DNA from: Geobacteraceae bacterium
GTDB taxonomy: Bacteria; Desulfobacterota; Desulfuromonadia; Geobacterales; Geobacteraceae
DNA length: 64,000 nt
Reading direction: 5' to 3'
NCBI GenBank assembly: GCA_024281055.1
Contig: JAMXLF010000035.1
Location: 1 to 64,000, forward strand
Shown: positions 1 to 64,000 of the stretch, piece after piece
How positions within the stretch are numbered: position 1 is the stretch's first letter
Layout of the letters: each line of letters starts with the position of its first letter
The notes under the pieces: generated by a model
The model's database searches: none
Told to the model about the DNA's origin: nothing
The model's input: the letters and a program-made list of their open reading frames with translations, nothing else
Translations under genes and position numbers: made by a program

Positions 1-44
1 CCCTCTCCTATAATTTTTTATTTACGAGCATCGGAGCACCATCC

Positions 45-686
45 ATGGGATGTTTCATCACATTTGAAGGGATCGAGGGGTGCGGCAAGACCACCCAGCT
101 CAGGCTTCTTGCCGGACACCTTGAACAACGCGGTCTGACGGTGCAGGTGACGAGGGAACCGGGAGGATGCCCCATCGCCGACCAGGTGCGGAGTATCCTC
201 CTCGATGCCGCCAACCGGACCATGGAACCGATGGCCGAACTCTTCCTCTACGCCGCGGCCCGCGCCCAGCATGTTGCGGAAATCATCAAGCCTGCACTGG
301 AAGCTGGGATCATTGTCCTCTGCGACCGGTTCACCGACGCCACCATCGCCTACCAGGGTTACGGGAGGGGACTCAGCCAACCGGTCATCACCGAACTCAA
401 CCGCCTGGCAACGCACGGAGTCAGCCCTGACATGACCGTTCTTCTTGACTGCCCCGTTGAAACGGGGCTGGAGAGGGCTTTCGCTCGCATCAACAACACC
501 CGCGGCGCCCGTGAAGAGCGTTTTGAACTGGAAGCGGCCGAATTTCACCTTCGGGTACGGGACGGTTACCTTCAGCTGGCACGGCAGGACCCGGACCGGT
601 TCATCGTCGTTAACGCGGCCGGCAGTGTTGCCGAGGTTGAAAAGGCCGTCAGGACAGCGGTTCTTGCCAGACTAACCGGAGCCTGA
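45..686 (+). CDS. tmk: Thymidylate kinase (dTMP kinase)
   Basis: This cytosolic enzyme phosphorylates dTMP to dTDP with ATP, feeding DNA synthesis. The 213-residue protein has the usual family length. Visible motifs are the P-loop GIEGCGKT (residues 9-16), REPGG (37-41), the DRF dTMP-binding motif (94-96), AYQGYGRG (102-109) and an Arg-rich LID around 148-160. The ATG is preceded by GGAG at 33-36, eight bases upstream. It is the first of four tightly linked plus-strand genes. The holB start lies one base after the tmk stop, so the two are probably co-transcribed and translationally coupled. Confidence 0.97.
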   Translation: MGCFITFEGIEGCGKTTQLRLLAGHLEQRGLTVQVTREPGGCPIADQVRSILLDAANRTMEPMAELFLYAAARAQHVAEIIKPALEAGIIVLCDRFTDATIAYQGYGRGLSQPVITELNRLATHGVSPDMTVLLDCPVETGLERAFARINNTRGAREERFELEAAEFHLRVRDGYLQLARQDPDRFIVVNAAGSVAEVEKAVRTAVLARLTGA

Positions 687-687
687 G

Positions 688-1650
688 ATGCCCTTCGCCG
701 ACATTGCGGGCCAGGATGGCAACATAGCGATGCTTAAGCGCTCCCTCACTTCGGGGAGACTCGCGCACGCCTATCTTTTCGAAGGGATCGAAGGATGCGG
801 CAAGAAAAAGACCGCCCTGGCCTTGGTCGCTGCTCTTTTTTGCGAACGGGGGGAGGGATGCGGCAGCTGCCCGCCATGCCGTAAAGTCGCCGTCGCGCAG
901 CACCCGGACCTGCACCTGATCGAGCCCGACGGGGCATTCATCAAAATCGACCAGATCAGGGGACTGCAGAAGGAACTGGCCCTGCGTCCCTTTGAGGCAC
1001 CCCGGAAAGCGTGCATCATCGAGGCCGCAGACAGGCTCAACCCCGCGTCCGGCAACGCACTGCTGAAAACCCTCGAGGAACCACCGGGCCACGCCCTCCT
1101 CGTGCTCCTGACAGCCAACAAAGGCGGAGTGCTCCCCACAATCCTTTCCCGCTGCCAGCAGCTCCACTTCTCGGCTCTGCCGGAGGCAGTCATCGCTGAC
1201 TTCCTCCGCAACCGGGGCAGCACACCGGACATGGCCGCCATAGCCGCATCACTGGCTGGCGGCAGCCTGAAGAAAGCCGTTGAGATCGGGGAGGAGGAAA
1301 CTCTTGCCAGCCGCAAAAAATTTTTGGAACGGGTGACCGCGCTGTCCCTGAAGGAGATAGCACCCCTTTTTACCGCCGCCGAGGAACTCGCCGCCGACCG
1401 TGAAACGGCCTTGGAAATGCTGGAACTGCTGACCGCCTTCCTGCGCGATGTGCTCCATCTTCAGGGGGGGATGCAGGATGTGGTCAACGCTGACATCCTC
1501 CCCCTTCTTAAACAGGAAGCCGAGAAGGGAGCGGCGACGCTGACCATGGAACGGATCGAGCGCGTCCGCGAGGCCCGCAGCGCCATCCAGCGCAACGTGA
1601 ACCTGAGGCTGGTGCTGGAGGTTCTTTTCATGCGCCTTGCAGAGACGTAG
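688..1650 (+). CDS. holB: DNA polymerase III subunit delta prime
   Basis: This is the clamp-loader subunit that, with DnaX and delta, opens and loads the sliding clamp. The protein has 320 residues. It shows a P-loop-like GIEGCGKKK (33-41), a zinc module from Cys52, Cys58, Cys61 and Cys64, and the SRC arginine-finger motif (153-155), followed by the helical collar domain. A GGAG at 678-681 lies inside the end of tmk. The TAG stop (1648-1650) is the left edge of an inverted repeat. The order tmk-holB-ricT resembles that of Bacillus. Confidence 0.95.
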   Translation: MPFADIAGQDGNIAMLKRSLTSGRLAHAYLFEGIEGCGKKKTALALVAALFCERGEGCGSCPPCRKVAVAQHPDLHLIEPDGAFIKIDQIRGLQKELALRPFEAPRKACIIEAADRLNPASGNALLKTLEEPPGHALLVLLTANKGGVLPTILSRCQQLHFSALPEAVIADFLRNRGSTPDMAAIAASLAGGSLKKAVEIGEEETLASRKKFLERVTALSLKEIAPLFTAAEELAADRETALEMLELLTAFLRDVLHLQGGMQDVVNADILPLLKQEAEKGAATLTMERIERVREARSAIQRNVNLRLVLEVLFMRLAET

Positions 1651-1670
1651 GAGCGACCGGCCGGTCGCCT
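1648..1670. repeat. GTAGG-GCGACC hairpin repeat, copy 1
   Basis: The 16-base segment 1653-1668 is a perfect palindrome (GCGACCGG/CCGGTCGC). With the leading GTAGGA it resembles the hairpin at 62699-62726. The TAG of this element is the holB stop codon. The rest of the holB-ricT spacer, up to the ricT ribosome-binding site GGAGG at 1733-1737, shows nothing else recognisable. Confidence 0.7.
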
Positions 1671-1742
1671 GGAGGCGAGGCACCCGCTTCGTCCTGCAGA
1701 AAAAAAGACAGATAACTGAGGGTTCCCCTTCTGGAGGTTTTT

Positions 1743-2690
1743 TTGGCACGAATCGTCAAGATACAGTTTCATCCTGCCGGCAAACTCTACGACTTCAACG
1801 CAGGCGCCTTGGACATCGCCGCAGGTGAGCGGGTGATCGTCGAAACCGAGCGGGGCAAGAGCATCGGCACCGTCGTCGTGGCACCACGGGACTTTGCCGA
1901 GTCAGACACCCCCGAAGGACTCAAGAATATCCTGCGAAAGGCACATCAGGAGGACCTGGAAGCGGCATTGAGAAACGCCACCAAAGAGAAGGAAGCGTAC
2001 GATTTCTGTCTCGCCAAGATCAAGGAGCGCGGCATGGATATGAAGCTGGTGCGCGTCGAATACCTTTTCGACGGAAGCAAGGCCATCTTCTACTTCACTG
2101 CCGACGGCCGGGTCGATTTCCGGGAACTGGTCAAGGACCTGGCTCATCAGTTCCACACCCGGATCGAGATGCGACAGATCGGGGTGCGTGACGAGGCGAA
2201 GATGGTGGGGGGAATCGGCATCTGCGGCAGAGAACTCTGCTGCTCCTCGTTTCTGAGAGAATTCGAGCCGGTTTCGGTAAAAATGGCCAAAGAACAGAAC
2301 CTGGCCCTTAACCCGACCAAGATATCCGGACAGTGCGGCCGCCTTCTCTGTTGCCTCTCCTATGAGTTCGAAACCTACTGCACCCTGAAGAAATGCCTCC
2401 CCAAGTGCGGCAAACGGGTTCGCTGCGGCAACGTCGAAGGAGAGGTGATGAAGCTCAACATCCTTGAGGGCACCGTCACGGTAAGAACCGACGACGACCG
2501 CGAAGTTCTGCTCAAGGGGGACGACATCAAGCCGGAAAACATCTCGGACCGCCCCAAGAAACCCGCCAAGGGAGAAGGGGAAGAGGGCCGGCGCAAGGAA
2601 GGCCGCGAAGCCCCGCCCCAGCAGTCCCAGCGGGAACGGCGCGAGCGCCGTCCGGAAGGACGGGAAAAAGAGAAAAAGGAGAGACGATGA
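1743..2690 (+). CDS. ricT: PSP1/RicT (YaaT) family protein
   Basis: In Bacillus, RicT works with RicA and RicF as an iron-sulfur complex that modulates RNase Y and mRNA processing; the role in this lineage is not established. The protein has 315 residues, with a PSP1 domain at about 50-150. A cysteine-rich block follows, with CGRELCC (161-167), CGRLLCC (198-204) and further cysteines at 213, 218, 222 and 228. The last 50 or so residues are a highly charged Lys/Arg/Glu tail. The start is TTG, chosen because GGAGG lies five bases upstream and the ATG-less N-terminus MARIVKIQF fits the family. Its stop overlaps the metG start (ATGA). Confidence 0.88.
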   Translation: MARIVKIQFHPAGKLYDFNAGALDIAAGERVIVETERGKSIGTVVVAPRDFAESDTPEGLKNILRKAHQEDLEAALRNATKEKEAYDFCLAKIKERGMDMKLVRVEYLFDGSKAIFYFTADGRVDFRELVKDLAHQFHTRIEMRQIGVRDEAKMVGGIGICGRELCCSSFLREFEPVSVKMAKEQNLALNPTKISGQCGRLLCCLSYEFETYCTLKKCLPKCGKRVRCGNVEGEVMKLNILEGTVTVRTDDDREVLLKGDDIKPENISDRPKKPAKGEGEEGRRKEGREAPPQQSQRERRERRPEGREKEKKERR

Positions 2691-4216
2691 GCCGGACCTT
2701 CTATGTCACCACGCCCATCTATTATGTCAACGACGTTCCACACATAGGGCACGCCTACACGACCCTTGCTGCAGATGTTCTGACGCGGTACAAGCGGCTC
2801 ATGGGGCACGAGGTCTTTTTCCTCACCGGTACCGACGAACACGGCCAGAAGGTGGAGAAGGCGGCCAATGCCGCCGGCGAAACGCCGCTGGAACTGGCCG
2901 ACCGTGTGATGAAGCGCTTCCAGGCGCTCTGGGAAAAGCTCGACATCTCCTACAGCGACTTCATCCGTACCACCCAGGAACGCCACAAGCGGGGAGTCAG
3001 CCATATCTTCAGCAAGATCATGGAACAGGGGGACATCTACCTCGGGGAATACGAAGACTGGTACTGCACACCGTGTGAAACCTTCTGGACCGAGACCCAG
3101 GTCATCGACAACAAGTGTCCCGACTGCAATCGTCCGGTGGAAAAGCTCAAGGAAGAATCGTATTTCTTCCGCATGAGCAAGTACCAGGAAGCGCTCCTCG
3201 CCCATATCGAGGCCAATCCCGACTTCATCCAGCCGAAGAGCAAGCGCAATGAAATTGTCTCCTTCGTAAAGGAGGGACTCCGAGACCTCTCTGTATCCCG
3301 GACCTCTTTTACCTGGGGAATTCCGGTACCGGGTAACGAGAAACACGTGATCTACGTCTGGTTCGACGCACTCACCAACTACATCACCGCCCTCGGCTAC
3401 CCCGACGAAGCCGGCGATTTCGCCCGGTTCTGGCCGGCGGACGTGCACCTTATCGGCAAGGATATCCTCCGTTTTCACGCCGTCTATTGGCCCACCTTCC
3501 TCATGGCAGCAGGGCTGCCGCTGCCGAAGAAGGTTTTCGCCCATGGCTGGTGGACGGTTGAAGGGCAGAAGATGAGTAAGAGCCTGCAGAATGTGGTCGA
3601 ACCCAACATGCTTATCGACCGGTACGGGGTGGACGCGGTCCGCTATTTCCTCCTCCGCGAAGTCCCGTTCGGCCTCGACGGCGACTTCTCCCACGCTGCC
3701 CTCGTACACCGGATCAACTCCGACCTGGCCAACGACCTGGGGAACCTCCTCAACCGCTCCACGGCCATGATCAACAAGTACTTCGACGGCCTTGTCCAGA
3801 CTCCGGAGGAGTTGACGGAAACGGACTCCGCATACCGGGCGAAAACCGAGGAGATGGTCCGACAGGTCGAGGCGTTCATGGAGGAGTTGGCATTCAGCAA
3901 GGCACTGCAGGCCATCTGGGAGGTGGTTTCCGCCGGCAACAAGTACATCGACGAAACCGCTCCCTGGACCCTCGCCAAGGACCCGTCCCAGAAGGGCCGT
4001 CTTGCGACGGTCATGTACTGTCTGCTGGAATCGCAGCGCCTCGTCTACTTCCTTCTCTCCGCGTTCATGCCGCGCACCGCGGCCAAGGGGCTCGCGTATC
4101 TCGGCTGGGAAGGTGCCCCGGCTGCGGACGGACTCAGCTGGGGGATGCTCAGGGAAGGAACGCGCATCACCAAGGCCGAGCCTCTTTTTCCGCGGATCGA
4201 GGATAAGATTGAGTAA
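2687..4216 (+). CDS. metG: Methionyl-tRNA synthetase
   Basis: This class I synthetase charges initiator and elongator tRNA-Met. The HIGH motif is at 19-22 and KMSKS at 295-299. A single-zinc knuckle is formed by Cys127, Cys130, Cys144 and Cys147. At 509 residues it ends after the anticodon-binding helical domain and lacks the C-terminal EMAP/Trbp111-like dimerisation domain found in E. coli MetG. It begins with a 4-base ATGA overlap with ricT, so translation is likely coupled. No clear intrinsic terminator is visible in the 47 bases before the convergent ydcF-like gene. Confidence 0.97.
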   Translation: MSRTFYVTTPIYYVNDVPHIGHAYTTLAADVLTRYKRLMGHEVFFLTGTDEHGQKVEKAANAAGETPLELADRVMKRFQALWEKLDISYSDFIRTTQERHKRGVSHIFSKIMEQGDIYLGEYEDWYCTPCETFWTETQVIDNKCPDCNRPVEKLKEESYFFRMSKYQEALLAHIEANPDFIQPKSKRNEIVSFVKEGLRDLSVSRTSFTWGIPVPGNEKHVIYVWFDALTNYITALGYPDEAGDFARFWPADVHLIGKDILRFHAVYWPTFLMAAGLPLPKKVFAHGWWTVEGQKMSKSLQNVVEPNMLIDRYGVDAVRYFLLREVPFGLDGDFSHAALVHRINSDLANDLGNLLNRSTAMINKYFDGLVQTPEELTETDSAYRAKTEEMVRQVEAFMEELAFSKALQAIWEVVSAGNKYIDETAPWTLAKDPSQKGRLATVMYCLLESQRLVYFLLSAFMPRTAAKGLAYLGWEGAPAADGLSWGMLREGTRITKAEPLFPRIEDKIE

Positions 4217-4263
4217 TTAGACAGGCGGGGCGGCGCTGCTTCTCCCGATCATGCAGTCCGAGT

Positions 4264-4875
4264 TTATCCCTGCGACGTCCCGCCCATGAGAGGCCGCAAC
4301 TCACCCGGGGCTACGAGAAAGAAAAACCGGAACATGCAGTACTTGTAGAATTCGCTGAAGAGGAGGCGAAAGCTGCCGCCGTGACTCCACCAACTCTCCT
4401 GCAGATTCCGGGAATCGACGGGGTGGGGATAGATTGCGATTTCCGGCGGCAGCGTGTTGCGGAAAATGAGGGTGGCCCGCTTCATATGGTAGCGGGAGGT
4501 GATGAGCGTTATGGAACCGATGTTGTGCTGGACAATCAGGCTCCGTGCATAGAGCGCGTTTTCGAGGGTATTGCGGGATACCTTCTCAAGTATGACCTCC
4601 TCCCCGCCCCGCTCTCCCCTCCGCTCCCTGAAGAGATCTCCCTTGCGGACGGAAGGGTCGACACCGATGAGGAACAGCCAGTGTCCCCGGTTTTCGCGGT
4701 AGAGCCTGATCCCTTCCTCGATCCGCCCCCGGCCTCCGGCCAGAACGATGATGGCATCGGTCTTCAGGTCCTTCTGGCGCAGCGAGAAGGTTTTGTACAC
4801 GAAATCGACAAAGAGTACCGCCGTCACCAGCAGGAGTATTGTCACCAGGGAGACGAATCCCTTGAGTGCCGACAT
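4264..4875 (-). CDS. YdcF/SanA-like DUF218 membrane-anchored protein
   Basis: The family is an envelope-associated Rossmann-like fold whose biochemical role is poorly defined; some members affect peptidoglycan or vancomycin barrier phenotypes. Here one N-terminal membrane segment (about residues 4-24) is followed by DUF218 motifs: DAIIVLAGG, a Thr/Glu/Asn block in NTLENALYA, and TSRYHMKRA. I chose the ATG at 4875, directly before the membrane helix, with GGAGAGG upstream. An ATG at 4938 would add 21 residues with no obvious function. It is divergent from rpmB and convergent with metG. Confidence 0.8.
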   Translation of the reverse strand: MSALKGFVSLVTILLLVTAVLFVDFVYKTFSLRQKDLKTDAIIVLAGGRGRIEEGIRLYRENRGHWLFLIGVDPSVRKGDLFRERRGERGGEEVILEKVSRNTLENALYARSLIVQHNIGSITLITSRYHMKRATLIFRNTLPPEIAIYPHPVDSRNLQESWWSHGGSFRLLFSEFYKYCMFRFFFLVAPGELRPLMGGTSQG

Positions 4876-4949
4876 TGCCTGATGTCCTCTCCATGAGGAA
4901 CGAGCCGCTACGCAGTTTTGGGATGTTGGCTCGTTCATCGATTTTTTTC

Positions 4950-4978
4950 TTGCGCTCTCCCTGATAATTTGGTATAGA
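4950..4978 (+). promoter_or_regulatory. Sigma70-type promoter for rpmB
   Basis: TTGCGC (4950-4955) and TATAGA (4973-4978) are separated by exactly 17 bp and lie 32 bp before the rpmB ATG. The ribosome-binding site GGAGGG is at 4998-5003. Confidence 0.65.
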
Positions 4979-5010
4979 TTAGTGCTTCAGTCCATACGGA
5001 GGGTAGAACC

Positions 5011-5202
5011 ATGTCGAAAATATGCGAAATATGCGGCAAAGGCCCCAGCTTCGGTAATAACGTCAGTCACGCCAACAATAAGACCCGCAGGATCTGGAAT
5101 CCGAACCTGCAGAAAGTCAAGGCGGTCAGGAACGGCACCGTGAGAAGCATCAGGGTCTGCACCCGCTGCATCCGTTCCGGTCACGTTACAAAGGCTCTCT
5201 AA
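5011..5202 (+). CDS. rpmB: 50S ribosomal protein L28 (zinc-ribbon form)
   Basis: This is a structural protein of the large ribosomal subunit, 63 residues long. It is the zinc-binding (C+) form: Cys5-x2-Cys8 pairs with Cys50-x2-Cys53. The start is fixed by GGAGGG eight bases upstream. It is a single-gene unit on the plus strand, with its own 17-bp-spaced promoter and an intrinsic terminator shortly downstream. It is the only plus-strand gene between metG and the end of the window. Confidence 0.96.
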
Positions 5203-5207
5203 CAGCC

Positions 5208-5320
5208 GTTCGAGGTTCTAAGTTCAAGGTTTCAGCAGAAGCCGCCACGATCACCGTGAGCGGCTTTTTCTGTTGACTGAAAACAGCTCGTATCATCGAA
5301 CATTGAACCGCGAACCTCGC
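5208..5320. repeat. GTTCGAGGTTC word-repeat spacer around the rpmB terminator
   Basis: A left arm (5208-5230) made of GTTCGAGGTTC and AGTTCAAGG units faces an imperfect inverted right arm (5297-5320) containing GAACATTGAACC and GCGAACCTCG. The rpmB terminator sits between the arms. The same word builds the spacer at 47363-47435. Confidence 0.6.
5239..5269 (+). terminator. Rho-independent terminator of rpmB
   Basis: AAGCCGC (5239-5245) pairs with GCGGCTT (5260-5266), with CACG/CGTG pairing inside, and a T5 tract runs on from the stem. The minus-strand reading has no T tract, so it serves rpmB. Confidence 0.8.
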
Positions 5321-5322
5321 TT

Positions 5323-5703
5323 TTAGCGCGCAAGCGCGATCACCTCGATTTCTACGAGTGCTCCCCGCGGCAATGCCTGCACCTCCACCGTGGAGCGGGC
5401 CGGCGGTTCCACCGGAAAACACCTGCCATAGACCTCGTTCACCCGCGCGAAATCAGCGAGGTCGGCGAGAAAGATGGTGCTCTTCACCACGTCCGCAAAC
5501 GTAAGTCTCGCCGCCTCCAGGACCACTTCGATGTTTTCCATCACCTGCTCGGTCTGCTCGACGACATCCCCAGTGCACAACTCACCGGTGACGGGATCGA
5601 GCGCAATCTGCCCGGAGAGGAAAACGAACCCACCCGCCTTCACCCCTTGTGAATAGGGACCGATGGCCTTCGGCGCCTTGTCAGTGGCTATTATTTCTTT
5701 CAT
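5323..5703 (-). CDS. ridA: RidA family reactive-intermediate deaminase
   Basis: RidA hydrolyses reactive enamine/imine intermediates such as 2-aminoacrylate released by PLP enzymes. The protein has 126 residues, the normal length of this trimeric family. It shows the N-terminal KAIGPYSQ motif, FLSGQI, and the conserved substrate-binding Arg in the PPARSTVEV segment. The ATG at 5703 follows a strong GGAGGAGGAGAG purine run; an in-frame start six codons upstream would include that run. It is followed by a word-repeat spacer and preceded by a structured repeat beyond rel. Confidence 0.93.
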   Translation of the reverse strand: MKEIIATDKAPKAIGPYSQGVKAGGFVFLSGQIALDPVTGELCTGDVVEQTEQVMENIEVVLEAARLTFADVVKSTIFLADLADFARVNEVYGRCFPVEPPARSTVEVQALPRGALVEIEVIALAR

Positions 5704-5741
5704 GCTTCTCTCCTCCTCCACAGAACTCTTACAAAGCCTGT

Positions 5742-5944
5742 GAAGCGCGAATATTTCGCAAGGTCAAGGGCGCTCAAAGGGGCGACACGGAGGCGTAGTA
5801 CCCGCGGGGCATAAACAGCGTGCTACGCCGCACAAGGAGCCCACGCAGAGCAACGCCGAGATTGCGGACAATTCGCTCTGCGAATTGGACAACGCAGGCT
5901 GCCCGCAGGGCGAGGGCTGAAAAGCCTGAGCCAAAAGGCGCGTT
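5742..5944. repeat. Dispersed structured repeat, copy A (expanded)
   Basis: This shares CGCAAGGTCAAGG, GGCGACACGGAGGCGTA, CGCCGCACAAGGAG and CAACGCCGAGATTGCGGA with copy B at 51071-51188. Stem GGCGTAG (5792-5798) pairs with CTACGCC (5823-5829). Relative to copy B it carries an enlarged loop, and an extra insertion that includes the small hairpin AATTCGC/GCGAATT. It ends exactly where the rel stop codon begins. Confidence 0.75.
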
Positions 5945-8095
5945 TCAACTCCTGAGCCTCTCAACCTGGATGACTCCTCCAACTTTCATGATGTTGTTGA
6001 TAACCCGGTTCAGGTGGTCCAGATCGGTGACCTCCACCTCGAAGAGATTGATGCCACGTTTATCCACAGTGCTCTGGATGGAAGCACTGGCAATGTTGGC
6101 CTCGCAGTTGGTTATCGCCTGGGTGATGCCGGCCAGGATTCCCTTCTGATCGTGGCAGGAAACCCTGATCTTGACCGGGAGGGCGGCCCGCTTGTCTCTG
6201 TTCCAGGCTATCTCGATGCGCCGTTCCGGGTCACTCTCCAGGGCCAGTTGACAGTCGATGGTATGGACGGTCACTCCCCGTCCCCGGGTGATAAAGCCGA
6301 TTATGTCGTCCCCCGGAACCGGGTTGCAGCATTTTCCGAAGCGCACGAGAACGTCATCAACACCGCTGATCGTGATGGCGCTCGTGGATTTGCGGGTAAG
6401 CTTCTCCATGACCTTGCCGACCCGACTTTCCTTGCGCTCGTGGTGTTCTTCGAGTTTTTCCGCAGGAATAAGCTTGCCGACAATCTGGCTGGCGGAGAGC
6501 TTCCCGTAGCCGACCGCTGCCAAGAGGTCGTCTTCGCCCACAAAACCGAACTCGACTGCGATCTTTTTGATCTCGCCCGCCTTCTGGAGCTTGCCGAAAT
6601 TGAGCGAATAGCGGCGGAAATCCTTTTCGATGATCTCGTGCCCCAGGGTGATACTCCGCTTGCGCTCCTCGGTCTTGATCCAGGCCCGGATCTTGTTCCG
6701 GGCCCGGGAACTCTTGACGATCTTTAGCCAGTCCTTACTCGGGGTATGGTGCGGCGAGGTGAGAACCTCGATGATGTCGCCGGTCTTCAGCTCGTACTTG
6801 AGGGGGACAAGCTTGCCGTTGACCTTGGCTCCGATGCAGCGATGCCCCACGTCGGTATGCACGCTGTAGGCGAAGTCGATGGGAGTCGATCCGCGCGGAA
6901 AGCTCTTCACGTCCCCTTTGGGAGTGAAGACGTAGACCTCCTCGGGGAAGAGCTCAACCTTGACGGAGTCCATGAATTCGCGGGAGTCCTGTAGTTCCTG
7001 CTGCCATTCCAGGAGCTGCCTGAGCCAGGCGAAACGTTTCACCTCCCGTTCATCGTACCCCTTTCCCTCCTTGTACTTCCAGTGGGCGGCAATCCCCGCC
7101 TCGGCGACCCGATGCATCTCCCCGGTCCGGATCTGCACCTCCATCCGGTCACTGAACGGCCCTATCACCGTGGTGTGAAGGGACTGATACATGTTCCCCT
7201 TCGGCATGGCGATATAATCCTTGAACCGGCCGGGAATCGGCTTCCATGTAGAATGGATGATGCCGAGGACCTCATAGCATTCCCGAATATCATCAACCTG
7301 CACCCGGATGGCGATAAGGTCGTAGATTTGATCGATCTCCACGTTGCGGTTCTGCATCTTCCGGTAAATGGAGTAGAGGTGCTTGCTCCGCCCTGACACC
7401 TCCCCCTTGATGCCGTGCTCTGCCAGCTTCTCGATGATGATATTCTTCACTTCTTCCACGTGGCTTTCCCGTTCCTTCTTCTTGAGGGCCACCTTGGAAG
7501 CGAGGTCGTAGTATATCTGCGGGTCGAGATAGCGAAAGGAGAGGTCCTCCAGTTCCGACTTGATCCAGGAGATGCCGAGCCGATGTGCCATAGGGGCGTA
7601 GATATCCAGGGTCTCCTTGGCGATGGAGCGCTGTTTCGGTTCCGGCTGGTACTGAAGGGTCCGCATGTTATGGAGGCGGTCGGCCAGCTTGACGAGAATC
7701 ACCCGGATATCGTTGGCCATGGCAAGGAGCATTTTGCGGAAGTTTTCCGCCTGGCTCTCCTCCTTGGTCTTGAAGTGAATCTTGCTGATCTTGGTGACCC
7801 CGTCGACAAGATTGGCAACTTCCTGGCCGAAGGTGGCCTCCAGTTCCTCCTGAGTGGTGAGGGTATCTTCGATGGTATCGTGGAGAAGGCCCGTCACCAC
7901 CGTGGGAACGTCAAGCTTGAGGTCGGCGAGAATTGCCGCTACCTCCATGGGGTGGACGAGGTACGGCTCACCGGACAGTCTGGTCTGTCCCTGATGCACC
8001 TTGGCGCAAAAGACATAGGCCTTTCTGATCAGCTCCATGTCCGCTGCGGAGTTATAAGAGGAAACCTTGTCCAGTATGTCGTTCAGCCTGATCAT
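5945..8095 (-). CDS. rel: Bifunctional (p)ppGpp synthetase/hydrolase Rel
   Basis: It makes and degrades the stringent-response alarmones (p)ppGpp. The 716 residues contain an N-terminal HD hydrolase domain with HDTIED (72-77), so hydrolysis should be intact. The synthetase domain carries RFKD (290-293, the RxKD signature of bifunctional enzymes) and the YQSLHTTV and EVQIRT motifs. TGS, a conserved Cys/His region (CCNPVPGD) and a C-terminal ACT domain follow. It lies after gmk-rpoZ, as spoT does in E. coli, but a terminator separates it from rpoZ. The only synthetase in view is this single long Rel. Confidence 0.95.
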   Translation of the reverse strand: MIRLNDILDKVSSYNSAADMELIRKAYVFCAKVHQGQTRLSGEPYLVHPMEVAAILADLKLDVPTVVTGLLHDTIEDTLTTQEELEATFGQEVANLVDGVTKISKIHFKTKEESQAENFRKMLLAMANDIRVILVKLADRLHNMRTLQYQPEPKQRSIAKETLDIYAPMAHRLGISWIKSELEDLSFRYLDPQIYYDLASKVALKKKERESHVEEVKNIIIEKLAEHGIKGEVSGRSKHLYSIYRKMQNRNVEIDQIYDLIAIRVQVDDIRECYEVLGIIHSTWKPIPGRFKDYIAMPKGNMYQSLHTTVIGPFSDRMEVQIRTGEMHRVAEAGIAAHWKYKEGKGYDEREVKRFAWLRQLLEWQQELQDSREFMDSVKVELFPEEVYVFTPKGDVKSFPRGSTPIDFAYSVHTDVGHRCIGAKVNGKLVPLKYELKTGDIIEVLTSPHHTPSKDWLKIVKSSRARNKIRAWIKTEERKRSITLGHEIIEKDFRRYSLNFGKLQKAGEIKKIAVEFGFVGEDDLLAAVGYGKLSASQIVGKLIPAEKLEEHHERKESRVGKVMEKLTRKSTSAITISGVDDVLVRFGKCCNPVPGDDIIGFITRGRGVTVHTIDCQLALESDPERRIEIAWNRDKRAALPVKIRVSCHDQKGILAGITQAITNCEANIASASIQSTVDKRGINLFEVEVTDLDHLNRVINNIMKVGGVIQVERLRS

Positions 8096-8157
8096 AGAAT
8101 AATGAGCACCCGGTGCCTGCCGTCCGGCATATGAGAGGGGGAATGAGGGGAAAAGAC

Positions 8158-8190
8158 AAAAAAAGGGCCAAAGCGCAATGGCTTCAGCCC
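8158..8190 (-). terminator. Rho-independent terminator after rpoZ
   Basis: On the minus strand the stem GGGC-TG-AAGC pairs with GCTT-TG-GCCC around a CATTGC loop. It is followed directly by seven Ts (plus-strand A7 at 8158-8164). It lies between rpoZ and rel and should reduce or block read-through into rel. Confidence 0.75.
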
Positions 8191-8206
8191 CGGTCGAAGC
8201 CGTGAA

Positions 8207-8416
8207 TCAGCGGCCTTTACGCGAAACCAGCTCGTAGCCGACCTTGCCCGCGGCGATCTCCCGCAGGGCAACGACAACATTTTTGTTGTCGGCCTTGTTG
8301 TCGATCAGCGGCCTGGCTCCCTTGTACAGCTGTTTTACCCTCTTCGCAGCCAGCATCACGAGCAGGAACCTGTTGTCGACCTTTTCCAGACAATCTTCGA
8401 CGGTAACCCGTGCCAT
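8207..8416 (-). CDS. rpoZ: RNA polymerase omega subunit
   Basis: Omega assists beta-prime folding and RNA polymerase assembly, and in many bacteria forms part of a ppGpp site. The 69-residue protein has the typical start [13 protein letters not shown], the conserved [16 protein letters not shown] helix, and a shorter C-terminus than E. coli omega. It lies 36 bases after gmk, and GGAG precedes its ATG. A strong terminator follows, so gmk-rpoZ probably forms a unit distinct from rel. Confidence 0.95.
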
Positions 8417-8452
8417 ATCTTCTCCTTTCAGCCTTTAGCCGTTATGTATCAG

Positions 8453-9061
8453 TCAGATTTCAAACAATTCACCGACAGTCTCCAAGACCCTGGAGGCCCG
8501 GCACCGCTCGGCAACGAGCACCGCCTTGAGTTCCTCGACGGCCTTGGTAAAGAGATCGTTCACAATGATGAAGTCATACCAGCGTGATTCCCGTATTTCT
8601 CCGGCGGCGTTATCGAGCCGGCGCTGGATAACCTCGGCACTGTCGGAGTTGCGGGAATCGAGCCGGCGATGAAGTTCCGCAAAACTGGGGGGCAGGATAA
8701 AAATGAACACGCCTCCCCGGTACCGCTCTTTAAGCTGGCGTGCCCCCTGGCAGTCGATGTCGAGGATCACATCGACGCCGTTTGCGCGATATCCTTCCAA
8801 AGTCCTGACAGCAGTGCCGTACAAGTTGCCGTGGACCTCAGCCCATTCGGCAAACTCGCCATCCTCGACCATTTGCCGGAACTCTTCCGCCGCGACAAAA
8901 AAATAGTCCCGTCCGTGTACTTCACCGGGACGGGGCTTGCGCGTCGTGTAGCTTACAGAATGCCGCAGATTCGGCAAAATGTCAATTACTTCCTTGCAGA
9001 GCGTGGTTTTGCCGGCTCCCGACGGTGCGGATATGACAAAGAGAATTCCTTCCCGTTTCAT
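8453..9061 (-). CDS. gmk: Guanylate kinase
   Basis: It converts GMP to GDP with ATP in purine nucleotide metabolism. The 202-residue protein has the P-loop SAPSGAGKTT (11-20) and the SYTTRKPRPGE and GxDYFF GMP-binding segments typical of the family. The C-terminal helices are normal in length. It sits upstream of rpoZ and rel, a conserved neighbourhood linking GTP supply and stringent control. The spacer behind it toward yicC is a long AT-rich foldback. Confidence 0.96.
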   Translation of the reverse strand: MKREGILFVISAPSGAGKTTLCKEVIDILPNLRHSVSYTTRKPRPGEVHGRDYFFVAAEEFRQMVEDGEFAEWAEVHGNLYGTAVRTLEGYRANGVDVILDIDCQGARQLKERYRGGVFIFILPPSFAELHRRLDSRNSDSAEVIQRRLDNAAGEIRESRWYDFIIVNDLFTKAVEELKAVLVAERCRASRVLETVGELFEI

Positions 9062-9071
9062 GCAGACCCCT

Positions 9072-9177
9072 AAATCTCAAATTTCAAGCAACAAATTACA
9101 AACAAACTTCAAATAACCAATTTTCTAATTTGATGCTCTTTGTAGTTTGGTTATTTGCGATTTGGGATTTGAGATTT
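9072..9177. repeat. AT-rich word-repeat foldback between yicC and gmk
   Basis: AAATCTCAAAT (9072-9082) is inverted exactly at 9167-9177, and CAAATAACCAA (9110-9120) is inverted exactly at 9147-9157. The intervening sequence consists of CAAAT/CAAAC-like words. The spacer can form a stem of about 45 bases per arm with two perfect 11-bp blocks. Confidence 0.8.
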
Positions 9178-9179
9178 GT

Positions 9180-10055
9180 TTATTCAATATTCTGCACCTG
9201 CTCGCGGACTTTTTCAAGCTCGGCCTTGAGTTCAACCACCAAGGCGGTGATCTCGGCGTCATTGGCCTTGGAGCCCATGGTATTTGCCTCCCGGTTCAGT
9301 TCCTGCATGAGGAAATCGAGTTTCCTGCCGACCGGCTCGTCCGCCAGAAGGGTTTCATCCAATTGCTGAAGATGGCTTTCGAAACGAACGAGCTCTTCGG
9401 TGATATCGCACCGGTCGGCCATAATCGCAATTTCCTGGACTAAACGCGCTTCGTCGACTACACTTTCGGCGAGTTGTGCCACCCTCTCCTTCAGGCGGGA
9501 AGCCGATTCCGCCACCACAACCGGTGCCCGACTACGGATCTCCCCGAGAAGCGTCGCCAGAGTCTCGCGGCGACCGCGCACATCCGCCATGAGCAGCGCG
9601 CCCTCCCGCAAACGCATGGCGTCGAGACTGTCCACTGCCTTCCGAACGGCCGCCAGCACGTCATCCAGCACCGATTCCTCCGGCGAATCCGCCTCTCCAG
9701 TGATCAGAACGTCTTTCTGTGCGGCGATGAGCCCCAAACTGATCCTGTCATCCAGTCCGAGGGCCTCCTTGAGGGAGAGAAAGGCATCACGGTATGCCCG
9801 GGCCAGGGAAAGGTTTACCGTGGGCAGGGATGCAGCATCCACTCCTGCTTCTCGCTGGACGAAAACCTCCGCTTTTCCTCTTTTCACTTTCTCCGCCACG
9901 CATTTGCGGACCGACTGCTCCATGGCCATAAACGCCCGGGGAAGCTTGACCGAGATCTCTCCGTAGCGGTGATTGACTGAACGGACCTCTACGATGATCC
10001 GGCCGGTGTCCGCTGTTGTTTCTGCCTTGCCGTAACCGGTCATGCTTTTGATCAT
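9180..10055 (-). CDS. yicC: YicC family endoribonuclease
   Basis: YicC proteins are reported as single-strand-acting endoribonucleases involved in mRNA and small-RNA turnover. The 291-residue protein starts with the family signature MIKSMTGYG. The N-terminal YicC domain is followed by a coiled region and the DUF1732 C-terminal domain (ITEELVRFESHLQQL, GRKLDFLMQELNREANT). It lies immediately before gmk, a common pairing. Length and motifs match the family throughout. Confidence 0.93.
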   Translation of the reverse strand: MIKSMTGYGKAETTADTGRIIVEVRSVNHRYGEISVKLPRAFMAMEQSVRKCVAEKVKRGKAEVFVQREAGVDAASLPTVNLSLARAYRDAFLSLKEALGLDDRISLGLIAAQKDVLITGEADSPEESVLDDVLAAVRKAVDSLDAMRLREGALLMADVRGRRETLATLLGEIRSRAPVVVAESASRLKERVAQLAESVVDEARLVQEIAIMADRCDITEELVRFESHLQQLDETLLADEPVGRKLDFLMQELNREANTMGSKANDAEITALVVELKAELEKVREQVQNIE

Positions 10056-10112
10056 GTTGCCACCTCACATTATATTCTCTGAGCGGTGAACCGGGAGCCC
10101 TCCTTCCAGGCA

Positions 10113-11153
10113 TCAGCCGACCAGTCGCTCGATCCCTCGCATGAGAGCCTCAACGGCAATACTTTGTCGGCACTCCGCGTCCCGGTCACAGGAGGTGCGA
10201 AAACAGGCGGTGCAGTGGAGGGGAGACTGAACGATCACATGCCGGTCACCGCGCGGACCGCTCCGTCGCCCATCAGAGGCGCGGTAGAAAGAGACGGTGG
10301 GGGTGTTCACTGCGGCGGCTATATGGATCGGGCCGGTGTCCCCCCCGACCACCAGGTCGACTTTCTTCAGAAGGGCGGTGAATCCCTTGAGGGAATAGCG
10401 GTCAAGAAGCCGGGCGCGGCCGCCGATGGCCGCAGCAATCGCAGCAGCTGTGGCTTTTTCCGTGTCGTTTCCCCATGACAGGAGCACGGACGACTCGGCA
10501 AACCGGTCGAGAACCGCCCGGCCGAGGCCAACCCACCCCGCCTCGTGCCATAACTTTGTCTGCCAGGTGGTGCCGCAGTGGAACAGAAACACCAGCCCGT
10601 CGGAAAGGGTGGAGAGAAGCACCTCCGCCGCAGCATCATCGGCAGGCGCCGTGGAGATATCGGTGTGCAGTTCCATGTCGTTGAAATTTCGACCGAACGG
10701 CACACTTACCACCCTCAGGTACTGATCGGTGATGTGGCGGTCCTGGGGACGCAGCGGCACCTGGCGGGTGGTGAAGAGAAGATTCACCGACTCCTGGAGC
10801 CCATCCCGCTCGAACCCTATCCTGTCGGCGACACCGGAAAGCCAGCAGACAAGACCGCTCTTCAAGTTCCCCTGGATATCGAAAACCAGGTCGTAGTTAC
10901 GCTCTCGGAGCGTCTGTTTCAGGACGCGGATTTCCCTGCGCGTCGCCCCGGCAAGGGGATGCTTGCGCCAGACCCTGGTGCGTACAGTGTGTATCCTGCT
11001 GATAAACGGATTCCCTTCCAGGACCTCTCGGAAGGGCTCCTCTACTACCCAGTCGATCTCCACTTCAGGAACGACTTGGTGCAGGTAGGAAAGCACCGGC
11101 AATGCGTGAAGGATATCCCCCAAAGCCGATACCTTGACAATAAGGATTTTCAT
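10113..11153 (-). CDS. waaC: Heptosyltransferase I-like glycosyltransferase (GT9)
   Basis: It probably adds the first heptose to Kdo in the LPS inner core, at the cytoplasmic face of the inner membrane. The 346-residue protein starts with the ADP-heptose-binding fold motif KVSALGDILHALPVL typical of WaaC. It carries the GT9 signature GGDTGPIHIAAAVNTP near residue 272. The WaaC assignment over WaaF rests on the N-terminal motif and is moderately secure. The two other GT9 genes in the window (17858 and 35626) are more WaaF/RfaQ-like. It lies after a GT2 gene and before yicC. Confidence 0.8.
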   Translation of the reverse strand: MKILIVKVSALGDILHALPVLSYLHQVVPEVEIDWVVEEPFREVLEGNPFISRIHTVRTRVWRKHPLAGATRREIRVLKQTLRERNYDLVFDIQGNLKSGLVCWLSGVADRIGFERDGLQESVNLLFTTRQVPLRPQDRHITDQYLRVVSVPFGRNFNDMELHTDISTAPADDAAAEVLLSTLSDGLVFLFHCGTTWQTKLWHEAGWVGLGRAVLDRFAESSVLLSWGNDTEKATAAAIAAAIGGRARLLDRYSLKGFTALLKKVDLVVGGDTGPIHIAAAVNTPTVSFYRASDGRRSGPRGDRHVIVQSPLHCTACFRTSCDRDAECRQSIAVEALMRGIERLVG

Positions 11154-11251
11154 AAAACCGGGACCTCACCGAAGCCCGAATATGCCTGATTTGGCCACAT
11201 AAACTGCCACCACCGACCGCAGCTCCGGTTCCAAGAGCCGGGATCTTGGTA

Positions 11252-12178
11252 TTAGGTATTGCAGGGGAAAAAGGTATGGTAAATCCACCGGGTTTTCTTC
11301 TTTAATTCGTGCCCGATTTTCTGGCAGAAAAAGCGTTTGACCCTGTTTCCCTTGATTATTTTGTAGACCGCCGCCTTATGCTCCAGTATCAATGCAAAAA
11401 GAAAAGCTCGCTGCAGCACATTGAACTGTCGGATATTTTTCGCAATGGTAGCGATCAGTGCATTTCTGAACAGGACGGCCCGATTCTGGTCATGGATCGA
11501 GTTGCTGCCATGGAGCCGGTATGCAGCAGCGGGGTAGTCGATGAACCCCATCTGATTTCGCGCCAGGATGCGGAGGGCGAAATCCCAGTCCTCAATGGCC
11601 AGTGTTTCGTCATACCCCCCCAGGATTTGGAAGATTTCACGCCGGAACAGGTACACCGGTCCGGCAAGACACCAGTGAAAGATCAACTCGTACGTAATCA
11701 GCTCAGGATGCGCCAGATAGCGCTTGCGAGCCCGATAAAGAGCCTCTATGCCGCTAGTATGGACGGTCGCTTCATGCTGGTCGACCACCACGTAGTCGGC
11801 AACCACCGCCATCTTTTCAGGGTGCTGCCGGAGATAGTCCAGGCGTGCGGCAATGCCGCCGGGGAGAAGATAATCATCACTCGACACAAAAGCGATGAAA
11901 TCGCCATTCGCCATTGACACGAGCTCGTTCAGCGTTCGGGACACGCCCCGGTTTTCCCTTGTCTTGAACTCGAAACGACCGCCGAGCCTGGCAGCATTCC
12001 TTTCATGCCATGCCCTCACCACCTGTGCGGAAGAATCGGGGGAACCGTCATCGAGAACCACTATCTCCTTTTCGGGATAGGGGTCTTCGATTATGCTGTC
12101 AAGACACTTCTCGATAAAGCCTTCGTGGTTGTAAAGGGGAACGAGAATGCTCACCAGGGGACTGCCGGCCTCGCGCAC
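11252..12178 (-). CDS. Family 2 glycosyltransferase
   Basis: This is a GT-A-fold transferase that probably adds a sugar to the O-polysaccharide or core. It shows VSILVPLYNHEGFIEKCLDSI, the DDGSPD nucleotide-binding acidic motif, a second acidic motif SSDDYLL, and ED near the acceptor loop (ALAIEDWDFALR-type). I chose the GTG at 12178, which has AAAGGAGT seven bases upstream and lies four bases after the aminotransferase stop. An ATG at 12238 would overlap the previous gene by 56 bases and add an Arg-rich extension. Donor and acceptor sugars cannot be read from sequence. Confidence 0.85.
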   Translation of the reverse strand: MREAGSPLVSILVPLYNHEGFIEKCLDSIIEDPYPEKEIVVLDDGSPDSSAQVVRAWHERNAARLGGRFEFKTRENRGVSRTLNELVSMANGDFIAFVSSDDYLLPGGIAARLDYLRQHPEKMAVVADYVVVDQHEATVHTSGIEALYRARKRYLAHPELITYELIFHWCLAGPVYLFRREIFQILGGYDETLAIEDWDFALRILARNQMGFIDYPAAAYRLHGSNSIHDQNRAVLFRNALIATIAKNIRQFNVLQRAFLFALILEHKAAVYKIIKGNRVKRFFCQKIGHELKKKTRWIYHTFFPCNT

Positions 12179-12182
12179 GCGC

Positions 12183-13295
12183 CTACTCCTTTGCCGCCGC
12201 AGAATTGCCCGCAACCGCAGCGATGACCGCCGCCACATCCTGGTCGCTCATATGCGGCCCGATGGGAAGGCTCAGCACTTCTTGCGCCAGTCGCTCGGCT
12301 ACCGGAAACGAGCCGGGAGGATAACCGAGTCCCCGATAGGCCTCCTGGAGATGGGGCGCGACGGGATAGTGGATCAGCCAGCCGATGCCGCACCTATCGA
12401 GGCGTTCGGTCAGTTCCTGACGGGTGACAGCGCGCACCACGTAAAGGTGCCAGACCGGCTCTGCCCAATCCGGCGGACAGGGGAGCATCAAACCCGCATT
12501 CTGCAAAGCTTCGCTGTAATAGGCGGCTATCCGACGGCGCCGTTCGTTCCAGGTATCGAGGTGCTTCAGCTTGATGCGCAGCATGGCAGCCTGAAGCTCG
12601 TCAAGACGGGAATTGTACCCCATGGCTTCATGACGGTACTTGACGCTGGAACCGTAGTTCCGCAAGAGCCGGACCTTCTCGGCGAGCCTTGCGTCGTTGG
12701 TGACGACAGCACCGCCGTCTCCCATGGCGCCGAGGTTCTTGCCGGGATAGAAGCTGAACCCCGCGGCATCGCCAAGGCTCCCCGCTCTCCGCCCCTTGTA
12801 CCGGGCCCCGTGGGCCTGTGCCGCATCTTCGACGACCTTCAGACCATACCGGCTGGCAATCGTGTTAATCGGGTCCATATCCGCAGGCTGACCGTAGAGA
12901 TGGACCGGCATGATAGCCTTCGTACGGCCGGTGATCGCAGCCTCGACTTTGTCGGGGTGAAGATTAAAGGTCTGCTCGTCGGGTTCGACCGGCACCGGGG
13001 TCGCTCCCGCGTACGAAACGGCCAGCCAGGTGGCGATGTACGTATGGGTCGGGACGATAACTTCATCGCCAGGCCCTATTTCCATGGCACGCAGAATCAG
13101 GTGGAGCGCATCGAGACCGTTGCCGACGCCGACGCAATGACTCGCGCCGCAGTAAGCGGCATACTCGGCCTCGAATGATTCCAGTTCCCGCCCCAACAGA
13201 TACCACCCCGACTCCATGACCCGGTGCCAGACCGCATCGAGTTCGTCGCGCAACTCGAGATAGGGAGCCTTCAAATCGAGAAACGGAACCTGCAT
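12183..13295 (-). CDS. DegT/DnrJ/EryC1-type sugar aminotransferase (FdtB-like)
   Basis: This PLP enzyme aminates a keto-sugar nucleotide. Next to two FdtA-like ketoisomerases, the likely substrate is a dTDP-3-keto-6-deoxyhexose, giving the 3-amino sugar. The 370 residues start [12 protein letters not shown]. The PLP-linking lysine is K186 in YPGKNLGA, and D157 in EDAAQAHGA should hold the pyridine nitrogen. The ATG at 13295 has AAAGGAG upstream; a start at 13370 would run into the ketoisomerase gene. The genes for the dTDP-glucose precursor (rmlA/rmlB) are not in this window. The specific sugar is inference. Confidence 0.85.
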
Positions 13296-13326
13296 TACCT
13301 TATCTCCTTTATCATCAACGGGTATT

Positions 13327-13752
13327 TCATACTTTTCCCCGTAACGCCCTGGCATCGCGGACGAATTCATCGTAGGTGCGGTAGTAGTCAGCCTCGTCGT
13401 AGACTTCCGAGGCCAGCACGAGACAGATGCCGCCTGATGAAAAATTGAGAATCTCCCGCCAGATCAACCGGGGGAGGTACAGCCCGTAATACGGCCTGTT
13501 GAGATTAACCACCTTGCGGTTGATCCCGTCATCCAGGAGCACGTCGAAACTGCCGCTCGCCGCCACGATGAGCTGCTGCAGATTCTTGTGGGCATGGCCC
13601 CCTCGCGTTTCGCCGCCGGGGACGTCGTAAAGGTAGTAAACCCGCGCGATGTCGAAGGGAACGTGTTCGCCGCCGTAAACAGGGGTAATGTTCCCGGAAA
13701 GGCTGTGGATCCGCGGCAACTCGATCACCGAGCAATCATAGATTGTGGACAT
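13327..13752 (-). CDS. FdtA-like cupin sugar 3,4-ketoisomerase, copy 1
   Basis: FdtA/QdtA/TylM-type cupins isomerise dTDP-4-keto-6-deoxyglucose to a 3-keto product. The 141-residue protein shows [14 protein letters not shown], where the His-x-His pair (H53, H55) corresponds to the catalytic strand of the family. The conserved [16 protein letters not shown] segment follows. Its ATG lies one base after the stop of its tandem paralogue. With the downstream DegT aminotransferase and the NeuD-like acetyltransferase it can form a complete dTDP-3-amino-sugar branch. Confidence 0.85.
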
Positions 13753-13753
13753 G

Positions 13754-14164
13754 TCAGACCTGCCCCTTCATGGCACGGAATTTCCCGTAATCACGCACGT
13801 AATCAGCCTCGGAATAGATGTCGGAGGCCAGGATGAGACAAAGGGAGTTGGTGGAGAAGTTCTCCAGGTCCCGCCAGATCATGCTCGGCACATAGAGCCC
13901 GTAGTAGGACCGGTTCAGGGAAAACACCCGTTTGTTGTTGCCGTCATCGACCACGACGTCGAAACTTCCGGAGACAGCAATTATAATCTCCTGCAACGTC
14001 CTGTAGGAGTGGCCGCCGCGAATCTCTCCCCCGGGTACGTCGTAAATCCAGTATGCCCTCCTGATCGCGAAGGGGATATTCCTGTCCCCCTCGATGAAGG
14101 TGAGATTGCCGCGGGGGTCCGAAATCTTCGGGAGTTCGATGATTTTGCACTCGTCTATCGTCAT
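13754..14164 (-). CDS. FdtA-like cupin, copy 2 (His-x-Tyr variant)
   Basis: This is a 136-residue tandem paralogue of the neighbouring ketoisomerase, sharing YDVPGGE-RGGH, SGSFDVVVDDG and YYGLYVPSMIWRDL. In this copy the second histidine of the His-x-His pair is tyrosine (H52, Y54). It could be a ketoisomerase with altered stereochemistry, an inactive partner in a mixed dimer, or a cupin with a different substrate. Nothing in the sequence suggests a pseudogene: length and spacing are normal. The order is acyltransferase-like, copy 2, copy 1, aminotransferase. Confidence 0.75.
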   Translation of the reverse strand: MTIDECKIIELPKISDPRGNLTFIEGDRNIPFAIRRAYWIYDVPGGEIRGGHSYRTLQEIIIAVSGSFDVVVDDGNNKRVFSLNRSYYGLYVPSMIWRDLENFSTNSLCLILASDIYSEADYVRDYGKFRAMKGQV

Positions 14165-14184
14165 GGCACCACCATAGCTCCCTG

Positions 14185-15135
14185 TCAGGAAATATCCAGC
14201 TCATAGAAATCGTGGACCACCGACCGGGCGCCGAACATCTCCTTCTGATGGATCAGCCCTTCGTTCAGATAGGTCCCCCCCTCTTCCGTCGAAACGCCGA
14301 AACTCAGAAAACGATGCCCCGCATACAGGTCGTTGATCAGGTGATCAAGGATGATGTCGAGTGCCCCGACATCAAGCCCCCGGTCCGAATTGTACATGTA
14401 CTGGACATGAACCGCATGCCGGAAGTCGAAGGTGATCACCCCCGCCAGCATGTCATCACCCGCATAGGAGGCATGCAGTTTGATACCATCGGGAAAGCGC
14501 CCGGCGAGAAGTTCCATCTCCTCGCCGGTATGAACGGGAGCAACGTTGTGGCGCTCGCTCATCACCTTCCTGCCGATTTCGAAAAAGGTCCGGAAATCTC
14601 TGCTTTCCCTGACCACAATGTTGTTGCGTAACGCCTTGCGGATCCCTTCCCGTTTCCCCTTGGCAAATTTTGCCCTCTTGGGGAGATAAATGGCTGAGGA
14701 GGCATCGCGGCGATAAAGGCGAGCCTTATTGACGAAAAGGGCGTACAGGTCTTCCTCGGCCGGCACGGCATGAAAAATATGGGGGACCGGCTTGTAGACG
14801 AGTTTCGTCACCCCTTGCGTCCGCAGAAAATCGAGCAAAGCGGCAAACACCTTCAGCATGGTGGCCGTTTTCATCTCGGCACTGGTGACGACGCCGCCGT
14901 ACGTAAGGCCCCCATGACTGATGACGGTTCCGTCCTTGATGGTAGCCGGCATGACCGCGATCAAATGTTCCTTTTCATCGTAGCATAACAGGGAATGATC
15001 GATAAACCTGTCGGCATGGTATTCCATGTAGTCCCGACAAAAGAGGAACGTGCCGTTTTTGGATTCCGCTATGAATCTATCCCACGGTTCCTTGTGCGTA
15101 CGCTGGTATCTTTGAATATGCATTTCAGTTACCAT
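14185..15135 (-). CDS. FemAB/GNAT-like N-acyltransferase
   Basis: The 316-residue protein resembles the FemAB-like double-GNAT acetyltransferase group. It shows WDRFIAESKNGTFLF at the N-terminus, an HGGLTYGG segment, a basic linker (KRAKFAKGKREGIRKAL), then FFEIGRKVMSERHNVAPVHT and a C-terminal strand set ending in STEEGGTYLNEGL. Members of this group acylate amino groups on sugars or peptidoglycan. Here a role in decorating the nearby amino sugar is plausible but inferred. It starts with a 7-base overlap with the propeller gene; a second ATG four codons in is possible. Confidence 0.65.
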   Translation of the reverse strand: MVTEMHIQRYQRTHKEPWDRFIAESKNGTFLFCRDYMEYHADRFIDHSLLCYDEKEHLIAVMPATIKDGTVISHGGLTYGGVVTSAEMKTATMLKVFAALLDFLRTQGVTKLVYKPVPHIFHAVPAEEDLYALFVNKARLYRRDASSAIYLPKRAKFAKGKREGIRKALRNNIVVRESRDFRTFFEIGRKVMSERHNVAPVHTGEEMELLAGRFPDGIKLHASYAGDDMLAGVITFDFRHAVHVQYMYNSDRGLDVGALDIILDHLINDLYAGHRFLSFGVSTEEGGTYLNEGLIHQKEMFGARSVVHDFYELDIS

Positions 15136-16049
15136 GACTCGAGGACGGCATACCCGAAGCCCGATTCACCATAATTGTTGCCGTTGTAGAACATGTATAC
15201 CTTGTCCCTGTGCATCAGCATGCTCGGATATGCTATCATCGCCGAATCCCAGCCGGAGTCCGACCGGCCGATGCCTATTTCCCGGTCTTTCCTTACCCAC
15301 GTGATCCCGTCAGTCGACTCCGCATACCCGAGCACGAAACCCGATGAGATCGTGGCAATATAGTAATACATCTTATAGACGCCGTTATGTTTTATAACCT
15401 GGGGCCGCGCCACCCGGTATTCATCCGTGTTCGCGAAGTCGATGGCTGTCTCGAAGGTAGTGCCGAAATTGATCCCGTCCGGCGATTCCATGTACCGTAT
15501 GTTATATTTGGGATATTTCTTCCCGTCTATGGTGACGAATTCATAGCCGGCACCATACCAGGCCTTGAACACATTATCCTCGTAGATGACCGAGTGGATG
15601 ACCCTGAAAAACAGTTCCGCGTCGGTTCGGTCGGTGATCGGCACCCTGCTGTACCTGGTGAACGTAACGCCGCCGTCGTCGCTTATCGCAAGCCCGCCGA
15701 AGACGAAGAACTTCACCTTATAGCCGAGCTGGTAGCCGGCATAATACAGGTAGACCCGCTCCCCATGCCGTATCACGGCACACGGCACCACGCCGTTTTC
15801 GTCGAAGGCGCCATCGATGCCGATATCGAGAACAGGTTCAGGGGAAATCCCGACGATGTTGGCGGGATTCGCCGCTTCCACGTCGACGAATCCGACCCGA
15901 CTGACCCCCTTTTCATCACGAAAGCCCGAATAAATCCTGATGATTTCGTCATTGAGCAGAAGAGGCGTCGGCTGCAGGGCGTAATTGTGCGCCCAGGGGA
16001 ATTTCCCGCGCGGGTCAAAGATCAATCCCTTCTTGTTCCATCTCATCAC
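15129..16049 (-). CDS. Five-bladed beta-propeller glycosidase-like protein
   Basis: The 306-residue protein has no signal peptide. Repeated blade-like motifs (IIRIYSGFRDE, RVYLYYAGYQLG, FKAWYGAGYE, VYKMYYYIA, KVYMFYNGNNYG), each followed by SxDG or ExDG loops, are typical of GH43/GH130-like propellers. Acidic catalytic residues cannot be assigned with confidence. Cytoplasmic proteins of this type occur in O-antigen clusters, but I know of no established role. It is coupled to the FemAB-like gene downstream and follows the NeuD-like gene by one base. Confidence 0.6.
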   Translation of the reverse strand: MMRWNKKGLIFDPRGKFPWAHNYALQPTPLLLNDEIIRIYSGFRDEKGVSRVGFVDVEAANPANIVGISPEPVLDIGIDGAFDENGVVPCAVIRHGERVYLYYAGYQLGYKVKFFVFGGLAISDDGGVTFTRYSRVPITDRTDAELFFRVIHSVIYEDNVFKAWYGAGYEFVTIDGKKYPKYNIRYMESPDGINFGTTFETAIDFANTDEYRVARPQVIKHNGVYKMYYYIATISSGFVLGYAESTDGITWVRKDREIGIGRSDSGWDSAMIAYPSMLMHRDKVYMFYNGNNYGESGFGYAVLESW

Positions 16050-16724
16050 TTACTCCTTTATCCTGAAGAGGCGCAGACTTCCAACCTTCGATGCCGCCGT
16101 GGAAGGCTCCTGGTAGACCCCCCCCTCTTCAGTGTCCTTCTGAATGAGGGCACCGGCCCCGATGAAACAGTCCCTGGCCACCTTGATGTTGTTGATAATC
16201 GTGCTGTTTACCCCCAGAAAACAGTTCTCGCCGATCTCGCAGAAGCCGGAGACCACCACGTGGGAGGCGATGAAGCAGTTATCGTTGATCGTCGAGTTAT
16301 GGCCGATGTGGTTCCCGCTCCAGAGCACTACGTTGTTACCGATCGTGACGAAGGGCTGAATGGTATTGTCCTCAAAAATGAAGCAGTTTTCGCCGATGTC
16401 GGCATTACGCCAGACAAAAGCCCGGGAACTGACATAGCTGGCAAAGTGGTAGCACCTCTCCTTCAATGCCTGGTAAAGACGGGTCCTCACCCTGTTCAGC
16501 TTCGTCGAACTGACCGCTACGAAAGCCGTAAATTCTCCCGGGGGGAAATGATCCTCAAGGTGTTCCAGGGGAACAACCGGCAACTCGTAAAAGGTATCGC
16601 GGTCCAGGTACTCCTGCTCGACGCTGAAGCCCGCCACGTCGTAGTTCGAATCATGGGTAAAATATTCATAGGCGATGGCAGCCGTCTCGCCCGTTCCGAC
16701 TATGACAAGCCTGTTGGTTCCCAT
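16050..16724 (-). CDS. NeuD/PglD-like hexapeptide sugar O/N-acetyltransferase
   Basis: An N-terminal Rossmann-like domain binds the sugar nucleotide (RLVIVGTGETAAIAYEYF). A left-handed beta-helix of hexapeptide repeats from about residue 105 (IGENCFIFEDNTI, VTIGNNVVLWSG, IGHNSTINDNCFI) binds acetyl-CoA. The likely catalytic His lies in the GNHIGHNSTI segment. In this cluster it probably N-acetylates the dTDP-amino sugar made by the ketoisomerase and aminotransferase. The 224 residues match the family length. It heads the run of amino-sugar genes downstream of an SGNH-like gene. Confidence 0.8.
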   Translation of the reverse strand: MGTNRLVIVGTGETAAIAYEYFTHDSNYDVAGFSVEQEYLDRDTFYELPVVPLEHLEDHFPPGEFTAFVAVSSTKLNRVRTRLYQALKERCYHFASYVSSRAFVWRNADIGENCFIFEDNTIQPFVTIGNNVVLWSGNHIGHNSTINDNCFIASHVVVSGFCEIGENCFLGVNSTIINNIKVARDCFIGAGALIQKDTEEGGVYQEPSTAASKVGSLRLFRIKE

Positions 16725-16762
16725 AGGACTCCTCTAACATAATGAAAGAGTGGCAGATCGAA

Positions 16763-17827
16763 TTATTTCCGTCTGTTCCGAACCCCGCCCGAACGGAGAT
16801 ATTCATCCGCTTGCGCGTATACCATCCGCAGACGCTCATCAACATTGTCCCGCGTCACATAAACCCCGAAATCTGCAGGCAAGCTCTCTGCCCCGCGGCC
16901 CGTAATCCGTCTCGCGATCAGCGTGCCGATGCGCGGATAAAAATGGTGCATGTCTATGTAATTCGATGTATCTGCCGTTATCGAATTGATATACATGAAA
17001 TTGCATACCCCCCCGAAAGCGCTTACCGCAGTGCGGAGCCACCGGGCGTAATCATCGAGCCTTCCTGCTTTGAGCATCAATTCATAAGCAGATTGCGATA
17101 TTGGCGTCGTAAAGACGATGAATTTAATACCGGGATTGTTACCGATCAACTCCTCGAATGTGTGGCTTAACTCCGTATCGTATTCATAATTTTTTGAATC
17201 GTATATAAAGGCGAACCTGTCCGCCTGTTGCTGCATAAGCATGGTGTGGGTAGGGCCGTCAATCGGCGCTACGCACTTGTTGTTATTTGTCCTGTCGTAA
17301 TAAAAAAATTTAAATTTCCTTTTTGCGGTTTTAACTGCCAGCCTGAAGGTATCCAGAGACAAAAGGATTTTCAAGCGATATAAAGGCTCATTTGACTTCC
17401 CCAAATAATAGTCGGGTGTTTTTGACCGATCTACACCCTTCTTGTTAGACCCATAAAAATCCAAACCTATTATCACATACTTCAGGTTAGGATTGTGCTT
17501 TTTAAAATAATCGATATATTTTCCGTATTCTTCTGGATATATCGAAGGTACTGCGTAATTGAAAGCCTTATAGCCGGTAAAATCCTGCTGATTTATATGC
17601 TCTGTTCTACTGCTACCAATAATAAGAGTATCATAACCATTGGTATTATACGTAATCTTGTTTGTTTTCTGCTGCCGTGCATCTATATCACAGGTAAATA
17701 TGTTATATTTATTGACGCCTTTAAAACACCACAAAGGATCGATGTAGTAATTGATTCCTGCAACTGTCAGCAACGCCATTGCCAGTGCGCATATTGTTCT
17801 AAACAACCATCTTTTATAACTGGCCAT
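16763..17827 (-). CDS. Membrane-anchored SGNH-like protein, AT-rich gene
   Basis: This 354-residue protein has one N-terminal membrane segment (about 8-26) and an exported domain. It shows the SGNH block I IIGSSRTEH (Ser73 by alignment with its neighbours) and a C-terminal D-x-x-H (IDMHH, D292 and H295), the pattern expected of an SGNH esterase/acyltransferase. Similar proteins partner MBOAT acyltransferases in exopolysaccharide acetylation. It is separated from the other four SGNH genes by three glycosyltransferase genes. Its DNA is strikingly AT-rich (about 28% G+C at 17281-17340), unlike its flanks, suggesting acquisition by transfer. Confidence 0.7.
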   Translation of the reverse strand: MASYKRWLFRTICALAMALLTVAGINYYIDPLWCFKGVNKYNIFTCDIDARQQKTNKITYNTNGYDTLIIGSSRTEHINQQDFTGYKAFNYAVPSIYPEEYGKYIDYFKKHNPNLKYVIIGLDFYGSNKKGVDRSKTPDYYLGKSNEPLYRLKILLSLDTFRLAVKTAKRKFKFFYYDRTNNNKCVAPIDGPTHTMLMQQQADRFAFIYDSKNYEYDTELSHTFEELIGNNPGIKFIVFTTPISQSAYELMLKAGRLDDYARWLRTAVSAFGGVCNFMYINSITADTSNYIDMHHFYPRIGTLIARRITGRGAESLPADFGVYVTRDNVDERLRMVYAQADEYLRSGGVRNRRK

Positions 17828-17857
17828 AATTCAGTAAATAGCAGGTCCGCAGACGAG

Positions 17858-18850
17858 TTACCCCTTCAGCACGTCGACGACACATTCAAGAACCCTGTCA
17901 ACGCTAATTTTGTCCATACACTCGAGGTATACAGTGTTAGTGCACGACCGACTGCGACAAGGCACGCAGGCAACTCCATCGGCCTGCACAACCCGGTGCC
18001 CGCTGCCAACCGGTCCTGTCCGGGCCGGGTCCGCGGCACCGAACAGGGCCACCACCCTGGTGCGCACGGCCGTGGCCACGTGCATGGGGCCGGTGTCCCC
18101 GCTGACAAGCACGGCGCAACGTTTCAAAACAGCCGCGAGTTGCAGCAGCGTAGTCTTCCCGGTCAGAACCAGCGGGGAGACGCGGGTCCGGGCAACGATT
18201 TCTTTGGCAAGCGCCTCATCATCACCACCGCCGATGATGACAACCCTGCAACCGGTTTTCTCGGTGACCGCATCGGCGAGGAGCGCGAATTGGTGTACTC
18301 CCCACCGGTTCACCATGTGACTCGCCCCGGGATTCAAGGCAACAATGGGGTGCGAACCAAATCCCGCTTCAGTCAGAACGCGTTCCGCAAACCGCTCGTC
18401 GTCGTCACCAGGGAAGAGGTCGAGGTCGAGGTCACAGGCAGCGACACCAAGCGGGGCGACAGTTTCCAGATGATTGACCACAGCATGGACAGTGCGATTG
18501 CTTGCCTTACGATAGACCAGGACACGGCAGGGAAAGGCCGCAAGGGCCAGTAACCACCCCTTCAGGTTGCTGCGCTGGTAGTTAATTACCAGATCGTAGC
18601 CGGCACCGTGCAGACGCTGCCAGAGGCCAAGAAACGGCAAAAGGGAGCAATGCTCGCCCTTTCTGTCGAAGACCACGGTTTCATGGAGATGCGGATTACC
18701 CCTGAACATCGCGGCAGCAGCATGAGAACCGACCACGAGCGAAATTCGCGCCTTGGGAAACTTCTTCTTCAGTGCCCGCAGAACGGGAGTGAGCTGCAAG
18801 AGGTCACCAACGGCCCCGGGCTTGATGATCAGGATATTGCGATACGCCAT
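17858..18850 (-). CDS. GT9 heptosyltransferase-family glycosyltransferase
   Basis: The 330-residue protein has the GT9 N-terminal motif KPGAVGDLLQLTPVLRAL, the ALNPGAS segment and the donor-site signature SGDTGPMHVATAV. A Cys-rich loop, PCRSRSCTNTVYLECM, near the end is common in this group. It probably transfers heptose or a related sugar to the LPS core. Its position among O-polysaccharide genes, away from the core cluster at 32-37 kb, leaves the acceptor uncertain. Start MAYRNILIIKP fits the family. Confidence 0.85.
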   Translation of the reverse strand: MAYRNILIIKPGAVGDLLQLTPVLRALKKKFPKARISLVVGSHAAAAMFRGNPHLHETVVFDRKGEHCSLLPFLGLWQRLHGAGYDLVINYQRSNLKGWLLALAAFPCRVLVYRKASNRTVHAVVNHLETVAPLGVAACDLDLDLFPGDDDERFAERVLTEAGFGSHPIVALNPGASHMVNRWGVHQFALLADAVTEKTGCRVVIIGGGDDEALAKEIVARTRVSPLVLTGKTTLLQLAAVLKRCAVLVSGDTGPMHVATAVRTRVVALFGAADPARTGPVGSGHRVVQADGVACVPCRSRSCTNTVYLECMDKISVDRVLECVVDVLKG

Positions 18851-18892
18851 AACTGTAGCAGCCCCGCACCATGGCTCCCCTGTCCGTGCACG

Positions 18893-19852
18893 TTACTGCG
18901 GACGCCGGAAGCTGACCCGAACCTTACGTTTCCTCAGCTTGAAGAGTGGACCGAAGAGCTTGTAGAGCGGGAGGCAGAGATAAAATTTCAACGTTCCATA
19001 ATAACGTGCAATCTTCTCGAAGGCAAGCCGCTTGTCGTATATCCCCTGCCGGCTGAGCTTCCAGAGGTAATAAAGCTGGTAGTAAAGCAGGTACCATTTC
19101 TCGTATCCGGTGAGCGGCAGGTACCTCTTGCCGAAATAGTCGCCGGCGAGAAGAACGTAGTCGTCGGCATGGGCCAGGTTTCTCACGTTCTTGCGGGTCT
19201 GCTGTTCCTGGTGCTCCCGAAAGGCACAGACAGGCTCTTTGACAAAGGCGAATTTCCCCTGCTCAAGGAGGTGGAACCACATTTCCAAATCGACGAGCTG
19301 GCGATAACGCTGGTCGAACCCCCGCGCGGCCAGTTTGCGTCTGAACATGACGACAGAGGGCTCGCCTATGATATTGTTCTGTTCGTAGAGAGAAAGGGCA
19401 ATGACGTCGGTCCCCCGGGCAACGAGGTCTCCCGGGAAGTACGACATTGTATGCTTCACGCGGGAATCGGGGCCGATCACATGACGGGAGGCAGCAACGA
19501 GAGCGATGTCGCTGTCCCCGTCGAGAAGCCCCGCCATTCTTCCCAGGGCTCCGGGAGAGCAGAGCAGGTCATCGCCGAAGACATACTTCACATACTCCCC
19601 CCGTGCCTCCGTCAGACAGCGGTTCCAGTTTTCCACCATGCCGAGGTTTCGCTCGTTTACGAGGAACCGTATTCGCTGATCCCGGGCCGCGTATGCTGCG
19701 GCGATCTCGGCCGTCCCGTCCGTGGAACGGTCATCGATGATGAGGAGTTCGTAGTCGGCAAAGGTCTGAACCAGTATCGATTCGATCGTTTCCGCCAGAA
19801 ATCGGGCGTTATTGTAACAAGGAATACAGACCGTCACATGCGGCACAGACAT
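18893..19852 (-). CDS. Family 2 glycosyltransferase (tandem copy 1)
   Basis: A GT-A transferase showing VTVCIPCYNNARFLAETIESIL, the IIDDRSTDGT acidic motif, VFGDDLL, and the PSVVMFRRK-DQRYRQLVDLEMW block. It is clearly paralogous to the next gene upstream (19920-20876), sharing the IGEPSVVMFR, RQLVDLEMWxHLLEQG and QQTRKNV stretches. The ATG at 19852 has GGGAGGAAC directly upstream; longer in-frame extension to 19936 would overlap the upstream gene. It probably adds a sugar of the O-repeat. The precise linkage is not readable. Confidence 0.85.
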   Translation of the reverse strand: MSVPHVTVCIPCYNNARFLAETIESILVQTFADYELLIIDDRSTDGTAEIAAAYAARDQRIRFLVNERNLGMVENWNRCLTEARGEYVKYVFGDDLLCSPGALGRMAGLLDGDSDIALVAASRHVIGPDSRVKHTMSYFPGDLVARGTDVIALSLYEQNNIIGEPSVVMFRRKLAARGFDQRYRQLVDLEMWFHLLEQGKFAFVKEPVCAFREHQEQQTRKNVRNLAHADDYVLLAGDYFGKRYLPLTGYEKWYLLYYQLYYLWKLSRQGIYDKRLAFEKIARYYGTLKFYLCLPLYKLFGPLFKLRKRKVRVSFRRPQ

Positions 19853-19919
19853 GGCTGTTCCTCCCTGATGTCGGTACATCTCCCTGGCCCCGCTTCCCGC
19901 AAAATGGAACCCGACAACC

Positions 19920-20876
19920 TCAGGCACTCCGTTCACTGCGTGCGGCCAGGGCGTTCATCAGTTTGAACCAGGGGCTGCATACCTTGTAGGCTGGGAGAAG
20001 CCGCTGAAAACTCCTCAGATCGCAGTGGGTGGCAATCTTCTGCTCAACAGTCGCCTGGTCGAGAAGACCCTGCCGGTAAAGCTTCCATATCCGGTAGCTC
20101 TGGTTATAGCGCAAAAACCACCGGGCAATCGCCCCCTGACGAATGTACTCCCGGTCAAGGTAGTCGTCCAGAAGCAGGAACATGTCGTCGATGTGTACCA
20201 GGTCCTGGACATTCTTCCGGGTCTGCTGGCCGGTATGAACCCGGAAAGAGGTGAGAGGCTCGCCGAGGTAGGCAAATCGCCCCTGTTCGAGGAGGTGGAG
20301 CCACATCTCCAGGTCGACGAGTTGCCGGTACCGGGGGTCGAAACCGCGCCCTGTCTGTTCCTTGCGGAACATGACCACCGACGGCTCCCCGATCAGATTT
20401 CGCCCCTCCCGGATGCACCGGTTGATGATCACCGTCCCCTCAGCAACTGTTTTGTCGCGGAACCGGGATTCCGTTTTCAAAACGGTCCCGGTCTCGTCGA
20501 TGAAGTGTCGGGCCGACGCCGCGAGGGAAACGGTACGGTCCGAATCGAGCACGTCGACCATTCGCGCGAGGGCGTCCGGCGAGACGAGAAGGTCGTCGGA
20601 AAACAGGAAGCGAATGTACTCCCCCCGACTCAACTCCAGGCAAAAGTTCCAGTTCGGCACCATTCCCCGGTTTCTCTCGTTCAGGACAGGAACGATCCGG
20701 CGGTCGCGCGCCGCGTAATGGCTGATGACCGCACGGCTTTCATCCGTAGAACAATCGTCAACGATGATGAGCTCGAAATCGGTGAAAGATTGGCCCAGAA
20801 TCGAATCGATCGCTGCAGGGAGAAACCGGGCGCAATTGTACGAAGGTATGCAGACACTGACTTTAGGGCAGCTCAC
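19920..20876 (-). CDS. Family 2 glycosyltransferase (tandem copy 2)
   Basis: This 318-residue paralogue of the downstream gene has VSVCIPSYNCARFLPAAIDSIL, the VDDCSTDES and LFSDDLL acidic motifs, and the shared RQLVDLEMWLHLLEQGRF block. The start is GTG at 20876, which forms a 4-base GTGA overlap with the stop of the SGNH-like gene and has GAGG six bases upstream. This makes translational coupling likely and ties glycosyl transfer to the acylation genes in one transcript. Sugar specificity is unknown. Confidence 0.85.
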   Translation of the reverse strand: MSCPKVSVCIPSYNCARFLPAAIDSILGQSFTDFELIIVDDCSTDESRAVISHYAARDRRIVPVLNERNRGMVPNWNFCLELSRGEYIRFLFSDDLLVSPDALARMVDVLDSDRTVSLAASARHFIDETGTVLKTESRFRDKTVAEGTVIINRCIREGRNLIGEPSVVMFRKEQTGRGFDPRYRQLVDLEMWLHLLEQGRFAYLGEPLTSFRVHTGQQTRKNVQDLVHIDDMFLLLDDYLDREYIRQGAIARWFLRYNQSYRIWKLYRQGLLDQATVEQKIATHCDLRSFQRLLPAYKVCSPWFKLMNALAARSERSA

Positions 20877-21955
20877 GGAAACCTCACTGTTTCGAATATC
20901 TTCTGAGCAGCCTTCCAGGTCCAGTGGGTATCGTCAGCAAAAAATACGTCCTTTTCGCCACGGCGAAGCTCCTCCGCCAGAATCGCCTTGGTATCGATGA
21001 GCACATACCTCCGGGGCAGCTTCCGCAGTTCATCGAAAAAAACGCTCTGAGGAAATTTGTTCTTGACGATGTAGCCGCTGTAGAGATCGTACTTGTCGAC
21101 ACACGGCATGAAATAGAGCTTAATCCCCTTCTTCATCAGCATGTCGCTGAGCAGGTTCAGATTTTCGTTCATCTTGCCGACGGTCGCCGGCGTTGCCGAG
21201 AAAATGGAGGACACATCATCCCTGTAGAACAGCAAAGTATTCGGCTTGGAATTATTGAAGAACGGCTGGGTGAGAGTTACCTGAAAAACCTTGCTGAAAA
21301 ATGCATTACTGGAAAACCGGTAAAGGAGGCTGTACTCCAGGAACCTGTAGTTACCGCTGTTTATAAACTGCACTCCCTTGGTATGGGTACCCGGCTTGGC
21401 AGTTACGTTGTATCCCATTCTCTTATGGCGCAGCAATTCCTCCATGCCCATGTTTTTCGAGAAGTCAACGTCGCGCGCAAACCTCCCGATGGACAGTTTT
21501 TCCGAAGAACTGAGGAGCAGATATTTCGGACGGAGAGTGTCCAGGTATCCATTGTTGTACATTATCGCAATGGACTCCATGAAATCGGGCTCCTGGAACG
21601 GCTCGATGTTCAGTACATTGCAATCGTTGATCGAGGCCATATAATCCTGATAGTATCTGTTCCGGCCGCCGCCACCGCCGTTGGAAAACGAATCGCCGAA
21701 CGTCAGTATCCGTATCGGCTGGCCGGCATACTCCTGCTGCTCGATGTGCTTCCTGGGCAGGTCACTGGAGTTCTTTCGGGGTTGCTTGATCCATGGGATA
21801 TACCCCAGCCGGGCCAGATCCCCCCCGGCACTGTTGGCGCCCAAGAGCCTCTCGGTGTAGCCCTTCCAGATAACAAAGTTGAAGATTACGAACAACAGGA
21901 TAAGCCCTAAAAACCAATAGACAAAACTTCGATACACACCCATGCCCGTTCCCAT
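20873..21955 (-). CDS. AlgX/AlgJ-like SGNH protein (GDS/DxxHW), copy 1
   Basis: The 360-residue protein has an N-terminal membrane anchor (about 12-30) and an exported SGNH domain. Block I is TFGDSFSNGGG (Ser89) and the C-terminal dyad is FADDTHWTW (D341, H344), close to the DHHW/AlgX-AlgJ pattern. It is a tandem paralogue of the next gene, sharing KGIKLYFMP-VDKYDLYS and IDTKAIL-EE-R-GEKD. AGGA lies seven bases before the ATG. It probably completes acyl transfer to the glycan in the periplasm after an MBOAT exports the acyl group. Confidence 0.8.
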   Translation of the reverse strand: MGTGMGVYRSFVYWFLGLILLFVIFNFVIWKGYTERLLGANSAGGDLARLGYIPWIKQPRKNSSDLPRKHIEQQEYAGQPIRILTFGDSFSNGGGGGRNRYYQDYMASINDCNVLNIEPFQEPDFMESIAIMYNNGYLDTLRPKYLLLSSSEKLSIGRFARDVDFSKNMGMEELLRHKRMGYNVTAKPGTHTKGVQFINSGNYRFLEYSLLYRFSSNAFFSKVFQVTLTQPFFNNSKPNTLLFYRDDVSSIFSATPATVGKMNENLNLLSDMLMKKGIKLYFMPCVDKYDLYSGYIVKNKFPQSVFFDELRKLPRRYVLIDTKAILAEELRRGEKDVFFADDTHWTWKAAQKIFETVRFP

Positions 21956-22040
21956 TAATTTCCTGAATTACCCGTAGTGTGATTATATCCGAAACCCGCT
22001 GTCATCTTGAAACCATTTCCGCTGTCTGGCGCAGAGGGAA

Positions 22041-23114
22041 TCAGTCGAATCTGCATTTTTCAAAAACCAATTTCTCAGCTTTGCTGGTCCAGTGCGAGTC
22101 ATCAGCATAAAAAATATCCTTTTCGCCTTTACGCACTTCTTCCAAAAGTATCGCTTTCGTATCGATGAGAGAGTATTTTTTCGGCAACACCCTCAACTCA
22201 TCGAAAAAGGGGTTTCTCGGATAGGGATTGCCAATAATGAATTCGCTGTATAGATCATACTTGTCGACGACAGGCATAAAATAAAGCTTGATGCCTTTCT
22301 TCGCGAGGATTGAAGCAAGAGTATTGAAATTATCGTTCAGACGTTCGACGGTATCTTTGTTTACCGCGGTAATATTGCCGATCTCCTCATGAATAAACAG
22401 GAGTTGTCGCGGGTCGCGGGTACTGAACAACGGCTGCGACAGCTTCCGGCGATAGACCTTCTTCCTGAAAGCGTTGTCCGAAAAATGATAGAGCACATTG
22501 TAATAGACGTATTTGAAATTGCCATTGTTTATAAAACCTATCCTCGGAAGCGCGAAAAGAGAATAGTGTATGTTTTCGTAATAGGCCCGGATGTTATCCA
22601 TGCTATCGGTGTACCGCAGGTTCATTTCGCGCGCGAAACGGGGGATACAGAACCTTACGGCCGATTCTATGATCACATACCTGGGTCGCATCCTGTCCAG
22701 GTATCCACTGTTCATCAGCACTGCAAGCGTGGAGAACGGGGAAAAAAACTCGAACAGGTCGTCGGTTGGGTAGGGAGGGACATTGAGCACGGAGCAGTTA
22801 TTCAGTGTAGCGATGTAATCCTGATAATAGTTGTTTTCCCCCTCCCCGCCTCCCATGGAGAACGAATCACCGATTGTGAGAACATCGATCTTCTGACCCC
22901 GGTATTCGTTCATGAGAATGTGACGTCGCGGCAGGTTGTTGACGGCTTTCCGGTACTGCTTGGAGCCGAGGGCGTATCCCATGCGCGCAAGGTCGCCACC
23001 GTCGAACTTCTTGGTAAGAAGGACTTCGGTGCAGCATTTCCACGTTACGTAATTGAACATCAAGAACATGATCAGTGACGACAGTACCAATACGGCAAAC
23101 GTCTTAAAGCGCAT
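22041..23114 (-). CDS. AlgX/AlgJ-like SGNH protein (GDS/DxxHW), copy 2
   Basis: A paralogue of the gene at 20873-21955, about 357 residues from the chosen start. An N-terminal anchor (MRFKTFAVLVLSSLIMFLMF) is followed by TIGDSFSMGGG (Ser84) and the C-terminal YADDSHWTS dyad (D338, H341). I chose the ATG at 23114, which begins at the membrane helix as in the paralogue. A TTG at 23171 and an ATG at 23156 are alternatives with no better ribosome-binding site. Duplication suggests two acceptor sites or two MBOAT partners. Confidence 0.78.
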   Translation of the reverse strand: MRFKTFAVLVLSSLIMFLMFNYVTWKCCTEVLLTKKFDGGDLARMGYALGSKQYRKAVNNLPRRHILMNEYRGQKIDVLTIGDSFSMGGGEGENNYYQDYIATLNNCSVLNVPPYPTDDLFEFFSPFSTLAVLMNSGYLDRMRPRYVIIESAVRFCIPRFAREMNLRYTDSMDNIRAYYENIHYSLFALPRIGFINNGNFKYVYYNVLYHFSDNAFRKKVYRRKLSQPLFSTRDPRQLLFIHEEIGNITAVNKDTVERLNDNFNTLASILAKKGIKLYFMPVVDKYDLYSEFIIGNPYPRNPFFDELRVLPKKYSLIDTKAILLEEVRKGEKDIFYADDSHWTSKAEKLVFEKCRFD

Positions 23115-23183
23115 ACCGACCCCACGGACCGACAAGACAAAGATCACGAACCGCATGAAGGAGCACGGCAATCTTTAGCAGAT

Positions 23184-24128
23184 TCAATGTAACACCTTTG
23201 TTGTGGTGATTTTTCTGTTGAGCTCGCCGATCAGAAAGTCCGCACCCTTGATCGACAGATGTCCGTAATCGCTGTAATTGGTGAAATCGTCACGAAAGGC
23301 ACGATATTCTTCCTCGTTGAAATCACACACGGTGTCCTGTGGTGTAAAGAGCGTGTCCATTTTTTCCCGAAACTGTTGATATCGTCCGTGTAAGGCTGTG
23401 AATACCTTGTACGGTTGCGGAAAATAGAACGCAAGAATCCGCACATGCTTCCGTCGTGCCACCCCCAGCAACTCGGCCAGTTCCTCGTAGGCGCGCGGCT
23501 CGACTGTCAGCGGGCTATCGGTCCGTGCAATGTTACTGGCGAAAGTGTCGATTTCCTTTTGCGGGTCGACATGTTTCAGCATGTTTTTTTTCGCCAGGTT
23601 GCACTTGCCGTCATAACTGTCAGCGAAGGTGTCCTTCTGGGGAACCAGTGCCCGTTCGATTCTGTCCCAGTAGTACTGAAACGTAAACGTCGATCCCAGG
23701 GCCGACCAACACATGCGGGGCGTCAGGCGGCGGTCGTTGAGCCCTGACTCCCTGGTCAGATAGGGATCCAGGCAGACGATGAGCAGCTTTATATTCCCCC
23801 GTTCGATGGCATTCTCGGCGCACAGCCTTACCTGGCTGGCATTTCCCCCGGCAATGGACAGATTATAGGTCTTGTACCGCTGAATCCTGGCGGGATCCAG
23901 TTCGTCGGACAGAGAAGGACCTATGATGATGCCATCGTAGTTGGCCGGAATGTATCTGAACGAAAGAAGATACTTGGAGATCATTTCCGCGGTATAGATG
24001 CGTATCTTGCGGTGGTTCACATCCCTGAACAGGCCGAAGTCGTCCCGGTAATAGTTGAAGGCGGCAAATCCGGCCGCGACAACGATGGAAATGACCAGGC
24101 TCTGGATGAAAAACCGTTTAAAAGTCAA
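23184..24128 (-). CDS. Membrane-anchored SGNH-like protein (GPS/DYGH)
   Basis: The 314-residue protein has an N-terminal anchor (residues 7-25), block I IIIGPSLSDE (Ser72) and a C-terminal NYSDYGHLS dyad (D287, H290). It differs from the two AlgX-like neighbours in having GPSxSD instead of GDSF. The start is TTG, overlapping the MBOAT stop by 11 bases with AAGGAG about ten bases upstream, so it should be translated with that MBOAT. It is the strongest candidate for a dedicated partner of the MBOAT at 24118-25599. Confidence 0.75.
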   Translation of the reverse strand: MTFKRFFIQSLVISIVVAAGFAAFNYYRDDFGLFRDVNHRKIRIYTAEMISKYLLSFRYIPANYDGIIIGPSLSDELDPARIQRYKTYNLSIAGGNASQVRLCAENAIERGNIKLLIVCLDPYLTRESGLNDRRLTPRMCWSALGSTFTFQYYWDRIERALVPQKDTFADSYDGKCNLAKKNMLKHVDPQKEIDTFASNIARTDSPLTVEPRAYEELAELLGVARRKHVRILAFYFPQPYKVFTALHGRYQQFREKMDTLFTPQDTVCDFNEEEYRAFRDDFTNYSDYGHLSIKGADFLIGELNRKITTTKVLH

Positions 24129-25599
24129 AATACAGGAACTCCTTTGACCGCAAGGAATTGAGGAATACCAGATTAACGATGAACAGAAGGATGGCTGCGT
24201 ACATGTGCAGTTTCGTCGGCGAGAAGGAATCCTTTGCCGTCGTCTGGAGGGAATTTTTCCCGAGCAGTGCCAAGGTCAGAGCTCCCCCCAGCACCCACGC
24301 TTCCCCCCGGACATCAAGATTGACGAAGACCTTGCCGAACTGCACCCATCCCCTGGCAAGGCCGCCCAAGAGACGGCCGATCAGGTCGGGCAGCACGACA
24401 CCGTTCAGGCAGGCCATCCCGCGCAGCACCTTCATGGCATCGCCCCATGATTTGGCCCGGAAGAAGACGAACGTCGCATTGACGAACTGAAAGGTGACAA
24501 ACCAAGCCAGCACGGGGTTCATCCGCAATTTTTTCCTCTTCCATGCATGGTTCGTCACCAACGCAAGACCGTGGAGGCCTCCCCAGGTGATGAACGTCCA
24601 GCCCGCACCATGCCAGAAACCGGATACCAGCATGGCCAGCAGCGTGGCCACCATGGCGTTGGCAAAGGTCACCCTGCCGAAGGAGCGCAGAATCGGGGTA
24701 TAGACATAGGTGGTGATGAAGTTGGTCAGCGTCATATGCCACCGTTTCCAGAAATCGATGATATCCGTCGCCCTGTAGGGACTGTTGAAGTTGACCGGCA
24801 GGGCGATATTGAACATCCAGCCGATGCCGATAGCCATGTCGCTGTAACCGCTGAAATCGAAGTACAACTGCAGCGTGTACGACAGGCTCGTGTACCAGGC
24901 TTCGCAGAAATTCAGCGTTGTTGCCGTGTCAAACCCCGGATTGGCAACCTGGGACAAGGTGTCGGCGATGAGAACCTTCTTGGAGAGGCCGAGCAGAAAA
25001 AGGAAAAGCCCCGTAGAGAGATTCCGGTAACTCACAATCTTGTTTCTCCTGCGGTCAAACTGGGGCATCATCTCCTTGTGGTGGAGAATCGGGCCCGCCA
25101 GGAGATGGGGGAAAAAGGTGACGAACAGCGCGTAGTTGAGCAGTTCCTTTTCCTCGACAAGCCCCTCGTAGGCATCGACAAGAAAGGCAATCTGGGTGAT
25201 GGTGAAGAAGCTGATGCCGAGGGGCAGCACAATATGCAGAAGGGGCAGTTGCGAGCCCAGAAGCATGTTCGCGTTACCGATGAAAAAGTCCATGTACTTG
25301 AAGTAGCCGAGGAGGAGGATGTTTCCTGCCAGCCCGACCACGAAAATGATTTTCCGGGAAACAGCCTGTTTTCCCCGGGTCCCACTGTCAGCCACGAGGT
25401 GCCCGACGGTGTAATTGAAGAGAATCGAGCCGAGAATGAGCGGCAGGTACCGGACGTTCCACCAGCCGTAGAAAAAGAGCGAGGCACACAGCAGCCAGAC
25501 ATTGGCTGCCACAGCCAGTCGCATCCTGTTAAGGAAGAAGTAGCCGATGAGTGTTACGGGCAGAAACAGCAGGATGAACTCGAAGGAACTGAAAAGCAT
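24118..25599 (-). CDS. AlgI-type MBOAT O-acyltransferase, copy 1
   Basis: This multi-pass inner-membrane protein of 493 residues belongs to the MBOAT family that moves acyl groups to extracytoplasmic glycans (AlgI, DltB). The conserved FWKRWH histidine is H288 and the active-site WHGAGW histidine is H330. FFPHLLAGPILHH and LYFDFSGYSDMA are classic AlgI stretches, and the C-terminus FLYFDF matches the AlgI end. It has the same length and long identical stretches as the next MBOAT upstream, so the two are recent tandem duplicates. It is coupled to the SGNH gene downstream. Confidence 0.92.
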   Translation of the reverse strand: MLFSSFEFILLFLPVTLIGYFFLNRMRLAVAANVWLLCASLFFYGWWNVRYLPLILGSILFNYTVGHLVADSGTRGKQAVSRKIIFVVGLAGNILLLGYFKYMDFFIGNANMLLGSQLPLLHIVLPLGISFFTITQIAFLVDAYEGLVEEKELLNYALFVTFFPHLLAGPILHHKEMMPQFDRRRNKIVSYRNLSTGLFLFLLGLSKKVLIADTLSQVANPGFDTATTLNFCEAWYTSLSYTLQLYFDFSGYSDMAIGIGWMFNIALPVNFNSPYRATDIIDFWKRWHMTLTNFITTYVYTPILRSFGRVTFANAMVATLLAMLVSGFWHGAGWTFITWGGLHGLALVTNHAWKRKKLRMNPVLAWFVTFQFVNATFVFFRAKSWGDAMKVLRGMACLNGVVLPDLIGRLLGGLARGWVQFGKVFVNLDVRGEAWVLGGALTLALLGKNSLQTTAKDSFSPTKLHMYAAILLFIVNLVFLNSLRSKEFLYFDF

Positions 25600-25675
25600 G
25601 TAATGATGGCCCCGTGGAGTTATGCAGTGGATTGTTTATGGTGCTCGCTATTGTCCACTTCGGAGCGGCAAGCCG

Positions 25676-27157
25676 TTAGAACTGAAAATAGAGAAACTCG
25701 CTGACCTTGCTCATGTTGAAAAGAGCCCAGAACGCCACGATCACGATGAACGCGAAACTTTTCCAGCAGGGCTTGAATCGGCTGGTCAATTGGTTGGAGT
25801 TCCAGGCCGTCAGAATTATGGCGAACGACACAAGCGTAGTCCACAGAACCGTATCAACATGGGCATCGCCCTTGACTGCCTCGAGCCACTCCTTGCTGAA
25901 CTTTACGTGGAGGTCGGCAAGGAAGGGAAGTTTGGCGTAGCTGCGCGGCAACGTCACTCCGCTCAACCCGAACATCCCCCTGAAGACTTTCATGGCGTCG
26001 TGCCAGTTTTTCGCCCGAAAGAAGACAAAGGCCATGTTCACGAAGTTGAAGGTAATGAACCAGGCGAGCACTGTCGGCATCCGGATCTTGAGCTTTTTCC
26101 AGTTGTGATTCACCACCAGCGCCGCCCCATGGAGCGAGCCCCAGATGATGAAGGTCCACCCGGCCCCATGCCAGAGGCCGGAGATGAACATGGCAATGAA
26201 GATGGCCACCATGGACTTGGCAAAGGTAATCCTTCTGAAGGACCGGACGATCGGTGTGTACAGGTAGGTTGTGATGAAGTTGGACAGCGTGATGTGCCAC
26301 CGTTTCCAGAAATCGATGATGTTAACGGCTTTGTATGGGCTGTTGAAGTTGATGGGGAGCCGGATATTGAACATGAGGCCGACGCCGATGGCCATGTCGC
26401 TGTACCCGCTGAAATCGAAATAGAGCTGGAACGTGTAGGCAAGGCTCGCCACCCATGCCTCGAGGAGATTGAGGGTAGTGGCGGTGTCGAACCCGGCCTT
26501 AGCCCAGACGGAAAACTGGTCGGCGAGGATGATCTTCTTGAAAAGGCCGACAAAGAAGAGAAAGAAGCCGAGAGAAAGGTTCTTGTAGTTGAGCACCTTG
26601 TTCCGTGTGCGGTCGAACTGGGGCATCATCTCCTTGTGGTGGAGGATCGGTCCTGCCAGGAGGTGCGGGAAGAACGTGACGAACAGGGCGTAGTTGAGGA
26701 GTTTGCGCTCCTCCACGAGCCCTTCGTACGCATCGACCAGGAAGGCGATTTGGGTAATGGTAAAAAAACTTATCCCGAGCGGCAGTACGATATGAAGGAG
26801 CGGGAGGTTTGTCCGAACGAGGGCGTTCACGTTACCGATGAAAAAATCCATGTACTTGAAGTACCCAAGGAAAAGGACGTTGACGACGATGCCGAAGACG
26901 AAGATGCCCTTCTTGGAGACAACCTGTTTCTTGAGGGCATCGGTATCGGCGATCAGGCTGCCGATCGTGTAATTGAAGAGAATTGAGCCGAGAATGAGCG
27001 GCAGATAGACGATATTCCACCAGCCGTAAAAGAACAGAGAGGCGAACAGAAGCCAGGAATTGGAGGCAACCGTCAGGCGTTGCCTGTTGAGGAAGAAATA
27101 GCCTACCAGTGTGATCGGCAGGAAAAAAAACAAAAACTCATACGAATTGAAGAGCAT
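25676..27157 (-). CDS. AlgI-type MBOAT O-acyltransferase, copy 2
   Basis: This 493-residue paralogue of the downstream MBOAT has matching residue numbering: H288 in FWKRWHIT and H330 in WHGAGW. It has the same HIVLPLGISFFTITQIAFLVDAYEG stretch in divided form, and a FLYFQF C-terminus. I chose the ATG at 27157 (MLFNSYEF), aligning with copy 1 (MLFSSFEF). An upstream in-frame extension to 27289 has no membrane character and lies in the spacer after the carrier protein. Position directly after the ligase-carrier pair suggests it draws acyl groups from the carrier. Confidence 0.92.
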   Translation of the reverse strand: MLFNSYEFLFFFLPITLVGYFFLNRQRLTVASNSWLLFASLFFYGWWNIVYLPLILGSILFNYTIGSLIADTDALKKQVVSKKGIFVFGIVVNVLFLGYFKYMDFFIGNVNALVRTNLPLLHIVLPLGISFFTITQIAFLVDAYEGLVEERKLLNYALFVTFFPHLLAGPILHHKEMMPQFDRTRNKVLNYKNLSLGFFLFFVGLFKKIILADQFSVWAKAGFDTATTLNLLEAWVASLAYTFQLYFDFSGYSDMAIGVGLMFNIRLPINFNSPYKAVNIIDFWKRWHITLSNFITTYLYTPIVRSFRRITFAKSMVAIFIAMFISGLWHGAGWTFIIWGSLHGAALVVNHNWKKLKIRMPTVLAWFITFNFVNMAFVFFRAKNWHDAMKVFRGMFGLSGVTLPRSYAKLPFLADLHVKFSKEWLEAVKGDAHVDTVLWTTLVSFAIILTAWNSNQLTSRFKPCWKSFAFIVIVAFWALFNMSKVSEFLYFQF

Positions 27158-27334
27158 TACCAACAACCTCTTAGCGTTATTTTCCAGGTGGTTAACAGAG
27201 TGGGCCGGCATGCGCACAGCTACACCCTGCTGCCCAAGGCAAAGCGGTACAAGCGTCCGCCGGGCAGCACACGAGCCGATTGCCGTCACCCGCTGAACGA
27301 CAATCGGCCCGTAGTGAAAAGACCGGAAAGGGTA

Positions 27335-27571
27335 TTACTTGCGGATCTTCTTCTCGATCAGATCCACCATCTCGCCGACATTTTTCAGCGTCTGCAGTTC
27401 GCCGAGGGCGAAGCGGATGTTGAACTTGGTCTCGACGGCAATGACCAGGTTAATGTGGGAGAGGGAGTCCCATTCATCGATATCGTCGGCCGTGGTTTCT
27501 CTCTTGAGGATGATGCTCGGGTCGTCAAAAACCTCGCGGAAAATGCCGTTCAGTGTTTCCATGGTATCCAT
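27335..27571 (-). CDS. Dedicated acyl carrier protein
   Basis: This 78-residue four-helix carrier has the phosphopantetheine attachment motif DSLSHINL (Ser36), acidic helix-II-like flanks (DDIDEWDS) and a C-terminal LIEKKIRK helix. The ATG at 27571 follows the ligase stop by one base (TGACATG) with GGAGAT upstream, so ligase and carrier should be made together. No ketosynthase or other fatty-acid gene is nearby. Its only evident partners are the ligase, the MBOATs and SGNH proteins, the same four components as DltA/C/B/D. An upstream in-frame extension to 27685 lies within the ligase gene and is rejected. Confidence 0.85.
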   Translation of the reverse strand: MDTMETLNGIFREVFDDPSIILKRETTADDIDEWDSLSHINLVIAVETKFNIRFALGELQTLKNVGEMVDLIEKKIRK

Positions 27572-27572
27572 G

Positions 27573-29201
27573 TCATATCTCCAATGTTGAAATGTCGCCG
27601 GCGTCCGTTCCAAGGTACCGGGCCTTGAGCACGCGGCGCATGATCTTGCCGCTCTTGTTCTTAGGAATGACGTCAGTAAAGACAATCTCCTGCGGTGTTG
27701 CGATGGAGGAGAGTTTATTGGTGACGTGCAGCCGTATCTTCAGTTCGAGCTCCCGTGAATAGGAAAACTGGCTGTGCAGGGTAACGAAAGCGACCACCTT
27801 CTCGAACAGCAGGTCATCTGGTGCCCCGATCACGCCGGACTCGGCGACTTCGGGGATCTCCAGGAGAGCGCTCTCGATCTCGAAGGGACTGATGAGGTGC
27901 CCGGCGGTGTTGATCACGTCGTCGCTCCTCCCCAGGAACCAGAAGTAGCCATCCGCATCCCGGTAGGCGGTATCGCCGGAAAAGTAATAGCCGCCGCGGA
28001 ATTTCTGCCGATAGACCTCATCGTTGTTCAGGTAGGTGACAAACATGGAAGGCCACCCCGGTTTGGCGCAGAGGTTCCCCTGTTCCTTGTCCGGCATTGT
28101 GGAGCCGTCGTCGGCTATGATCGCCGCCTCGATTCCGGTCACCGGCTTACCCATTGAACCGGGGCGCACTTCCAGCCCGGGGCGGTTGCTGATCATGATG
28201 CCCCCGGTTTCGGTCTGGAACCAGGTATCGTAGATCTCTCTGCCGAGGGTGCGGCGCGACCAGTGGATCACCTCCGGGTTGAGGGGCTCGCCGACACTGA
28301 AGATGTGCTTGAGGCGTGCAAGGTCGAACCTGCCGAACAAGGCCGGATCTTCCCGCAGCAGCATCCGGAGGGCTGTCGGTGCGGTGTACCAGATGGTCAC
28401 CTGCTCCTGTTCGAGAAGCGTGAACCAGTGCTCGGCGTTATAGCCGCCGCCGAAATGAACCTGGGTCACGCCGAGGCTCCAGGGACCGATGATCCCGTAG
28501 GAGGTGCCGGTCACCCACCCCTGGTCGGCCGTGCACCAGTAAATTTCATCCTCGGCGAGACAGAGCACCTCCCGTGCAGTCTGGTTCTGATGGAGGACAC
28601 TGCGATGGACGTGCTGCACCCCCTTCGGCTTGCCCGTGGAACCCGAAGTGTAGTGGAGGACCGATGGTGTGTCCGGTGTAGTCAGGGGAGCGGTGAAGTC
28701 CGACGAAGCGTCGCGCATCAGTTGCCGGTAGCTCAGGACGTCACCGGACTGATGCTCGTCAATGTCCACCACGATAATGTGGCGCAGACCCGGCAGCCGG
28801 TCACGGACGTTGGCGATCTTCTTGACGAAGCTCTTCTTGGTGATAACCCCCCGCGCCTGCGAATCACCGAGGCGATCGAGAAGCGCCTCCTCGCCGAAGT
28901 TGGAGAAGAGCGTGCCGGCAACCACCCGGAGCTTGAGCGCGCCGAGAAAGGCAAAGAACTGCTCGGGCATCTTGGGCAGAAAAGTGAAAAAGACATCACC
29001 GGCGGCATAGCCAAGGGCTTGGAGAACGTTGGCAAATCTGCTGCTTTCGGCGTCCAGATCACTGAAGGTGTAGTCGGTCCGTTCCATGGCGGGAGAAATC
29101 CAGCGCATGGCCACCTTGTCTCCCCGCCCCTGCTCGCACTGCTGTCGCGTGCAAATATGGCCGATATTGAACTGATTGTTGCATATCAACCTATCTTCCA
29201 T
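27573..29201 (-). CDS. Acetyl-CoA-synthetase-like acyl-AMP ligase
   Basis: This 542-residue adenylate-forming enzyme should activate a short acyl acid with ATP and pass it to a thiol. Motifs are the P-loop TSGSTGKPKG (185-194), ADQGWVTGTSYGIIGP (225-240) typical of acetyl/propionyl-CoA synthetases, WFQTETGG (327-334), SGD (408-410), GRSDDVINTAGH (424-435) and catalytic Lys519 in NKSGKIMRR. It is shorter than E. coli Acs. The gene abuts a carrier-protein gene and overlaps an SGNH gene by 11 bases. I infer loading of the carrier rather than CoA. A plain acetyl-CoA synthetase role is the main alternative. Confidence 0.85.
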   Translation of the reverse strand: MEDRLICNNQFNIGHICTRQQCEQGRGDKVAMRWISPAMERTDYTFSDLDAESSRFANVLQALGYAAGDVFFTFLPKMPEQFFAFLGALKLRVVAGTLFSNFGEEALLDRLGDSQARGVITKKSFVKKIANVRDRLPGLRHIIVVDIDEHQSGDVLSYRQLMRDASSDFTAPLTTPDTPSVLHYTSGSTGKPKGVQHVHRSVLHQNQTAREVLCLAEDEIYWCTADQGWVTGTSYGIIGPWSLGVTQVHFGGGYNAEHWFTLLEQEQVTIWYTAPTALRMLLREDPALFGRFDLARLKHIFSVGEPLNPEVIHWSRRTLGREIYDTWFQTETGGIMISNRPGLEVRPGSMGKPVTGIEAAIIADDGSTMPDKEQGNLCAKPGWPSMFVTYLNNDEVYRQKFRGGYYFSGDTAYRDADGYFWFLGRSDDVINTAGHLISPFEIESALLEIPEVAESGVIGAPDDLLFEKVVAFVTLHSQFSYSRELELKIRLHVTNKLSSIATPQEIVFTDVIPKNKSGKIMRRVLKARYLGTDAGDISTLEI

Positions 29202-30204
29202 CTCCGTCTCCCCCTGTTCCGGCGTATATCTCGGCCAGGATCTGTCGCGCCACTACCGGCCGGTAGTGGGAATTCTCGTAGTAGTTGTGCTTGTCCTGTG
29301 TAAACCGGTTGATGCCGGAATAGTCATACACCCGCGACGTACCGAAGATTTCCCGCAGGCAAGCCAGGTCTTCCCTGCTCAGGTATTGCTGGTCGTAGTT
29401 CGGGCTGATGACGATGCGGTAGTCTGTCCGATTCTCGGCGAGGATCTTCCCGATATCCTTCAAATAGGCCAGCTGAATCTTCTGGATCACCGGAGCGGTA
29501 TAGTGTTTCGAAAGGTCCCGCGGATAAAAAACCGACGAAAGATTCTTGTAATATTTTTCTCGGTTTTCGGCAATTGATTTTTCCAGTTTCGCATTAAATT
29601 TGTCGCCGCTCACAGGATCATACTGAAGGCATTCCCCCAGCATTTTCGTAAATGGCTGCCTGACCTTTCCGGTAAGCTTGTAATCCAAGTATCCGATAAA
29701 AAAAGGCATTTCAATGAACGACCGAAAAAAGGTGAGGTGAAAGTCAAGGGGGTTTTCACCGGAAATCTTCGGGTGCTTGATAAAGAGCAGCCCGCTACTG
29801 TTGAATGGCATGGACATCAGCTGCGCATCCAGGATAATGAGGGCATTCCGTATCGGCATGTGGCGTCTCGAAAGAAACAGGAATTTGCGATGAATGCCGT
29901 AGAGCGATTCATTCATGGCGGCGTAGTGCAAAATGCGCGGCGAATCGATAAATCTGCACCAGTCACTGGTAAAAAACGCTATTGATCGTGAATTGCCAAA
30001 AATAAACGAATCATATTTCCGGTCAGTGTAATTCTGAATAAGGGTTTCGGTCTGATTGTAGTCCCAGTTGTAGTTGACCCGGGGGTCATTGTAGTGGTGT
30101 TTATAGGTATAGATAACTTCAAAGGGATCGAATGCCAGGTAAACGGCCAGCATGATGAACAGCGGCAATAGGATGAGAAGGATTTTTTTGAACAGCATGG
30201 CCAT
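29191..30204 (-). CDS. Membrane-anchored SGNH-like protein (GNS/ExxH variant)
   Basis: The 337-residue protein has an anchor at about 7-25 and an exported domain. Block I is FIFGNSRSI (Ser72) and the C-terminal dyad position reads ENSHY (E310, H313), with Glu where relatives have Asp. I chose the ATG at 30204; a second ATG two codons in is equally plausible. Translating from 30303 would add a tail that overlaps the MBOAT gene. Its end overlaps the ligase start by 11 bases and it follows MBOAT copy 3, which it probably partners. Confidence 0.75.
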   Translation of the reverse strand: MAMLFKKILLILLPLFIMLAVYLAFDPFEVIYTYKHHYNDPRVNYNWDYNQTETLIQNYTDRKYDSFIFGNSRSIAFFTSDWCRFIDSPRILHYAAMNESLYGIHRKFLFLSRRHMPIRNALIILDAQLMSMPFNSSGLLFIKHPKISGENPLDFHLTFFRSFIEMPFFIGYLDYKLTGKVRQPFTKMLGECLQYDPVSGDKFNAKLEKSIAENREKYYKNLSSVFYPRDLSKHYTAPVIQKIQLAYLKDIGKILAENRTDYRIVISPNYDQQYLSREDLACLREIFGTSRVYDYSGINRFTQDKHNYYENSHYRPVVARQILAEIYAGTGGDGDGR

Positions 30205-30215
30205 GGTTAATCGCT

Positions 30216-31676
30216 TCAGAATTGAAAATAGACAAACGTGGCTTTTGAGGTAATGACTCCCTGGTATAGGATGAGATACACCAGGAGATAGTAGGCCCCC
30301 CATCGGAACCAGAACGGTCTGGCAAAGAGGTCAACCTTATCTTTAACCAGTGAGAGGAGGAGAACAGCACTCAGCGGAATCAGCGATTGGAGAAACTTTG
30401 TCTTCCCAGCTCCAAGCTGAAATGCCTGCGAGAACCCGCCATGGGAGAACACGGAGACGATGTCAGAGAAAACATGGGTCACGATATACCAGGCATCGGA
30501 AATCGAAGCTGCCCTGAAGAACACCCAGGTGAAGCAGACCAGGTTGAAGGTCACCACGGTCTGCCAGATTTGTTGCAGCCAGGTCCCCTGCAGTCCGGTC
30601 GCTTTGTAGAGCCGCTTTTTCCACGGACGGTAGTAGACCGATACCGCCAGGAACAGACCATGCAGCAACCCCCATATGACAAACCCCCAACTCGCCCCAT
30701 GCCAGATGCCCGATACCAAAAAGGTCACGAACAGAGCAAAAGCGGTTCCAAAGGTACCCCAATCCCGGAATGACATCTGCAGCGGCTTGAAAATATAATC
30801 AAGAATCCACCGTGAAAATGAGATATGCCAGCGCCGCCAGAAGTCGGCCACTGACGTAGCCAGATAGGGGGCGTTGAAGTTCTGGGTCAGGTTGATGTTG
30901 AAGAGACGGGCAACCCCGCGAGCCATATCCGTATATCCGGAAAAGTCCAGAAGAAGCTGAAATGCGTAGAGATAGGTGGCGAGAAGCAGTGCCGTTCCGG
31001 AATTGCCGTGGACATCGGCGTAGACCATGTTCACATAGAGCGCCAGCCGGTCGGCAACCACCAGTTTCTTGAACATCCCCCACGTAAAGAGGAGCAACCC
31101 GCTCCGGACGACGTCATACCTGAATTCATACGGGGCACGCAGTTGGGGCAACAAATCAGCCGTCCGCTCGATCGGTCCCTGCAGCAGTTTCGGGAAAAAG
31201 CTGAGATAGAGGGCAAACAGGACGAAATCCCGTTCTGCCGCTTCCGTCTTCAGGTAGACGTCAATGATGTACGAGAGCGCCTGAAAGACAAAATAGGAAA
31301 CCCCTATGGATACAAGCAATGGGCTCTCAGGGAGGCTCACACCCCATGAGAGTTTCGAGGCAAGGGTATTGAGACACGCGACGATGAACGGCAAATACTT
31401 CACTGCGATAAGGACCAGCAGGTTCGCACCGATACCGAGCCATAACAGCCCTATTCTTCTACCGGGAGTGCTGCTGGCATCAATGCGGAGCCCGATCACG
31501 TACGATACGCTGACCACACACACCAAGGCCAGGACAAGGTGAGGAAGTCTGAACGCTGCGTAAAAGCAAACGCTCGCCAGGAGCAGCACCAACCGGCGCA
31601 CCCGGTCACCGCTGTAATGGTAAATGATGAACACCAGGGGCAGGAAAAGAAAAAATTCGAGAGAATAAAAGGTCAT
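30216..31676 (-). CDS. AlgI-type MBOAT O-acyltransferase, divergent copy 3
   Basis: This 486-residue multi-pass MBOAT shows PKLLQGPIER, LLLDFSGYTDMARG, FWRRWH (H284), SGIWHGASW (H326) and the C-terminal TFVYFQF. It is distinct in sequence from the 493-residue tandem pair. It is the first gene of the acylation block: MBOAT3, SGNH, ligase, carrier, MBOAT2, MBOAT1, then three SGNH genes. A weak promoter-like sequence lies upstream at 31712-31740. It probably transfers short acyl groups to the O-polysaccharide. Confidence 0.92.
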   Translation of the reverse strand: MTFYSLEFFLFLPLVFIIYHYSGDRVRRLVLLLASVCFYAAFRLPHLVLALVCVVSVSYVIGLRIDASSTPGRRIGLLWLGIGANLLVLIAVKYLPFIVACLNTLASKLSWGVSLPESPLLVSIGVSYFVFQALSYIIDVYLKTEAAERDFVLFALYLSFFPKLLQGPIERTADLLPQLRAPYEFRYDVVRSGLLLFTWGMFKKLVVADRLALYVNMVYADVHGNSGTALLLATYLYAFQLLLDFSGYTDMARGVARLFNINLTQNFNAPYLATSVADFWRRWHISFSRWILDYIFKPLQMSFRDWGTFGTAFALFVTFLVSGIWHGASWGFVIWGLLHGLFLAVSVYYRPWKKRLYKATGLQGTWLQQIWQTVVTFNLVCFTWVFFRAASISDAWYIVTHVFSDIVSVFSHGGFSQAFQLGAGKTKFLQSLIPLSAVLLLSLVKDKVDLFARPFWFRWGAYYLLVYLILYQGVITSKATFVYFQF

Positions 31677-31711
31677 TACTTTCTGAAAAAAATTCTCCGT
31701 GACTGAATACA

Positions 31712-31740
31712 GTTATTCATGATGCAGAGAAGGACGCCAA
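31712..31740 (-). promoter_or_regulatory. Possible promoter for the acylation block
   Basis: On the minus strand TTGGCG (31740-31735) and AATAAC (31717-31712) are 17 bp apart, upstream of MBOAT3. The -10 matches consensus at four of six positions. It overlaps the small palindrome GAATA-N4-TATTC, which could be an operator. The rest of the 31677-31785 spacer is unremarkable. Confidence 0.3.
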
Positions 31741-31785
31741 CGCCTAGTCCATAATGCTGAGGACCGTTCCGGCACCTCATCTAAG

Positions 31786-32748
31786 TTAATATTTTTGAAT
31801 ATCATGTTTCGCCGTCCGATGCAAAATATCTTTATCGGTCAGCCTGATACCGGAAGCATTGCTCCGCCGCAGACTGACCACCGCCGGGACTCTTCGCAGG
31901 GCGTCGATAAATGCGCCGTAATAGGCAACATCGAGCCAGAGAAAGCTGACCGCCAACCGCAGCGCCGTATGGAAGACATTTCTGGCGATGAACCCGGGAT
32001 CGGTCAGGTTGATCCAGTGGAAGAGGAAGCGGTTGCGAAAATAGATCCGCCGCTTGTGGCGCTTCCGCGTCCTGCCGATGGAAGCGCTCGAATAGTGAAA
32101 CACGGTCGCTCCCGGCTCGTAAAGGCTCCGCCACCCACGCTTCCAGGCGCGGTACGAAATATCCACGTCCTCGAACAGGTACGGGGTGTATATCTCGCTG
32201 AAACCGCCGAGCGCCCGGAACTTCTCCATGTCGTAGGCCACGCAGGCGCCAATGGCGTAGAGGTTCTCCCGCTCCGCGGAGGCTTCGCCAAGGAGGGCGA
32301 AGCTCCCCTTGAGGAACCCCTTTCCGTAGAGGGCCATCACTATCCCCTGGTTGCGCCCTTCCCGCTCCACCAGGATGTTGGGGGTGACGGCGAAGACGGT
32401 TGGATCGTCGAAATGCGCCAGGAGCGGAGCGATGCATCCCGGCGTCATCGTAACGTCGTTATTGACGCAAAGACAGACCCGATGGCGCGTGACGAGCATG
32501 CCAGCATTGCAGCTCCTGGAAAACCCCATGTTTGACGGATTGACAAGCACCTGCACCTGGGGCAGAGAGGCGAGAAAGGCACGGCTTCCGTCGGAACTGC
32601 AGTCATCGACCACAATGAGCTCGTACTCCCCGCCCCAGGTCTCCAGGGCGTCGATGACCGAGGGGAGGTTGTCCCGCAGGAGCTTCTCTCCGTTGTACGT
32701 GGGAATCACCACACTGATGCCGCCGCTGTATGCCATATTCGCTGTCAC
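31786..32748 (-). CDS. Family 2 glycosyltransferase (rhamnosyltransferase-like)
   Basis: This GT-A enzyme shows ISVVIPTYNGEKLLRDNLPSVI, VDDCSSDGS, CVNNDVTM and a distal FEDVDISYRAWKRGW acceptor-site block. Those features match the WbbL/RfbF rhamnosyltransferase-like subgroup. The start is GTG at 32748, forming GTGA with the stop of the upstream GT4 gene. An ATG four codons in is the alternative. It is a relative of the gene at 33893-34828. A C-terminal basic amphipathic stretch (FIDALRRVPAVVSLRRS) probably binds the membrane surface. Confidence 0.85.
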   Translation of the reverse strand: MTANMAYSGGISVVIPTYNGEKLLRDNLPSVIDALETWGGEYELIVVDDCSSDGSRAFLASLPQVQVLVNPSNMGFSRSCNAGMLVTRHRVCLCVNNDVTMTPGCIAPLLAHFDDPTVFAVTPNILVEREGRNQGIVMALYGKGFLKGSFALLGEASAERENLYAIGACVAYDMEKFRALGGFSEIYTPYLFEDVDISYRAWKRGWRSLYEPGATVFHYSSASIGRTRKRHKRRIYFRNRFLFHWINLTDPGFIARNVFHTALRLAVSFLWLDVAYYGAFIDALRRVPAVVSLRRSNASGIRLTDKDILHRTAKHDIQKY

Positions 32749-33866
32749 GCCCCGCTTCCGTTGTTCTGCTTTATTCCCGTCAGCAGCCGCCGGTAGAACT
32801 CGATATATCTTTGCCCCATAGCCGCGAGGGAATATTTCCGCTCCACGAGGCGGTAGCCGTTTTCCCCCAGGACGAAGCGCCTGCCGTGATCCCGCAGCAA
32901 CGCGGCAACGGCTGCGGCAAACTGCTCCGGACCGCCGGTAACGATGGCCCCCACCTCCTCGCCCCGCAGGATATCCACCATTCCCCCTTCGTCATAGGTA
33001 ACGACCGGCGTGCCGGCGGCCAGGCTCTCCAGGTGGACGATGCCGAACCCCTCGTTGCGGTGGGTGGTGACCGAAAGGTCGAAATCGAAAAATACGTCGG
33101 GGATCCGCTCCCGGGGGATGCGGCCGGTGAAGATCACATGCCGCTCCAGTCCCAGCCGGGCAATCTTGTCACAGAGCGGCTGGAACAGCCCCTGGTCCGA
33201 GTTGTCCCCGACGAAGGCGACCTTGATCGCGGGAAACTCCTCGACCAGGAGCGCCAGGGCGTCCACGAGCTCTCCCTGGTTTTTCCAGAACTCACCCACC
33301 ATCCCGATGAGCGGGAAACCCTCCCCGATGAAAAAGCGCCGCGTCCGGGCCGGGTCGAACTTGTCGGCTCCGGGAGGAGGACTAAGGGTGATGCCGTAGT
33401 ACAGTATCGTGGTCTTGTCGGCCACAGCGGGATTTCCCGCGAGGAGTTTCGCTCTCACATGCTCGGAGATGCAGACGACGGCATCGGCAGCCCCGATGAA
33501 CAGCTGCTTCCGGGCCGTTGCCGTGTGGTAGCTCATCATCATGCGTCCCGGCTTGCGCAAGGGAAACGCCAGGTGGCGGGCCAGAGCGGTCAGAACGAGA
33601 TCGTGCTCGCGGTTCACGGAGACGATGTCGAAGCGCTCGCGCCGCATGACGGCCGCCAGGGAGAAGAGTGCCTTGACATCTCCCAGACCGTGGGTGGGCA
33701 TGGCGTGAACGGGACCGATCTCCCGGAAGCGGGCCGCCGACGGAGAGCCGGCACGGGCCACGAAGTGTACCTCGACGCCGTTCGCCCTGAGTTCCGTGGC
33801 CAGGTCCTTCAGGTGCTCCTGACCACCGCTCCACCCCTTGTCGTTGTTGATGAGAAGAATTTTCAT
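32745..33866 (-). CDS. Family 4 glycosyltransferase
   Basis: This 373-residue GT-B enzyme shows an N-terminal KILLINNDKGWSGGQEHLKDLA acceptor domain and the donor-site block RNEGFGIVHLESLAAGTPVVTYDEGG, with the E-x7-E pattern characteristic of GT4. The ATG at 33866 was chosen because the family N-terminus begins there. Upstream in-frame sequence to 34223 is read-through of the neighbouring gene's opposite frame and has no domain. It lies in the LPS core block between two GT2 genes and probably extends the outer core. Confidence 0.88.
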   Translation of the reverse strand: MKILLINNDKGWSGGQEHLKDLATELRANGVEVHFVARAGSPSAARFREIGPVHAMPTHGLGDVKALFSLAAVMRRERFDIVSVNREHDLVLTALARHLAFPLRKPGRMMMSYHTATARKQLFIGAADAVVCISEHVRAKLLAGNPAVADKTTILYYGITLSPPPGADKFDPARTRRFFIGEGFPLIGMVGEFWKNQGELVDALALLVEEFPAIKVAFVGDNSDQGLFQPLCDKIARLGLERHVIFTGRIPRERIPDVFFDFDLSVTTHRNEGFGIVHLESLAAGTPVVTYDEGGMVDILRGEEVGAIVTGGPEQFAAAVAALLRDHGRRFVLGENGYRLVERKYSLAAMGQRYIEFYRRLLTGIKQNNGSGA

Positions 33867-33892
33867 CGCTCGTCCGGTCCCTTCGCTGATTT

Positions 33893-34828
33893 TCACGAGA
33901 TCAGCCGGAGCACGTCCCGGTCGCTCACCCTGAAGTACTCCCGGCGCCTCTTCCGCAGGGCGGGAATCCGCGGCAGATAGGCCAGTGCCCGGAAAAACCC
34001 GACGAACTTGTACTTGCGGAAGGTAACCACGTCGTAGAGAAGGGAAAAGGGAAGCGCCAGGAAGTACCGAAGGATGAGCGCCGCATCCGTAATGTTGAGC
34101 CAGAGAAAGAGGGTCCGGTTCCTGTCGCCGATGAACTTGATCTTTCGCCGCCTGTGGATGGAGAGTATCGTCGAGCTCGTTTCGTGGAAAACCGTGGTTC
34201 CCGGTTCCAGAAGGCATTTCCACCCCGCCTTCCAGGCACGATAGGCGAGGTCCATGTCCTCCACATAGAACGGGTGATAAATAAGGTCGAACCCGCCGAG
34301 AAGACGGAGTTTCTCCCGGTCGTAGAAGCTCCCCCCACCTGAACCGAAAAAGAGAGGGATGTCCCCCTCCAGGCTCGGCAGGTCATGTGGCTGGAGAAAT
34401 CTGGTCTGGAACCAGCAGACCCCGGCGGTAATCCGGGTGATGGACTGGCTTTCCCCGCGGCGGGGATCGACCATGTTCGGCGTCACGCTGAAGACGCTCG
34501 GGTCCGTAAAGCGGGTCAGTGCTTTGGCGAAGAGGTCGTCCTGGACCAGGATGTCGTTGTTGAGGGCGAGAACCACCTCGTGCCGGGCAGCATCGATCCC
34601 GCGGTTCATGGTCTCGGCGAAACCGCGGTTCGTCGCATTGACCAGGATCGTGACGGAGGGAAACCTTTCGTGGAGGAACAAAACGGTATCGTCACTGCTC
34701 GCGTCGTCGACGACGATGATTTCCACGGGAAAGGAATGAAGGGCGGCTGCGGCCTGGAGTGGCGGAAGGTTCTTCTCCAGCAACGCCTTACCGTTATAGG
34801 TCGGGATCACCACCGAAACCGATTTCAT
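33893..34828 (-). CDS. Family 2 glycosyltransferase
   Basis: The 311-residue GT-A enzyme has VSVVIPTYNGKALLEKNLPPL, VDDASSDDT, ALNNDILV and YVEDMDLAYRAWKAGW. It is the same subgroup as the gene at 31786, with which it shares the position and wording of each block. It ends in a basic membrane-associating stretch (RIPALRKRRREYF). It overlaps the WaaE-like gene by four bases (ATGA), so the two are coupled. Likely role: an LPS outer-core or O-antigen priming sugar. Specificity is unknown. Confidence 0.85.
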   Translation of the reverse strand: MKSVSVVIPTYNGKALLEKNLPPLQAAAALHSFPVEIIVVDDASSDDTVLFLHERFPSVTILVNATNRGFAETMNRGIDAARHEVVLALNNDILVQDDLFAKALTRFTDPSVFSVTPNMVDPRRGESQSITRITAGVCWFQTRFLQPHDLPSLEGDIPLFFGSGGGSFYDREKLRLLGGFDLIYHPFYVEDMDLAYRAWKAGWKCLLEPGTTVFHETSSTILSIHRRRKIKFIGDRNRTLFLWLNITDAALILRYFLALPFSLLYDVVTFRKYKFVGFFRALAYLPRIPALRKRRREYFRVSDRDVLRLIS

Positions 34829-35622
34829 CGGCCGTTTCCCGCCCCATCCTCGAACCTGCGCAGGTTCCGCTGGATCTCGTAGAGCTTGATGTACTTGAGG
34901 AAGACACAGTGGGCCTCCATCACCGCAATCACGAACCCCGGCAGCCCGTCGAGCACGCCGAGCCTGATCAGGTAGCGGTGCACGAAGGTATACAGGGGAC
35001 GCAGGGTGAAGTGGAGCAAGGTGGCCTGCCGGCCGCTCCGGTTGTGGTCCAGGGCGGTCAGGGTCGAATAGGAGTTCTTGGTTGCGGCAAAATGAGCCAT
35101 GTCGCGGTAGATGAAATGGAGGAGGTCCCCTTTCAGGCTCGCGAGGCGGCCGGGCACCTGGATCTTGTCATGGGGGGCATACCCTCCCCACCAGCAGCGG
35201 TCCTTTCGATAGAGCCGGATGTTGCGGTCCGGGTACCACCCGGAATGGTCGATCCAGCGCCGCATGAACCAATGGCGCCGAGGCATGTCGAAGGCATCGT
35301 ACTGGGTATTCTCGAGGGCGAGGGCGAGGATCTCGTCACGCAACTCGGGCGTGACCCGCTCATCGGCATCCACGTGGAGCACCCAGAGGTTGGCCGCCTG
35401 GTCGGTGGCAAACTGGCTCTGGGCGATGTGCCCGGCCCACGGCCGGATAATGACCCGGTCGGTGAACTCGCGGGCAATCGCCACGGTTCCGTCCGTGCTG
35501 CAGGAATCGACCACGATGATTTCATCGGCCCAGGTGAGGCTCTCCAGACACTCCCGCAGGTTGCTCTCTTCGTTGAAGGTCCGGACTACCGCAGATATCT
35601 TTGTTTTTCCGTCATTTGTCAT
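34825..35622 (-). CDS. WaaE/LgtF-like core glucosyltransferase (GT2)
   Basis: This 265-residue enzyme belongs to the WaaE/KdtX group that adds glucose to heptose in the LPS inner core. Typical features are ISAVVRTFNEESNLRECLESL, WADEIIVVDSCSTDGT, WVLHVDADERVTPEL, and a C-terminal segment with GGYAPHDKI and FxYRDMAHF. It sits between a GT9 heptosyltransferase gene and a GT2 gene, which supports a core-assembly role. The start gives 4-base spacing from the GT9 stop. Confidence 0.83.
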   Translation of the reverse strand: MTNDGKTKISAVVRTFNEESNLRECLESLTWADEIIVVDSCSTDGTVAIAREFTDRVIIRPWAGHIAQSQFATDQAANLWVLHVDADERVTPELRDEILALALENTQYDAFDMPRRHWFMRRWIDHSGWYPDRNIRLYRKDRCWWGGYAPHDKIQVPGRLASLKGDLLHFIYRDMAHFAATKNSYSTLTALDHNRSGRQATLLHFTLRPLYTFVHRYLIRLGVLDGLPGFVIAVMEAHCVFLKYIKLYEIQRNLRRFEDGAGNGR

Positions 35623-35625
35623 GTA

Positions 35626-36693
35626 TCACCGTACACCGTCCAGGATATCCCGGCACACCCCAAAGACCTCGTCGACCATGATCGCCTCCACGCAGGCCGG
35701 CTTCTGCCGGGGCGACGGCTCGCACTCGGTGAAGAATTTCTGCCGGCAGGGAGAACAGGGAAATTGCGAATAGACAACTCGTGCCCGCTTGCTCCAGGGG
35801 CCGAACTTCCCGGGGGACTGGGGACCGAACAGCGCAACCAGGGGAATCCCCGCAGCGGCAGCCAGGTGCATGATGCCGCTGTCGTTGCCGACGAACAGGA
35901 CGGCCTTACGCAGCAGGGCCATGGTTGTCCGGATGTTACCCGCCCCGACGAGATCGAGGCACGAGGGATCGAAGAGCCCCCGCACCGGCTCAAGGGCATC
36001 CCGGTCGGCCGGCGCGCCGAGAAGACAGGGACGGTAACCGGCGGCGGCGAGGCGGATGGAGAGTTCGGCAAACGACTCCAGGGGCCAGCCACGGGGCGGA
36101 AACGAAGCGAACGGGTGGAGCGCTACCAGCTTGTCGCCCCCGACAGTCCCGTGGGCCGCCAGTAAACCGGCAGCCTGCGCATCCTCTTCCGGCGTTGTCC
36201 AGTACTCCAGGTAGTCGTCCTGCACCTCGATCCCGTCGGCCCGGAGCACCGCGAGGAAATTCTCCACCTCGTGCCGGTCGTGCCGGTAGGGGACCCGCCG
36301 TGTCAGAAGAAGGCCCCGCCCCTCGGTGTCGAAGCCGGTCCGCTCGCGTGCCCCGCTGAACAAGGCCATGAGAGCACTGGACAGGGAGCGTTTCAGAACG
36401 TAGACCCGGTCGAAATGCCGCGCCCGAAGCTCCCGGAGAAACCGCAGCTTGTCCCGGAAGGTGCGGTGGGTACTCCGGCTGTCGGCGTGGATGGTTACCG
36501 GGTCCCAGAAGATAAGCTCGTCCACGTAGGGGATTCCCTGGATCACCGCGGCTGAACCGGGGGCGACCACCCAGGCGATGTGGGCGTCCGGTTCGGCACG
36601 ACGCAGGTTCCGCAGGAACGGGACGGTAAGGATGGTATCGCCGATGAACCGGTACCGCAACACCAGTATCTTTTTCTTGCCAGCATTGTCCAT
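35626..36693 (-). CDS. Heptosyltransferase-family GT9 (WaaF/RfaQ-like)
   Basis: The 355-residue protein shows the GT9 N-terminal motif VLRYRFIGDTILTVPFLRNL, ALHPFASFPPRGWP and the donor-site block VGNDSGIMHLAAAAGIPLVALFGPQSP. The Cys-rich CSPCRQKFFTECEPSPRQKPAC stretch is typical of this branch. It probably adds the second or a later heptose of the LPS core. It is the gene nearest the lipid A operon, eighteen bases from the Trm112-like gene, consistent with core synthesis following Kdo transfer. Confidence 0.87.
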   Translation of the reverse strand: MDNAGKKKILVLRYRFIGDTILTVPFLRNLRRAEPDAHIAWVVAPGSAAVIQGIPYVDELIFWDPVTIHADSRSTHRTFRDKLRFLRELRARHFDRVYVLKRSLSSALMALFSGARERTGFDTEGRGLLLTRRVPYRHDRHEVENFLAVLRADGIEVQDDYLEYWTTPEEDAQAAGLLAAHGTVGGDKLVALHPFASFPPRGWPLESFAELSIRLAAAGYRPCLLGAPADRDALEPVRGLFDPSCLDLVGAGNIRTTMALLRKAVLFVGNDSGIMHLAAAAGIPLVALFGPQSPGKFGPWSKRARVVYSQFPCSPCRQKFFTECEPSPRQKPACVEAIMVDEVFGVCRDILDGVR

Positions 36694-36711
36694 ATACGGC
36701 TGTTACCGGGC

Positions 36712-36885
36712 CTAGTCCCCGATTCTCTCCGCCTCGTCGACAAGCATCACCGGGATGCCGTCCCGCACCGGGTACCGCAAGCGGCACGCACGACAGACGA
36801 GGCCTCTACCCTCATCGGCCGGCTCCACCCTCCCCTTGCATGCAGGACAGACGAGAATCGCGAGGAGTTCATTAGATAATGACAT
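36712..36885 (-). CDS. Trm112/YcaR-like small zinc-ribbon protein
   Basis: A 57-residue protein easily missed because of its size. It starts MSLSNELLAILVCPACKGRV, with CPAC and CRAC forming a zinc ribbon (Cys13, Cys16, Cys31, Cys34). It ends with the family's RDGIPVML segment. GAGG lies six bases before the ATG. Trm112-like proteins activate methyltransferases in eukaryotes and archaea, but the role of the bacterial UPF0434 family is unclear. In E. coli the homologue ycaR also lies next to lpxK, so the linkage is conserved. Confidence 0.88.
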   Translation of the reverse strand: MSLSNELLAILVCPACKGRVEPADEGRGLVCRACRLRYPVRDGIPVMLVDEAERIGD

Positions 36886-36894
36886 AGTTGCCTC

Positions 36895-37971
36895 TTATTT
36901 TGAAAGCAGTTTTTCCAGCGCCGCCTCGAGAGGGGCGGGATCGAGGAGCCGCATCTCCAGCGCTGCTACGAAGGTCGCGCCCAGCCGGTCGCGGTATGGA
37001 GCCAGTTTTGCCGCATCCTTGCCGGTGGTGATGAGGAAATCGGCGCCGTTGGCCTCCTTGACGCGGCATATCGTCTCTATTTCCCGTTCCCCGTAGCGGC
37101 AATGGTCGGGAAATGGGAGCGTGGCCCCGAGGGAAAGCCCTTCCTCCCGCAGGGCATCAAAAAACGAGCCGGGATCGGCAATCCCCGCAAAGGCAACCCC
37201 GTGCCTTCCTTGCAGCGCGGCAAAAGGCTCTCGCGGGCCGCCGGCAAGCGGTGTTATACCGGCCAGATGGTGGAGCGCCCGGCAGGACGGCATGTCGGCG
37301 AGAGGGCTCATCTCCTCGTCGCCGCTGCAGCGGGTATAGATTACAAGGTCGGCACGGGCGACAGCCCCTCTCGGTTCACGCAGAAGCCCCCCCGGCAGGG
37401 TGAAACCGTTGCCGAAGGGATGCCGACAGTCGAGAAGCAGAATGTTCAAATCCCGTCCCAGTCGCACATGCTGGAAACCGTCGTCGAGAATCAGCAAGTC
37501 GGGATTGAAACGCTCCACGGAGAGACATCCGGCACGGTACCGGTCGGCTCCGACTACCACAACGAGTCCCGGCACGGACGAGGCGAGGAGGTATGGTTCG
37601 TCGCCCGCCTCATCCGGGGAAAGGAGGACGCTGCTGCCATCGGCCACGATGCGCACCTCGCCGGCAGTCGAGCTCCCGTAGCCGCGGGACAGGACCGCCA
37701 CCCGCTTTCCCTGGGCGATGAGCCGCTCCGCCAGCATTGCAACGGTCGGGGTCTTTCCGGTCCCGCCGACGGTGAGGTTTCCCACCGACACAACCGGCAC
37801 CGGGAGGCGGTGCGTGGGAAACACTCCCGCAGCATAGGCCAGCGCCCGCATTCTGAGGATGAGTGCATACACGAGTGAAACAGGCGCCAGGAAAACCAGG
37901 ACGAGACGGTCAAGCACGCCGTGCCGCAGGCCGCCGGCCAGCTCCCGATAGTAGCGCTCCAGCCGGGCCAT
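36895..37971 (-). CDS. lpxK: Tetraacyldisaccharide 4'-kinase
   Basis: This inner-membrane enzyme phosphorylates the 4' position of the lipid A disaccharide. The 358-residue protein has an N-terminal membrane-associating helix ([16 protein letters not shown]) and the distinctive P-loop [12 protein letters not shown] (64-75). LILDDGFQH and [11 protein letters not shown] follow, as in characterised LpxK. Its ATG overlaps the waaA stop by one base (TGATG), so the two are translationally coupled. Confidence 0.96.
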
Positions 37972-39266
37972 CAGTTTTCCCCCGCAAACCGGGCAAGGAC
38001 GGCCAGATGGCGCTCCGTGGAACCGCTGTTCTCCTCAAGGAGCCGTGCTCCGTTCCGTCCCATTGCGGCACGCCGGGATGCATCATCGAGCAGGGTCCGC
38101 AGCGTGCTAGTCAGTTCGGAGCCGTCGCTCACCTGCAGGCCACCACCGCAACCGAGAACGAGCGCGGCAATCTCCCGGAAGTTTTCCATGTGCGGGCCGA
38201 ACAGGACCGGCACCCCCAGGGAAGCGGGTTCGAGGACATTGTGCCCCCCGGTCGGAACGAGGCTCCCGCCCACAAAGACCACCGTCGCCAGGGCATAGAG
38301 CTTCATCAGCTCGCCGATGGTATCCACGAGGAGCACCTCACCGGGAGCGAACGGTGCGGAACGGCCATCGAGTTGGGAGCGGAGGGTAAATGACATTCTC
38401 TCCCGCCGCAACAACTCCGCCACGGCCCCGGCTCGCTCGGGATGCCGCGGTACGAGAACAAGGAAAAGCTTTTTTCCTTCGGCGAGAAGGGCTCGGTAGG
38501 AGGCAAGCACCATCTCCTCCTCGCCGTCATGGGTGCTCCCCGCCGTGACGACCGGCACGTCCGGCGACAGCCGATAGTCCTGTCGCAGTGCCGTCCGTTC
38601 AGATGGCGCAACCGGGGCGGCCGGGATGTCATATTTGAGGTTGCGGACGACGTGCACCCTGTCCGCCGGCGCCCCCATGGCGATGATGCGCTCTGCATCC
38701 ACGTCGCTCTGCATGCAGAGGGCAGCGAAGTTTCCCAGGACCCGCCGGAAGAACCATCGCAGCTTCGTGTAGCGAGAAAAGGAGCGGTCGGAAATGCGGC
38801 CGTTCGCCAGTACCACCGGAATTCCCATCCGGTGGGCCGTCCGGAGAAAGTTCGGCCAGATCTCGGTCTCGACGATCACCACCAGCGACGGTCGCACCAG
38901 GCGAAGGACCCGCGTCACGGCAAACCGGTAGTCGAAGGGGAAATAGATGCAGCAGTCGACCTCGGACATCTTTTCGGCCACGCTCCGACCGGTTTCGGTG
39001 CCGTTGGTCAGCAGGATCTTCCGTGCCGGGTACTTCTTCTTCAGTGCCTTGATGAGCGGGATCGCGGCAATGGTCTCCCCTACCGAAACCGCATGCACCC
39101 ATAACACCTCTTCCCCGGCAAGGGCCGCCACTGTTGTCGAAGGAATGAAACCGAACCGCTCGGCGAATGCCGCACGCCTTCCCCTGCTCAGGGAGCGGTA
39201 CAGGTGGTAGGGGATGACGAACAGGGTGGCGGGCAGGAGAAGTATGTTGTAGATAACGTAGATCAT
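37971..39266 (-). CDS. waaA: 3-deoxy-D-manno-octulosonic acid transferase
   Basis: WaaA (KdtA) transfers Kdo from CMP-Kdo to lipid IVA at the inner membrane. The 431-residue protein has an N-terminal membrane helix and the conserved [19 protein letters not shown] block, with its catalytic-region Glu. [10 protein letters not shown] follows, then the donor-side [12 protein letters not shown] and [18 protein letters not shown] motifs. One or two Kdo additions cannot be distinguished by sequence. It overlaps the acyltransferase gene by four bases and lpxK by one. Confidence 0.96.
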
Positions 39267-39925
39267 CGGCGGAAATATCCGTCGGCCCGGGCAGTGGTCT
39301 CCAGGAGGGCGCGCTCGACGCGGAGGCGAAACTCCTCCGTGTCCTCCCCTTCCCGGTAGCGAACCGGTTCGCCAAAGACGTGGACTCCCCGGGAAAAGGG
39401 ATAGGGAAGGAGAAAACGGTCCCAGCTGCGGAATACTTTTCCCCGGGACACCGCAAAGGCGTACGGAATTACCGCCAGCCCGCTGCGCCGGGCCAGCTGG
39501 GCGACACCCGGTTTCACTGCATGAACCGGGCCCCGCGGCCCGTCGGGGGTAATGATCAGGTCACGGTTCTGGCGCGCCAGCTGCAACATCTCCTGGATCG
39601 CTTCTCGCCCCCCTTTGGTGGATGACCCCCGCACCAGCTGGAACCCGAAGAGCTGCATCACCTTGGCGATCAGTTCCCCGTCGCCATGGATGCTGATGAG
39701 GACATGCCCCCCCGGCCCATGATAGGCAAACGGCGAGATGATCATCCGGCCGTGCCAGAATGCATGAATCAGCCCCTCCCCCCGCCGGTAGAACTCCTGG
39801 GGGATTTCCGCTCCGACAGTCCTGACCCGCATCGTCGCATAAAGCGCCCTGATCACCAGATAGATGAGGAATGGCAGCAGATTTGCCGGCAGCCTGGATT
39901 TGAGTGCCCTGAAAGCTTTCTTCAT
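39263..39925 (-). CDS. DUF374 LPLAT-family acyltransferase
   Basis: The 220-residue protein belongs to the DUF374 branch of the lysophospholipid-acyltransferase superfamily. Motifs are the early FWHGRMI, SIHGDGELIAKV, RGSSTKGG, and TPDGPRGPVHAVKPG. An N-terminal hydrophobic helix anchors it. No htrB/msbB-type late acyltransferase is seen in this window. Its place between waaA and msbA suggests it adds a secondary acyl chain to Kdo-lipid A, as an alternative to LpxL/LpxM. That function is inferred from position. It overlaps both neighbours by four bases. Confidence 0.85.
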   Translation of the reverse strand: MKKAFRALKSRLPANLLPFLIYLVIRALYATMRVRTVGAEIPQEFYRRGEGLIHAFWHGRMIISPFAYHGPGGHVLISIHGDGELIAKVMQLFGFQLVRGSSTKGGREAIQEMLQLARQNRDLIITPDGPRGPVHAVKPGVAQLARRSGLAVIPYAFAVSRGKVFRSWDRFLLPYPFSRGVHVFGEPVRYREGEDTEEFRLRVERALLETTARADGYFRR

Positions 39926-41637
39926 GTGTCCTGGAACTGCATGTCGTAGAGTTTCTTGTAAAGCCCCCCGCTCTGCAGCAACTGCTCATGAGTTCCGGTT
40001 TGGACGATCTCCCCATGCTCGATCACCACGATCTTGTCGGCATGGAGAACGGTGGAGAGGCGATGGGCGATAACGAAGGTGGTCCGGTTCGCCATCAGGT
40101 TATTGAGGGCGTTCTGTACCATCTTTTCGCTTTCCGTATCAAGGGCGCTCGTCGCCTCGTCGAGGATGAGAATCGGGGCGTCCTTGAGAATTGCCCTGGC
40201 AATGCAGACCCGCTGCCGCTGTCCCCCGGAGAGTCTGACGCCGCGGTCGCCAATGTTCGTGGCGTAGCCGTCCGGCATCTGCACGATGAAATCGTGGGCA
40301 AAGGCGGCCCGGGCCGCGGCCTCCACTTCCGCATCGCTGGCCGTAGGCTTGCCATACCTGATGTTGTTGGCAATCGAATCGTGAAAAAGGATCGTCTCCT
40401 GATCGACGAGGGCGATCTGCTGCATAAGGTCGGCAAGCTTGATATTCCGGACATCGACGCCATCGATCAGAACAGCGCCTTCTGCAACGTCGTAGAATCG
40501 CGGAATGAGTGATACCATAGTGGTCTTCCCGCCGCCAGAGGGTCCGACCAGGGCGACGCATTCCCCCTTCCGGGCCGTGATCGCGACGTTCTTCAGCACA
40601 TAGTCGTCGATGTACTTGAACGAAACATCGCGGAACTCGACATTGCCCTCTGCCCTCCCCAAGGTCATCGACTCGGGAAGATCGAATATCTCTGGCTGCG
40701 CATCGATGATCTCGAAGACCCGGTCGCTGGCTCCCAAAGAGCGTTGCACGGCGTTATAGGAGTTGATGAGCTTGCGAATCGGATTGTAGGCAATGACCAT
40801 CGCCGCCACGAACGACACGAAATCCGCTGAGGTCATCTTGCCGTGCATGACGTTGTACCCGCCGATCCAGACGACCACTGCGATCCCCAGGGAGGTGATG
40901 AATTCCATGAGCGGCGTCGACAACGACTCGTACTTGATCGATTTGCGCATATAATAGTAGAAGTCACTATTTTTCTTGAAAAAATTGGCGACCTCCCGCT
41001 CTTCGAGGCCAAAAGCCTTGATCACTTTGATGCCGGAGAAGGTTTCCTGAAGGATGATGGCAATCACCTCGATACGTCCCTGGATTTCCTGGGAGATCTT
41101 CTTGATCCGCCGGCCGATCTTCTGCGCCGGGTACACCGTCGCAGGAATGACGACAAGGGAAACGATGGCAAGCTGCCAGTTACGGTAGAACAGAACGCCG
41201 AGGAGGGTAACGGCGGAAAACCCGTCGCGGAAGATGCCGGTGACGATATTGGCGACCCCATCCTGCATCATGTTGACGTCGTTCAGTACGCGGGACATGA
41301 GACCGCCAGTCTGGTGGCGGTTGAAAAACCGGAGTTCGAGGCGCAGGTTCTTCCGGTAGATCTCGTTTCTGACGTCCTGAATGGCAAGCTGGCCGGCAGT
41401 ACGGATAAAATAATCGTTAACGTACCGGCAGAACCCGCGGAAACTGAAGAGGACGACGATGCCTAGGGGAAGGACGGCGAATATCCGCATGTCCTTGAAG
41501 GCACTCTGCATCACGGGGCCCACCAGATAGGCGAAGGCGCCGTCGAGACTCCCCACGAAGCCAGAGGTGATCGCGGCGATCAGGATCCGTCCCCAATAGG
41601 GGCGGCAATAATTGACTATTCGTTTGAAGATTTCCAT
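39922..41637 (-). CDS. msbA: Lipid A flippase, ABC transporter MsbA
   Basis: This ABC half-transporter flips Kdo-lipid A across the inner membrane. The N-terminal transmembrane domain (about 1-310, six helices) is followed by an ATPase with Walker A GPSGGGKTT (365-373), signature LSGGQRQR (469-476), Walker B ILILDEATSALD (about 489-500) and the H-loop VIAHRLS. The 571-residue length fits MsbA. It overlaps the DUF374 gene by ATGA and lies ten bases after lpxB. Confidence 0.95.
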   Translation of the reverse strand: MEIFKRIVNYCRPYWGRILIAAITSGFVGSLDGAFAYLVGPVMQSAFKDMRIFAVLPLGIVVLFSFRGFCRYVNDYFIRTAGQLAIQDVRNEIYRKNLRLELRFFNRHQTGGLMSRVLNDVNMMQDGVANIVTGIFRDGFSAVTLLGVLFYRNWQLAIVSLVVIPATVYPAQKIGRRIKKISQEIQGRIEVIAIILQETFSGIKVIKAFGLEEREVANFFKKNSDFYYYMRKSIKYESLSTPLMEFITSLGIAVVVWIGGYNVMHGKMTSADFVSFVAAMVIAYNPIRKLINSYNAVQRSLGASDRVFEIIDAQPEIFDLPESMTLGRAEGNVEFRDVSFKYIDDYVLKNVAITARKGECVALVGPSGGGKTTMVSLIPRFYDVAEGAVLIDGVDVRNIKLADLMQQIALVDQETILFHDSIANNIRYGKPTASDAEVEAAARAAFAHDFIVQMPDGYATNIGDRGVRLSGGQRQRVCIARAILKDAPILILDEATSALDTESEKMVQNALNNLMANRTTFVIAHRLSTVLHADKIVVIEHGEIVQTGTHEQLLQSGGLYKKLYDMQFQDT

Positions 41638-41647
41638 ATCAGTCCTG

Positions 41648-42787
41648 TTAAGTAGTCAGCATTTCGAGGGCCAGCCTGGCGACTCTTTCCGAGCCGCCAC
41701 CACTGCCGAGCCTCTCTTTCACCGTTTTGAGTTTTGCAGTCATCGCGGCTGCATAGTCACCATCGTCAAGAATCTTTTCGATCTCGGCGGCTATCCTTTC
41801 CGGTTCCGCCTCATCCTGAATCAGCTCCTGCACCACCCGTTCCCCGGCCACGATGTTGCAGAGGCCGATGTGATCGACCTTGATGAGCCGCTTGCCGACA
41901 TGGTAGGTAAGGGGCGAAACCCGGTAGATGATCACCATCGGCACCCCCATGAGGGCGATCTCGAGGGTTACGGTACCGGAGACCGTGACGATGGCATCAC
42001 AGACCTGCATGACATCGTAGCCCTGTCCTTCCACGACCTTGATCTCGAGCCCGGAGTCCTCGAGATACGGCGCGATATCGGACATGGCCAGGCTGGATGC
42101 GAGGGGGAGGATAAACTGCAGACCCGGGAAACGCTCCTTGAGAAGACCGGCCGCCGCCAGGATCGTCGGCAGCAGGTTCCTGATCTCGTTTCTGCGGCTG
42201 CCGGGGAAGAGGCCGACGGTCCTCCGGGAAGGATCGAGAGCGAAACAGTCCTGCGCCTCGGCACGGGTCATGGTGGGATGGACGGCATCAGCCAGAGGAT
42301 GGCCGACAAAGCTGACCGGCACCCCTTCCCGTTCGTAAAACGGAACCTCGAAGGGAAACACCACCGCCATGCGGTCGACCACCCGGCCGATTTTCTTCAC
42401 CCTCCCCACCCTCCAGGCCCAGACCTGCGGGCTGATGTAGTAGAGGATCCTGACCCCCGCCTTTCTGGCTACCTTTGCCAGGCGCAGGTTGAAATCGGGA
42501 TAGTCGATGAGGATGAGCAGATCCGGGGGGTCGGTGGCGATGATCCGCTTCAGCGTGGTAAAGGCACGGATGATGACGTCGAAATGGGTGACAACCTCAA
42601 CCAGCCCCACCACCGCCATTGCCGAGGCATCCACGAGGGTCTCCACCCCGACCTCGCGCATCCGTGTCCCGCCGATACCGAAAAAACGGAGGTCCGGCGC
42701 AAGCTTGCACGCCTCCTTCACGAGGTTCGCGCCATGGAGATCGCCGGAGGCCTCTCCGGCGACGATCATGATTCTTTTCTGCAACAA
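41648..42787 (-). CDS. lpxB: Lipid-A-disaccharide synthase
   Basis: This GT19 peripheral membrane enzyme joins UDP-diacyl-glucosamine and lipid X to form the beta-1,6 disaccharide. The 379-residue protein opens with IMIVAGEASGDLHGANLV. YYISPQVWAWRVGRVKKI, the LFPGSRRNEI motif and SGTVTLEIALMGVPMVIIYRVSP follow as in LpxB. The start is probably TTG (42787) with GGGGAT upstream; an ATG six codons in is possible. A terminator-like hairpin separates it from gnnB. Confidence 0.96.
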   Translation of the reverse strand: MLQKRIMIVAGEASGDLHGANLVKEACKLAPDLRFFGIGGTRMREVGVETLVDASAMAVVGLVEVVTHFDVIIRAFTTLKRIIATDPPDLLILIDYPDFNLRLAKVARKAGVRILYYISPQVWAWRVGRVKKIGRVVDRMAVVFPFEVPFYEREGVPVSFVGHPLADAVHPTMTRAEAQDCFALDPSRRTVGLFPGSRRNEIRNLLPTILAAAGLLKERFPGLQFILPLASSLAMSDIAPYLEDSGLEIKVVEGQGYDVMQVCDAIVTVSGTVTLEIALMGVPMVIIYRVSPLTYHVGKRLIKVDHIGLCNIVAGERVVQELIQDEAEPERIAAEIEKILDDGDYAAAMTAKLKTVKERLGSGGGSERVARLALEMLTT

Positions 42788-42800
42788 TCGATCCCCTGAA

Positions 42801-42833
42801 AAAAGGTAGAGACGCCCCGGCGGGGCGTCTCTA
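42801..42833 (-). terminator. Perfect GAGACGCCCCG hairpin with T run, lpxB-gnnB spacer
   Basis: TAGAGACGCCCCG (42807-42819) is exactly inverted at 42821-42833. On the minus strand the stem is followed by ACC and six Ts. It resembles a rho-independent terminator, but the arm also looks like a dispersed repeat seen in other genomes. Its effect may be partial attenuation between gnnB and lpxB. Confidence 0.65.
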
Positions 42834-42857
42834 GGGTACCTCAGCCGGAATTGGCCG

Positions 42858-43949
42858 CTACAGTGTTTCCTTGATGACCCTTACCACATCCTGGACCTGC
42901 GCGTCCGTCATTTCCGGGAAAACGGGGAGCGACAGGCAGCGGGCAGCGGTTTCCTCGGCCACGGGGAGTGCAACTCCCGCGTATTCCGCCGCGAATACCT
43001 CCTGGCGGTGGAGAGGAATCGGGTAATAGATGGCCGAGGCGATCTCGGCAGCCGCCAGCGCCTTCATGATGGCATCCCGGGCGGACGTGAGAACGGTATA
43101 CTGGTGGTAGACATGAACCCCCTTGCCGTCCTCGGCCGGAGGAGTTACCGACGTGCCGGCCAGAAGTTCGGAGTAGAGATGGGCAACCCTTCGGCGACCC
43201 TCGTTGTACTCGCCGATCCGCTTCAGCTTGGCCCGCAGGATCACCGCCTGGAGTTCGTCGAGGCGGCTGTTGAAACCGATCACCGAATGGTGGTAGCGGA
43301 CGCTGCTGCCGTGATTACGCAAAACACGCACCCGCTCGGCAAGTTCCGGAGAGTTGGTGGTCACCATTCCGCCGTCGCCGTAGCACCCCAGGTTCTTGCT
43401 CGGGAAAAAACTGAAGCAGCCCAGAGCACCGATGGTCCCGGTCATCCTGCCGCCTGCCGCCGCCCCGAACGATTGGGCGCAGTCCTCGATGAGCAGAAGC
43501 CCGTGCTTGGCGCAGAGCGCTTCGATCGGCGCCATGTCGGCAGGCTGGCCGAAGAGGTGTACGGGAAGTATCGCCCGGGTCTTACCGGTGATCGCCGCCT
43601 CGATGCGAGCCGGATCGATATTGAAGGTGCGCGGGTCGATATCGACAAAGACCGGCTTCGCCCCCACGTAGCGGATCGCCTCGGCAGTGGCGATAAAGGT
43701 GAAGGGTGAGGTGATCACCTCGTCCCCCTCGCCGATCCCCGCAGCGGCCAGGGCCAGGTGCAGCGCATCGGTGCCCGACGCCACGGCAACAGCGTGCTGT
43801 GCGCCGAGGTACGCCGCTGCCTCGTTTTCGAATGCGGTCACATTGGGACCGAGGATGAACTGGGTCTTCTCCAGCGCTTCCAGGATGCCGCCGGTTATCT
43901 CTTCCTTGATACTCTGGTACTGCACCTTCAGGTCAACCATGGGAATCAT
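42858..43949 (-). CDS. gnnB: UDP-GlcNAc3N aminotransferase GnnB
   Basis: This DegT-family PLP enzyme should aminate UDP-3-keto-GlcNAc, made by GnnA, to UDP-GlcNAc3N. LpxA can then attach an amide-linked acyl chain. The PLP lysine is K185 in FPSKNLGCYGDGG, and D156 lies in IEDCAQSFGA. The ATG at 43949 gives the proper seven-base spacing from GAGG; the ATG two codons upstream is only one base from it. The assignment rests on its position between lpxA-gnnA and lpxB, as in Acidithiobacillus ferrooxidans. Confidence 0.87.
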   Translation of the reverse strand: MIPMVDLKVQYQSIKEEITGGILEALEKTQFILGPNVTAFENEAAAYLGAQHAVAVASGTDALHLALAAAGIGEGDEVITSPFTFIATAEAIRYVGAKPVFVDIDPRTFNIDPARIEAAITGKTRAILPVHLFGQPADMAPIEALCAKHGLLLIEDCAQSFGAAAGGRMTGTIGALGCFSFFPSKNLGCYGDGGMVTTNSPELAERVRVLRNHGSSVRYHHSVIGFNSRLDELQAVILRAKLKRIGEYNEGRRRVAHLYSELLAGTSVTPPAEDGKGVHVYHQYTVLTSARDAIMKALAAAEIASAIYYPIPLHRQEVFAAEYAGVALPVAEETAARCLSLPVFPEMTDAQVQDVVRVIKETL

Positions 43950-43960
43950 TGTCATACCTC

Positions 43961-44045
43961 GTGAATGATGAATGGTGAAGGGTGAATGGTGAAGGTGAAT
44001 GTTACCGTTTTCGGTTTAACGTTTTCACCATTCACATTTCACCTT
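43961..44045. repeat. GGTGAAT word-repeat foldback between gnnB and gnnA
   Basis: Left-arm words (GTGAATGATGAATGG, then GTGAATGGTGAAGG) face an inverted right arm. TGAATGGTGAA (43983-43993) is exactly inverted at 44024-44034. The gnnA stop codon (TGA, 44046-44048) lies at the edge of the repeat. A shorter run of the same word lies at 59429-59450. Confidence 0.75.
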
Positions 44046-44975
44046 TCACAGTTTCTTGTTGATCTTGAGCGCGGTCTCAAGCGCCCTTCTGCCATCCTCA
44101 CCGGTCACGACCGGCTGTCTGCCCGTCTCGATCGCCTCAAGGAAGGATGCGATCTCCGCCTTCAGGGCATCCCCCTGCTCGAAGCTCCGCTCGTCCACGG
44201 TGATGTTGGGAACGCCGGGGAACATCTCCCCTTCGCCCTTGCGGAAGACTGCCACCTTCTTGTTCTGGAAATCGACGTTGATATAGGCATCGGGCTGGAA
44301 GATCCGCATCCGACGCTCGCTCTTGAGACTGATCCGGCTGGCGGTGACATTGGCCACGCAGCCGTTTTCGAACAGGATGCGGGCGTTGGCGATGTCCTCC
44401 TCGCCGGTGAAAACCGGTGCGCCGATGGAGTTGATCTGCTTCACCGGCGACTTGACCAGGTACTGAATGATGTCGATGTCATGAATCATCAGGTCGAGCA
44501 CCACGTTGACATCGGTGCCGCGCGGTTTGAACGGAGCGATCCGGATCGATTCGATGAACCCCGGCTGGGACAGGACACCGTCGAGGGCCATGATCACCGG
44601 GTTGAACCGCTCCAGGTGGCCGACCTGAAACACCGCCCGGCGCTCGGCCGCGACCCGGATAAGATCGTCGGCCTCCTTGAGGGTGGTAGTAACAGGCTTC
44701 TCCAGAAGAACGTGCACCCCCTGGTCGAGGAAGGACCGGGCCACTTCATGATGGTACTGGGTCGGCACCACGATGCTCACCGCATCAACCTTCCCGAGGA
44801 GTTCCCGGTAGTCGGTACAGGCCGTGGTACCCACCTTGGCCGCCACCTCGCCGGCCCTCGTGCCGTCGGTGTCCACCACAGCCACCAACTCTGCATTCGG
44901 CAGCTGCGCGTACTTCTCAGCGTGAAACTGCCCCAGATAGCCGACCCCTATCACGGCAGTCCTGATCCTTTTCAT
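44046..44975 (-). CDS. gnnA: UDP-GlcNAc C3 oxidoreductase GnnA
   Basis: This Gfo/Idh/MocA-family NAD-dependent dehydrogenase should oxidise UDP-GlcNAc at C3. The Rossmann motif [13 protein letters not shown] begins at residue 10. The family EKP motif (VLLEKPVTT), GHLERFNP and [10 protein letters not shown] with its conserved His follow. The ATG at 44975 overlaps the lpxA stop (TGATG). A TTG three codons upstream is the alternative. The four-gene order lpxA-gnnA-gnnB-lpxB strongly supports the role in making the amide-linked lipid A precursor. Confidence 0.87.
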
Positions 44976-45745
44976 CAGCGACAAATTCCCCTTTCCGATT
45001 GTTCCACGAATTCGACGAAATGGGCGATTTCAGGCACCAGTGGGAGCTCCGCCCTGATCCGAGCAAGGGCATCCCCGAGTTTCAGCTTGGAGAGGACGAG
45101 AATCCGGTAAGCCCGCTTGATGAGGGCGATGGTCTCCTCGGAAAATCCGCGCCGCCTGAGTCCCACCGTATTTACCCCCCGCAGCCGCGCCCGGTCACCC
45201 GCAGCGATGCTGTAGGGGGGAACATCCTGCCCAACCATGGCCCCGCCGGAAAGCATGGCGCTCTCGCCAACCCGCGTGTACTGATGAACGGCGGAAAGCC
45301 CCCCGAGGATAGCATGGTCCTCGGCCACCACGTGCCCAGCCAGTGTCGAGCCGTTGGCCATGATCACCCGGTTGCCGACAACGCAGTCATGGGCCACATG
45401 GCAGTAGGCCATGAAAAGATTCCCGTCGCCGATGACCGTCTGGCCTATGCCGGTTACCGTCCCAGGCTGGAGGGTGGCGAACTCGCGGATGATGTTCCGG
45501 TTGCCGATCCTGAGCCAAGTTTCCTCACCCCGGTATTTCAGGTCCTGGGGAATCCCGCCGACCGCAGCGAAGTGGAAAATCTGGTTCTCCTCGCCGATCT
45601 CGGTCCACCCGTCGATGACCGTATGGGGGCCGACCCTGGTCCCGCGGCCGATCCGTACATGCTCACCGATCACGGCAAAGGGACCGATCTCAACGTCGTT
45701 TGCCAGCTCGGCTTTGGGATGGATTATGGCACTCGGATGTATCAT
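44975..45745 (-). CDS. lpxA: UDP-GlcNAc(3N) acyltransferase
   Basis: LpxA transfers a 3-hydroxyacyl chain from ACP to the 3 position of UDP-GlcNAc or, with GnnA/GnnB present, probably UDP-GlcNAc3N. The 256-residue protein is a hexapeptide left-handed beta-helix. The catalytic histidine is H119 in CHVAHDC, and the nearby [14 protein letters not shown] and [12 protein letters not shown] are standard. It is linked by TGATG to gnnA and lies 38 bases after fabZ. Confidence 0.95.
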
Positions 45746-45783
45746 TATCGCTCCGAAAAAATGTCTCAGCGATTTCCGGTTTA

Positions 45784-46230
45784 TTACGAAGCCGTCTTCC
45801 TGTCGGCAAAGGTCGCCTTCAGCTCTGCCTCCGTCACCAGCTTGCCGTCAACGAACGCTTTGCCCTGGAAGCACCAGATCCCCCGCTTGCAGTTGAGCGC
45901 CTCCAGCTCAAGGCGGAGTTGATCCCCCGGCAGCACGGGCCGCCGGAACTTGGCGTTGTCGATGCCGGTGAAGTAGGTAATCTTGTCCCGGTCGTTCTCG
46001 TCGTAGGTAAGGATGCCGAGGATGCCCGCCACCTGGGCCATCGCCTCGATGATGAGGACCCCGGGCATGACCGGGTGCCCCGGGAAGTGTCCAGGGAAAA
46101 AGGGCTCATTGATCGTGACGTTCTTGATCCCGACAATCTTCTTTCCGGGCTCCATCTCCACGATTCTGTCCACCATCAGGAAGGGAAAGCGGTGCGGTAA
46201 AATCTTCATGATCTCATTTACGTCAAGCAT
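45784..46230 (-). CDS. fabZ: 3-hydroxyacyl-ACP dehydratase FabZ
   Basis: FabZ dehydrates 3-hydroxyacyl-ACP in fatty acid elongation and competes with LpxA/LpxD for that substrate, which explains its place in the lpx operon. The 148 residues show [13 protein letters not shown] and [14 protein letters not shown] (active-site H48), followed by IIEAMAQ (E62). The ATG at 46230 follows AAAGGAG; the in-frame region upstream to 46311 has no family residues. Confidence 0.96.
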
Positions 46231-46307
46231 CGCACACTCCTTTATCGAATTGCAAAATTTATCGTGCCCCCCCTCGTGTTCTCTCTCAGGGCGCCACAGT
46301 TTCATGG

Positions 46308-47342
46308 TCATTCAGCTGCCAGCTTTTCTTCCACTTCCGCAATGCGCTTTTGCAGGGCGTTCAGGGTCTTGCGCATTTCGGGGAGCTGGGAGATAACCGC
46401 AGACGACCTCAGCCACTCCCGGTGGGGAATGGCAGGAATGCCGCTGAACATGCCGTTGGCCGGGAGATTGCCGGGAACGCCCGACTTGGCCCCCACCATG
46501 GTATTTTCGCCGATCTCCAGGTGGCCGGCGACTCCCACCTGGCCGGCAAGGGTTACGTGCTCGCCGAGCTTGGTACTGCCGGAAATGCCAACCTGGGAAA
46601 CGATCATGCAGTTTTCACCGATCACACAGTTATGGGCGATCTGGACCAGGTTGTCGATCTTGGTGCCGCGCCGGATCAGGGTAACCTCCAGGGCGGCACG
46701 GTCGATGGCCACGTTGGCGCCGATCTCAACATCGTCCTCGATCACCACGATGCCGATTTGGGGAATCTTGTACCACCCCTTACCGTCCGGAGCGTAGCCG
46801 AAACCATCGGACCCGATAACCGTACCGCTGTGGACGATCACCCGGCTGCCGACCCTACACCTCTCCCGCACGGTGACATTGGCATGGAGGGTCACATCAT
46901 CGCCGACCGACGCCCCCTCGTAGAGGACCACACCCGGATAAAGGGTTACCCGGTTCCCCAGTCTGACGCCGTTGCCAACATAGGCCCCGGGATAGACCGT
47001 CACCTCATTCCCGATGACCACGTCATCCCCGATGTGCGCCCCCGCCATGACCCCCTTCGCCTGAAGAGGCCTGACATGGAACAGGGTCAGGAGCTTGGCA
47101 AAGGCAAGATACGGGTTTTTCACCTCGATGACGTTCCTCCCGTGGCTATCGGCTCCGGGAGGGAGAATGACCGCCGTCGCCCTCGTTGTGGCAACTTTCG
47201 CGGCGTACTTCGGATTGGCAAGGAAGGTGATCTCCCCCTCGCCGGCGTCATCAAGACTGGCAAGGCCGCGCACACGGGCGGTCTCATCGCCGGCTACCCG
47301 TCCGCCAAGATACTCGGCCAGTTCCTTCAGGGTCTTTTCCAC
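46308..47342 (-). CDS. lpxD: UDP-3-O-acylglucosamine N-acyltransferase
   Basis: LpxD adds the second 3-hydroxyacyl chain in lipid A synthesis. The 344-residue protein has an N-terminal uridine-binding domain and a long hexapeptide beta-helix. The catalytic His lies in [11 protein letters not shown], followed by [12 protein letters not shown]. It ends in a coiled C-terminal helix ([22 protein letters not shown]). The start is GTG at 47342 with GGGAG seven bases upstream. It follows ompH after a word-repeat foldback. Confidence 0.95.
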
Positions 47343-47362
47343 AGCAATCTCCCGAAACGCAG

Positions 47363-47435
47363 GTTCGATGTTCCACGTTCGACGTTCAACGTTGCAAGAC
47401 TCAGAACCTCGAACGTCGAACCTCGAACGTTGAAC
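47363..47435. repeat. GTTCGA word-repeat foldback between lpxD and ompH
   Basis: The left arm (47363-47393) consists of GTTCGATGTTCC and GTTCGACGTTC words. The right arm (47404-47435) is its imperfect inverse, with GTTCGACGTTC (47377-47387) exactly inverted at 47411-47421. The arms are separated by ten bases. It uses the same word as the spacer at 5208-5320. Confidence 0.75.
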
Positions 47436-47954
47436 TTATTTTTTCTTCGCGGCGTTGAAGGCTTTGAGCATCTCGTCGGTCAGATCGGCCTTGTCATCGG
47501 CATAGAGCATGCTCTCGTTGCGCACGAAGATGAAGGTATAGCCATTGGACCGGCCGTAGCCCTGGATGACCTTGATGATCTCGTCAACGAGCTTGTTGGT
47601 GAGCTCTTCGTTCTTCGCCTGGAGATCGTCCTGAGCGTCCTTTACAAACCGCTGATACTCCTTGTACTTCTGCTGGTAGTCCTTCTCCTTGGCTCCCCGT
47701 GCAGCCTCGGAGAGGAGCACGCTCTGCTTTTCCAGGTCCGCTTTGAGCTTCTTGAGCTCCTCTTCCCGGGCATTCTTTTCGCCCTCGTACTTGTTGGCCC
47801 TGAGGGAAAGCTGTTCCTTGGCCTCCTTCCCTGCTTCCGAGAGGAGCAGGACTTTCTGGACATCGACAAAGCCGAGCTTGACCCCTTCCGCCGACGCGGC
47901 CGAAGCGATACCCAGCACGCACACGAGTGCAAGAGCGGTGACAATCCGTTTCAT
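47436..47954 (-). CDS. ompH: Periplasmic chaperone OmpH/Skp
   Basis: Skp-type periplasmic holdase that escorts unfolded outer-membrane proteins from Sec to BamA. The 172-residue protein has a signal peptide (MKRIVTALALVCVLGIASAASA). The trimerisation segment VKLGFVDVQKVLL is followed by a long charged coiled coil (about 40-125), and the C-terminus returns to beta structure (GYTFIFVRNESMLYADD). It sits directly downstream of bamA, as in many Gram-negative genomes. Confidence 0.93.
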   Translation of the reverse strand: MKRIVTALALVCVLGIASAASAEGVKLGFVDVQKVLLLSEAGKEAKEQLSLRANKYEGEKNAREEELKKLKADLEKQSVLLSEAARGAKEKDYQQKYKEYQRFVKDAQDDLQAKNEELTNKLVDEIIKVIQGYGRSNGYTFIFVRNESMLYADDKADLTDEMLKAFNAAKKK

Positions 47955-47975
47955 GAGCTTCTCCTTTGTAAATGG

Positions 47976-50330
47976 TTAGAATAAAGTTCCCATGGAAAAT
48001 TCCAGCCTGCCGCTGGCCTTATCTATACCCGGGCGGGGATTCACCGGGATGCCGTATTCCAGGCGCAGGGGACCCATCGGCGAGTTCCAGCGGACGCCGA
48101 GACCGTAGCTGGCCTGAAACCGGGTAAACATGTCACCAAGGTGATCATACGCGTCGCCGATATCGAAGAAAGCCACGCCCTTGAGACCGGCCTCCTTGAC
48201 GAGCGGGAACTGGTACTCGAAATTTAAGACCGCCTCCGCATCCCCGCCGACGAAGACGTTGTTATAGCCTACAACTGACTGGGGAACGGGATACGTAAAC
48301 GGGAAGCCCGGAATAATCGCCTTAAACGTAGCATTCGACATCAAGGCCGCGACCCGGTACGGGCTCACCGTCCTGGCATTGTAACCACGGAGGGTATTGA
48401 TACCCCCCAGGTAGAACTTTTCATCGAATGGAACGTCCATGCCAAGCCCCTGGATATACCCCAGTTCCCCGCGCACAGAGAAAACCGTCCCCCACTTGAA
48501 GGGGAAGAACACTACCGTATTGCCGATATAACGGGCAAATTTGTTTGTGCCGCCGAGGCCGGCATATTCGACCGACAGCGTATTGACCATGCCGCGGGTA
48601 GGGTCGAGACGATAATCGGTGGTATTGCGGGTCAGGCTCGCCGTTATGGAGCTCGTGGTTGACGTGGTTTCCGGCGCATTGACGACGCCGCTCGCTATTT
48701 CGGCAAGGAGCGCCTGAGACTCGCCGAAAATCTTCTTGTCCTCGTACTTGTAAACCCAGAACGTGCTCAGGGTGTCGGACAGGGGATACCCCGCCTTAAT
48801 GTCGCCACCGGTGGCACGCCGCTTATAATCGGTGTAATCGCGCTCGGTCCGGTAGAGATCGGTCCCGAGCGTCCAGCGGGTGTCCATGAAATAGGGGTCC
48901 GTGAGCCCCACATTGAAGGTCTGCGTCTTCTTGCCGAGGGCTGCGGCAACGTTGGCCTTGAGGCCCAGGCCGAGAAAATTTGCCTGCTGCACCGACACCT
49001 GGCCTATGATACCGTCGAGGGAACTGTAGCCGGCGCCAACGCTGAAGGTCCCGGTCGGTTTTTCCTTCACATCGACGTTCATGTTGAGACGGTTATCTGC
49101 GCTCCCCTTGGCCGTGGCAATGTTCACCTCTTCGAAAAACCCGAGGTTCATGAGTTGCTGCTTGCTTTTCTTGATGGAGGTGCTGCTGTAGAGGTCGCCT
49201 TCCGCCAGCTTGAGCTCCCGCCGCACCACTTTGTCGCGGGTCTTCGTATTGCCGCCGATATTGATCCGGTCGATGTAGACCTTCTCCCCCTTCTCGAAAT
49301 TAAAGGTTACGTCGATGGTCTTCGTTTCCGGATGGACGGCGGTAAGCGGGGTGACGTTGGTAAAAGCGTACCCCATGTCGGCATAGAGGTCGGTAAAGGC
49401 GAATACGTCGTTGCGGAGTACCTCCCTGCTGAAGACCTCACCCTGCTTGAGCTTGACCTTCTTGGCGAGTTCTCCCTCGCTCTCCAGGAGCTCTCCCTTG
49501 AAGCCGATGGGGCCGACACGGTACTGCTCCCCTTCGGTTATGATGTAGGTGAGGACCAGCCCGCTCTTGTCGGGAAGGATTTCCACCTTCGGTTCTCCCA
49601 CCTTGGCGGTGATATAGCCGTTATTGTAATAGAGGTCGGCAATCAGGTTGACATCATTCTTCGCCACATCTTCCTTGTACGTCCCTGCGCCGGTTATCCA
49701 GGAAAGAAACCAGGCCTCGCCGGTCTCCATGACCTTTTTCAGCTTTCGGTCGCTGAATGCCCGATTGCCCTCGAAGCGGATCGTTTTGATGAGGATCTTT
49801 TCTCCCTCGCTTATGGTGAAAACGACCGCGACATCAGCCCCGGCACGCCGCTCCGTCGAGGGCTTCACCTCCGCCAGATAATACCCCTCGTCGGCATAGA
49901 GCTTCTTGATCTTCTTTACACTCTTTGCAAGGTCCTTGGGTGAATAGACGGCGGTTACCTTAACGTCGCTCGCCTCGCGGAGTTTGTCGGCACCGATCTC
50001 TTTGTTCCCGACAAAGCGCACTTCCCGGACAACGGGTTTCTCCACGACCTCGTAGGTGAGGACGACCCCTTTATCACTCCTGGACACCTCGGCCCGGACA
50101 TCCTGAAAATGGCCAAGTTTGTATATGGCACGCAGATCCGCGTCCACGTTCTCATTGGTGAGGAGATCCCCCGCCTTGAGATGCAGTGCGTGGAGGATGG
50201 CAGCGGTTTCGATCCTGCGGTTCCCCTTGATAAGAATTTCGGAAATCCGCTCATCCGCTCCCCGGGCAGTTCCTCCCAGCAGCATGAGCAGCATGATGGT
50301 ATGAGCGGCAACTTTCTGTACCCGGCGCAA
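47976..50330 (-). CDS. bamA: Outer membrane assembly factor BamA
   Basis: The central outer-membrane insertase of the BAM complex. The 784-residue protein begins with a signal peptide (TIMLLMLLGGTARGA). Five POTRA domains follow (about 26-380) and then the Omp85 barrel, which closes with FSMGTLF, the expected terminal Phe. The barrel contains the FYLGGINTLRGYNAR lock motif. The start is TTG at 50330, nine bases after the lolD stop, with AAGGGGGGAG overlapping the spacer. A later ATG at codon 13 would spoil the signal peptide. Confidence 0.95.
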   Translation of the reverse strand: MRRVQKVAAHTIMLLMLLGGTARGADERISEILIKGNRRIETAAILHALHLKAGDLLTNENVDADLRAIYKLGHFQDVRAEVSRSDKGVVLTYEVVEKPVVREVRFVGNKEIGADKLREASDVKVTAVYSPKDLAKSVKKIKKLYADEGYYLAEVKPSTERRAGADVAVVFTISEGEKILIKTIRFEGNRAFSDRKLKKVMETGEAWFLSWITGAGTYKEDVAKNDVNLIADLYYNNGYITAKVGEPKVEILPDKSGLVLTYIITEGEQYRVGPIGFKGELLESEGELAKKVKLKQGEVFSREVLRNDVFAFTDLYADMGYAFTNVTPLTAVHPETKTIDVTFNFEKGEKVYIDRINIGGNTKTRDKVVRRELKLAEGDLYSSTSIKKSKQQLMNLGFFEEVNIATAKGSADNRLNMNVDVKEKPTGTFSVGAGYSSLDGIIGQVSVQQANFLGLGLKANVAAALGKKTQTFNVGLTDPYFMDTRWTLGTDLYRTERDYTDYKRRATGGDIKAGYPLSDTLSTFWVYKYEDKKIFGESQALLAEIASGVVNAPETTSTTSSITASLTRNTTDYRLDPTRGMVNTLSVEYAGLGGTNKFARYIGNTVVFFPFKWGTVFSVRGELGYIQGLGMDVPFDEKFYLGGINTLRGYNARTVSPYRVAALMSNATFKAIIPGFPFTYPVPQSVVGYNNVFVGGDAEAVLNFEYQFPLVKEAGLKGVAFFDIGDAYDHLGDMFTRFQASYGLGVRWNSPMGPLRLEYGIPVNPRPGIDKASGRLEFSMGTLF

Positions 50331-50339
50331 ACTCCCCCC

Positions 50340-51011
50340 TTACTCGATCCGACCATCCACCAGCCTGATGGTCTTCCCCATGCCCGCAGCGAGCCTCTCG
50401 TTGTGGGTAACGATCATCAGCGTTACCCCCTTCGTGTCATGGATCTCGGACAACAAATCATGAACCCCCTCGCTCGTTTTCATGTCCAGATTGCCGGTCG
50501 GCTCGTCGGCCAGGAGCAGTTTCGGCGAATGGACCAGTGCCCTGGCAATGGCCACCCGCTGCTGCTCCCCGCCGGAAAGCTCACCCGGCTTATGGGTAAG
50601 GCGATGGGAGAGACCGACCTCGCCGAGGAGCTTCGCGGCAATCTCCTCCGCCTCGTTTCGCTTCATGCCCGAGATGAGCAGGGGCATGATGGTGTTCTCC
50701 AGGGCCGAAAACTCCGGCAGGAGGTGGTGAAACTGGAAAACGAAGCCGATGGTCCGGTTCCGAAACCTGGCGAGGGCATTGTCACTCTGGCGGAAAACCT
50801 CCTCGCCGCCAAAAAGGACCTTGCCCGAGGTAGGCCGATCCAGGGTCCCCAGAATATGGAGCAGGGTGCTTTTCCCGGCCCCCGACGCCCCGACCAGGGC
50901 GACGGTTTCTCCTGCCGCTACGCTGAGGTTGATATCCTTCAGCACCTCAACCTTCCCGGCCCCGGCGCCGAACGACTTGCAGAGGTCCTTCGCCTCCAGC
51001 AGAGCAGCCAT
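50340..51011 (-). CDS. lolD: Lipoprotein-releasing ABC ATPase LolD
   Basis: LolD powers extraction of outer-membrane lipoproteins from the inner membrane together with LolC/LolE-type subunits. The 223 residues contain Walker [10 protein letters not shown] (41-49), [14 protein letters not shown], signature LSGGEQQR, and Walker [13 protein letters not shown]. The ATG at 51011 has GAGG eight bases upstream; a GTG three codons earlier is less likely. It is separated from lolC only by dispersed repeat copy B. Confidence 0.94.
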
Positions 51012-51070
51012 TAATACCACCTCGAAAAGTGAGCCGGCGGATTCGGAAAAAGCTCCAGAGACTTACCCTG

Positions 51071-51188
51071 GAAACGCGATTTTTGCGCAAGGTCAAGGCG
51101 CCCAAGGGGCGACGCGGAGGCGTACTGGAGGTACGCCGCACAAGGAGACCCGACGGGCAACGCCGAGATTGCGGAAAAGGCACGTTTC
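51071..51188. repeat. Dispersed structured repeat, copy B
   Basis: The compact copy lies between lolC and lolD. It carries GCGCAAGGTCAAGGCGCC, GGGGCGACGCGGAGGCGTA, CGCCGCACAAGGAG and CAACGCCGAGATTGCGGA. Stem GGCGTAC (51119-51125) pairs with GTACGCC (51131-51137) around TGGAG. It ends one base before the lolC stop codon. Confidence 0.8.
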
Positions 51189-52463
51189 CTATTCATAGCG
51201 GAGGGCCTCGGCCGGTGCCATCCGTGCCGCCTGCCACGAAGGATAGAGGGTTGCCACGAAAGAAATGAGCACCGCGGTCACCGAGATGAGGATCACGTCG
51301 GTCGGAACCACTTGCGACGGAAACCGCTCCAGGTAGTAGACATCCTTGTTGAACAGGTCAAAACCGGTCAGCCGCTGAATGAAGCCGACGATCGGTTCAA
51401 GGTTCAGCGCCACGAGAAGTCCCCCCAGGACCCCGATCACCGTTCCGAACACACCGATGACGAGTCCCTCGAAGACGAAGATCCGCATGATGCTTCGGCC
51501 GGTAGCCCCCATGGATTTCAGGATGGCGATATCCTTGGTCTTTTCCATGACCACCATGAAGAGAGTGGATGCGATGCCGAAGGCCGCCACGAGGACGATG
51601 AGGGTGAGGATGATGAACATCACCATCTTCTCGGTTTTGAGGGCGAAGAGGATGTTCTTGTTCATCTGCATCCAGTCCCGGGCATAGTAGGGATAGCCGA
51701 GTTCCCGGTTTATGAGCCGTACGATCCCGCCGGTCTTGTATACATCCTCAACCTTGAGCTGGATGCCGGTCACCGTGTCGTCGAGCCCGAGGAACGATTG
51801 GGCCTCTGCGAGTCCCACGTACGCGAGGGTGGAGTCGTATTCGAACATCCCGGTATGAAAAATCCCCACCACCTTGAACCGTTTCATTTTGGGGACCATG
51901 CCGAGGGGGGTGATGTTCCCCATGGGCGAAACCACGTTGACCGTGTCCCCGACGTACAGGTTGAGGTTTTTTGCCAGCTCTTTGCCTATAACTAGCCCCG
52001 GCAGGGGTGGCTCACTGCCGCTCCGAAGTGAGATACCCTCCTGCTCCAGATCCGAGAGTTTCCCCTCTGCCATGGCCTTATGCAGATTGGTAACCTGGGC
52101 GTCGGTTTTCACGTCGATGCCGCGCAACACCACGCCGGAAACGTTCTTGCCACTGGTCAGCATGACCTGGCTGTAAATGAACGGGGTGGCCGCCACGACC
52201 CCTTTGATCCCCTTGAGTCTGTCCATGACCCGCGGGTAATCCGAGATACCGCCGCTCGATTTCAGCACCACGATATGGGCGTTAGTGCCGAGGATCTTGT
52301 CCTTCAGGTCCTCCTCGAAACCGGTCATCACCGCCAGAACGATGATGAGTGCCATCACCCCCAGGGCAACGCCGGCTGTAGAAATGAGGGTAATCATGGA
52401 GATGAAGGCCGACCGGCGCTTGGCCTTGAGGTAGCGCAGACCGATAAAAAGTTCGTAGGGCAT
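51189..52463 (-). CDS. lolC: LolC/LolE-family lipoprotein-releasing permease
   Basis: Inner-membrane FtsX/MacB-type permease of the lipoprotein release system. The 424-residue protein has an N-terminal membrane helix (SAFISMITLISTAGVALGVMALIIVLAVM), a large periplasmic domain, and three C-terminal helices (MFIILTLIVLVAAFGIA, VFEGLVIGVFGTVIGVLGG, VILISVTAVLISFVATLYP). Only one such permease is seen here with lolD, so it may act as a homodimer (LolF-like). The ATG at 52463 was chosen over an extension to 52538 that reaches into a word-repeat spacer. Confidence 0.92.
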   Translation of the reverse strand: MPYELFIGLRYLKAKRRSAFISMITLISTAGVALGVMALIIVLAVMTGFEEDLKDKILGTNAHIVVLKSSGGISDYPRVMDRLKGIKGVVAATPFIYSQVMLTSGKNVSGVVLRGIDVKTDAQVTNLHKAMAEGKLSDLEQEGISLRSGSEPPLPGLVIGKELAKNLNLYVGDTVNVVSPMGNITPLGMVPKMKRFKVVGIFHTGMFEYDSTLAYVGLAEAQSFLGLDDTVTGIQLKVEDVYKTGGIVRLINRELGYPYYARDWMQMNKNILFALKTEKMVMFIILTLIVLVAAFGIASTLFMVVMEKTKDIAILKSMGATGRSIMRIFVFEGLVIGVFGTVIGVLGGLLVALNLEPIVGFIQRLTGFDLFNKDVYYLERFPSQVVPTDVILISVTAVLISFVATLYPSWQAARMAPAEALRYE

Positions 52464-52474
52464 TAATAAACCTT

Positions 52475-52553
52475 GGGACTGGGGATTCGGGGATTCGGGA
52501 CTGGTTTTCCAGGAATTTGCGCACCGGTCCCGAGTCACCAGTCCCGTGTCCCG
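52475..52553. repeat. GGGACTGG/GATTCGG word-repeat foldback between lolC and lysS
   Basis: The left arm (52475-52504) has GGGACTGGGGATTCGG and GATTCGGGACTGG units. The right arm (52523-52553) has the inverse words CCGGTCCCGAGTC and CCAGTCCCGTGTCCCG. The arms can pair imperfectly over about 30 bases, directly downstream of the lysS stop. Confidence 0.7.
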
Positions 52554-52554
52554 A

Positions 52555-54030
52555 TTATTTTTCCTTCCTGAGCTGCGGGAAGAGGATGACGTCGCGGATG
52601 GACGGCGAATCGGTCAGGAGCATGACGAGCCGGTCGATGCCGATCCCCTCCCCCGCTGCGGGGGGCATGCCGTACTCCAGCGCACGGATGTAATCCTCGT
52701 CCATGTAGTGGGCCTCCTCGTCACCCTTTGCCTTCTCCGCTACCTGGGCCAGGAACCGCTCCTTCTGGTCGAGGGGGTCGTTCAGCTCGGAAAAGGCGTT
52801 GGCCATCTCGCGGCCGACACAGAAAAACTCGAACCGATCGACAATGTCCGGATCGTGGTCGTTCTTGCGGGACAGGGGCGACACTTCAGTCGGATAGGCC
52901 GTAATGAAGGTGGGCTGAATCAGCTTCGACTCCGCCACTTCCTCGAAAATCTCGGTGATGAGCTTGCCGTAACCGATGTCGGCCGGGAGGTCGAGCCCGA
53001 GTTCCTGGGCATAGGCGTAGGCGAGGTCGCGGTCTTCGAGGGCCTTGGCGCTGATGGTGCCGTACTCGAGGATCGCCTCCTTCACGGTCAGCCGCCTCCA
53101 GGGGCGTTTGAAACTGATCGCCTCGCCCTGGCAGGTAAACTCCAGGGTGCCGAGGAGTTCCTGGGCCACATGACAGAGGAGTTCCTCGGTGAAATCCATG
53201 AGATCCTCATAGGTGGCATAGGCCTGATAGAACTCCATCATGGTGAATTCCGGGTTGTGCCGGATGGAGATTCCCTCGTTGCGGAAGTTGCGGTTGATCT
53301 CGAAGACCCTTTCGAAGCCACCGACCACGAGCCGTTTGAGGTAGAGCTCCGGGGCGATTCGCAGATAGAGATCCATGTCGAGGGCGTTGTGATGGGTCAC
53401 GAACGGCCGGGCTGTGGCGCCTCCGGGAATCGGCTGCATCATCGGCGTTTCCACCTCGAGGAAGTCGCGGCTGGTCATGAACTCGCGGATCAGGTTGACG
53501 ATCCGGGAACGCTTGATGAATACCTCGCGCGCCTCGGGATTGACGATGAGATCCACGTAGCGCTGCCGGTAACGGGTTTCGACATCGGTGAGGCCGTGGA
53601 ACTTCTCCGGCAGAGGCAGCAGAGACTTGGTCAGAAGGCGGATTGCCGTCACATGGAGGGAGAGTTCACCGGTCTTGGTCCGGAACGGCACTCCGGTGGC
53701 CCCGATGATGTCACCGATATCGTAGCTCTCGAAATCCGCGTAGGCCTCGTCACCGACCGCATCCTTCTTCACATAGAGCTGTACGCGTCCCTTCCGGTCC
53801 TGGAGCTGGATGAAAGCCGCCTTGCCGAAGGAACGGCGGGCCAGAATACGCCCTGCGACGACAAAGCTCTGCGGTTCTTCCTCGATGGTCTCCCCATTAC
53901 CGTGGACAGCAAAAATATCGGCAGAAGTATGGCACGGACGGAAGTCGTTGGGATAGGGGTTGACCCCCGCTTCCCACATGGCGTCCACCTTTCGCCGTCT
54001 TTGCAGAAAAAGCTCGTTTATCTCTTCCAT
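52555..54030 (-). CDS. lysS: Lysyl-tRNA synthetase, class II
   Basis: This enzyme charges tRNA-Lys. The 491-residue protein has an N-terminal OB-fold anticodon-binding domain (VVAGRILARRSFGKAAFIQLQD) and a class II core. Motif 2 is around FRNEGISIRHNPEFTMMEF and motif 3 is GIGIDRLVMLLTD. The start MEEINELF is the first ATG and fits the family N-terminus. A well-formed promoter lies upstream at 54086-54114. No T-box-like leader is visible. Confidence 0.96.
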   Translation of the reverse strand: MEEINELFLQRRRKVDAMWEAGVNPYPNDFRPCHTSADIFAVHGNGETIEEEPQSFVVAGRILARRSFGKAAFIQLQDRKGRVQLYVKKDAVGDEAYADFESYDIGDIIGATGVPFRTKTGELSLHVTAIRLLTKSLLPLPEKFHGLTDVETRYRQRYVDLIVNPEAREVFIKRSRIVNLIREFMTSRDFLEVETPMMQPIPGGATARPFVTHHNALDMDLYLRIAPELYLKRLVVGGFERVFEINRNFRNEGISIRHNPEFTMMEFYQAYATYEDLMDFTEELLCHVAQELLGTLEFTCQGEAISFKRPWRRLTVKEAILEYGTISAKALEDRDLAYAYAQELGLDLPADIGYGKLITEIFEEVAESKLIQPTFITAYPTEVSPLSRKNDHDPDIVDRFEFFCVGREMANAFSELNDPLDQKERFLAQVAEKAKGDEEAHYMDEDYIRALEYGMPPAAGEGIGIDRLVMLLTDSPSIRDVILFPQLRKEK

Positions 54031-54085
54031 CGGGAATCGTCACCCTTTCTCCAGCGCCTCGCGGCAGCCGGCATAACAAACTGTG

Positions 54086-54114
54086 AAAATAGCCTTTTCA
54101 TCGGCTTTAGTCAA
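54086..54114 (-). promoter_or_regulatory. Sigma70-type promoter for lysS
   Basis: On the minus strand TTGACT (54114-54109) and TATTTT (54091-54086) are separated by exactly 17 bp, about 55 bp before the lysS ATG. The -35 matches consensus at five of six positions. Confidence 0.7.
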
Positions 54115-54283
54115 GCAAAAAGGGGTGTTATTACACCGCTCTGGAATAACGCCAAGACTGATCTGGTGCCGAATTCCCAGGACCCTTCCTAACGTAGCAT
54201 GGCTTGAAGAGAGCAGTGGGGCAAGGTCAACGGGAAGGGGAGAGGAGACCAGAAGAGTCCACCTCTCTCTTGTATGCATAAAT

Positions 54284-54318
54284 AAGCCGCCTTCCGGTTA
54301 AATCCGGCAAAGCGGCTT
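54284..54318 (-). terminator. Terminator of the DUF4139 gene
   Basis: AAGCCGC (54284-54290) pairs with GCGGCTT (54312-54318) and an inner CCGG pairs with CCGG. On the minus strand the stem is followed by ATTTAT, a weak T tract. It lies 35 bases after the stop at 54353. Confidence 0.6.
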
Positions 54319-54352
54319 GTCATTCGAAGCGGTTTTGTCCTGCCATCGTGTC

Positions 54353-55336
54353 CTACTTCCCGACAGTCACCTCTTTCACCTCGCCGGGAAGTGCGCCGTC
54401 GAACCGGACCTTGCCCAGATACTCCCCCCGCGCGAAGCAGCTGGCCTCGCCGGCGGGGAGACTCACGTCGGCCGGACTCTTGAACGAAAAGCTGAGACAG
54501 GATTGGGGTGTTGCCGTAAATTGTGCCTTCTCGACCGGCAACCGGAGCGTCTTAATCTTACCGGAGCCGTCCCCGGCTACAGGGAATAGTGGTTTCCCCG
54601 TACTCTCCACCAGTCTGGCGGGGACAACCGAGACCGCCGCCCCCTTGGTAACCGACGGGACGTCGGCAAACAGGGCTACCTCCGCCTGACCGTCGCCGTT
54701 CAACCGGAACGTGTACCGTGGGGTCCACTGCGCCCCGGCGAGGAGGTAGGAAACCTTCACCCGCCCTCCCTTGCCTGCCAGCCAGACTCTGGCGACACTG
54801 CCCCCCACGTTCCCCTTCTTCTTCATCTCGGCCAGGGAAGAGTCAACTCCCTTTAGTTCCTGTTCCGCCTTACGCCGCACCCGATATACACCTTCCAACT
54901 GAGCGATGGCATACTCGGTACCCTGACGGATCGCCGCCATGGGGTCGGGGTTGGTCTTGCTCTTGCGTGGGGCTTTGCCACTCTGGGACTTGGCCGCCGC
55001 CAGAAAAATCTCTTCCCGCGTCTCCAGGGCCTTCAGGCGGTCCTCCACGGACTCCCTCCGCTCGGTGAGCCGAGCTATTTCTTTTTCCGTACGCCGGTCA
55101 ACACGGGCAGGGACAACCTCAACCCGGGCAATCTCGGACCGTCCAAGGGGGATTAGGCGCAGGGAGTTTGCCTGGACATTGCCGGGAAGAGCGACTTCCA
55201 GATAGCCGCGGGGCGCAGAAAGCTCACTCTCCACCCGAGCCCCGTCCAGGTAGAGGGTGACGGCTCTGGTCGCGGCACCGACAGGAACCGTCAACATTAG
55301 CGTCAACAAGACGATAAAAAAAGAAATGAGCTGCAT
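54353..55336 (-). CDS. DUF4140/DUF4139-type exported protein (short form)
   Basis: The 327-residue protein resembles the mucoidy-inhibitor-A/DUF4139 family, whose function is not defined. It has a signal peptide (to about VPVGAA) and a DUF4140-like beta region (YLDGARVESELSAPRGYLEVALPGNV). A coiled region follows (70-165), and then a DUF4139-like barrel with VKVSYLLAGAQWTPRYTFRLNGDG. Many family members are about 500 residues or more, so this is a short version whose C-terminal part is condensed. A rho-independent terminator follows it. Confidence 0.7.
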   Translation of the reverse strand: MQLISFFIVLLTLMLTVPVGAATRAVTLYLDGARVESELSAPRGYLEVALPGNVQANSLRLIPLGRSEIARVEVVPARVDRRTEKEIARLTERRESVEDRLKALETREEIFLAAAKSQSGKAPRKSKTNPDPMAAIRQGTEYAIAQLEGVYRVRRKAEQELKGVDSSLAEMKKKGNVGGSVARVWLAGKGGRVKVSYLLAGAQWTPRYTFRLNGDGQAEVALFADVPSVTKGAAVSVVPARLVESTGKPLFPVAGDGSGKIKTLRLPVEKAQFTATPQSCLSFSFKSPADVSLPAGEASCFARGEYLGKVRFDGALPGEVKEVTVGK

Positions 55337-55389
55337 GCTACCCTCCTATACGGAAGAGGGACTACATTACCTGTTGAACAGGGAAACAG

Positions 55390-55854
55390 CTACTTGGCAA
55401 CGTCGAGGAGTTCCACCTCGAAGATCAGCGTCGCGTTCGGGGGAATCACACCGCCGGCGCCAGCTGCACCGTAACCGAGCTGCGGTGGGATGACCAGCTT
55501 CCGCTTGCCGCCGACCTTCATGGTCATGACTCCCTCGTCCCACCCCGGGATCACCTGGCCGGCGCCAATGGTGAAGACAAGGGGCTCGCCCCGGTCGACG
55601 GAGCTGTCGAACTTGGTGCCGTTCTCCAGCCAGCCGGTGTAATGGACCTTCACGGCTTTGCCCGGGACGGGCGTGGCCCCGTTACCAATGACCAGGTCGG
55701 CATAGGAAAGCCCGGAAGGCGTTGTCACCAGATTTGCCACAGCGGGCGCACCCTTCGTTCCGGCAGCCGGTTTCACCTCTTTCTGGGAGCAGGCGGGAAT
55801 CACCACCGCCGCCACCAGAAGCATAAACACGATCAACTTCTCCAATCCCCTCAC
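55390..55854 (-). CDS. FKBP-type peptidyl-prolyl isomerase lipoprotein
   Basis: This 154-residue protein has an N-terminal hydrophobic segment ending in VVIPAC, a possible lipobox that would attach Cys22 to lipid. One FKBP domain then carries the expected aromatic and acidic pocket residues ([47 protein letters not shown]). It probably assists folding in the periplasm. The start is GTG at 55854 with GGGAGGA six bases upstream. Dispersed repeat copy C lies just upstream. Confidence 0.88.
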
Positions 55855-55910
55855 AACATCCTCCCAGCCAATAAACTATTTGAAGTTTGTATTTGGTTTT
55901 CAAAATCTGC

Positions 55911-56031
55911 ACGGGCGCCGATTTTTTGTCCTGGCAAGGCTGTCGAGGGGGCGCGCGGAGGCGTGGCAGCGCCACGCCGCACAAGGGCTTCCGAAGACTT
56001 ACGCAGCCAGGGCAAAAAAGCGGCGTCCGTC
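55911..56031. repeat. Dispersed structured repeat, copy C (divergent)
   Basis: A diverged copy between the FKBP and DUF1015 genes, sharing GGCGCGCGGAGGCGT and CGCCGCACAAGG with copies A and B. Its stem is GGCGTGGC (55960-55967) with GCCACGCC (55971-55978) around AGC. The sequence has changed but pairing is preserved. It ends directly before the DUF1015 stop codon. Confidence 0.65.
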
Positions 56032-57276
56032 CTACGAAAGGAGATGGACGAACAGGCCGCTCCGGAGCTTCGGCTCGAACCACGTCGACTTGGGGGGCAT
56101 GATCTTGTCCGCGTCGGCCAGTTCCATGAGCTCCCCGATGGAGGTGGGGTAGAGGACGAAGGCCACCTCGTACTCACCACTGTTCACCAATCGCTCCAGT
56201 TCCGCCGTACCCCGGATGCCACCGACGAAATGGATCCGTTGATCGGTGCGCGGATTGCGGATGCCGAGCACCGGTGAGAGGAGGTTGTCCTGGAGGATGG
56301 AGACATCGAGCCGAGCGACGGCGTCATGCTCGTTGAAGCTCTCCTCTTTCGGCGTCAGCTCGTACCATTTCCCGTCCAGAAACATGCCGAACTGATGACG
56401 CCCGACCGGCTCCAGGGGGGATGACGCGGCCGGCGCGATCTCGAAGCGGAAGGCGACCTTCGCCATGAACTCGGCGATGGAAAGGCCATTCAGATCCTTC
56501 ACCACCCGGTTGTACGGCATGATGTGCAACTCGGCATCCGGGAAAATGACCGTCAGGAAGAAATTGTATTCTTCGGCGCCGCTGTGGGTGGGGTTCCCCG
56601 CCTTGCGCGCCCCCCTCACCCGGCTCGCCGCGGCGCTCCGATGGTGGCCGTCCGCCACGTAGAGGGTGGGAATAGCGGCAAACAGGGCGGTCAGCCGGTC
56701 AATAGCCGCTCGGTCCCTGATCACCCAGAAGGTGTGCGCCACCCCGTCGGTCGCGACGAAATCGTACTCCGGTTCACCAGCGGTAACCCCGGCGATGAGC
56801 GCGTTTATTTCCGGTACGCTCCGGCACGTGTAGAAAACCGGCTCGTCATTGGCGTCGAGGAGGTCGATATGCCGGACCCGGTCCTCCTCCTTGTCGGCCC
56901 TGGTCAACTCGTGCTTCTTGATGACCCCGCTTTCGTAGTCATCCACCCCGGCGCAAACCACGAGGCCGGTCTGGGTGATAGCCCCCATCCGTTGCCGGTA
57001 GACGTAATAGCATTCCCTCTCGTCCTGGACGAGGACCCGCTCGCCGATGAAGCGTTCCAGGTTCTCACGCCCCTTGCGGTAGACCGGTTCGGAATGGGGG
57101 TCGATCTCCGGCGCGAGGTCGATCTCCGGGCGGGAGACGTGCAGGAAGCTACAGGGGTTTCCCGCCGCCATCTGGCGTGCTTCCGCCACGCTCATGACGT
57201 CGTAGGGAAGTGCCGCCACCCGGTCGGCCAGTTCCCGGGGCGGTCGCAATGCCCTGAACGGTTTGATGATTGCCAT
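56032..57276 (-). CDS. DUF1015 family protein
   Basis: This 414-residue protein belongs to the DUF1015 family, found widely in anaerobes and of unknown biochemical function. It begins AIIKPFRALRPP and carries ALPYDVMSVAEAR, SFLHVSRPEIDL, ADGHHRSAAASRV (a conserved His-rich motif) and NFFLTVIFPDAELHIMPYNRVV. No signal peptide or membrane segment is visible, so it should be cytosolic. Word-repeat DNA precedes it and repeat copy C follows it. Confidence 0.88.
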   Translation of the reverse strand: MAIIKPFRALRPPRELADRVAALPYDVMSVAEARQMAAGNPCSFLHVSRPEIDLAPEIDPHSEPVYRKGRENLERFIGERVLVQDERECYYVYRQRMGAITQTGLVVCAGVDDYESGVIKKHELTRADKEEDRVRHIDLLDANDEPVFYTCRSVPEINALIAGVTAGEPEYDFVATDGVAHTFWVIRDRAAIDRLTALFAAIPTLYVADGHHRSAAASRVRGARKAGNPTHSGAEEYNFFLTVIFPDAELHIMPYNRVVKDLNGLSIAEFMAKVAFRFEIAPAASSPLEPVGRHQFGMFLDGKWYELTPKEESFNEHDAVARLDVSILQDNLLSPVLGIRNPRTDQRIHFVGGIRGTAELERLVNSGEYEVAFVLYPTSIGELMELADADKIMPPKSTWFEPKLRSGLFVHLLS

Positions 57277-57330
57277 GACTACCTCATCTTCAAGAGCTCA
57301 AGGACTCACATTTCATGCTTTGCGTTTATA

Positions 57331-57362
57331 AACTCAAAACTCAAAACTCGCAACTCAAAACT
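57331..57362. repeat. AACTCAA tandem word run
   Basis: Four close repeats of AACTCAAAACTC-type words lie directly before the NlpC/P60 stop codon. Unlike the other word spacers, I see no clear inverted arm here. Confidence 0.6.
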
Positions 57363-58142
57363 CTAAAAATACCGCCGTCCCCCGACAAACTTCCTGGTGA
57401 AGTACGGCTCGTCGAGGGACGATACCTTGATCTCGTCACCGCGGCGCGGGGCATGAACGAAACGGCCGTTTCCCACGTAGATCCCCACGTGGTTGATCTG
57501 GCTTTCCGAAGCGCCGAAGAAGACGAGGTCCCCGTCGTGCAGACTCTGCCGGTCGACGATCTCCCCGGTACGGAACTGTTCGGCGGATGTACGGGGAATA
57601 TTCACCCCGCACAGGTTGTAGACGGCCCGAGCAAACCCGCTGCAGTCCATCCCCTCCACCACATTGTTGCCACCCCACTGGTAGGGGATGCCGACGAACC
57701 GCTCGGCGGTCCGGGCGGCGATGGCCCCCATGTCGGGCCCCGTCTTCGGCTTTGGCGTCGGCCGGCTTTCTTCCGCTCGCAACTCCGGCTCCTTCGGTTT
57801 AACCAGGTAAGTTTCCCGAGGTGATGCGATGAAGAAGGAGCCGATAATTTTCTCCGCCACAAGTTTACGGGCCGCCTTAGTCGCCGCATCCCGGGTCGGG
57901 TAGTCGCCGAAGCGAACGGCGTACACGCCGTTGTCCTTCTTGAAATAGAAAGCCTCTATTCCCTTACCCTGGAGCTTGACGGTCAGGCGTTCGGCATTTT
58001 TCACCTCGGCGAACGCCCCCACCTGGATCGTATAACCGAGCCGGGAAATCCCCTTTATCTCGCGGAGCGGCGCGGCACAACCGCCGGCAGCGGTCAGCAG
58101 GATAAAACTGAGAAGCCAGACACCGGATACAAAACGAACCAT
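57363..58142 (-). CDS. SPOR-NlpC/P60 cell-wall hydrolase lipoprotein
   Basis: The 259-residue protein has a signal peptide with a lipobox-like AAGGC (Cys22). A SPOR domain (about 36-112; YTIQVGAFAEVKNAERL) is known in other proteins to bind denuded septal peptidoglycan. A C-terminal NlpC/P60 endopeptidase follows, with Cys167 (GMDCSGF), His218 (NHVGIYVG) and His230 (FVHAP). The SPOR-then-NlpC order suggests a division-site DL-endopeptidase anchored to a membrane. It is encoded upstream of the DUF1015 gene. Confidence 0.88.
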   Translation of the reverse strand: MVRFVSGVWLLSFILLTAAGGCAAPLREIKGISRLGYTIQVGAFAEVKNAERLTVKLQGKGIEAFYFKKDNGVYAVRFGDYPTRDAATKAARKLVAEKIIGSFFIASPRETYLVKPKEPELRAEESRPTPKPKTGPDMGAIAARTAERFVGIPYQWGGNNVVEGMDCSGFARAVYNLCGVNIPRTSAEQFRTGEIVDRQSLHDGDLVFFGASESQINHVGIYVGNGRFVHAPRRGDEIKVSSLDEPYFTRKFVGGRRYF

Positions 58143-58180
58143 TGGCAGAACCCTTTAACCATCAAAACAACGAACAATTC

Positions 58181-58257
58181 AACAAGGATATACAGGATGA
58201 AAAGAATGAAGATAAACCTTTATTTGTCTGATTTTATCCTGAATATCCTGTTCATCC
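58181..58257. repeat. ACAGGAT word-repeat foldback downstream of prfB
   Basis: The left arm (58181-58218) reads AACAAGGATATACAGGATGA and the right arm (58230-58257) is an imperfect inverse with ATCCTGAATATCCTGTTCAT. It lies between prfB and the NlpC/P60 gene. Confidence 0.7.
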
Positions 58258-58293
58258 CCGTTAAAAAGATGTTCTCTTGTGATAAAATCAACG

Positions 58294-59407
58294 TTATTCA
58301 TCGGTAACATTCCGCCGAACTCCCATGAGGAAGGCGATGATGAACTCTTCCAGGTCTCCGTCGAGGACTGCATCGGGGTTACCGGTCTCCACCCCGGTAC
58401 GCAGGTCCTTGACCATCTTGTAGGGGTGCAGGACGTAGGAGCGGATCTGACTTCCCCACCCGATATCCTTCTTCTCCCCGCCGATCTCGGCAGCCTTCGC
58501 CTCACGCTCCTGGAGCTCCCGTTCGTAGAGCTTTGCCCGCAGAACGCGCATGGCCGTTGCCCGGTTCAGGTGCTGGCTCCGCTCGGTCTGACAGGCCACG
58601 ACAATGTCGGTGGGAAGGTGGGTGATCCTGATGGCCGAATCGGTGGTGTTGACGTGCTGCCCCCCCGCGCCGCTCGACCGGTAGGTGTCCACCCGCAGGT
58701 CGGACTCGGCGATCTTCACCTCGATGTCGTCCTCAATCTCGGGGAAGACGAAGACCGCGGCAAAGGAGGTATGGCGGCGGGCGTTGGCATCGAAGGGGGA
58801 GATGCGAACGAGGCGGTGGATGCCGGCTTCGGCCTTGAGATAGCCATAGGCATATTCGCCGGTGACGGAGAAGGTGACCCCTTTTACCCCCGCCTCTTCG
58901 CCCGCCTGGTAGTCGGTGATCTCGGTCCGCCATCCCTTACGTTCGCAGTAGCGGAGGTACATCCGCAGGAGCATCTCGGCCCAGTCCTGAGACTCGGTAC
59001 CGCCGGCGCCGGCGTTAATGGAGACGAAGCAGGAGCTGGCATCATGGGGCCCGGAAAGCATCCGCTGGAACTCGGCTTGGCCGACCCCCTCCTCCAACTC
59101 CACGTTGAGCTTGCGCACCTCGGCGAGGGTCGCCTCGTCCTCCGCCTCGCTCCCCAGCTCAATGAGGACCTGGATATCCTCCTGGAGCCGGTTGAGCCTG
59201 TCCCAAGTGGATACCGCCTTTTCCATGACGGTCCGCTCCTTGAGGACCCGCTGGGCGGTCTCCTGATCGTCCCAGAAACCGGGGCCAGCGATCCGGGACT
59301 CCAGTTCCTGGATATCCTCCCGCTTCCGGTCTATGTCAAAGAGACCCCCGAAGTTTGGCGATCCGTTCCGCAAGTCCTTCTACCCGGGCTACTTCTTCTC
59401 TGAACAT
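58294..59407 (-). CDS. prfB: Peptide chain release factor 2 (programmed +1 frameshift)
   Basis: RF2 terminates translation at UGA and UAA codons. The product is translated from ATG 59407 for 23 codons to a CTT at the in-frame TGA (59338-59336). A +1 shift then continues to 58294, for 370 residues in total. SPF (203-205) and GGQ (248-250) fall where they do in E. coli RF2. GGAG precedes the ATG. The frameshift makes this one gene; the second frame alone would miss the start. Confidence 0.95.
59335..59350 (-). promoter_or_regulatory. RF2 programmed frameshift site
   Basis: The slip CTT TGA C (59341-59335) is preceded by the Shine-Dalgarno-like CGGGGG (59350-59345), the standard RF2 autoregulatory arrangement. 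A low RF2 level slows UGA recognition and favours the +1 shift. Confidence 0.92.
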
Positions 59408-59428
59408 CTGAATCTCCTTTTATGAACC

Positions 59429-59450
59429 GTGAATGGTGAATAGTGAATGG
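59429..59450. repeat. Short GTGAATGG word run between lnt and prfB
   Basis: GTGAATGGTGAATAGTGAATGG uses the same word as the gnnA-gnnB spacer, without a matching inverted arm. Confidence 0.55.
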
Positions 59451-59462
59451 AGAGGGCGCGAA

Positions 59463-60998
59463 TCAGGATTTGCGTCCCTTTCTCGTTGCCAAGATTGTCA
59501 AGACCGCCGTCCCGGCCAGGCAAAGCCCGGCAAAGACGTCGCCGAAACGACTGTAGAAGGTATTCCCCGTGCCGAGCTGCACCTCGCCGGTCAGGACCGC
59601 CTCCTTGAACAGGGGGGTCGTGCCGCGGATATGCCCCCGGCTGTCGACGATGGCGGAGATGCCGGTATTCGTGGCACGCACCAGCGGGACCCGGTTCTCC
59701 ACAGCCCGGAAGATGGTCATGGAGAGATGCTGGTAGGGGGCCGACGACCGCTTGTACCAGGCATCGTTGGAGATGTTGACGAGCAGTCGAGCCCCCGCCT
59801 GCACGTAGGCCCGGGAAAGTTCCGGAAAGATTCCCTCGAAGCAGACGAGCACGCCGATCACCCCCTTGCCGGTGTTGAGAGGGGTGATACGGCTGCCGGG
59901 CGAAAAGTCGCCGATCCCCTCCACGAGCTTGCTGACAAAGGGAAGAAATTTGGCCAAGGGCACGTACTCGCCGAAGGGAACGAGGTGCATCTTGTCGCTC
60001 CGTCCCATCACCTCGCCGGTCGGCGAGAGGAGAAAGGCGCTGTTCAGGTAGCTGACGCGGTCCCCTTCCTTTTCGTAAGCCGGGCTCCCGAAGACAAGGC
60101 AAGTGTGGAGCTGGGCGGCAAGAGACTTTATCCGGGCCGCGTAGCGCTCATCGCTCTGGAAAAAGAACGGCGCCGCGCTTTCGGGCCAGACCACAAGGTC
60201 CTTCCCCCCGGCAGCCCCCTGGCGGGAAAGGCGTTCGTAGATGGAGACCGTCGCTTCCTGAAAAGTGGGATCCCACTTGACGTCCTGGGAGATGTTCCCC
60301 TGGATCAGGGCGACCGTCCGCTTTTCCCCATGGTCCACGCCGGTGAGCCTGAAAAAGCCGTACCCAAGCGTCAGTGCCATGAGGCTGAAGAAAATGGCGG
60401 CACTGCGGGCTGGGTAGGCGGTGGAGTCACGCTTGACTACCCCTTTGATGATCAGGTACAGCACCACGTTGCCGCAGGCTATGAGAAAGGAGAGCCCGTA
60501 AACGCCGGTAATGTCGGCGATCTGGATCAGCGGCAGGGTGCGGTACTGGGAATAGCCGAGACTCGCCCACGGGAACCCGGTCAGGAAAAAGGCGCGGAGA
60601 TATTCGAACCCAACCCAGATTAGCGGAAACGAGAGAACCGGCGAGATGCCGCACTCTTCGCCCTTGCGCACGAGCGCGGCGACCAGAGCAACATAGAGAG
60701 CAAGATAGGCCACCAGCAGCAGATAGAGACAGACACTGACGCTCCAGTGAAGCTTGCCGTAGGTCACCATGACGATGTTCAACCAGTAGAGGATGCCGCC
60801 GTAAGCAACCATGCCGCAGGTAAACCCGAGACGCAGCGCCTTGCCGGGACTCTTTCTGCCCATGGCGAGGAAGAGCGGCACAAAGGCGAACCACGCCAGA
60901 ATAGAGAGCCCGGGCTTGGGGAACGAGAGCGCCAGCAAGACTCCGGACAGGGCCGCCAGGAGATAATCGCGCCGGGAAACGGCGGTGACATCGGGCAT
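59463..60998 (-). CDS. lnt: Apolipoprotein N-acyltransferase
   Basis: Lnt adds the third acyl chain to lipoproteins in the inner membrane. The 511 residues comprise several N-terminal membrane helices and a nitrilase-like periplasmic domain. The triad is Glu273 (WPESAAP), Lys336 ([15 protein letters not shown]) and Cys386 ([10 protein letters not shown]). The ATG at 60998 starts the family N-terminus; extending upstream to 61286 would overlap the corC-like gene with no hydrophobic content. It supplies substrates for the LolCD exporter encoded in the same window. Confidence 0.94.
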
Positions 60999-61018
60999 GT
61001 TGAATCGGTAACGGTCCA

Positions 61019-61870
61019 CTACTCTCCGGGTTCCTCCGTCTTCTCCTCGCGGGTAATCCGCACCTTGCTGATCTTCCGCTCGTCGGCTTCCAGCACGGTC
61101 AGACGGATTGTGTCGGTCTCCACCTCCTCGCCAATGGCCGGAATGCGGCCGGTAAGATGAAAAATCAGCCCGCCGACGGTATCGAACTTTTCCCGTTCCA
61201 CCTCGATCCCGAAATGCTCTTCCAGTTCCTCGATGGGGAGTCGCGCATCCACCACGACGGAACCGTCGGGCGTCTCCTCCAGCCACTCCTCTTCCAGGTC
61301 GTATTCGTCCTGGATATCGCCGACGATCTGTTCGAGGAGGTCCTCGATCGTCACGAGGCCGGAGGTGCCGCCATACTCGTCGATGACGATGGCAATGTGG
61401 ACTCGCTTTTTCCTGAAGTCATGGAGAAGCTCTTCCAGGTTCTTGGTTTCGGGGATGAAGTACGGCGATCGCATGATCCGCCGCATCCCCACTGCAGGTT
61501 CGGCCACGCCCCAGTATTTCAGCAGGTCCTTGGCGTAGATGAGACCGACGATATTGTCGACGGTGCCGTCGTACACCGGGATGCGGGAATGGCCGCAGGC
61601 GATGATCGCGGAAAGGACCTCGCGCAGGGTGGCATCCACGGGGATACAGGCCATATCGGTCCGGGGGACCATGATCTCCCGCACCACCGTGTCTCCCAGG
61701 GTGAAGATGGAACGGATCATCTCGTTTTCCGCCTCGTTGATTAGTCCCTCTTCCTCACCAGCGTCAATCAGATCCTGGATTTCCTCCTCGGTGATTTTCC
61801 GGCGGCCGGAAAGCAATCTCCCGAGCATCTCCAGGAGCCCCGGACCTTTCTTGTCAGCCCCGTTTTCCAA
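61019..61870 (-). CDS. corC: CorC/YbeX-like CBS-domain protein
   Basis: The 283-residue protein has two CBS domains ([15 protein letters not shown] to [26 protein letters not shown]) and a C-terminal CorC_HlyC transporter-associated domain ([14 protein letters not shown]). It has no membrane-spanning DUF21 part, as in E. coli YbeX, which is linked to Mg2+/Co2+ resistance and ribosome maturation. The TTG start at 61870 follows GGAGG. It sits upstream of lnt, as ybeX does in E. coli, but a DgkA-PAP2 gene separates it from ybeY. Confidence 0.9.
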
Positions 61871-61979
61871 CGATCCGTCCCCTCCGACCTGTCAACCAGG
61901 TTCTTTCAAAAATAGTCGAAAACCTCACTTCGCCTGATCCCCGGTGCTGGGCAGACTGCCTTTCGCGCATCAAGAGCGA

Positions 61980-62687
61980 TTACCCGATCATCCGGAACAG
62001 CACCATCACCGCCAGGGTGATTGCGGTGCCGGTGACGGCACCGAGCACCACTTCGCGCAGGGAGTGTATACGGAGCAGCAGTCGCGAATGACTCACCATC
62101 ACCGCGAGAGCGATGGTCAGAATAGAGGTGAGTGGATCCTGGGTGGTGAGCGTGACGATCGTCGCGATAGAGAAGGCCACGGCGGCATGGCCGCTCGGCA
62201 ATCCTCCTTCAAGGGGGGTCCCCCTGCCGGATATCGCCTTGAGGATCACCACGACGATCACAACCGCCAGGAGCGACACCACCGTTCCCATCTCTGTCGG
62301 AGTTCCTATCATGCCGAGCAATTCCTTGTAAAGGGGGAAGATGTAGTGGGAGAGGATCAGGTACCCCATCACCGCCGCCCCGATAGCCGCCACCAGCACG
62401 GCGCCGGCAGCCACATCCTTGGCCGTCTTGGCAAGGGGATGGAATTCCGGCGACACGAGGTCAACGATCACCTCGATGGCGGTATTGACCAGTTCGGCAA
62501 ACAGGACGAAACAGACCGACACCGCCAGCAGGGTGAATTCAAGGGCGGATACCTTCAGGAAAAGGACCGTCAGGAGCAGAAGCAGCGCCGCCACGAAGTG
62601 GTTGCGCATGTGCTTCTGCGTCCGTGCCGTGTAGATGATCCCTTCCACGGCACAGTTGACCGAATCTATGAAGCGGGTCGGTTTCAC
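61980..62687 (-). CDS. DgkA-PAP2 fusion (lipid kinase plus phosphatase)
   Basis: The 235-residue integral membrane protein joins two enzymes. The N-terminal part (1-110) is DgkA-like, with FAELVNTAIEVIVD (E65, N68, E72, D76) and AKTAKDVAAGAV. It should phosphorylate undecaprenol or diacylglycerol. The C-terminal part (130-235) is PAP2-like, with GRGTPLEGGLPSGH (PSGH at 164-167) and SRLLLRIHSLRE (Arg202, His208), where the usual distal Asp is Glu212. The start is GTG at 62687. It adjoins ybeY through a hairpin repeat. Confidence 0.85.
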   Translation of the reverse strand: MKPTRFIDSVNCAVEGIIYTARTQKHMRNHFVAALLLLLTVLFLKVSALEFTLLAVSVCFVLFAELVNTAIEVIVDLVSPEFHPLAKTAKDVAAGAVLVAAIGAAVMGYLILSHYIFPLYKELLGMIGTPTEMGTVVSLLAVVIVVVILKAISGRGTPLEGGLPSGHAAVAFSIATIVTLTTQDPLTSILTIALAVMVSHSRLLLRIHSLREVVLGAVTGTAITLAVMVLFRMIG

Positions 62688-62698
62688 ATTGATTACCC

Positions 62699-62726
62699 GT
62701 AGGGGCGACCAGCCGGTCGCCCCTAC
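62699..62726. repeat. GTAGGGGCGACC hairpin repeat, copy 2
   Basis: GTAGGGGCGACC (62699-62710) is exactly inverted at 62715-62726 around AGCC. The ybeY stop codon (TAG, minus strand 62725-62723) is contained in the repeat. A degenerate relative at 1648-1670 likewise provides the holB stop. Confidence 0.8.
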
Positions 62727-63175
62727 ACCATTCCTTCCTTCTCCAACTGGGCAAACAGCTCCCCTTCCTTCTCCTCCATCCTCCGTGCCTCGGCCTCGCC
62801 GCTCCGCTCGTGGTCGTAGCCGGTCAGATGGAGGATGCCGTGGAGAAGCAGGAACGTCAGCCGGCTCTGGAAGGAAATCCCTCCCTCCTCGGCCTCACGG
62901 GCACAGGTTGCGGCCGAGATGACCACATCCCCCAGGGTCTCCGGATTGAGCTCGGCAAACTCTCCTTCCTGCATGGGGAAGGAGATGACGTTGGTCGGCT
63001 TGTCGCGCCCGAGGTACTCCCGGTTGAGACGCCGGATCGCCCGGTCTCCGACGACCACGACCGAAAGCTCGCTAGCGGGATATCCCAAGACGCTTAAGGT
63101 CCTCTCCGCTACCCTTCTTAGCTTTTTCGTCTCGACCGGCAGCCGCCGCTGCCGGTTCACTATCGCTATCTTCAA
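62723..63175 (-). CDS. ybeY: Endoribonuclease/rRNA maturation factor YbeY
   Basis: YbeY is a zinc-dependent endoribonuclease acting in 16S rRNA 3'-end maturation. The 150-residue protein has the metal motif HGILHLTGYDH (His112, His116, His122), preceded by NVISFPM and LGDVVISAATCA. The start is TTG at 63175; a GTG five codons later is possible. It overlaps the 3' end of pgpH by about 100 bases. Its stop lies in a repeat hairpin. It is in the conserved pgpH-ybeY-corC-lnt neighbourhood. Confidence 0.94.
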   Translation of the reverse strand: MKIAIVNRQRRLPVETKKLRRVAERTLSVLGYPASELSVVVVGDRAIRRLNREYLGRDKPTNVISFPMQEGEFAELNPETLGDVVISAATCAREAEEGGISFQSRLTFLLLHGILHLTGYDHERSGEAEARRMEEKEGELFAQLEKEGMV

Positions 63176-64000
63176 GGCCCTTCTTTCCTCCGCTCCCCCG
63201 CTCTTTGTAGGCTGGCTCCGGGTAGTCGATCCGGTGGTGATAGATGCCGGCCAGGATGCGGTTGAAGCTTTTCGCTATTTCGTGCAGGTTCTTCAGGGTC
63301 AGCTCGCATTCATCGAGCTGGCCGTCGATGAATATATTGTTGATGATCTTCTGCACCATCCCCTGGATGCGGGACGGCGTGGGATCGGTCAAGGTCCGGG
63401 AGGCTGCCTCAACGTGATCGGCTAGCATAACCAGCCCGGCCTCGCGGGTCTGGGGCTTAGGCCCGGGGTAGCGGAAGTCCCGCTCATCGATGACACTTCC
63501 TTCCGCCGCCGCCTTTTTTGCCTTTTCGTAGAAGAAGGTGATGAGCCCGGTACCGTGGGACTGGCGGATGATCTCGACGATGGAACGGCCAAGCCGGTGT
63601 TCCCGGGCAAGTTCAGCCCCTTCCTTCACGTGGGAGATGAGGATCAGGGCGCTCATGCTTGGGGAAAGCTTGTCGTGCCGGTTCTCCCCGTTGCCGAGGT
63701 TCTCGACAAAGTAGAGTGGTTTCGATACCTTGCCAACGTCGTGATAGTACGCGGCCACCCTGGCCAGGAGCGGATTGGCGTTGATCGCCTCGGCCGCCGC
63801 CTCGACGAGATTGCCCACGAGCACACTGTGGTGGTAGGTCCCGGGAGCCTTGATCATCAGCTCCCGCAGGACGGGAGAATTGAGGTTGGAGAGCTCCAGG
63901 AGCTTGATATCGGTGGTGTAGTGAAACAGGCCCTCGATCAGGGGGACGGTGCCGGAAACGAAGATCGCGTTGATGACCCCGCCGAGCAGGGCGAAAACGA
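63072..64000 (-). CDS. pgpH: 7TM-HD cyclic-di-AMP phosphodiesterase PgpH (3' part)
   Basis: This is the C-terminal part of a PgpH/YqfF-like protein; its start lies beyond the window. It reads in frame through the edge, where the last membrane segment (LLGGVINAIFVSGTVPLI) and TDIKLLELSNLN precede the HD domain. Visible HD residues are APGTYHHSV, YYHDVGK, HVKEG and QSHG. PgpH degrades c-di-AMP in Firmicutes. The last 37 residues are low complexity, rich in Ala and Lys, and overlap ybeY in another frame. Confidence 0.9.
   Translation of the reverse strand, partial: VFALLGGVINAIFVSGTVPLIEGLFHYTTDIKLLELSNLNSPVLRELMIKAPGTYHHSVLVGNLVEAAAEAINANPLLARVAAYYHDVGKVSKPLYFVENLGNGENRHDKLSPSMSALILISHVKEGAELAREHRLGRSIVEIIRQSHGTGLITFFYEKAKKAAAEGSVIDERDFRYPGPKPQTREAGLVMLADHVEAASRTLTDPTPSRIQGMVQKIINNIFIDGQLDECELTLKNLHEIAKSFNRILAGIYHHRIDYPEPAYKERGSGGKKGLEDSDSEPAAAAAGRDEKAKKGSGEDLKRLGISR

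Follow-up and report, generated by a model that had tools for sequence, protein, structure and literature searches.

Reciprocal loss of active-site residues in tandem FdtA-family cupins suggests a split-site heterodimeric 3,4-ketoisomerase

The minus strand of the window (64,000 nucleotides of contig JAMXLF010000035.1 from a Geobacteraceae bacterium) contained two full-length FdtA-family cupins (PF05523) in tandem, referred to as A (upstream) and B (downstream). Both matched nearly the whole profile (cut-off, 23 bits), and no other PF05523 match was found in the source genome. The A-B junction was TGA C ATG, with stop and start 1 base apart, and A and B shared 54% identity (139 columns). The preliminary description of two adjacent, full-length cupins with most sequence blocks in common, one base apart and with the motifs GGHAH and GGHSY, was confirmed by the sequence and the profile. 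The features of the locus were as follows.

12183..13295, minus strand: DegT/DnrJ/EryC1/StrS aminotransferase, probable C-3 aminotransferase (PF01041, E 2.9e-127)
13327..13752, minus strand: putative B subunit, FdtA-family cupin, HxH copy, 141 aa (PF05523, E 2.3e-50, 170.2 bits; QdtA/WlaRB alignment; clade B)
13588..13596, minus strand: His53-Ala54-His55 codons (HxH) of B (sequence, alignment)
13696..13698, minus strand: Ser19 codon of B (family position 17; usually Arg in single-gene relatives; sequence, alignment)
13754..14164, minus strand: putative A subunit, FdtA-family cupin, HxY copy, 136 aa (PF05523, E 3.4e-53, 179.4 bits; 2pa7 alignment; clade A)
14003..14005, minus strand: Tyr54 codon of A, TAC (family position 53; second His in single-gene enzymes; sequence, alignment)
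14111..14113, minus strand: Arg18 codon of A (family position 17; Arg in the A copies of 93/93 distinct tandem pairs, window counted)
14185..15135, minus strand: FemAB/GNAT-like protein directly upstream of A (PF13480, E 4.6e-08)
15129..16049, minus strand: GH130-like protein, below the Pfam cut-off (PF04041, 21.9 bits; cut-off, 26)
16050..16724, minus strand: NeuD/PglB/VioB-type sugar acyltransferase (TIGR03570, 177.9 bits; cut-off, 160.8)

The nearest PDB entries to the aminotransferase (phmmer) were transaminase 2oga (1.9e-138) and QdtB 3frk (8.9e-135), and its start at 13295 was set from the end-to-end match with QdtB. A predicted C-3 aminotransferase of the QdtB/FdtB kind therefore lies beside the ketoisomerase pair, as in the pathway for dTDP-3-amino-3,6-dideoxyhexoses (Fuc3N/Qui3N). 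In this pathway, the sugar must undergo one keto-isomerisation before it reaches the 3-aminotransferase. The source genome also has, on another contig, RmlA and RmlB, the enzymes that form the substrate dTDP-4-keto-6-deoxyglucose, and the pair, from its predicted activity, would supply the keto-isomerisation between RmlA/RmlB and the aminotransferase. The NeuD/PglB/VioB-type acyltransferase likely performs a later step on the same sugar. The genes for the FemAB-like, GH130-like, and NeuD-type proteins (14185-16724) recurred, all or in part, near the pair in L001 (0.6-3.1 kb), L016, L017, and L026, and, whole or in part, near a single-gene copy in L149, suggesting one sugar-modification cassette. 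Farther along, the window contained three MBOAT O-acyltransferases on the minus strand (24118-25599, 25676-27289, and 30216-31676), two AlgX-like SGNH proteins (20873-21955 and 22041-23171), and three proteins with no Pfam match (16763-17827, 23184-24128, and 29191-30303); this region looks like repeated modules for polysaccharide O-acylation.

Residue numbers below are those of the 2PA7 chain; those of the FdtA paper are two lower (in 2pae, titled H49N, the changed residue is chain residue 51). In the excerpts drawn on from a review (PMC2943079), FdtA is a dimer in which strands 2 and 3 are swapped into the other subunit, the base is proposed to be His49 (chain 51), and His51 (chain 53), reported as strictly conserved among FdtA relatives, may shuttle protons; Arg at 95 (chain 97) is associated with retention at C-4, and His with inversion. 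The solved structure of a QdtA double mutant (Y17R/R97H, from the entry title) and the title of a 2015 paper on product stereochemistry together mark position 17 as an active-site determinant. The ketoisomerase literature drawn on consisted of excerpts of PMC2943079, PMC9095892, and PMC8040287.

Alignment with 2pa7, QdtA, and WlaRB placed Arg18 of A at family position 17, His52 at the first His, and Tyr54 at position 53. The first His was present in both proteins. The catalytic strand reads RGGHSY (RGGHSYRTLQE) in A versus RGGHAH in B, so that B has the second His in the same chain and A does not; the residue changed in A is chain residue 53 of 2pa7, His51 in the paper numbering. On the other hand, the Arg (FdtA, WlaRB) or Tyr (QdtA) found at position 17 of the same chain in the single-gene enzymes is retained in A (Arg) but not in B (Ser). 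This reciprocal loss, in which the HxH copy lacks Arg17 and the HxY copy keeps it, was overlooked by the preliminary description.

Among the characterized enzymes, WlaRB from Campylobacter jejuni (5TPU), a 3,4-ketoisomerase, ranked first in the PDB by sequence match to B and second by match to A, and has Arg17, HxH, and Arg97, the set that the pair holds jointly; in WlaRB and in the 3,4-ketoisomerase HCAN_0198 from Helicobacter canadensis (7N67), however, these residues are unsplit in a single chain. FdtA from Aneurinibacillus thermoaerophilus (2PA7), a dTDP-4-keto-6-deoxyglucose 3,4-ketoisomerase, has the Pfam family and fold in common with the pair, Arg17 with A, and the first His with both. 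Its domain-swapped dimer, as described in the excerpts of PMC2943079, would be a further likeness if strands are swapped in the pair too, as the fusion models below suggest. FdtA differs in being a homodimer from one gene, with Arg17 and HxH in one chain and His (not Arg) at chain position 97. QdtA from Thermoanaerobacterium thermosaccharolyticum (4O9E) is similar in family, fold, and Arg97, and its pathway partner QdtB resembles the adjacent aminotransferase, but it has Tyr at position 17 and HxH within the same chain. FdtD from Shewanella denitrificans (4MZU), a ketoisomerase, likewise has a fused FdtA domain, but the partner is an N-acetyltransferase and not a second FdtA domain. Among the search listings of an open-access library that does not include key primary papers, no account of an FdtA-type isomerase with two genes or as a heterodimer was found.

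Tandem pairs were collected in two ways. A scan of bacterial genomes seeded with A, from which the best 80 of 163 confirmed loci were taken, required that one of six short A peptides match (about family positions 1-8, 36-43, 53-60, 70-77, 94-101, and 124-131). This choice of peptides favours Trp38, Tyr53, and Arg97 of A, and does not affect Arg17 or any part of B; the claim for position 53 therefore rests on the Pfam-family samples. Because this first scan had been seeded with A, searches with the Pfam model only were run in two sets of 247 genomes, one from the window's own phylum and one from that of a Flavobacterium. Pseudomonadota, the phylum of a Sphingomonas, supplied a third Pfam sample of 398 genomes, 45 of which gave matches with E at or below 1e-20. 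The centre genomes of the Flavobacterium and Sphingomonas searches (G247 and G248) were picked through loci of the A-seeded scan. Copies were typed with profile cut-offs of 35-70 bits; among weak PF05523 matches of the own-phylum search, L095-L111 contained no domain at 35 bits, and further weak matches were left out. Besides the window, 95 pair rows were obtained, and removal of near-copies (L004 of L003, L011 of L008, and L130, the pair of a centre genome itself and identical with L020 from the same genome, Flavobacterium denitrificans) left 92 distinct pairs, or 93 with the window, including those from the best 80 of 163 A-seeded loci. Of the 20 pairs from the family searches, 19 were new.

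The tandem arrangement of HxY/F (once HxK) and HxH thus recurred in 92 distinct pairs besides the window, and cannot be attributed to chance. With the window counted, A had Arg17 in 93/93 pairs and the second His in 0/93 (Tyr, Phe, and one Lys instead), while B had HxH in 93/93 and lacked Arg17 in 91/93, the two exceptions being L036 and L200. Among tandem pairs from the best 80 of 163 A-seeded loci, A with Arg17 and Tyr/Phe53 was followed by B with HxH in 75/75, and B lacked Arg17 in 74/75. The Pfam-only pairs (n = 20, without the window) gave the same pattern: His53 in 0/20 A and 20/20 B copies, and Arg17 in 20/20 A and 1/20 B copies. Fisher tests gave 3e-10 and 6e-9; since the copies are related, these extreme values are evidence of long retention, not of separate origins.

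In the A copies of the 92 distinct pairs, Arg17, Arg48, His51, Trp96, and Tyr121 were invariant (92/92), Arg97 was present in 91/92, and position 53 was Tyr or Phe in 91/92; position 17 of B took nine different residues. Mean identity over the 93 pairs was 62% for A versus 58% for B. Identity within the strand 2-3 segment was 0.69 for A versus 0.56 for B, with 0.58 for both cores (17 pairs, thinned at 80% identity), but the A segment ranked only 16/124 among shifted segments (6/124 in the A-seeded sample, 52 pairs after thinning). The nearness of the A strand 2-3 segment and the B core to the single-gene consensus was not significant: 22/124 shifts were as high, and 22 to 30 of 124 over four settings. 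Tyr37, tried as a third marker on a swapped strand, was dropped, because Phe at this position was found in both A (7/92) and B (28/92) and was common in single-gene copies. Within the 96 pair rows, 30 B copies had Phe37 (e.g. L003, L008, and L172) and can be seen as a subclass, in which position 97 was mostly Ala (25/30). Ala97 was found in 23/92 B copies, and these may give another product, position 97 being the published stereochemistry switch.

The second His was kept in 95 of the 98 single-gene copies typed, 50 from the two Pfam searches and 48 from Pseudomonadota. Copies of at least 150 bits had His53 in 19/20 and Arg17 in 19/20, weaker copies His53 in 28/30 and Arg17 in 21/30, and Pseudomonadota copies His53 in 48/48 and Arg17 in 43/48; no tandem pair was found in this last sample (398 genomes, 48 copies). 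Lone HxY cupins, which the preliminary description had named as the refuting case, were sought, and none of the three single-gene copies without the second His (3/98) was of A type (0/3); Trp38 of A was absent from all three. L160 (HRY) was a weak match whose frame is interrupted by an internal stop, and L169 is close to a contig edge and gapped at position 53, leaving L199 (HxL; intact, outside clade A, in a genome bin 62% complete) as the sole clean single-gene loss of the second His. L199 (7074-7463, plus strand) has His-Ala-Leu at the HxH site and stands immediately before a DegT aminotransferase. A lone copy with Arg17, Trp38, and HxH (L069) also fell outside clade A, and a single-gene copy with Ser17 (L148) occurs in G247, which holds a pair too. 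The proposed co-occurrence of HxY with HxH copies held: in the 92 distinct pairs besides the window and in the two loci where A had no adjacent B, no A-type HxY/F cupin was found without an HxH partner in the same cluster. B was about 1 kb downstream in one of these loci (L013), and 6.6 kb off on the opposite strand, with Ala17 and HxH, in the other (L041).

A 141-row tree grouped the 50 A copies and the two separated A copies in a single clade (SH-aLRT 96), with no A copy outside it, and had a branch (SH-aLRT 95) with all 50 B copies on one side. The tree was built by a quick method from few columns and has many open forks; about one in three of the A-seeded loci was kept, along with named loci, rows below 90 bits or rich in X were excluded, and about half of the weak single-gene copies were randomly excluded. 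The losses in A and those in B are each inherited, from one A ancestor and one B ancestor, so that the counts above are not independent events. The pair clade is present in Bacteroidota, Thermodesulfobacteriota, Nitrospirota, and Fibrobacterota (record titles); L019 is a pair from Mucilaginibacter. Identities among A copies co-varied with those among B copies (Mantel r 0.40, 0 of 1000 permutations; 93 pairs). Stop and start were within 10 bases of each other or overlapped in 77/95 pair rows, and A and B were fused in 10/95. In these 10 of the best 80 of 163 loci, both lay in one open frame with A always first and a linker of 23-31 aa, and at least 5 changes were needed on the tree of pairs. 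The Kapaibacterium loci L002 (3881-8200) and L009 (1055-4887) contained both a pair and a complete single-gene FdtA (Arg17, HxH) within 4 kb, suggesting that the two make different products and are perhaps not interchangeable.

Two natural fusions were modelled with AlphaFold2: L032 (pLDDT 87.5, pTM 0.86) and the Dysgonomonas fusion L022 (pLDDT 84.7, pTM 0.83). The two models share one alignment of 10 natural fusions and are not independent; a single-chain alignment was not used for folding, since its consensus suggested that A chains had been aligned on the B half. In both models, each half matched entire FdtA/QdtA chains, for L032 among others 2pa7_B over 134 residues (rmsd 1.9, Z 18.2) and 4zu7_G over 136 residues (rmsd 1.6, Z 19.4). 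On the other hand, compact one-barrel cupins aligned, in both models, from the first strands of A into the core of B over only ~100 residues: KdgF 5fpz at 6..277 of L032 (101 residues, Z 12.1) and 6..273 of L022 (100 residues, Z 11.6), and Thermococcus phosphomannose isomerase 7zvm at 12..283 and 12..279, respectively. These alignment ranges support a swapped pair, in which one barrel would consist of the N-terminal strands of A and the core of B, as read from the first and last aligned residues. Such a barrel would place Arg17 of A beside HxH of B, a proximity that we infer from the swap.

The losses in A and B, which would be odd for separate enzymes, coincide in one site of a heterodimer if strands 2 and 3 are swapped. 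A and B therefore probably make up an obligate heterodimer, a dTDP-4-keto-6-deoxyglucose 3,4-ketoisomerase in which a single composite site is complete. The site made of position 17 of A and positions 51 and 53 of B read Arg-His-His in 92/92 distinct pairs (and in the window), the converse site (position 17 of B, positions 51 and 53 of A) in 0/92, and the full set was present within one chain in A 0/95 and B 2/95 pair rows. With strands 2 and 3 swapped as in FdtA, Arg17 of A would enter the site on the B core that has both histidines, and this complete site would perform the isomerisation of the 4-keto to the 3-keto sugar, while the loss of the second His (A) and that of Arg17 (B) would share the other site, rendering it inactive or altered. 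The 3-keto sugar would then pass to the QdtB-like aminotransferase of the next gene. The product would probably be a dTDP-3-amino-3,6-dideoxyhexose; B has Arg97, for which the published rule predicts retention at C-4, and the sugar would be of the gluco (Qui3N) type if this rule holds. The preliminary description had offered A as the non-catalytic half of a heterodimer: co-occurrence and fusions support the heterodimer half well, while "non-catalytic" is probably wrong, as the site of B seems to receive both Arg17 and swapped strands from A. Its other proposal, that A by itself is an enzyme of altered stereochemistry, found no support, although such a function is possible for the second site.

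Several observations do not fit this split-site heterodimer easily. The invariance of His51, Arg48, Trp96, and Tyr121 in A, with Arg97 nearly invariant, exceeds what a dead site needs, and the second site may, judging from the first His of A and the restriction of position 53 to Tyr/Phe, not be dead. Arg17 is not universal in the family (Tyr in QdtA; absent from 9/30 weak and 5/48 Pseudomonadota copies), so that B alone might work, and the B copies of L036 and L200 keep it. Tyr37, likewise on a swapped strand, does not follow the A/B split, the comparison of segments with the single-gene consensus was not significant, and the intact L199 indicates that the second His may not be essential. A domain-swapped homodimer that became a two-gene heterodimer in one ancestor, with the full Arg-His-His set retained in one composite site and both substitutions shifted to the other, and with this constrained HxY/F site taking on new chemistry or regulatory binding of a sugar nucleotide, so that a heterodimer would have two different sites, is conceivable but rather unlikely.

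An asymmetric heterodimer with two working sites, one canonical and isomerising, and the other catalyzing a different isomerisation or epimerisation or binding a nucleotide sugar as a regulatory site, appears improbable: the constraint on His51 and position 53 of A speaks for it, but the partner residue of that second site, position 17 of B, takes nine residues, and a single keto-isomerisation suffices before the 3-aminotransferase. It is more doubtful still that A and B are separate homodimers, acting sequentially or on different substrates and adjacent only through serving one sugar. Each chain is a full-length domain, some single-gene members lack Arg17 (Tyr17 in QdtA; the 9/30 weak copies), and A and B stand apart within one cluster in L041 and L013; however, the reciprocal loss in nearly all pairs, repeated A-B fusion, the fit of the fusion models to a swap, and A-type HxY/F copies never being found without B in the loci examined all stand against it. 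A decaying or redundant HxY paralogue, as the loss of a residue that FdtA relatives are reported to conserve strictly (excerpts of PMC2943079) might imply, is scarcely credible and was rejected from the mean identity of A (62%), its five residues invariant in 92/92, and its presence in several phyla.

Such pairs are easily mistaken for a duplicated isomerase, or for an isomerase beside a broken copy of itself. If A and B are one split enzyme, expressing a single gene would give a false negative. If the split-site heterodimer is true, a pair clade of several phyla would gain a testable function, and the pair would be a clean natural case of domain swapping that lets a duplicated homodimer divide its active site between two genes.
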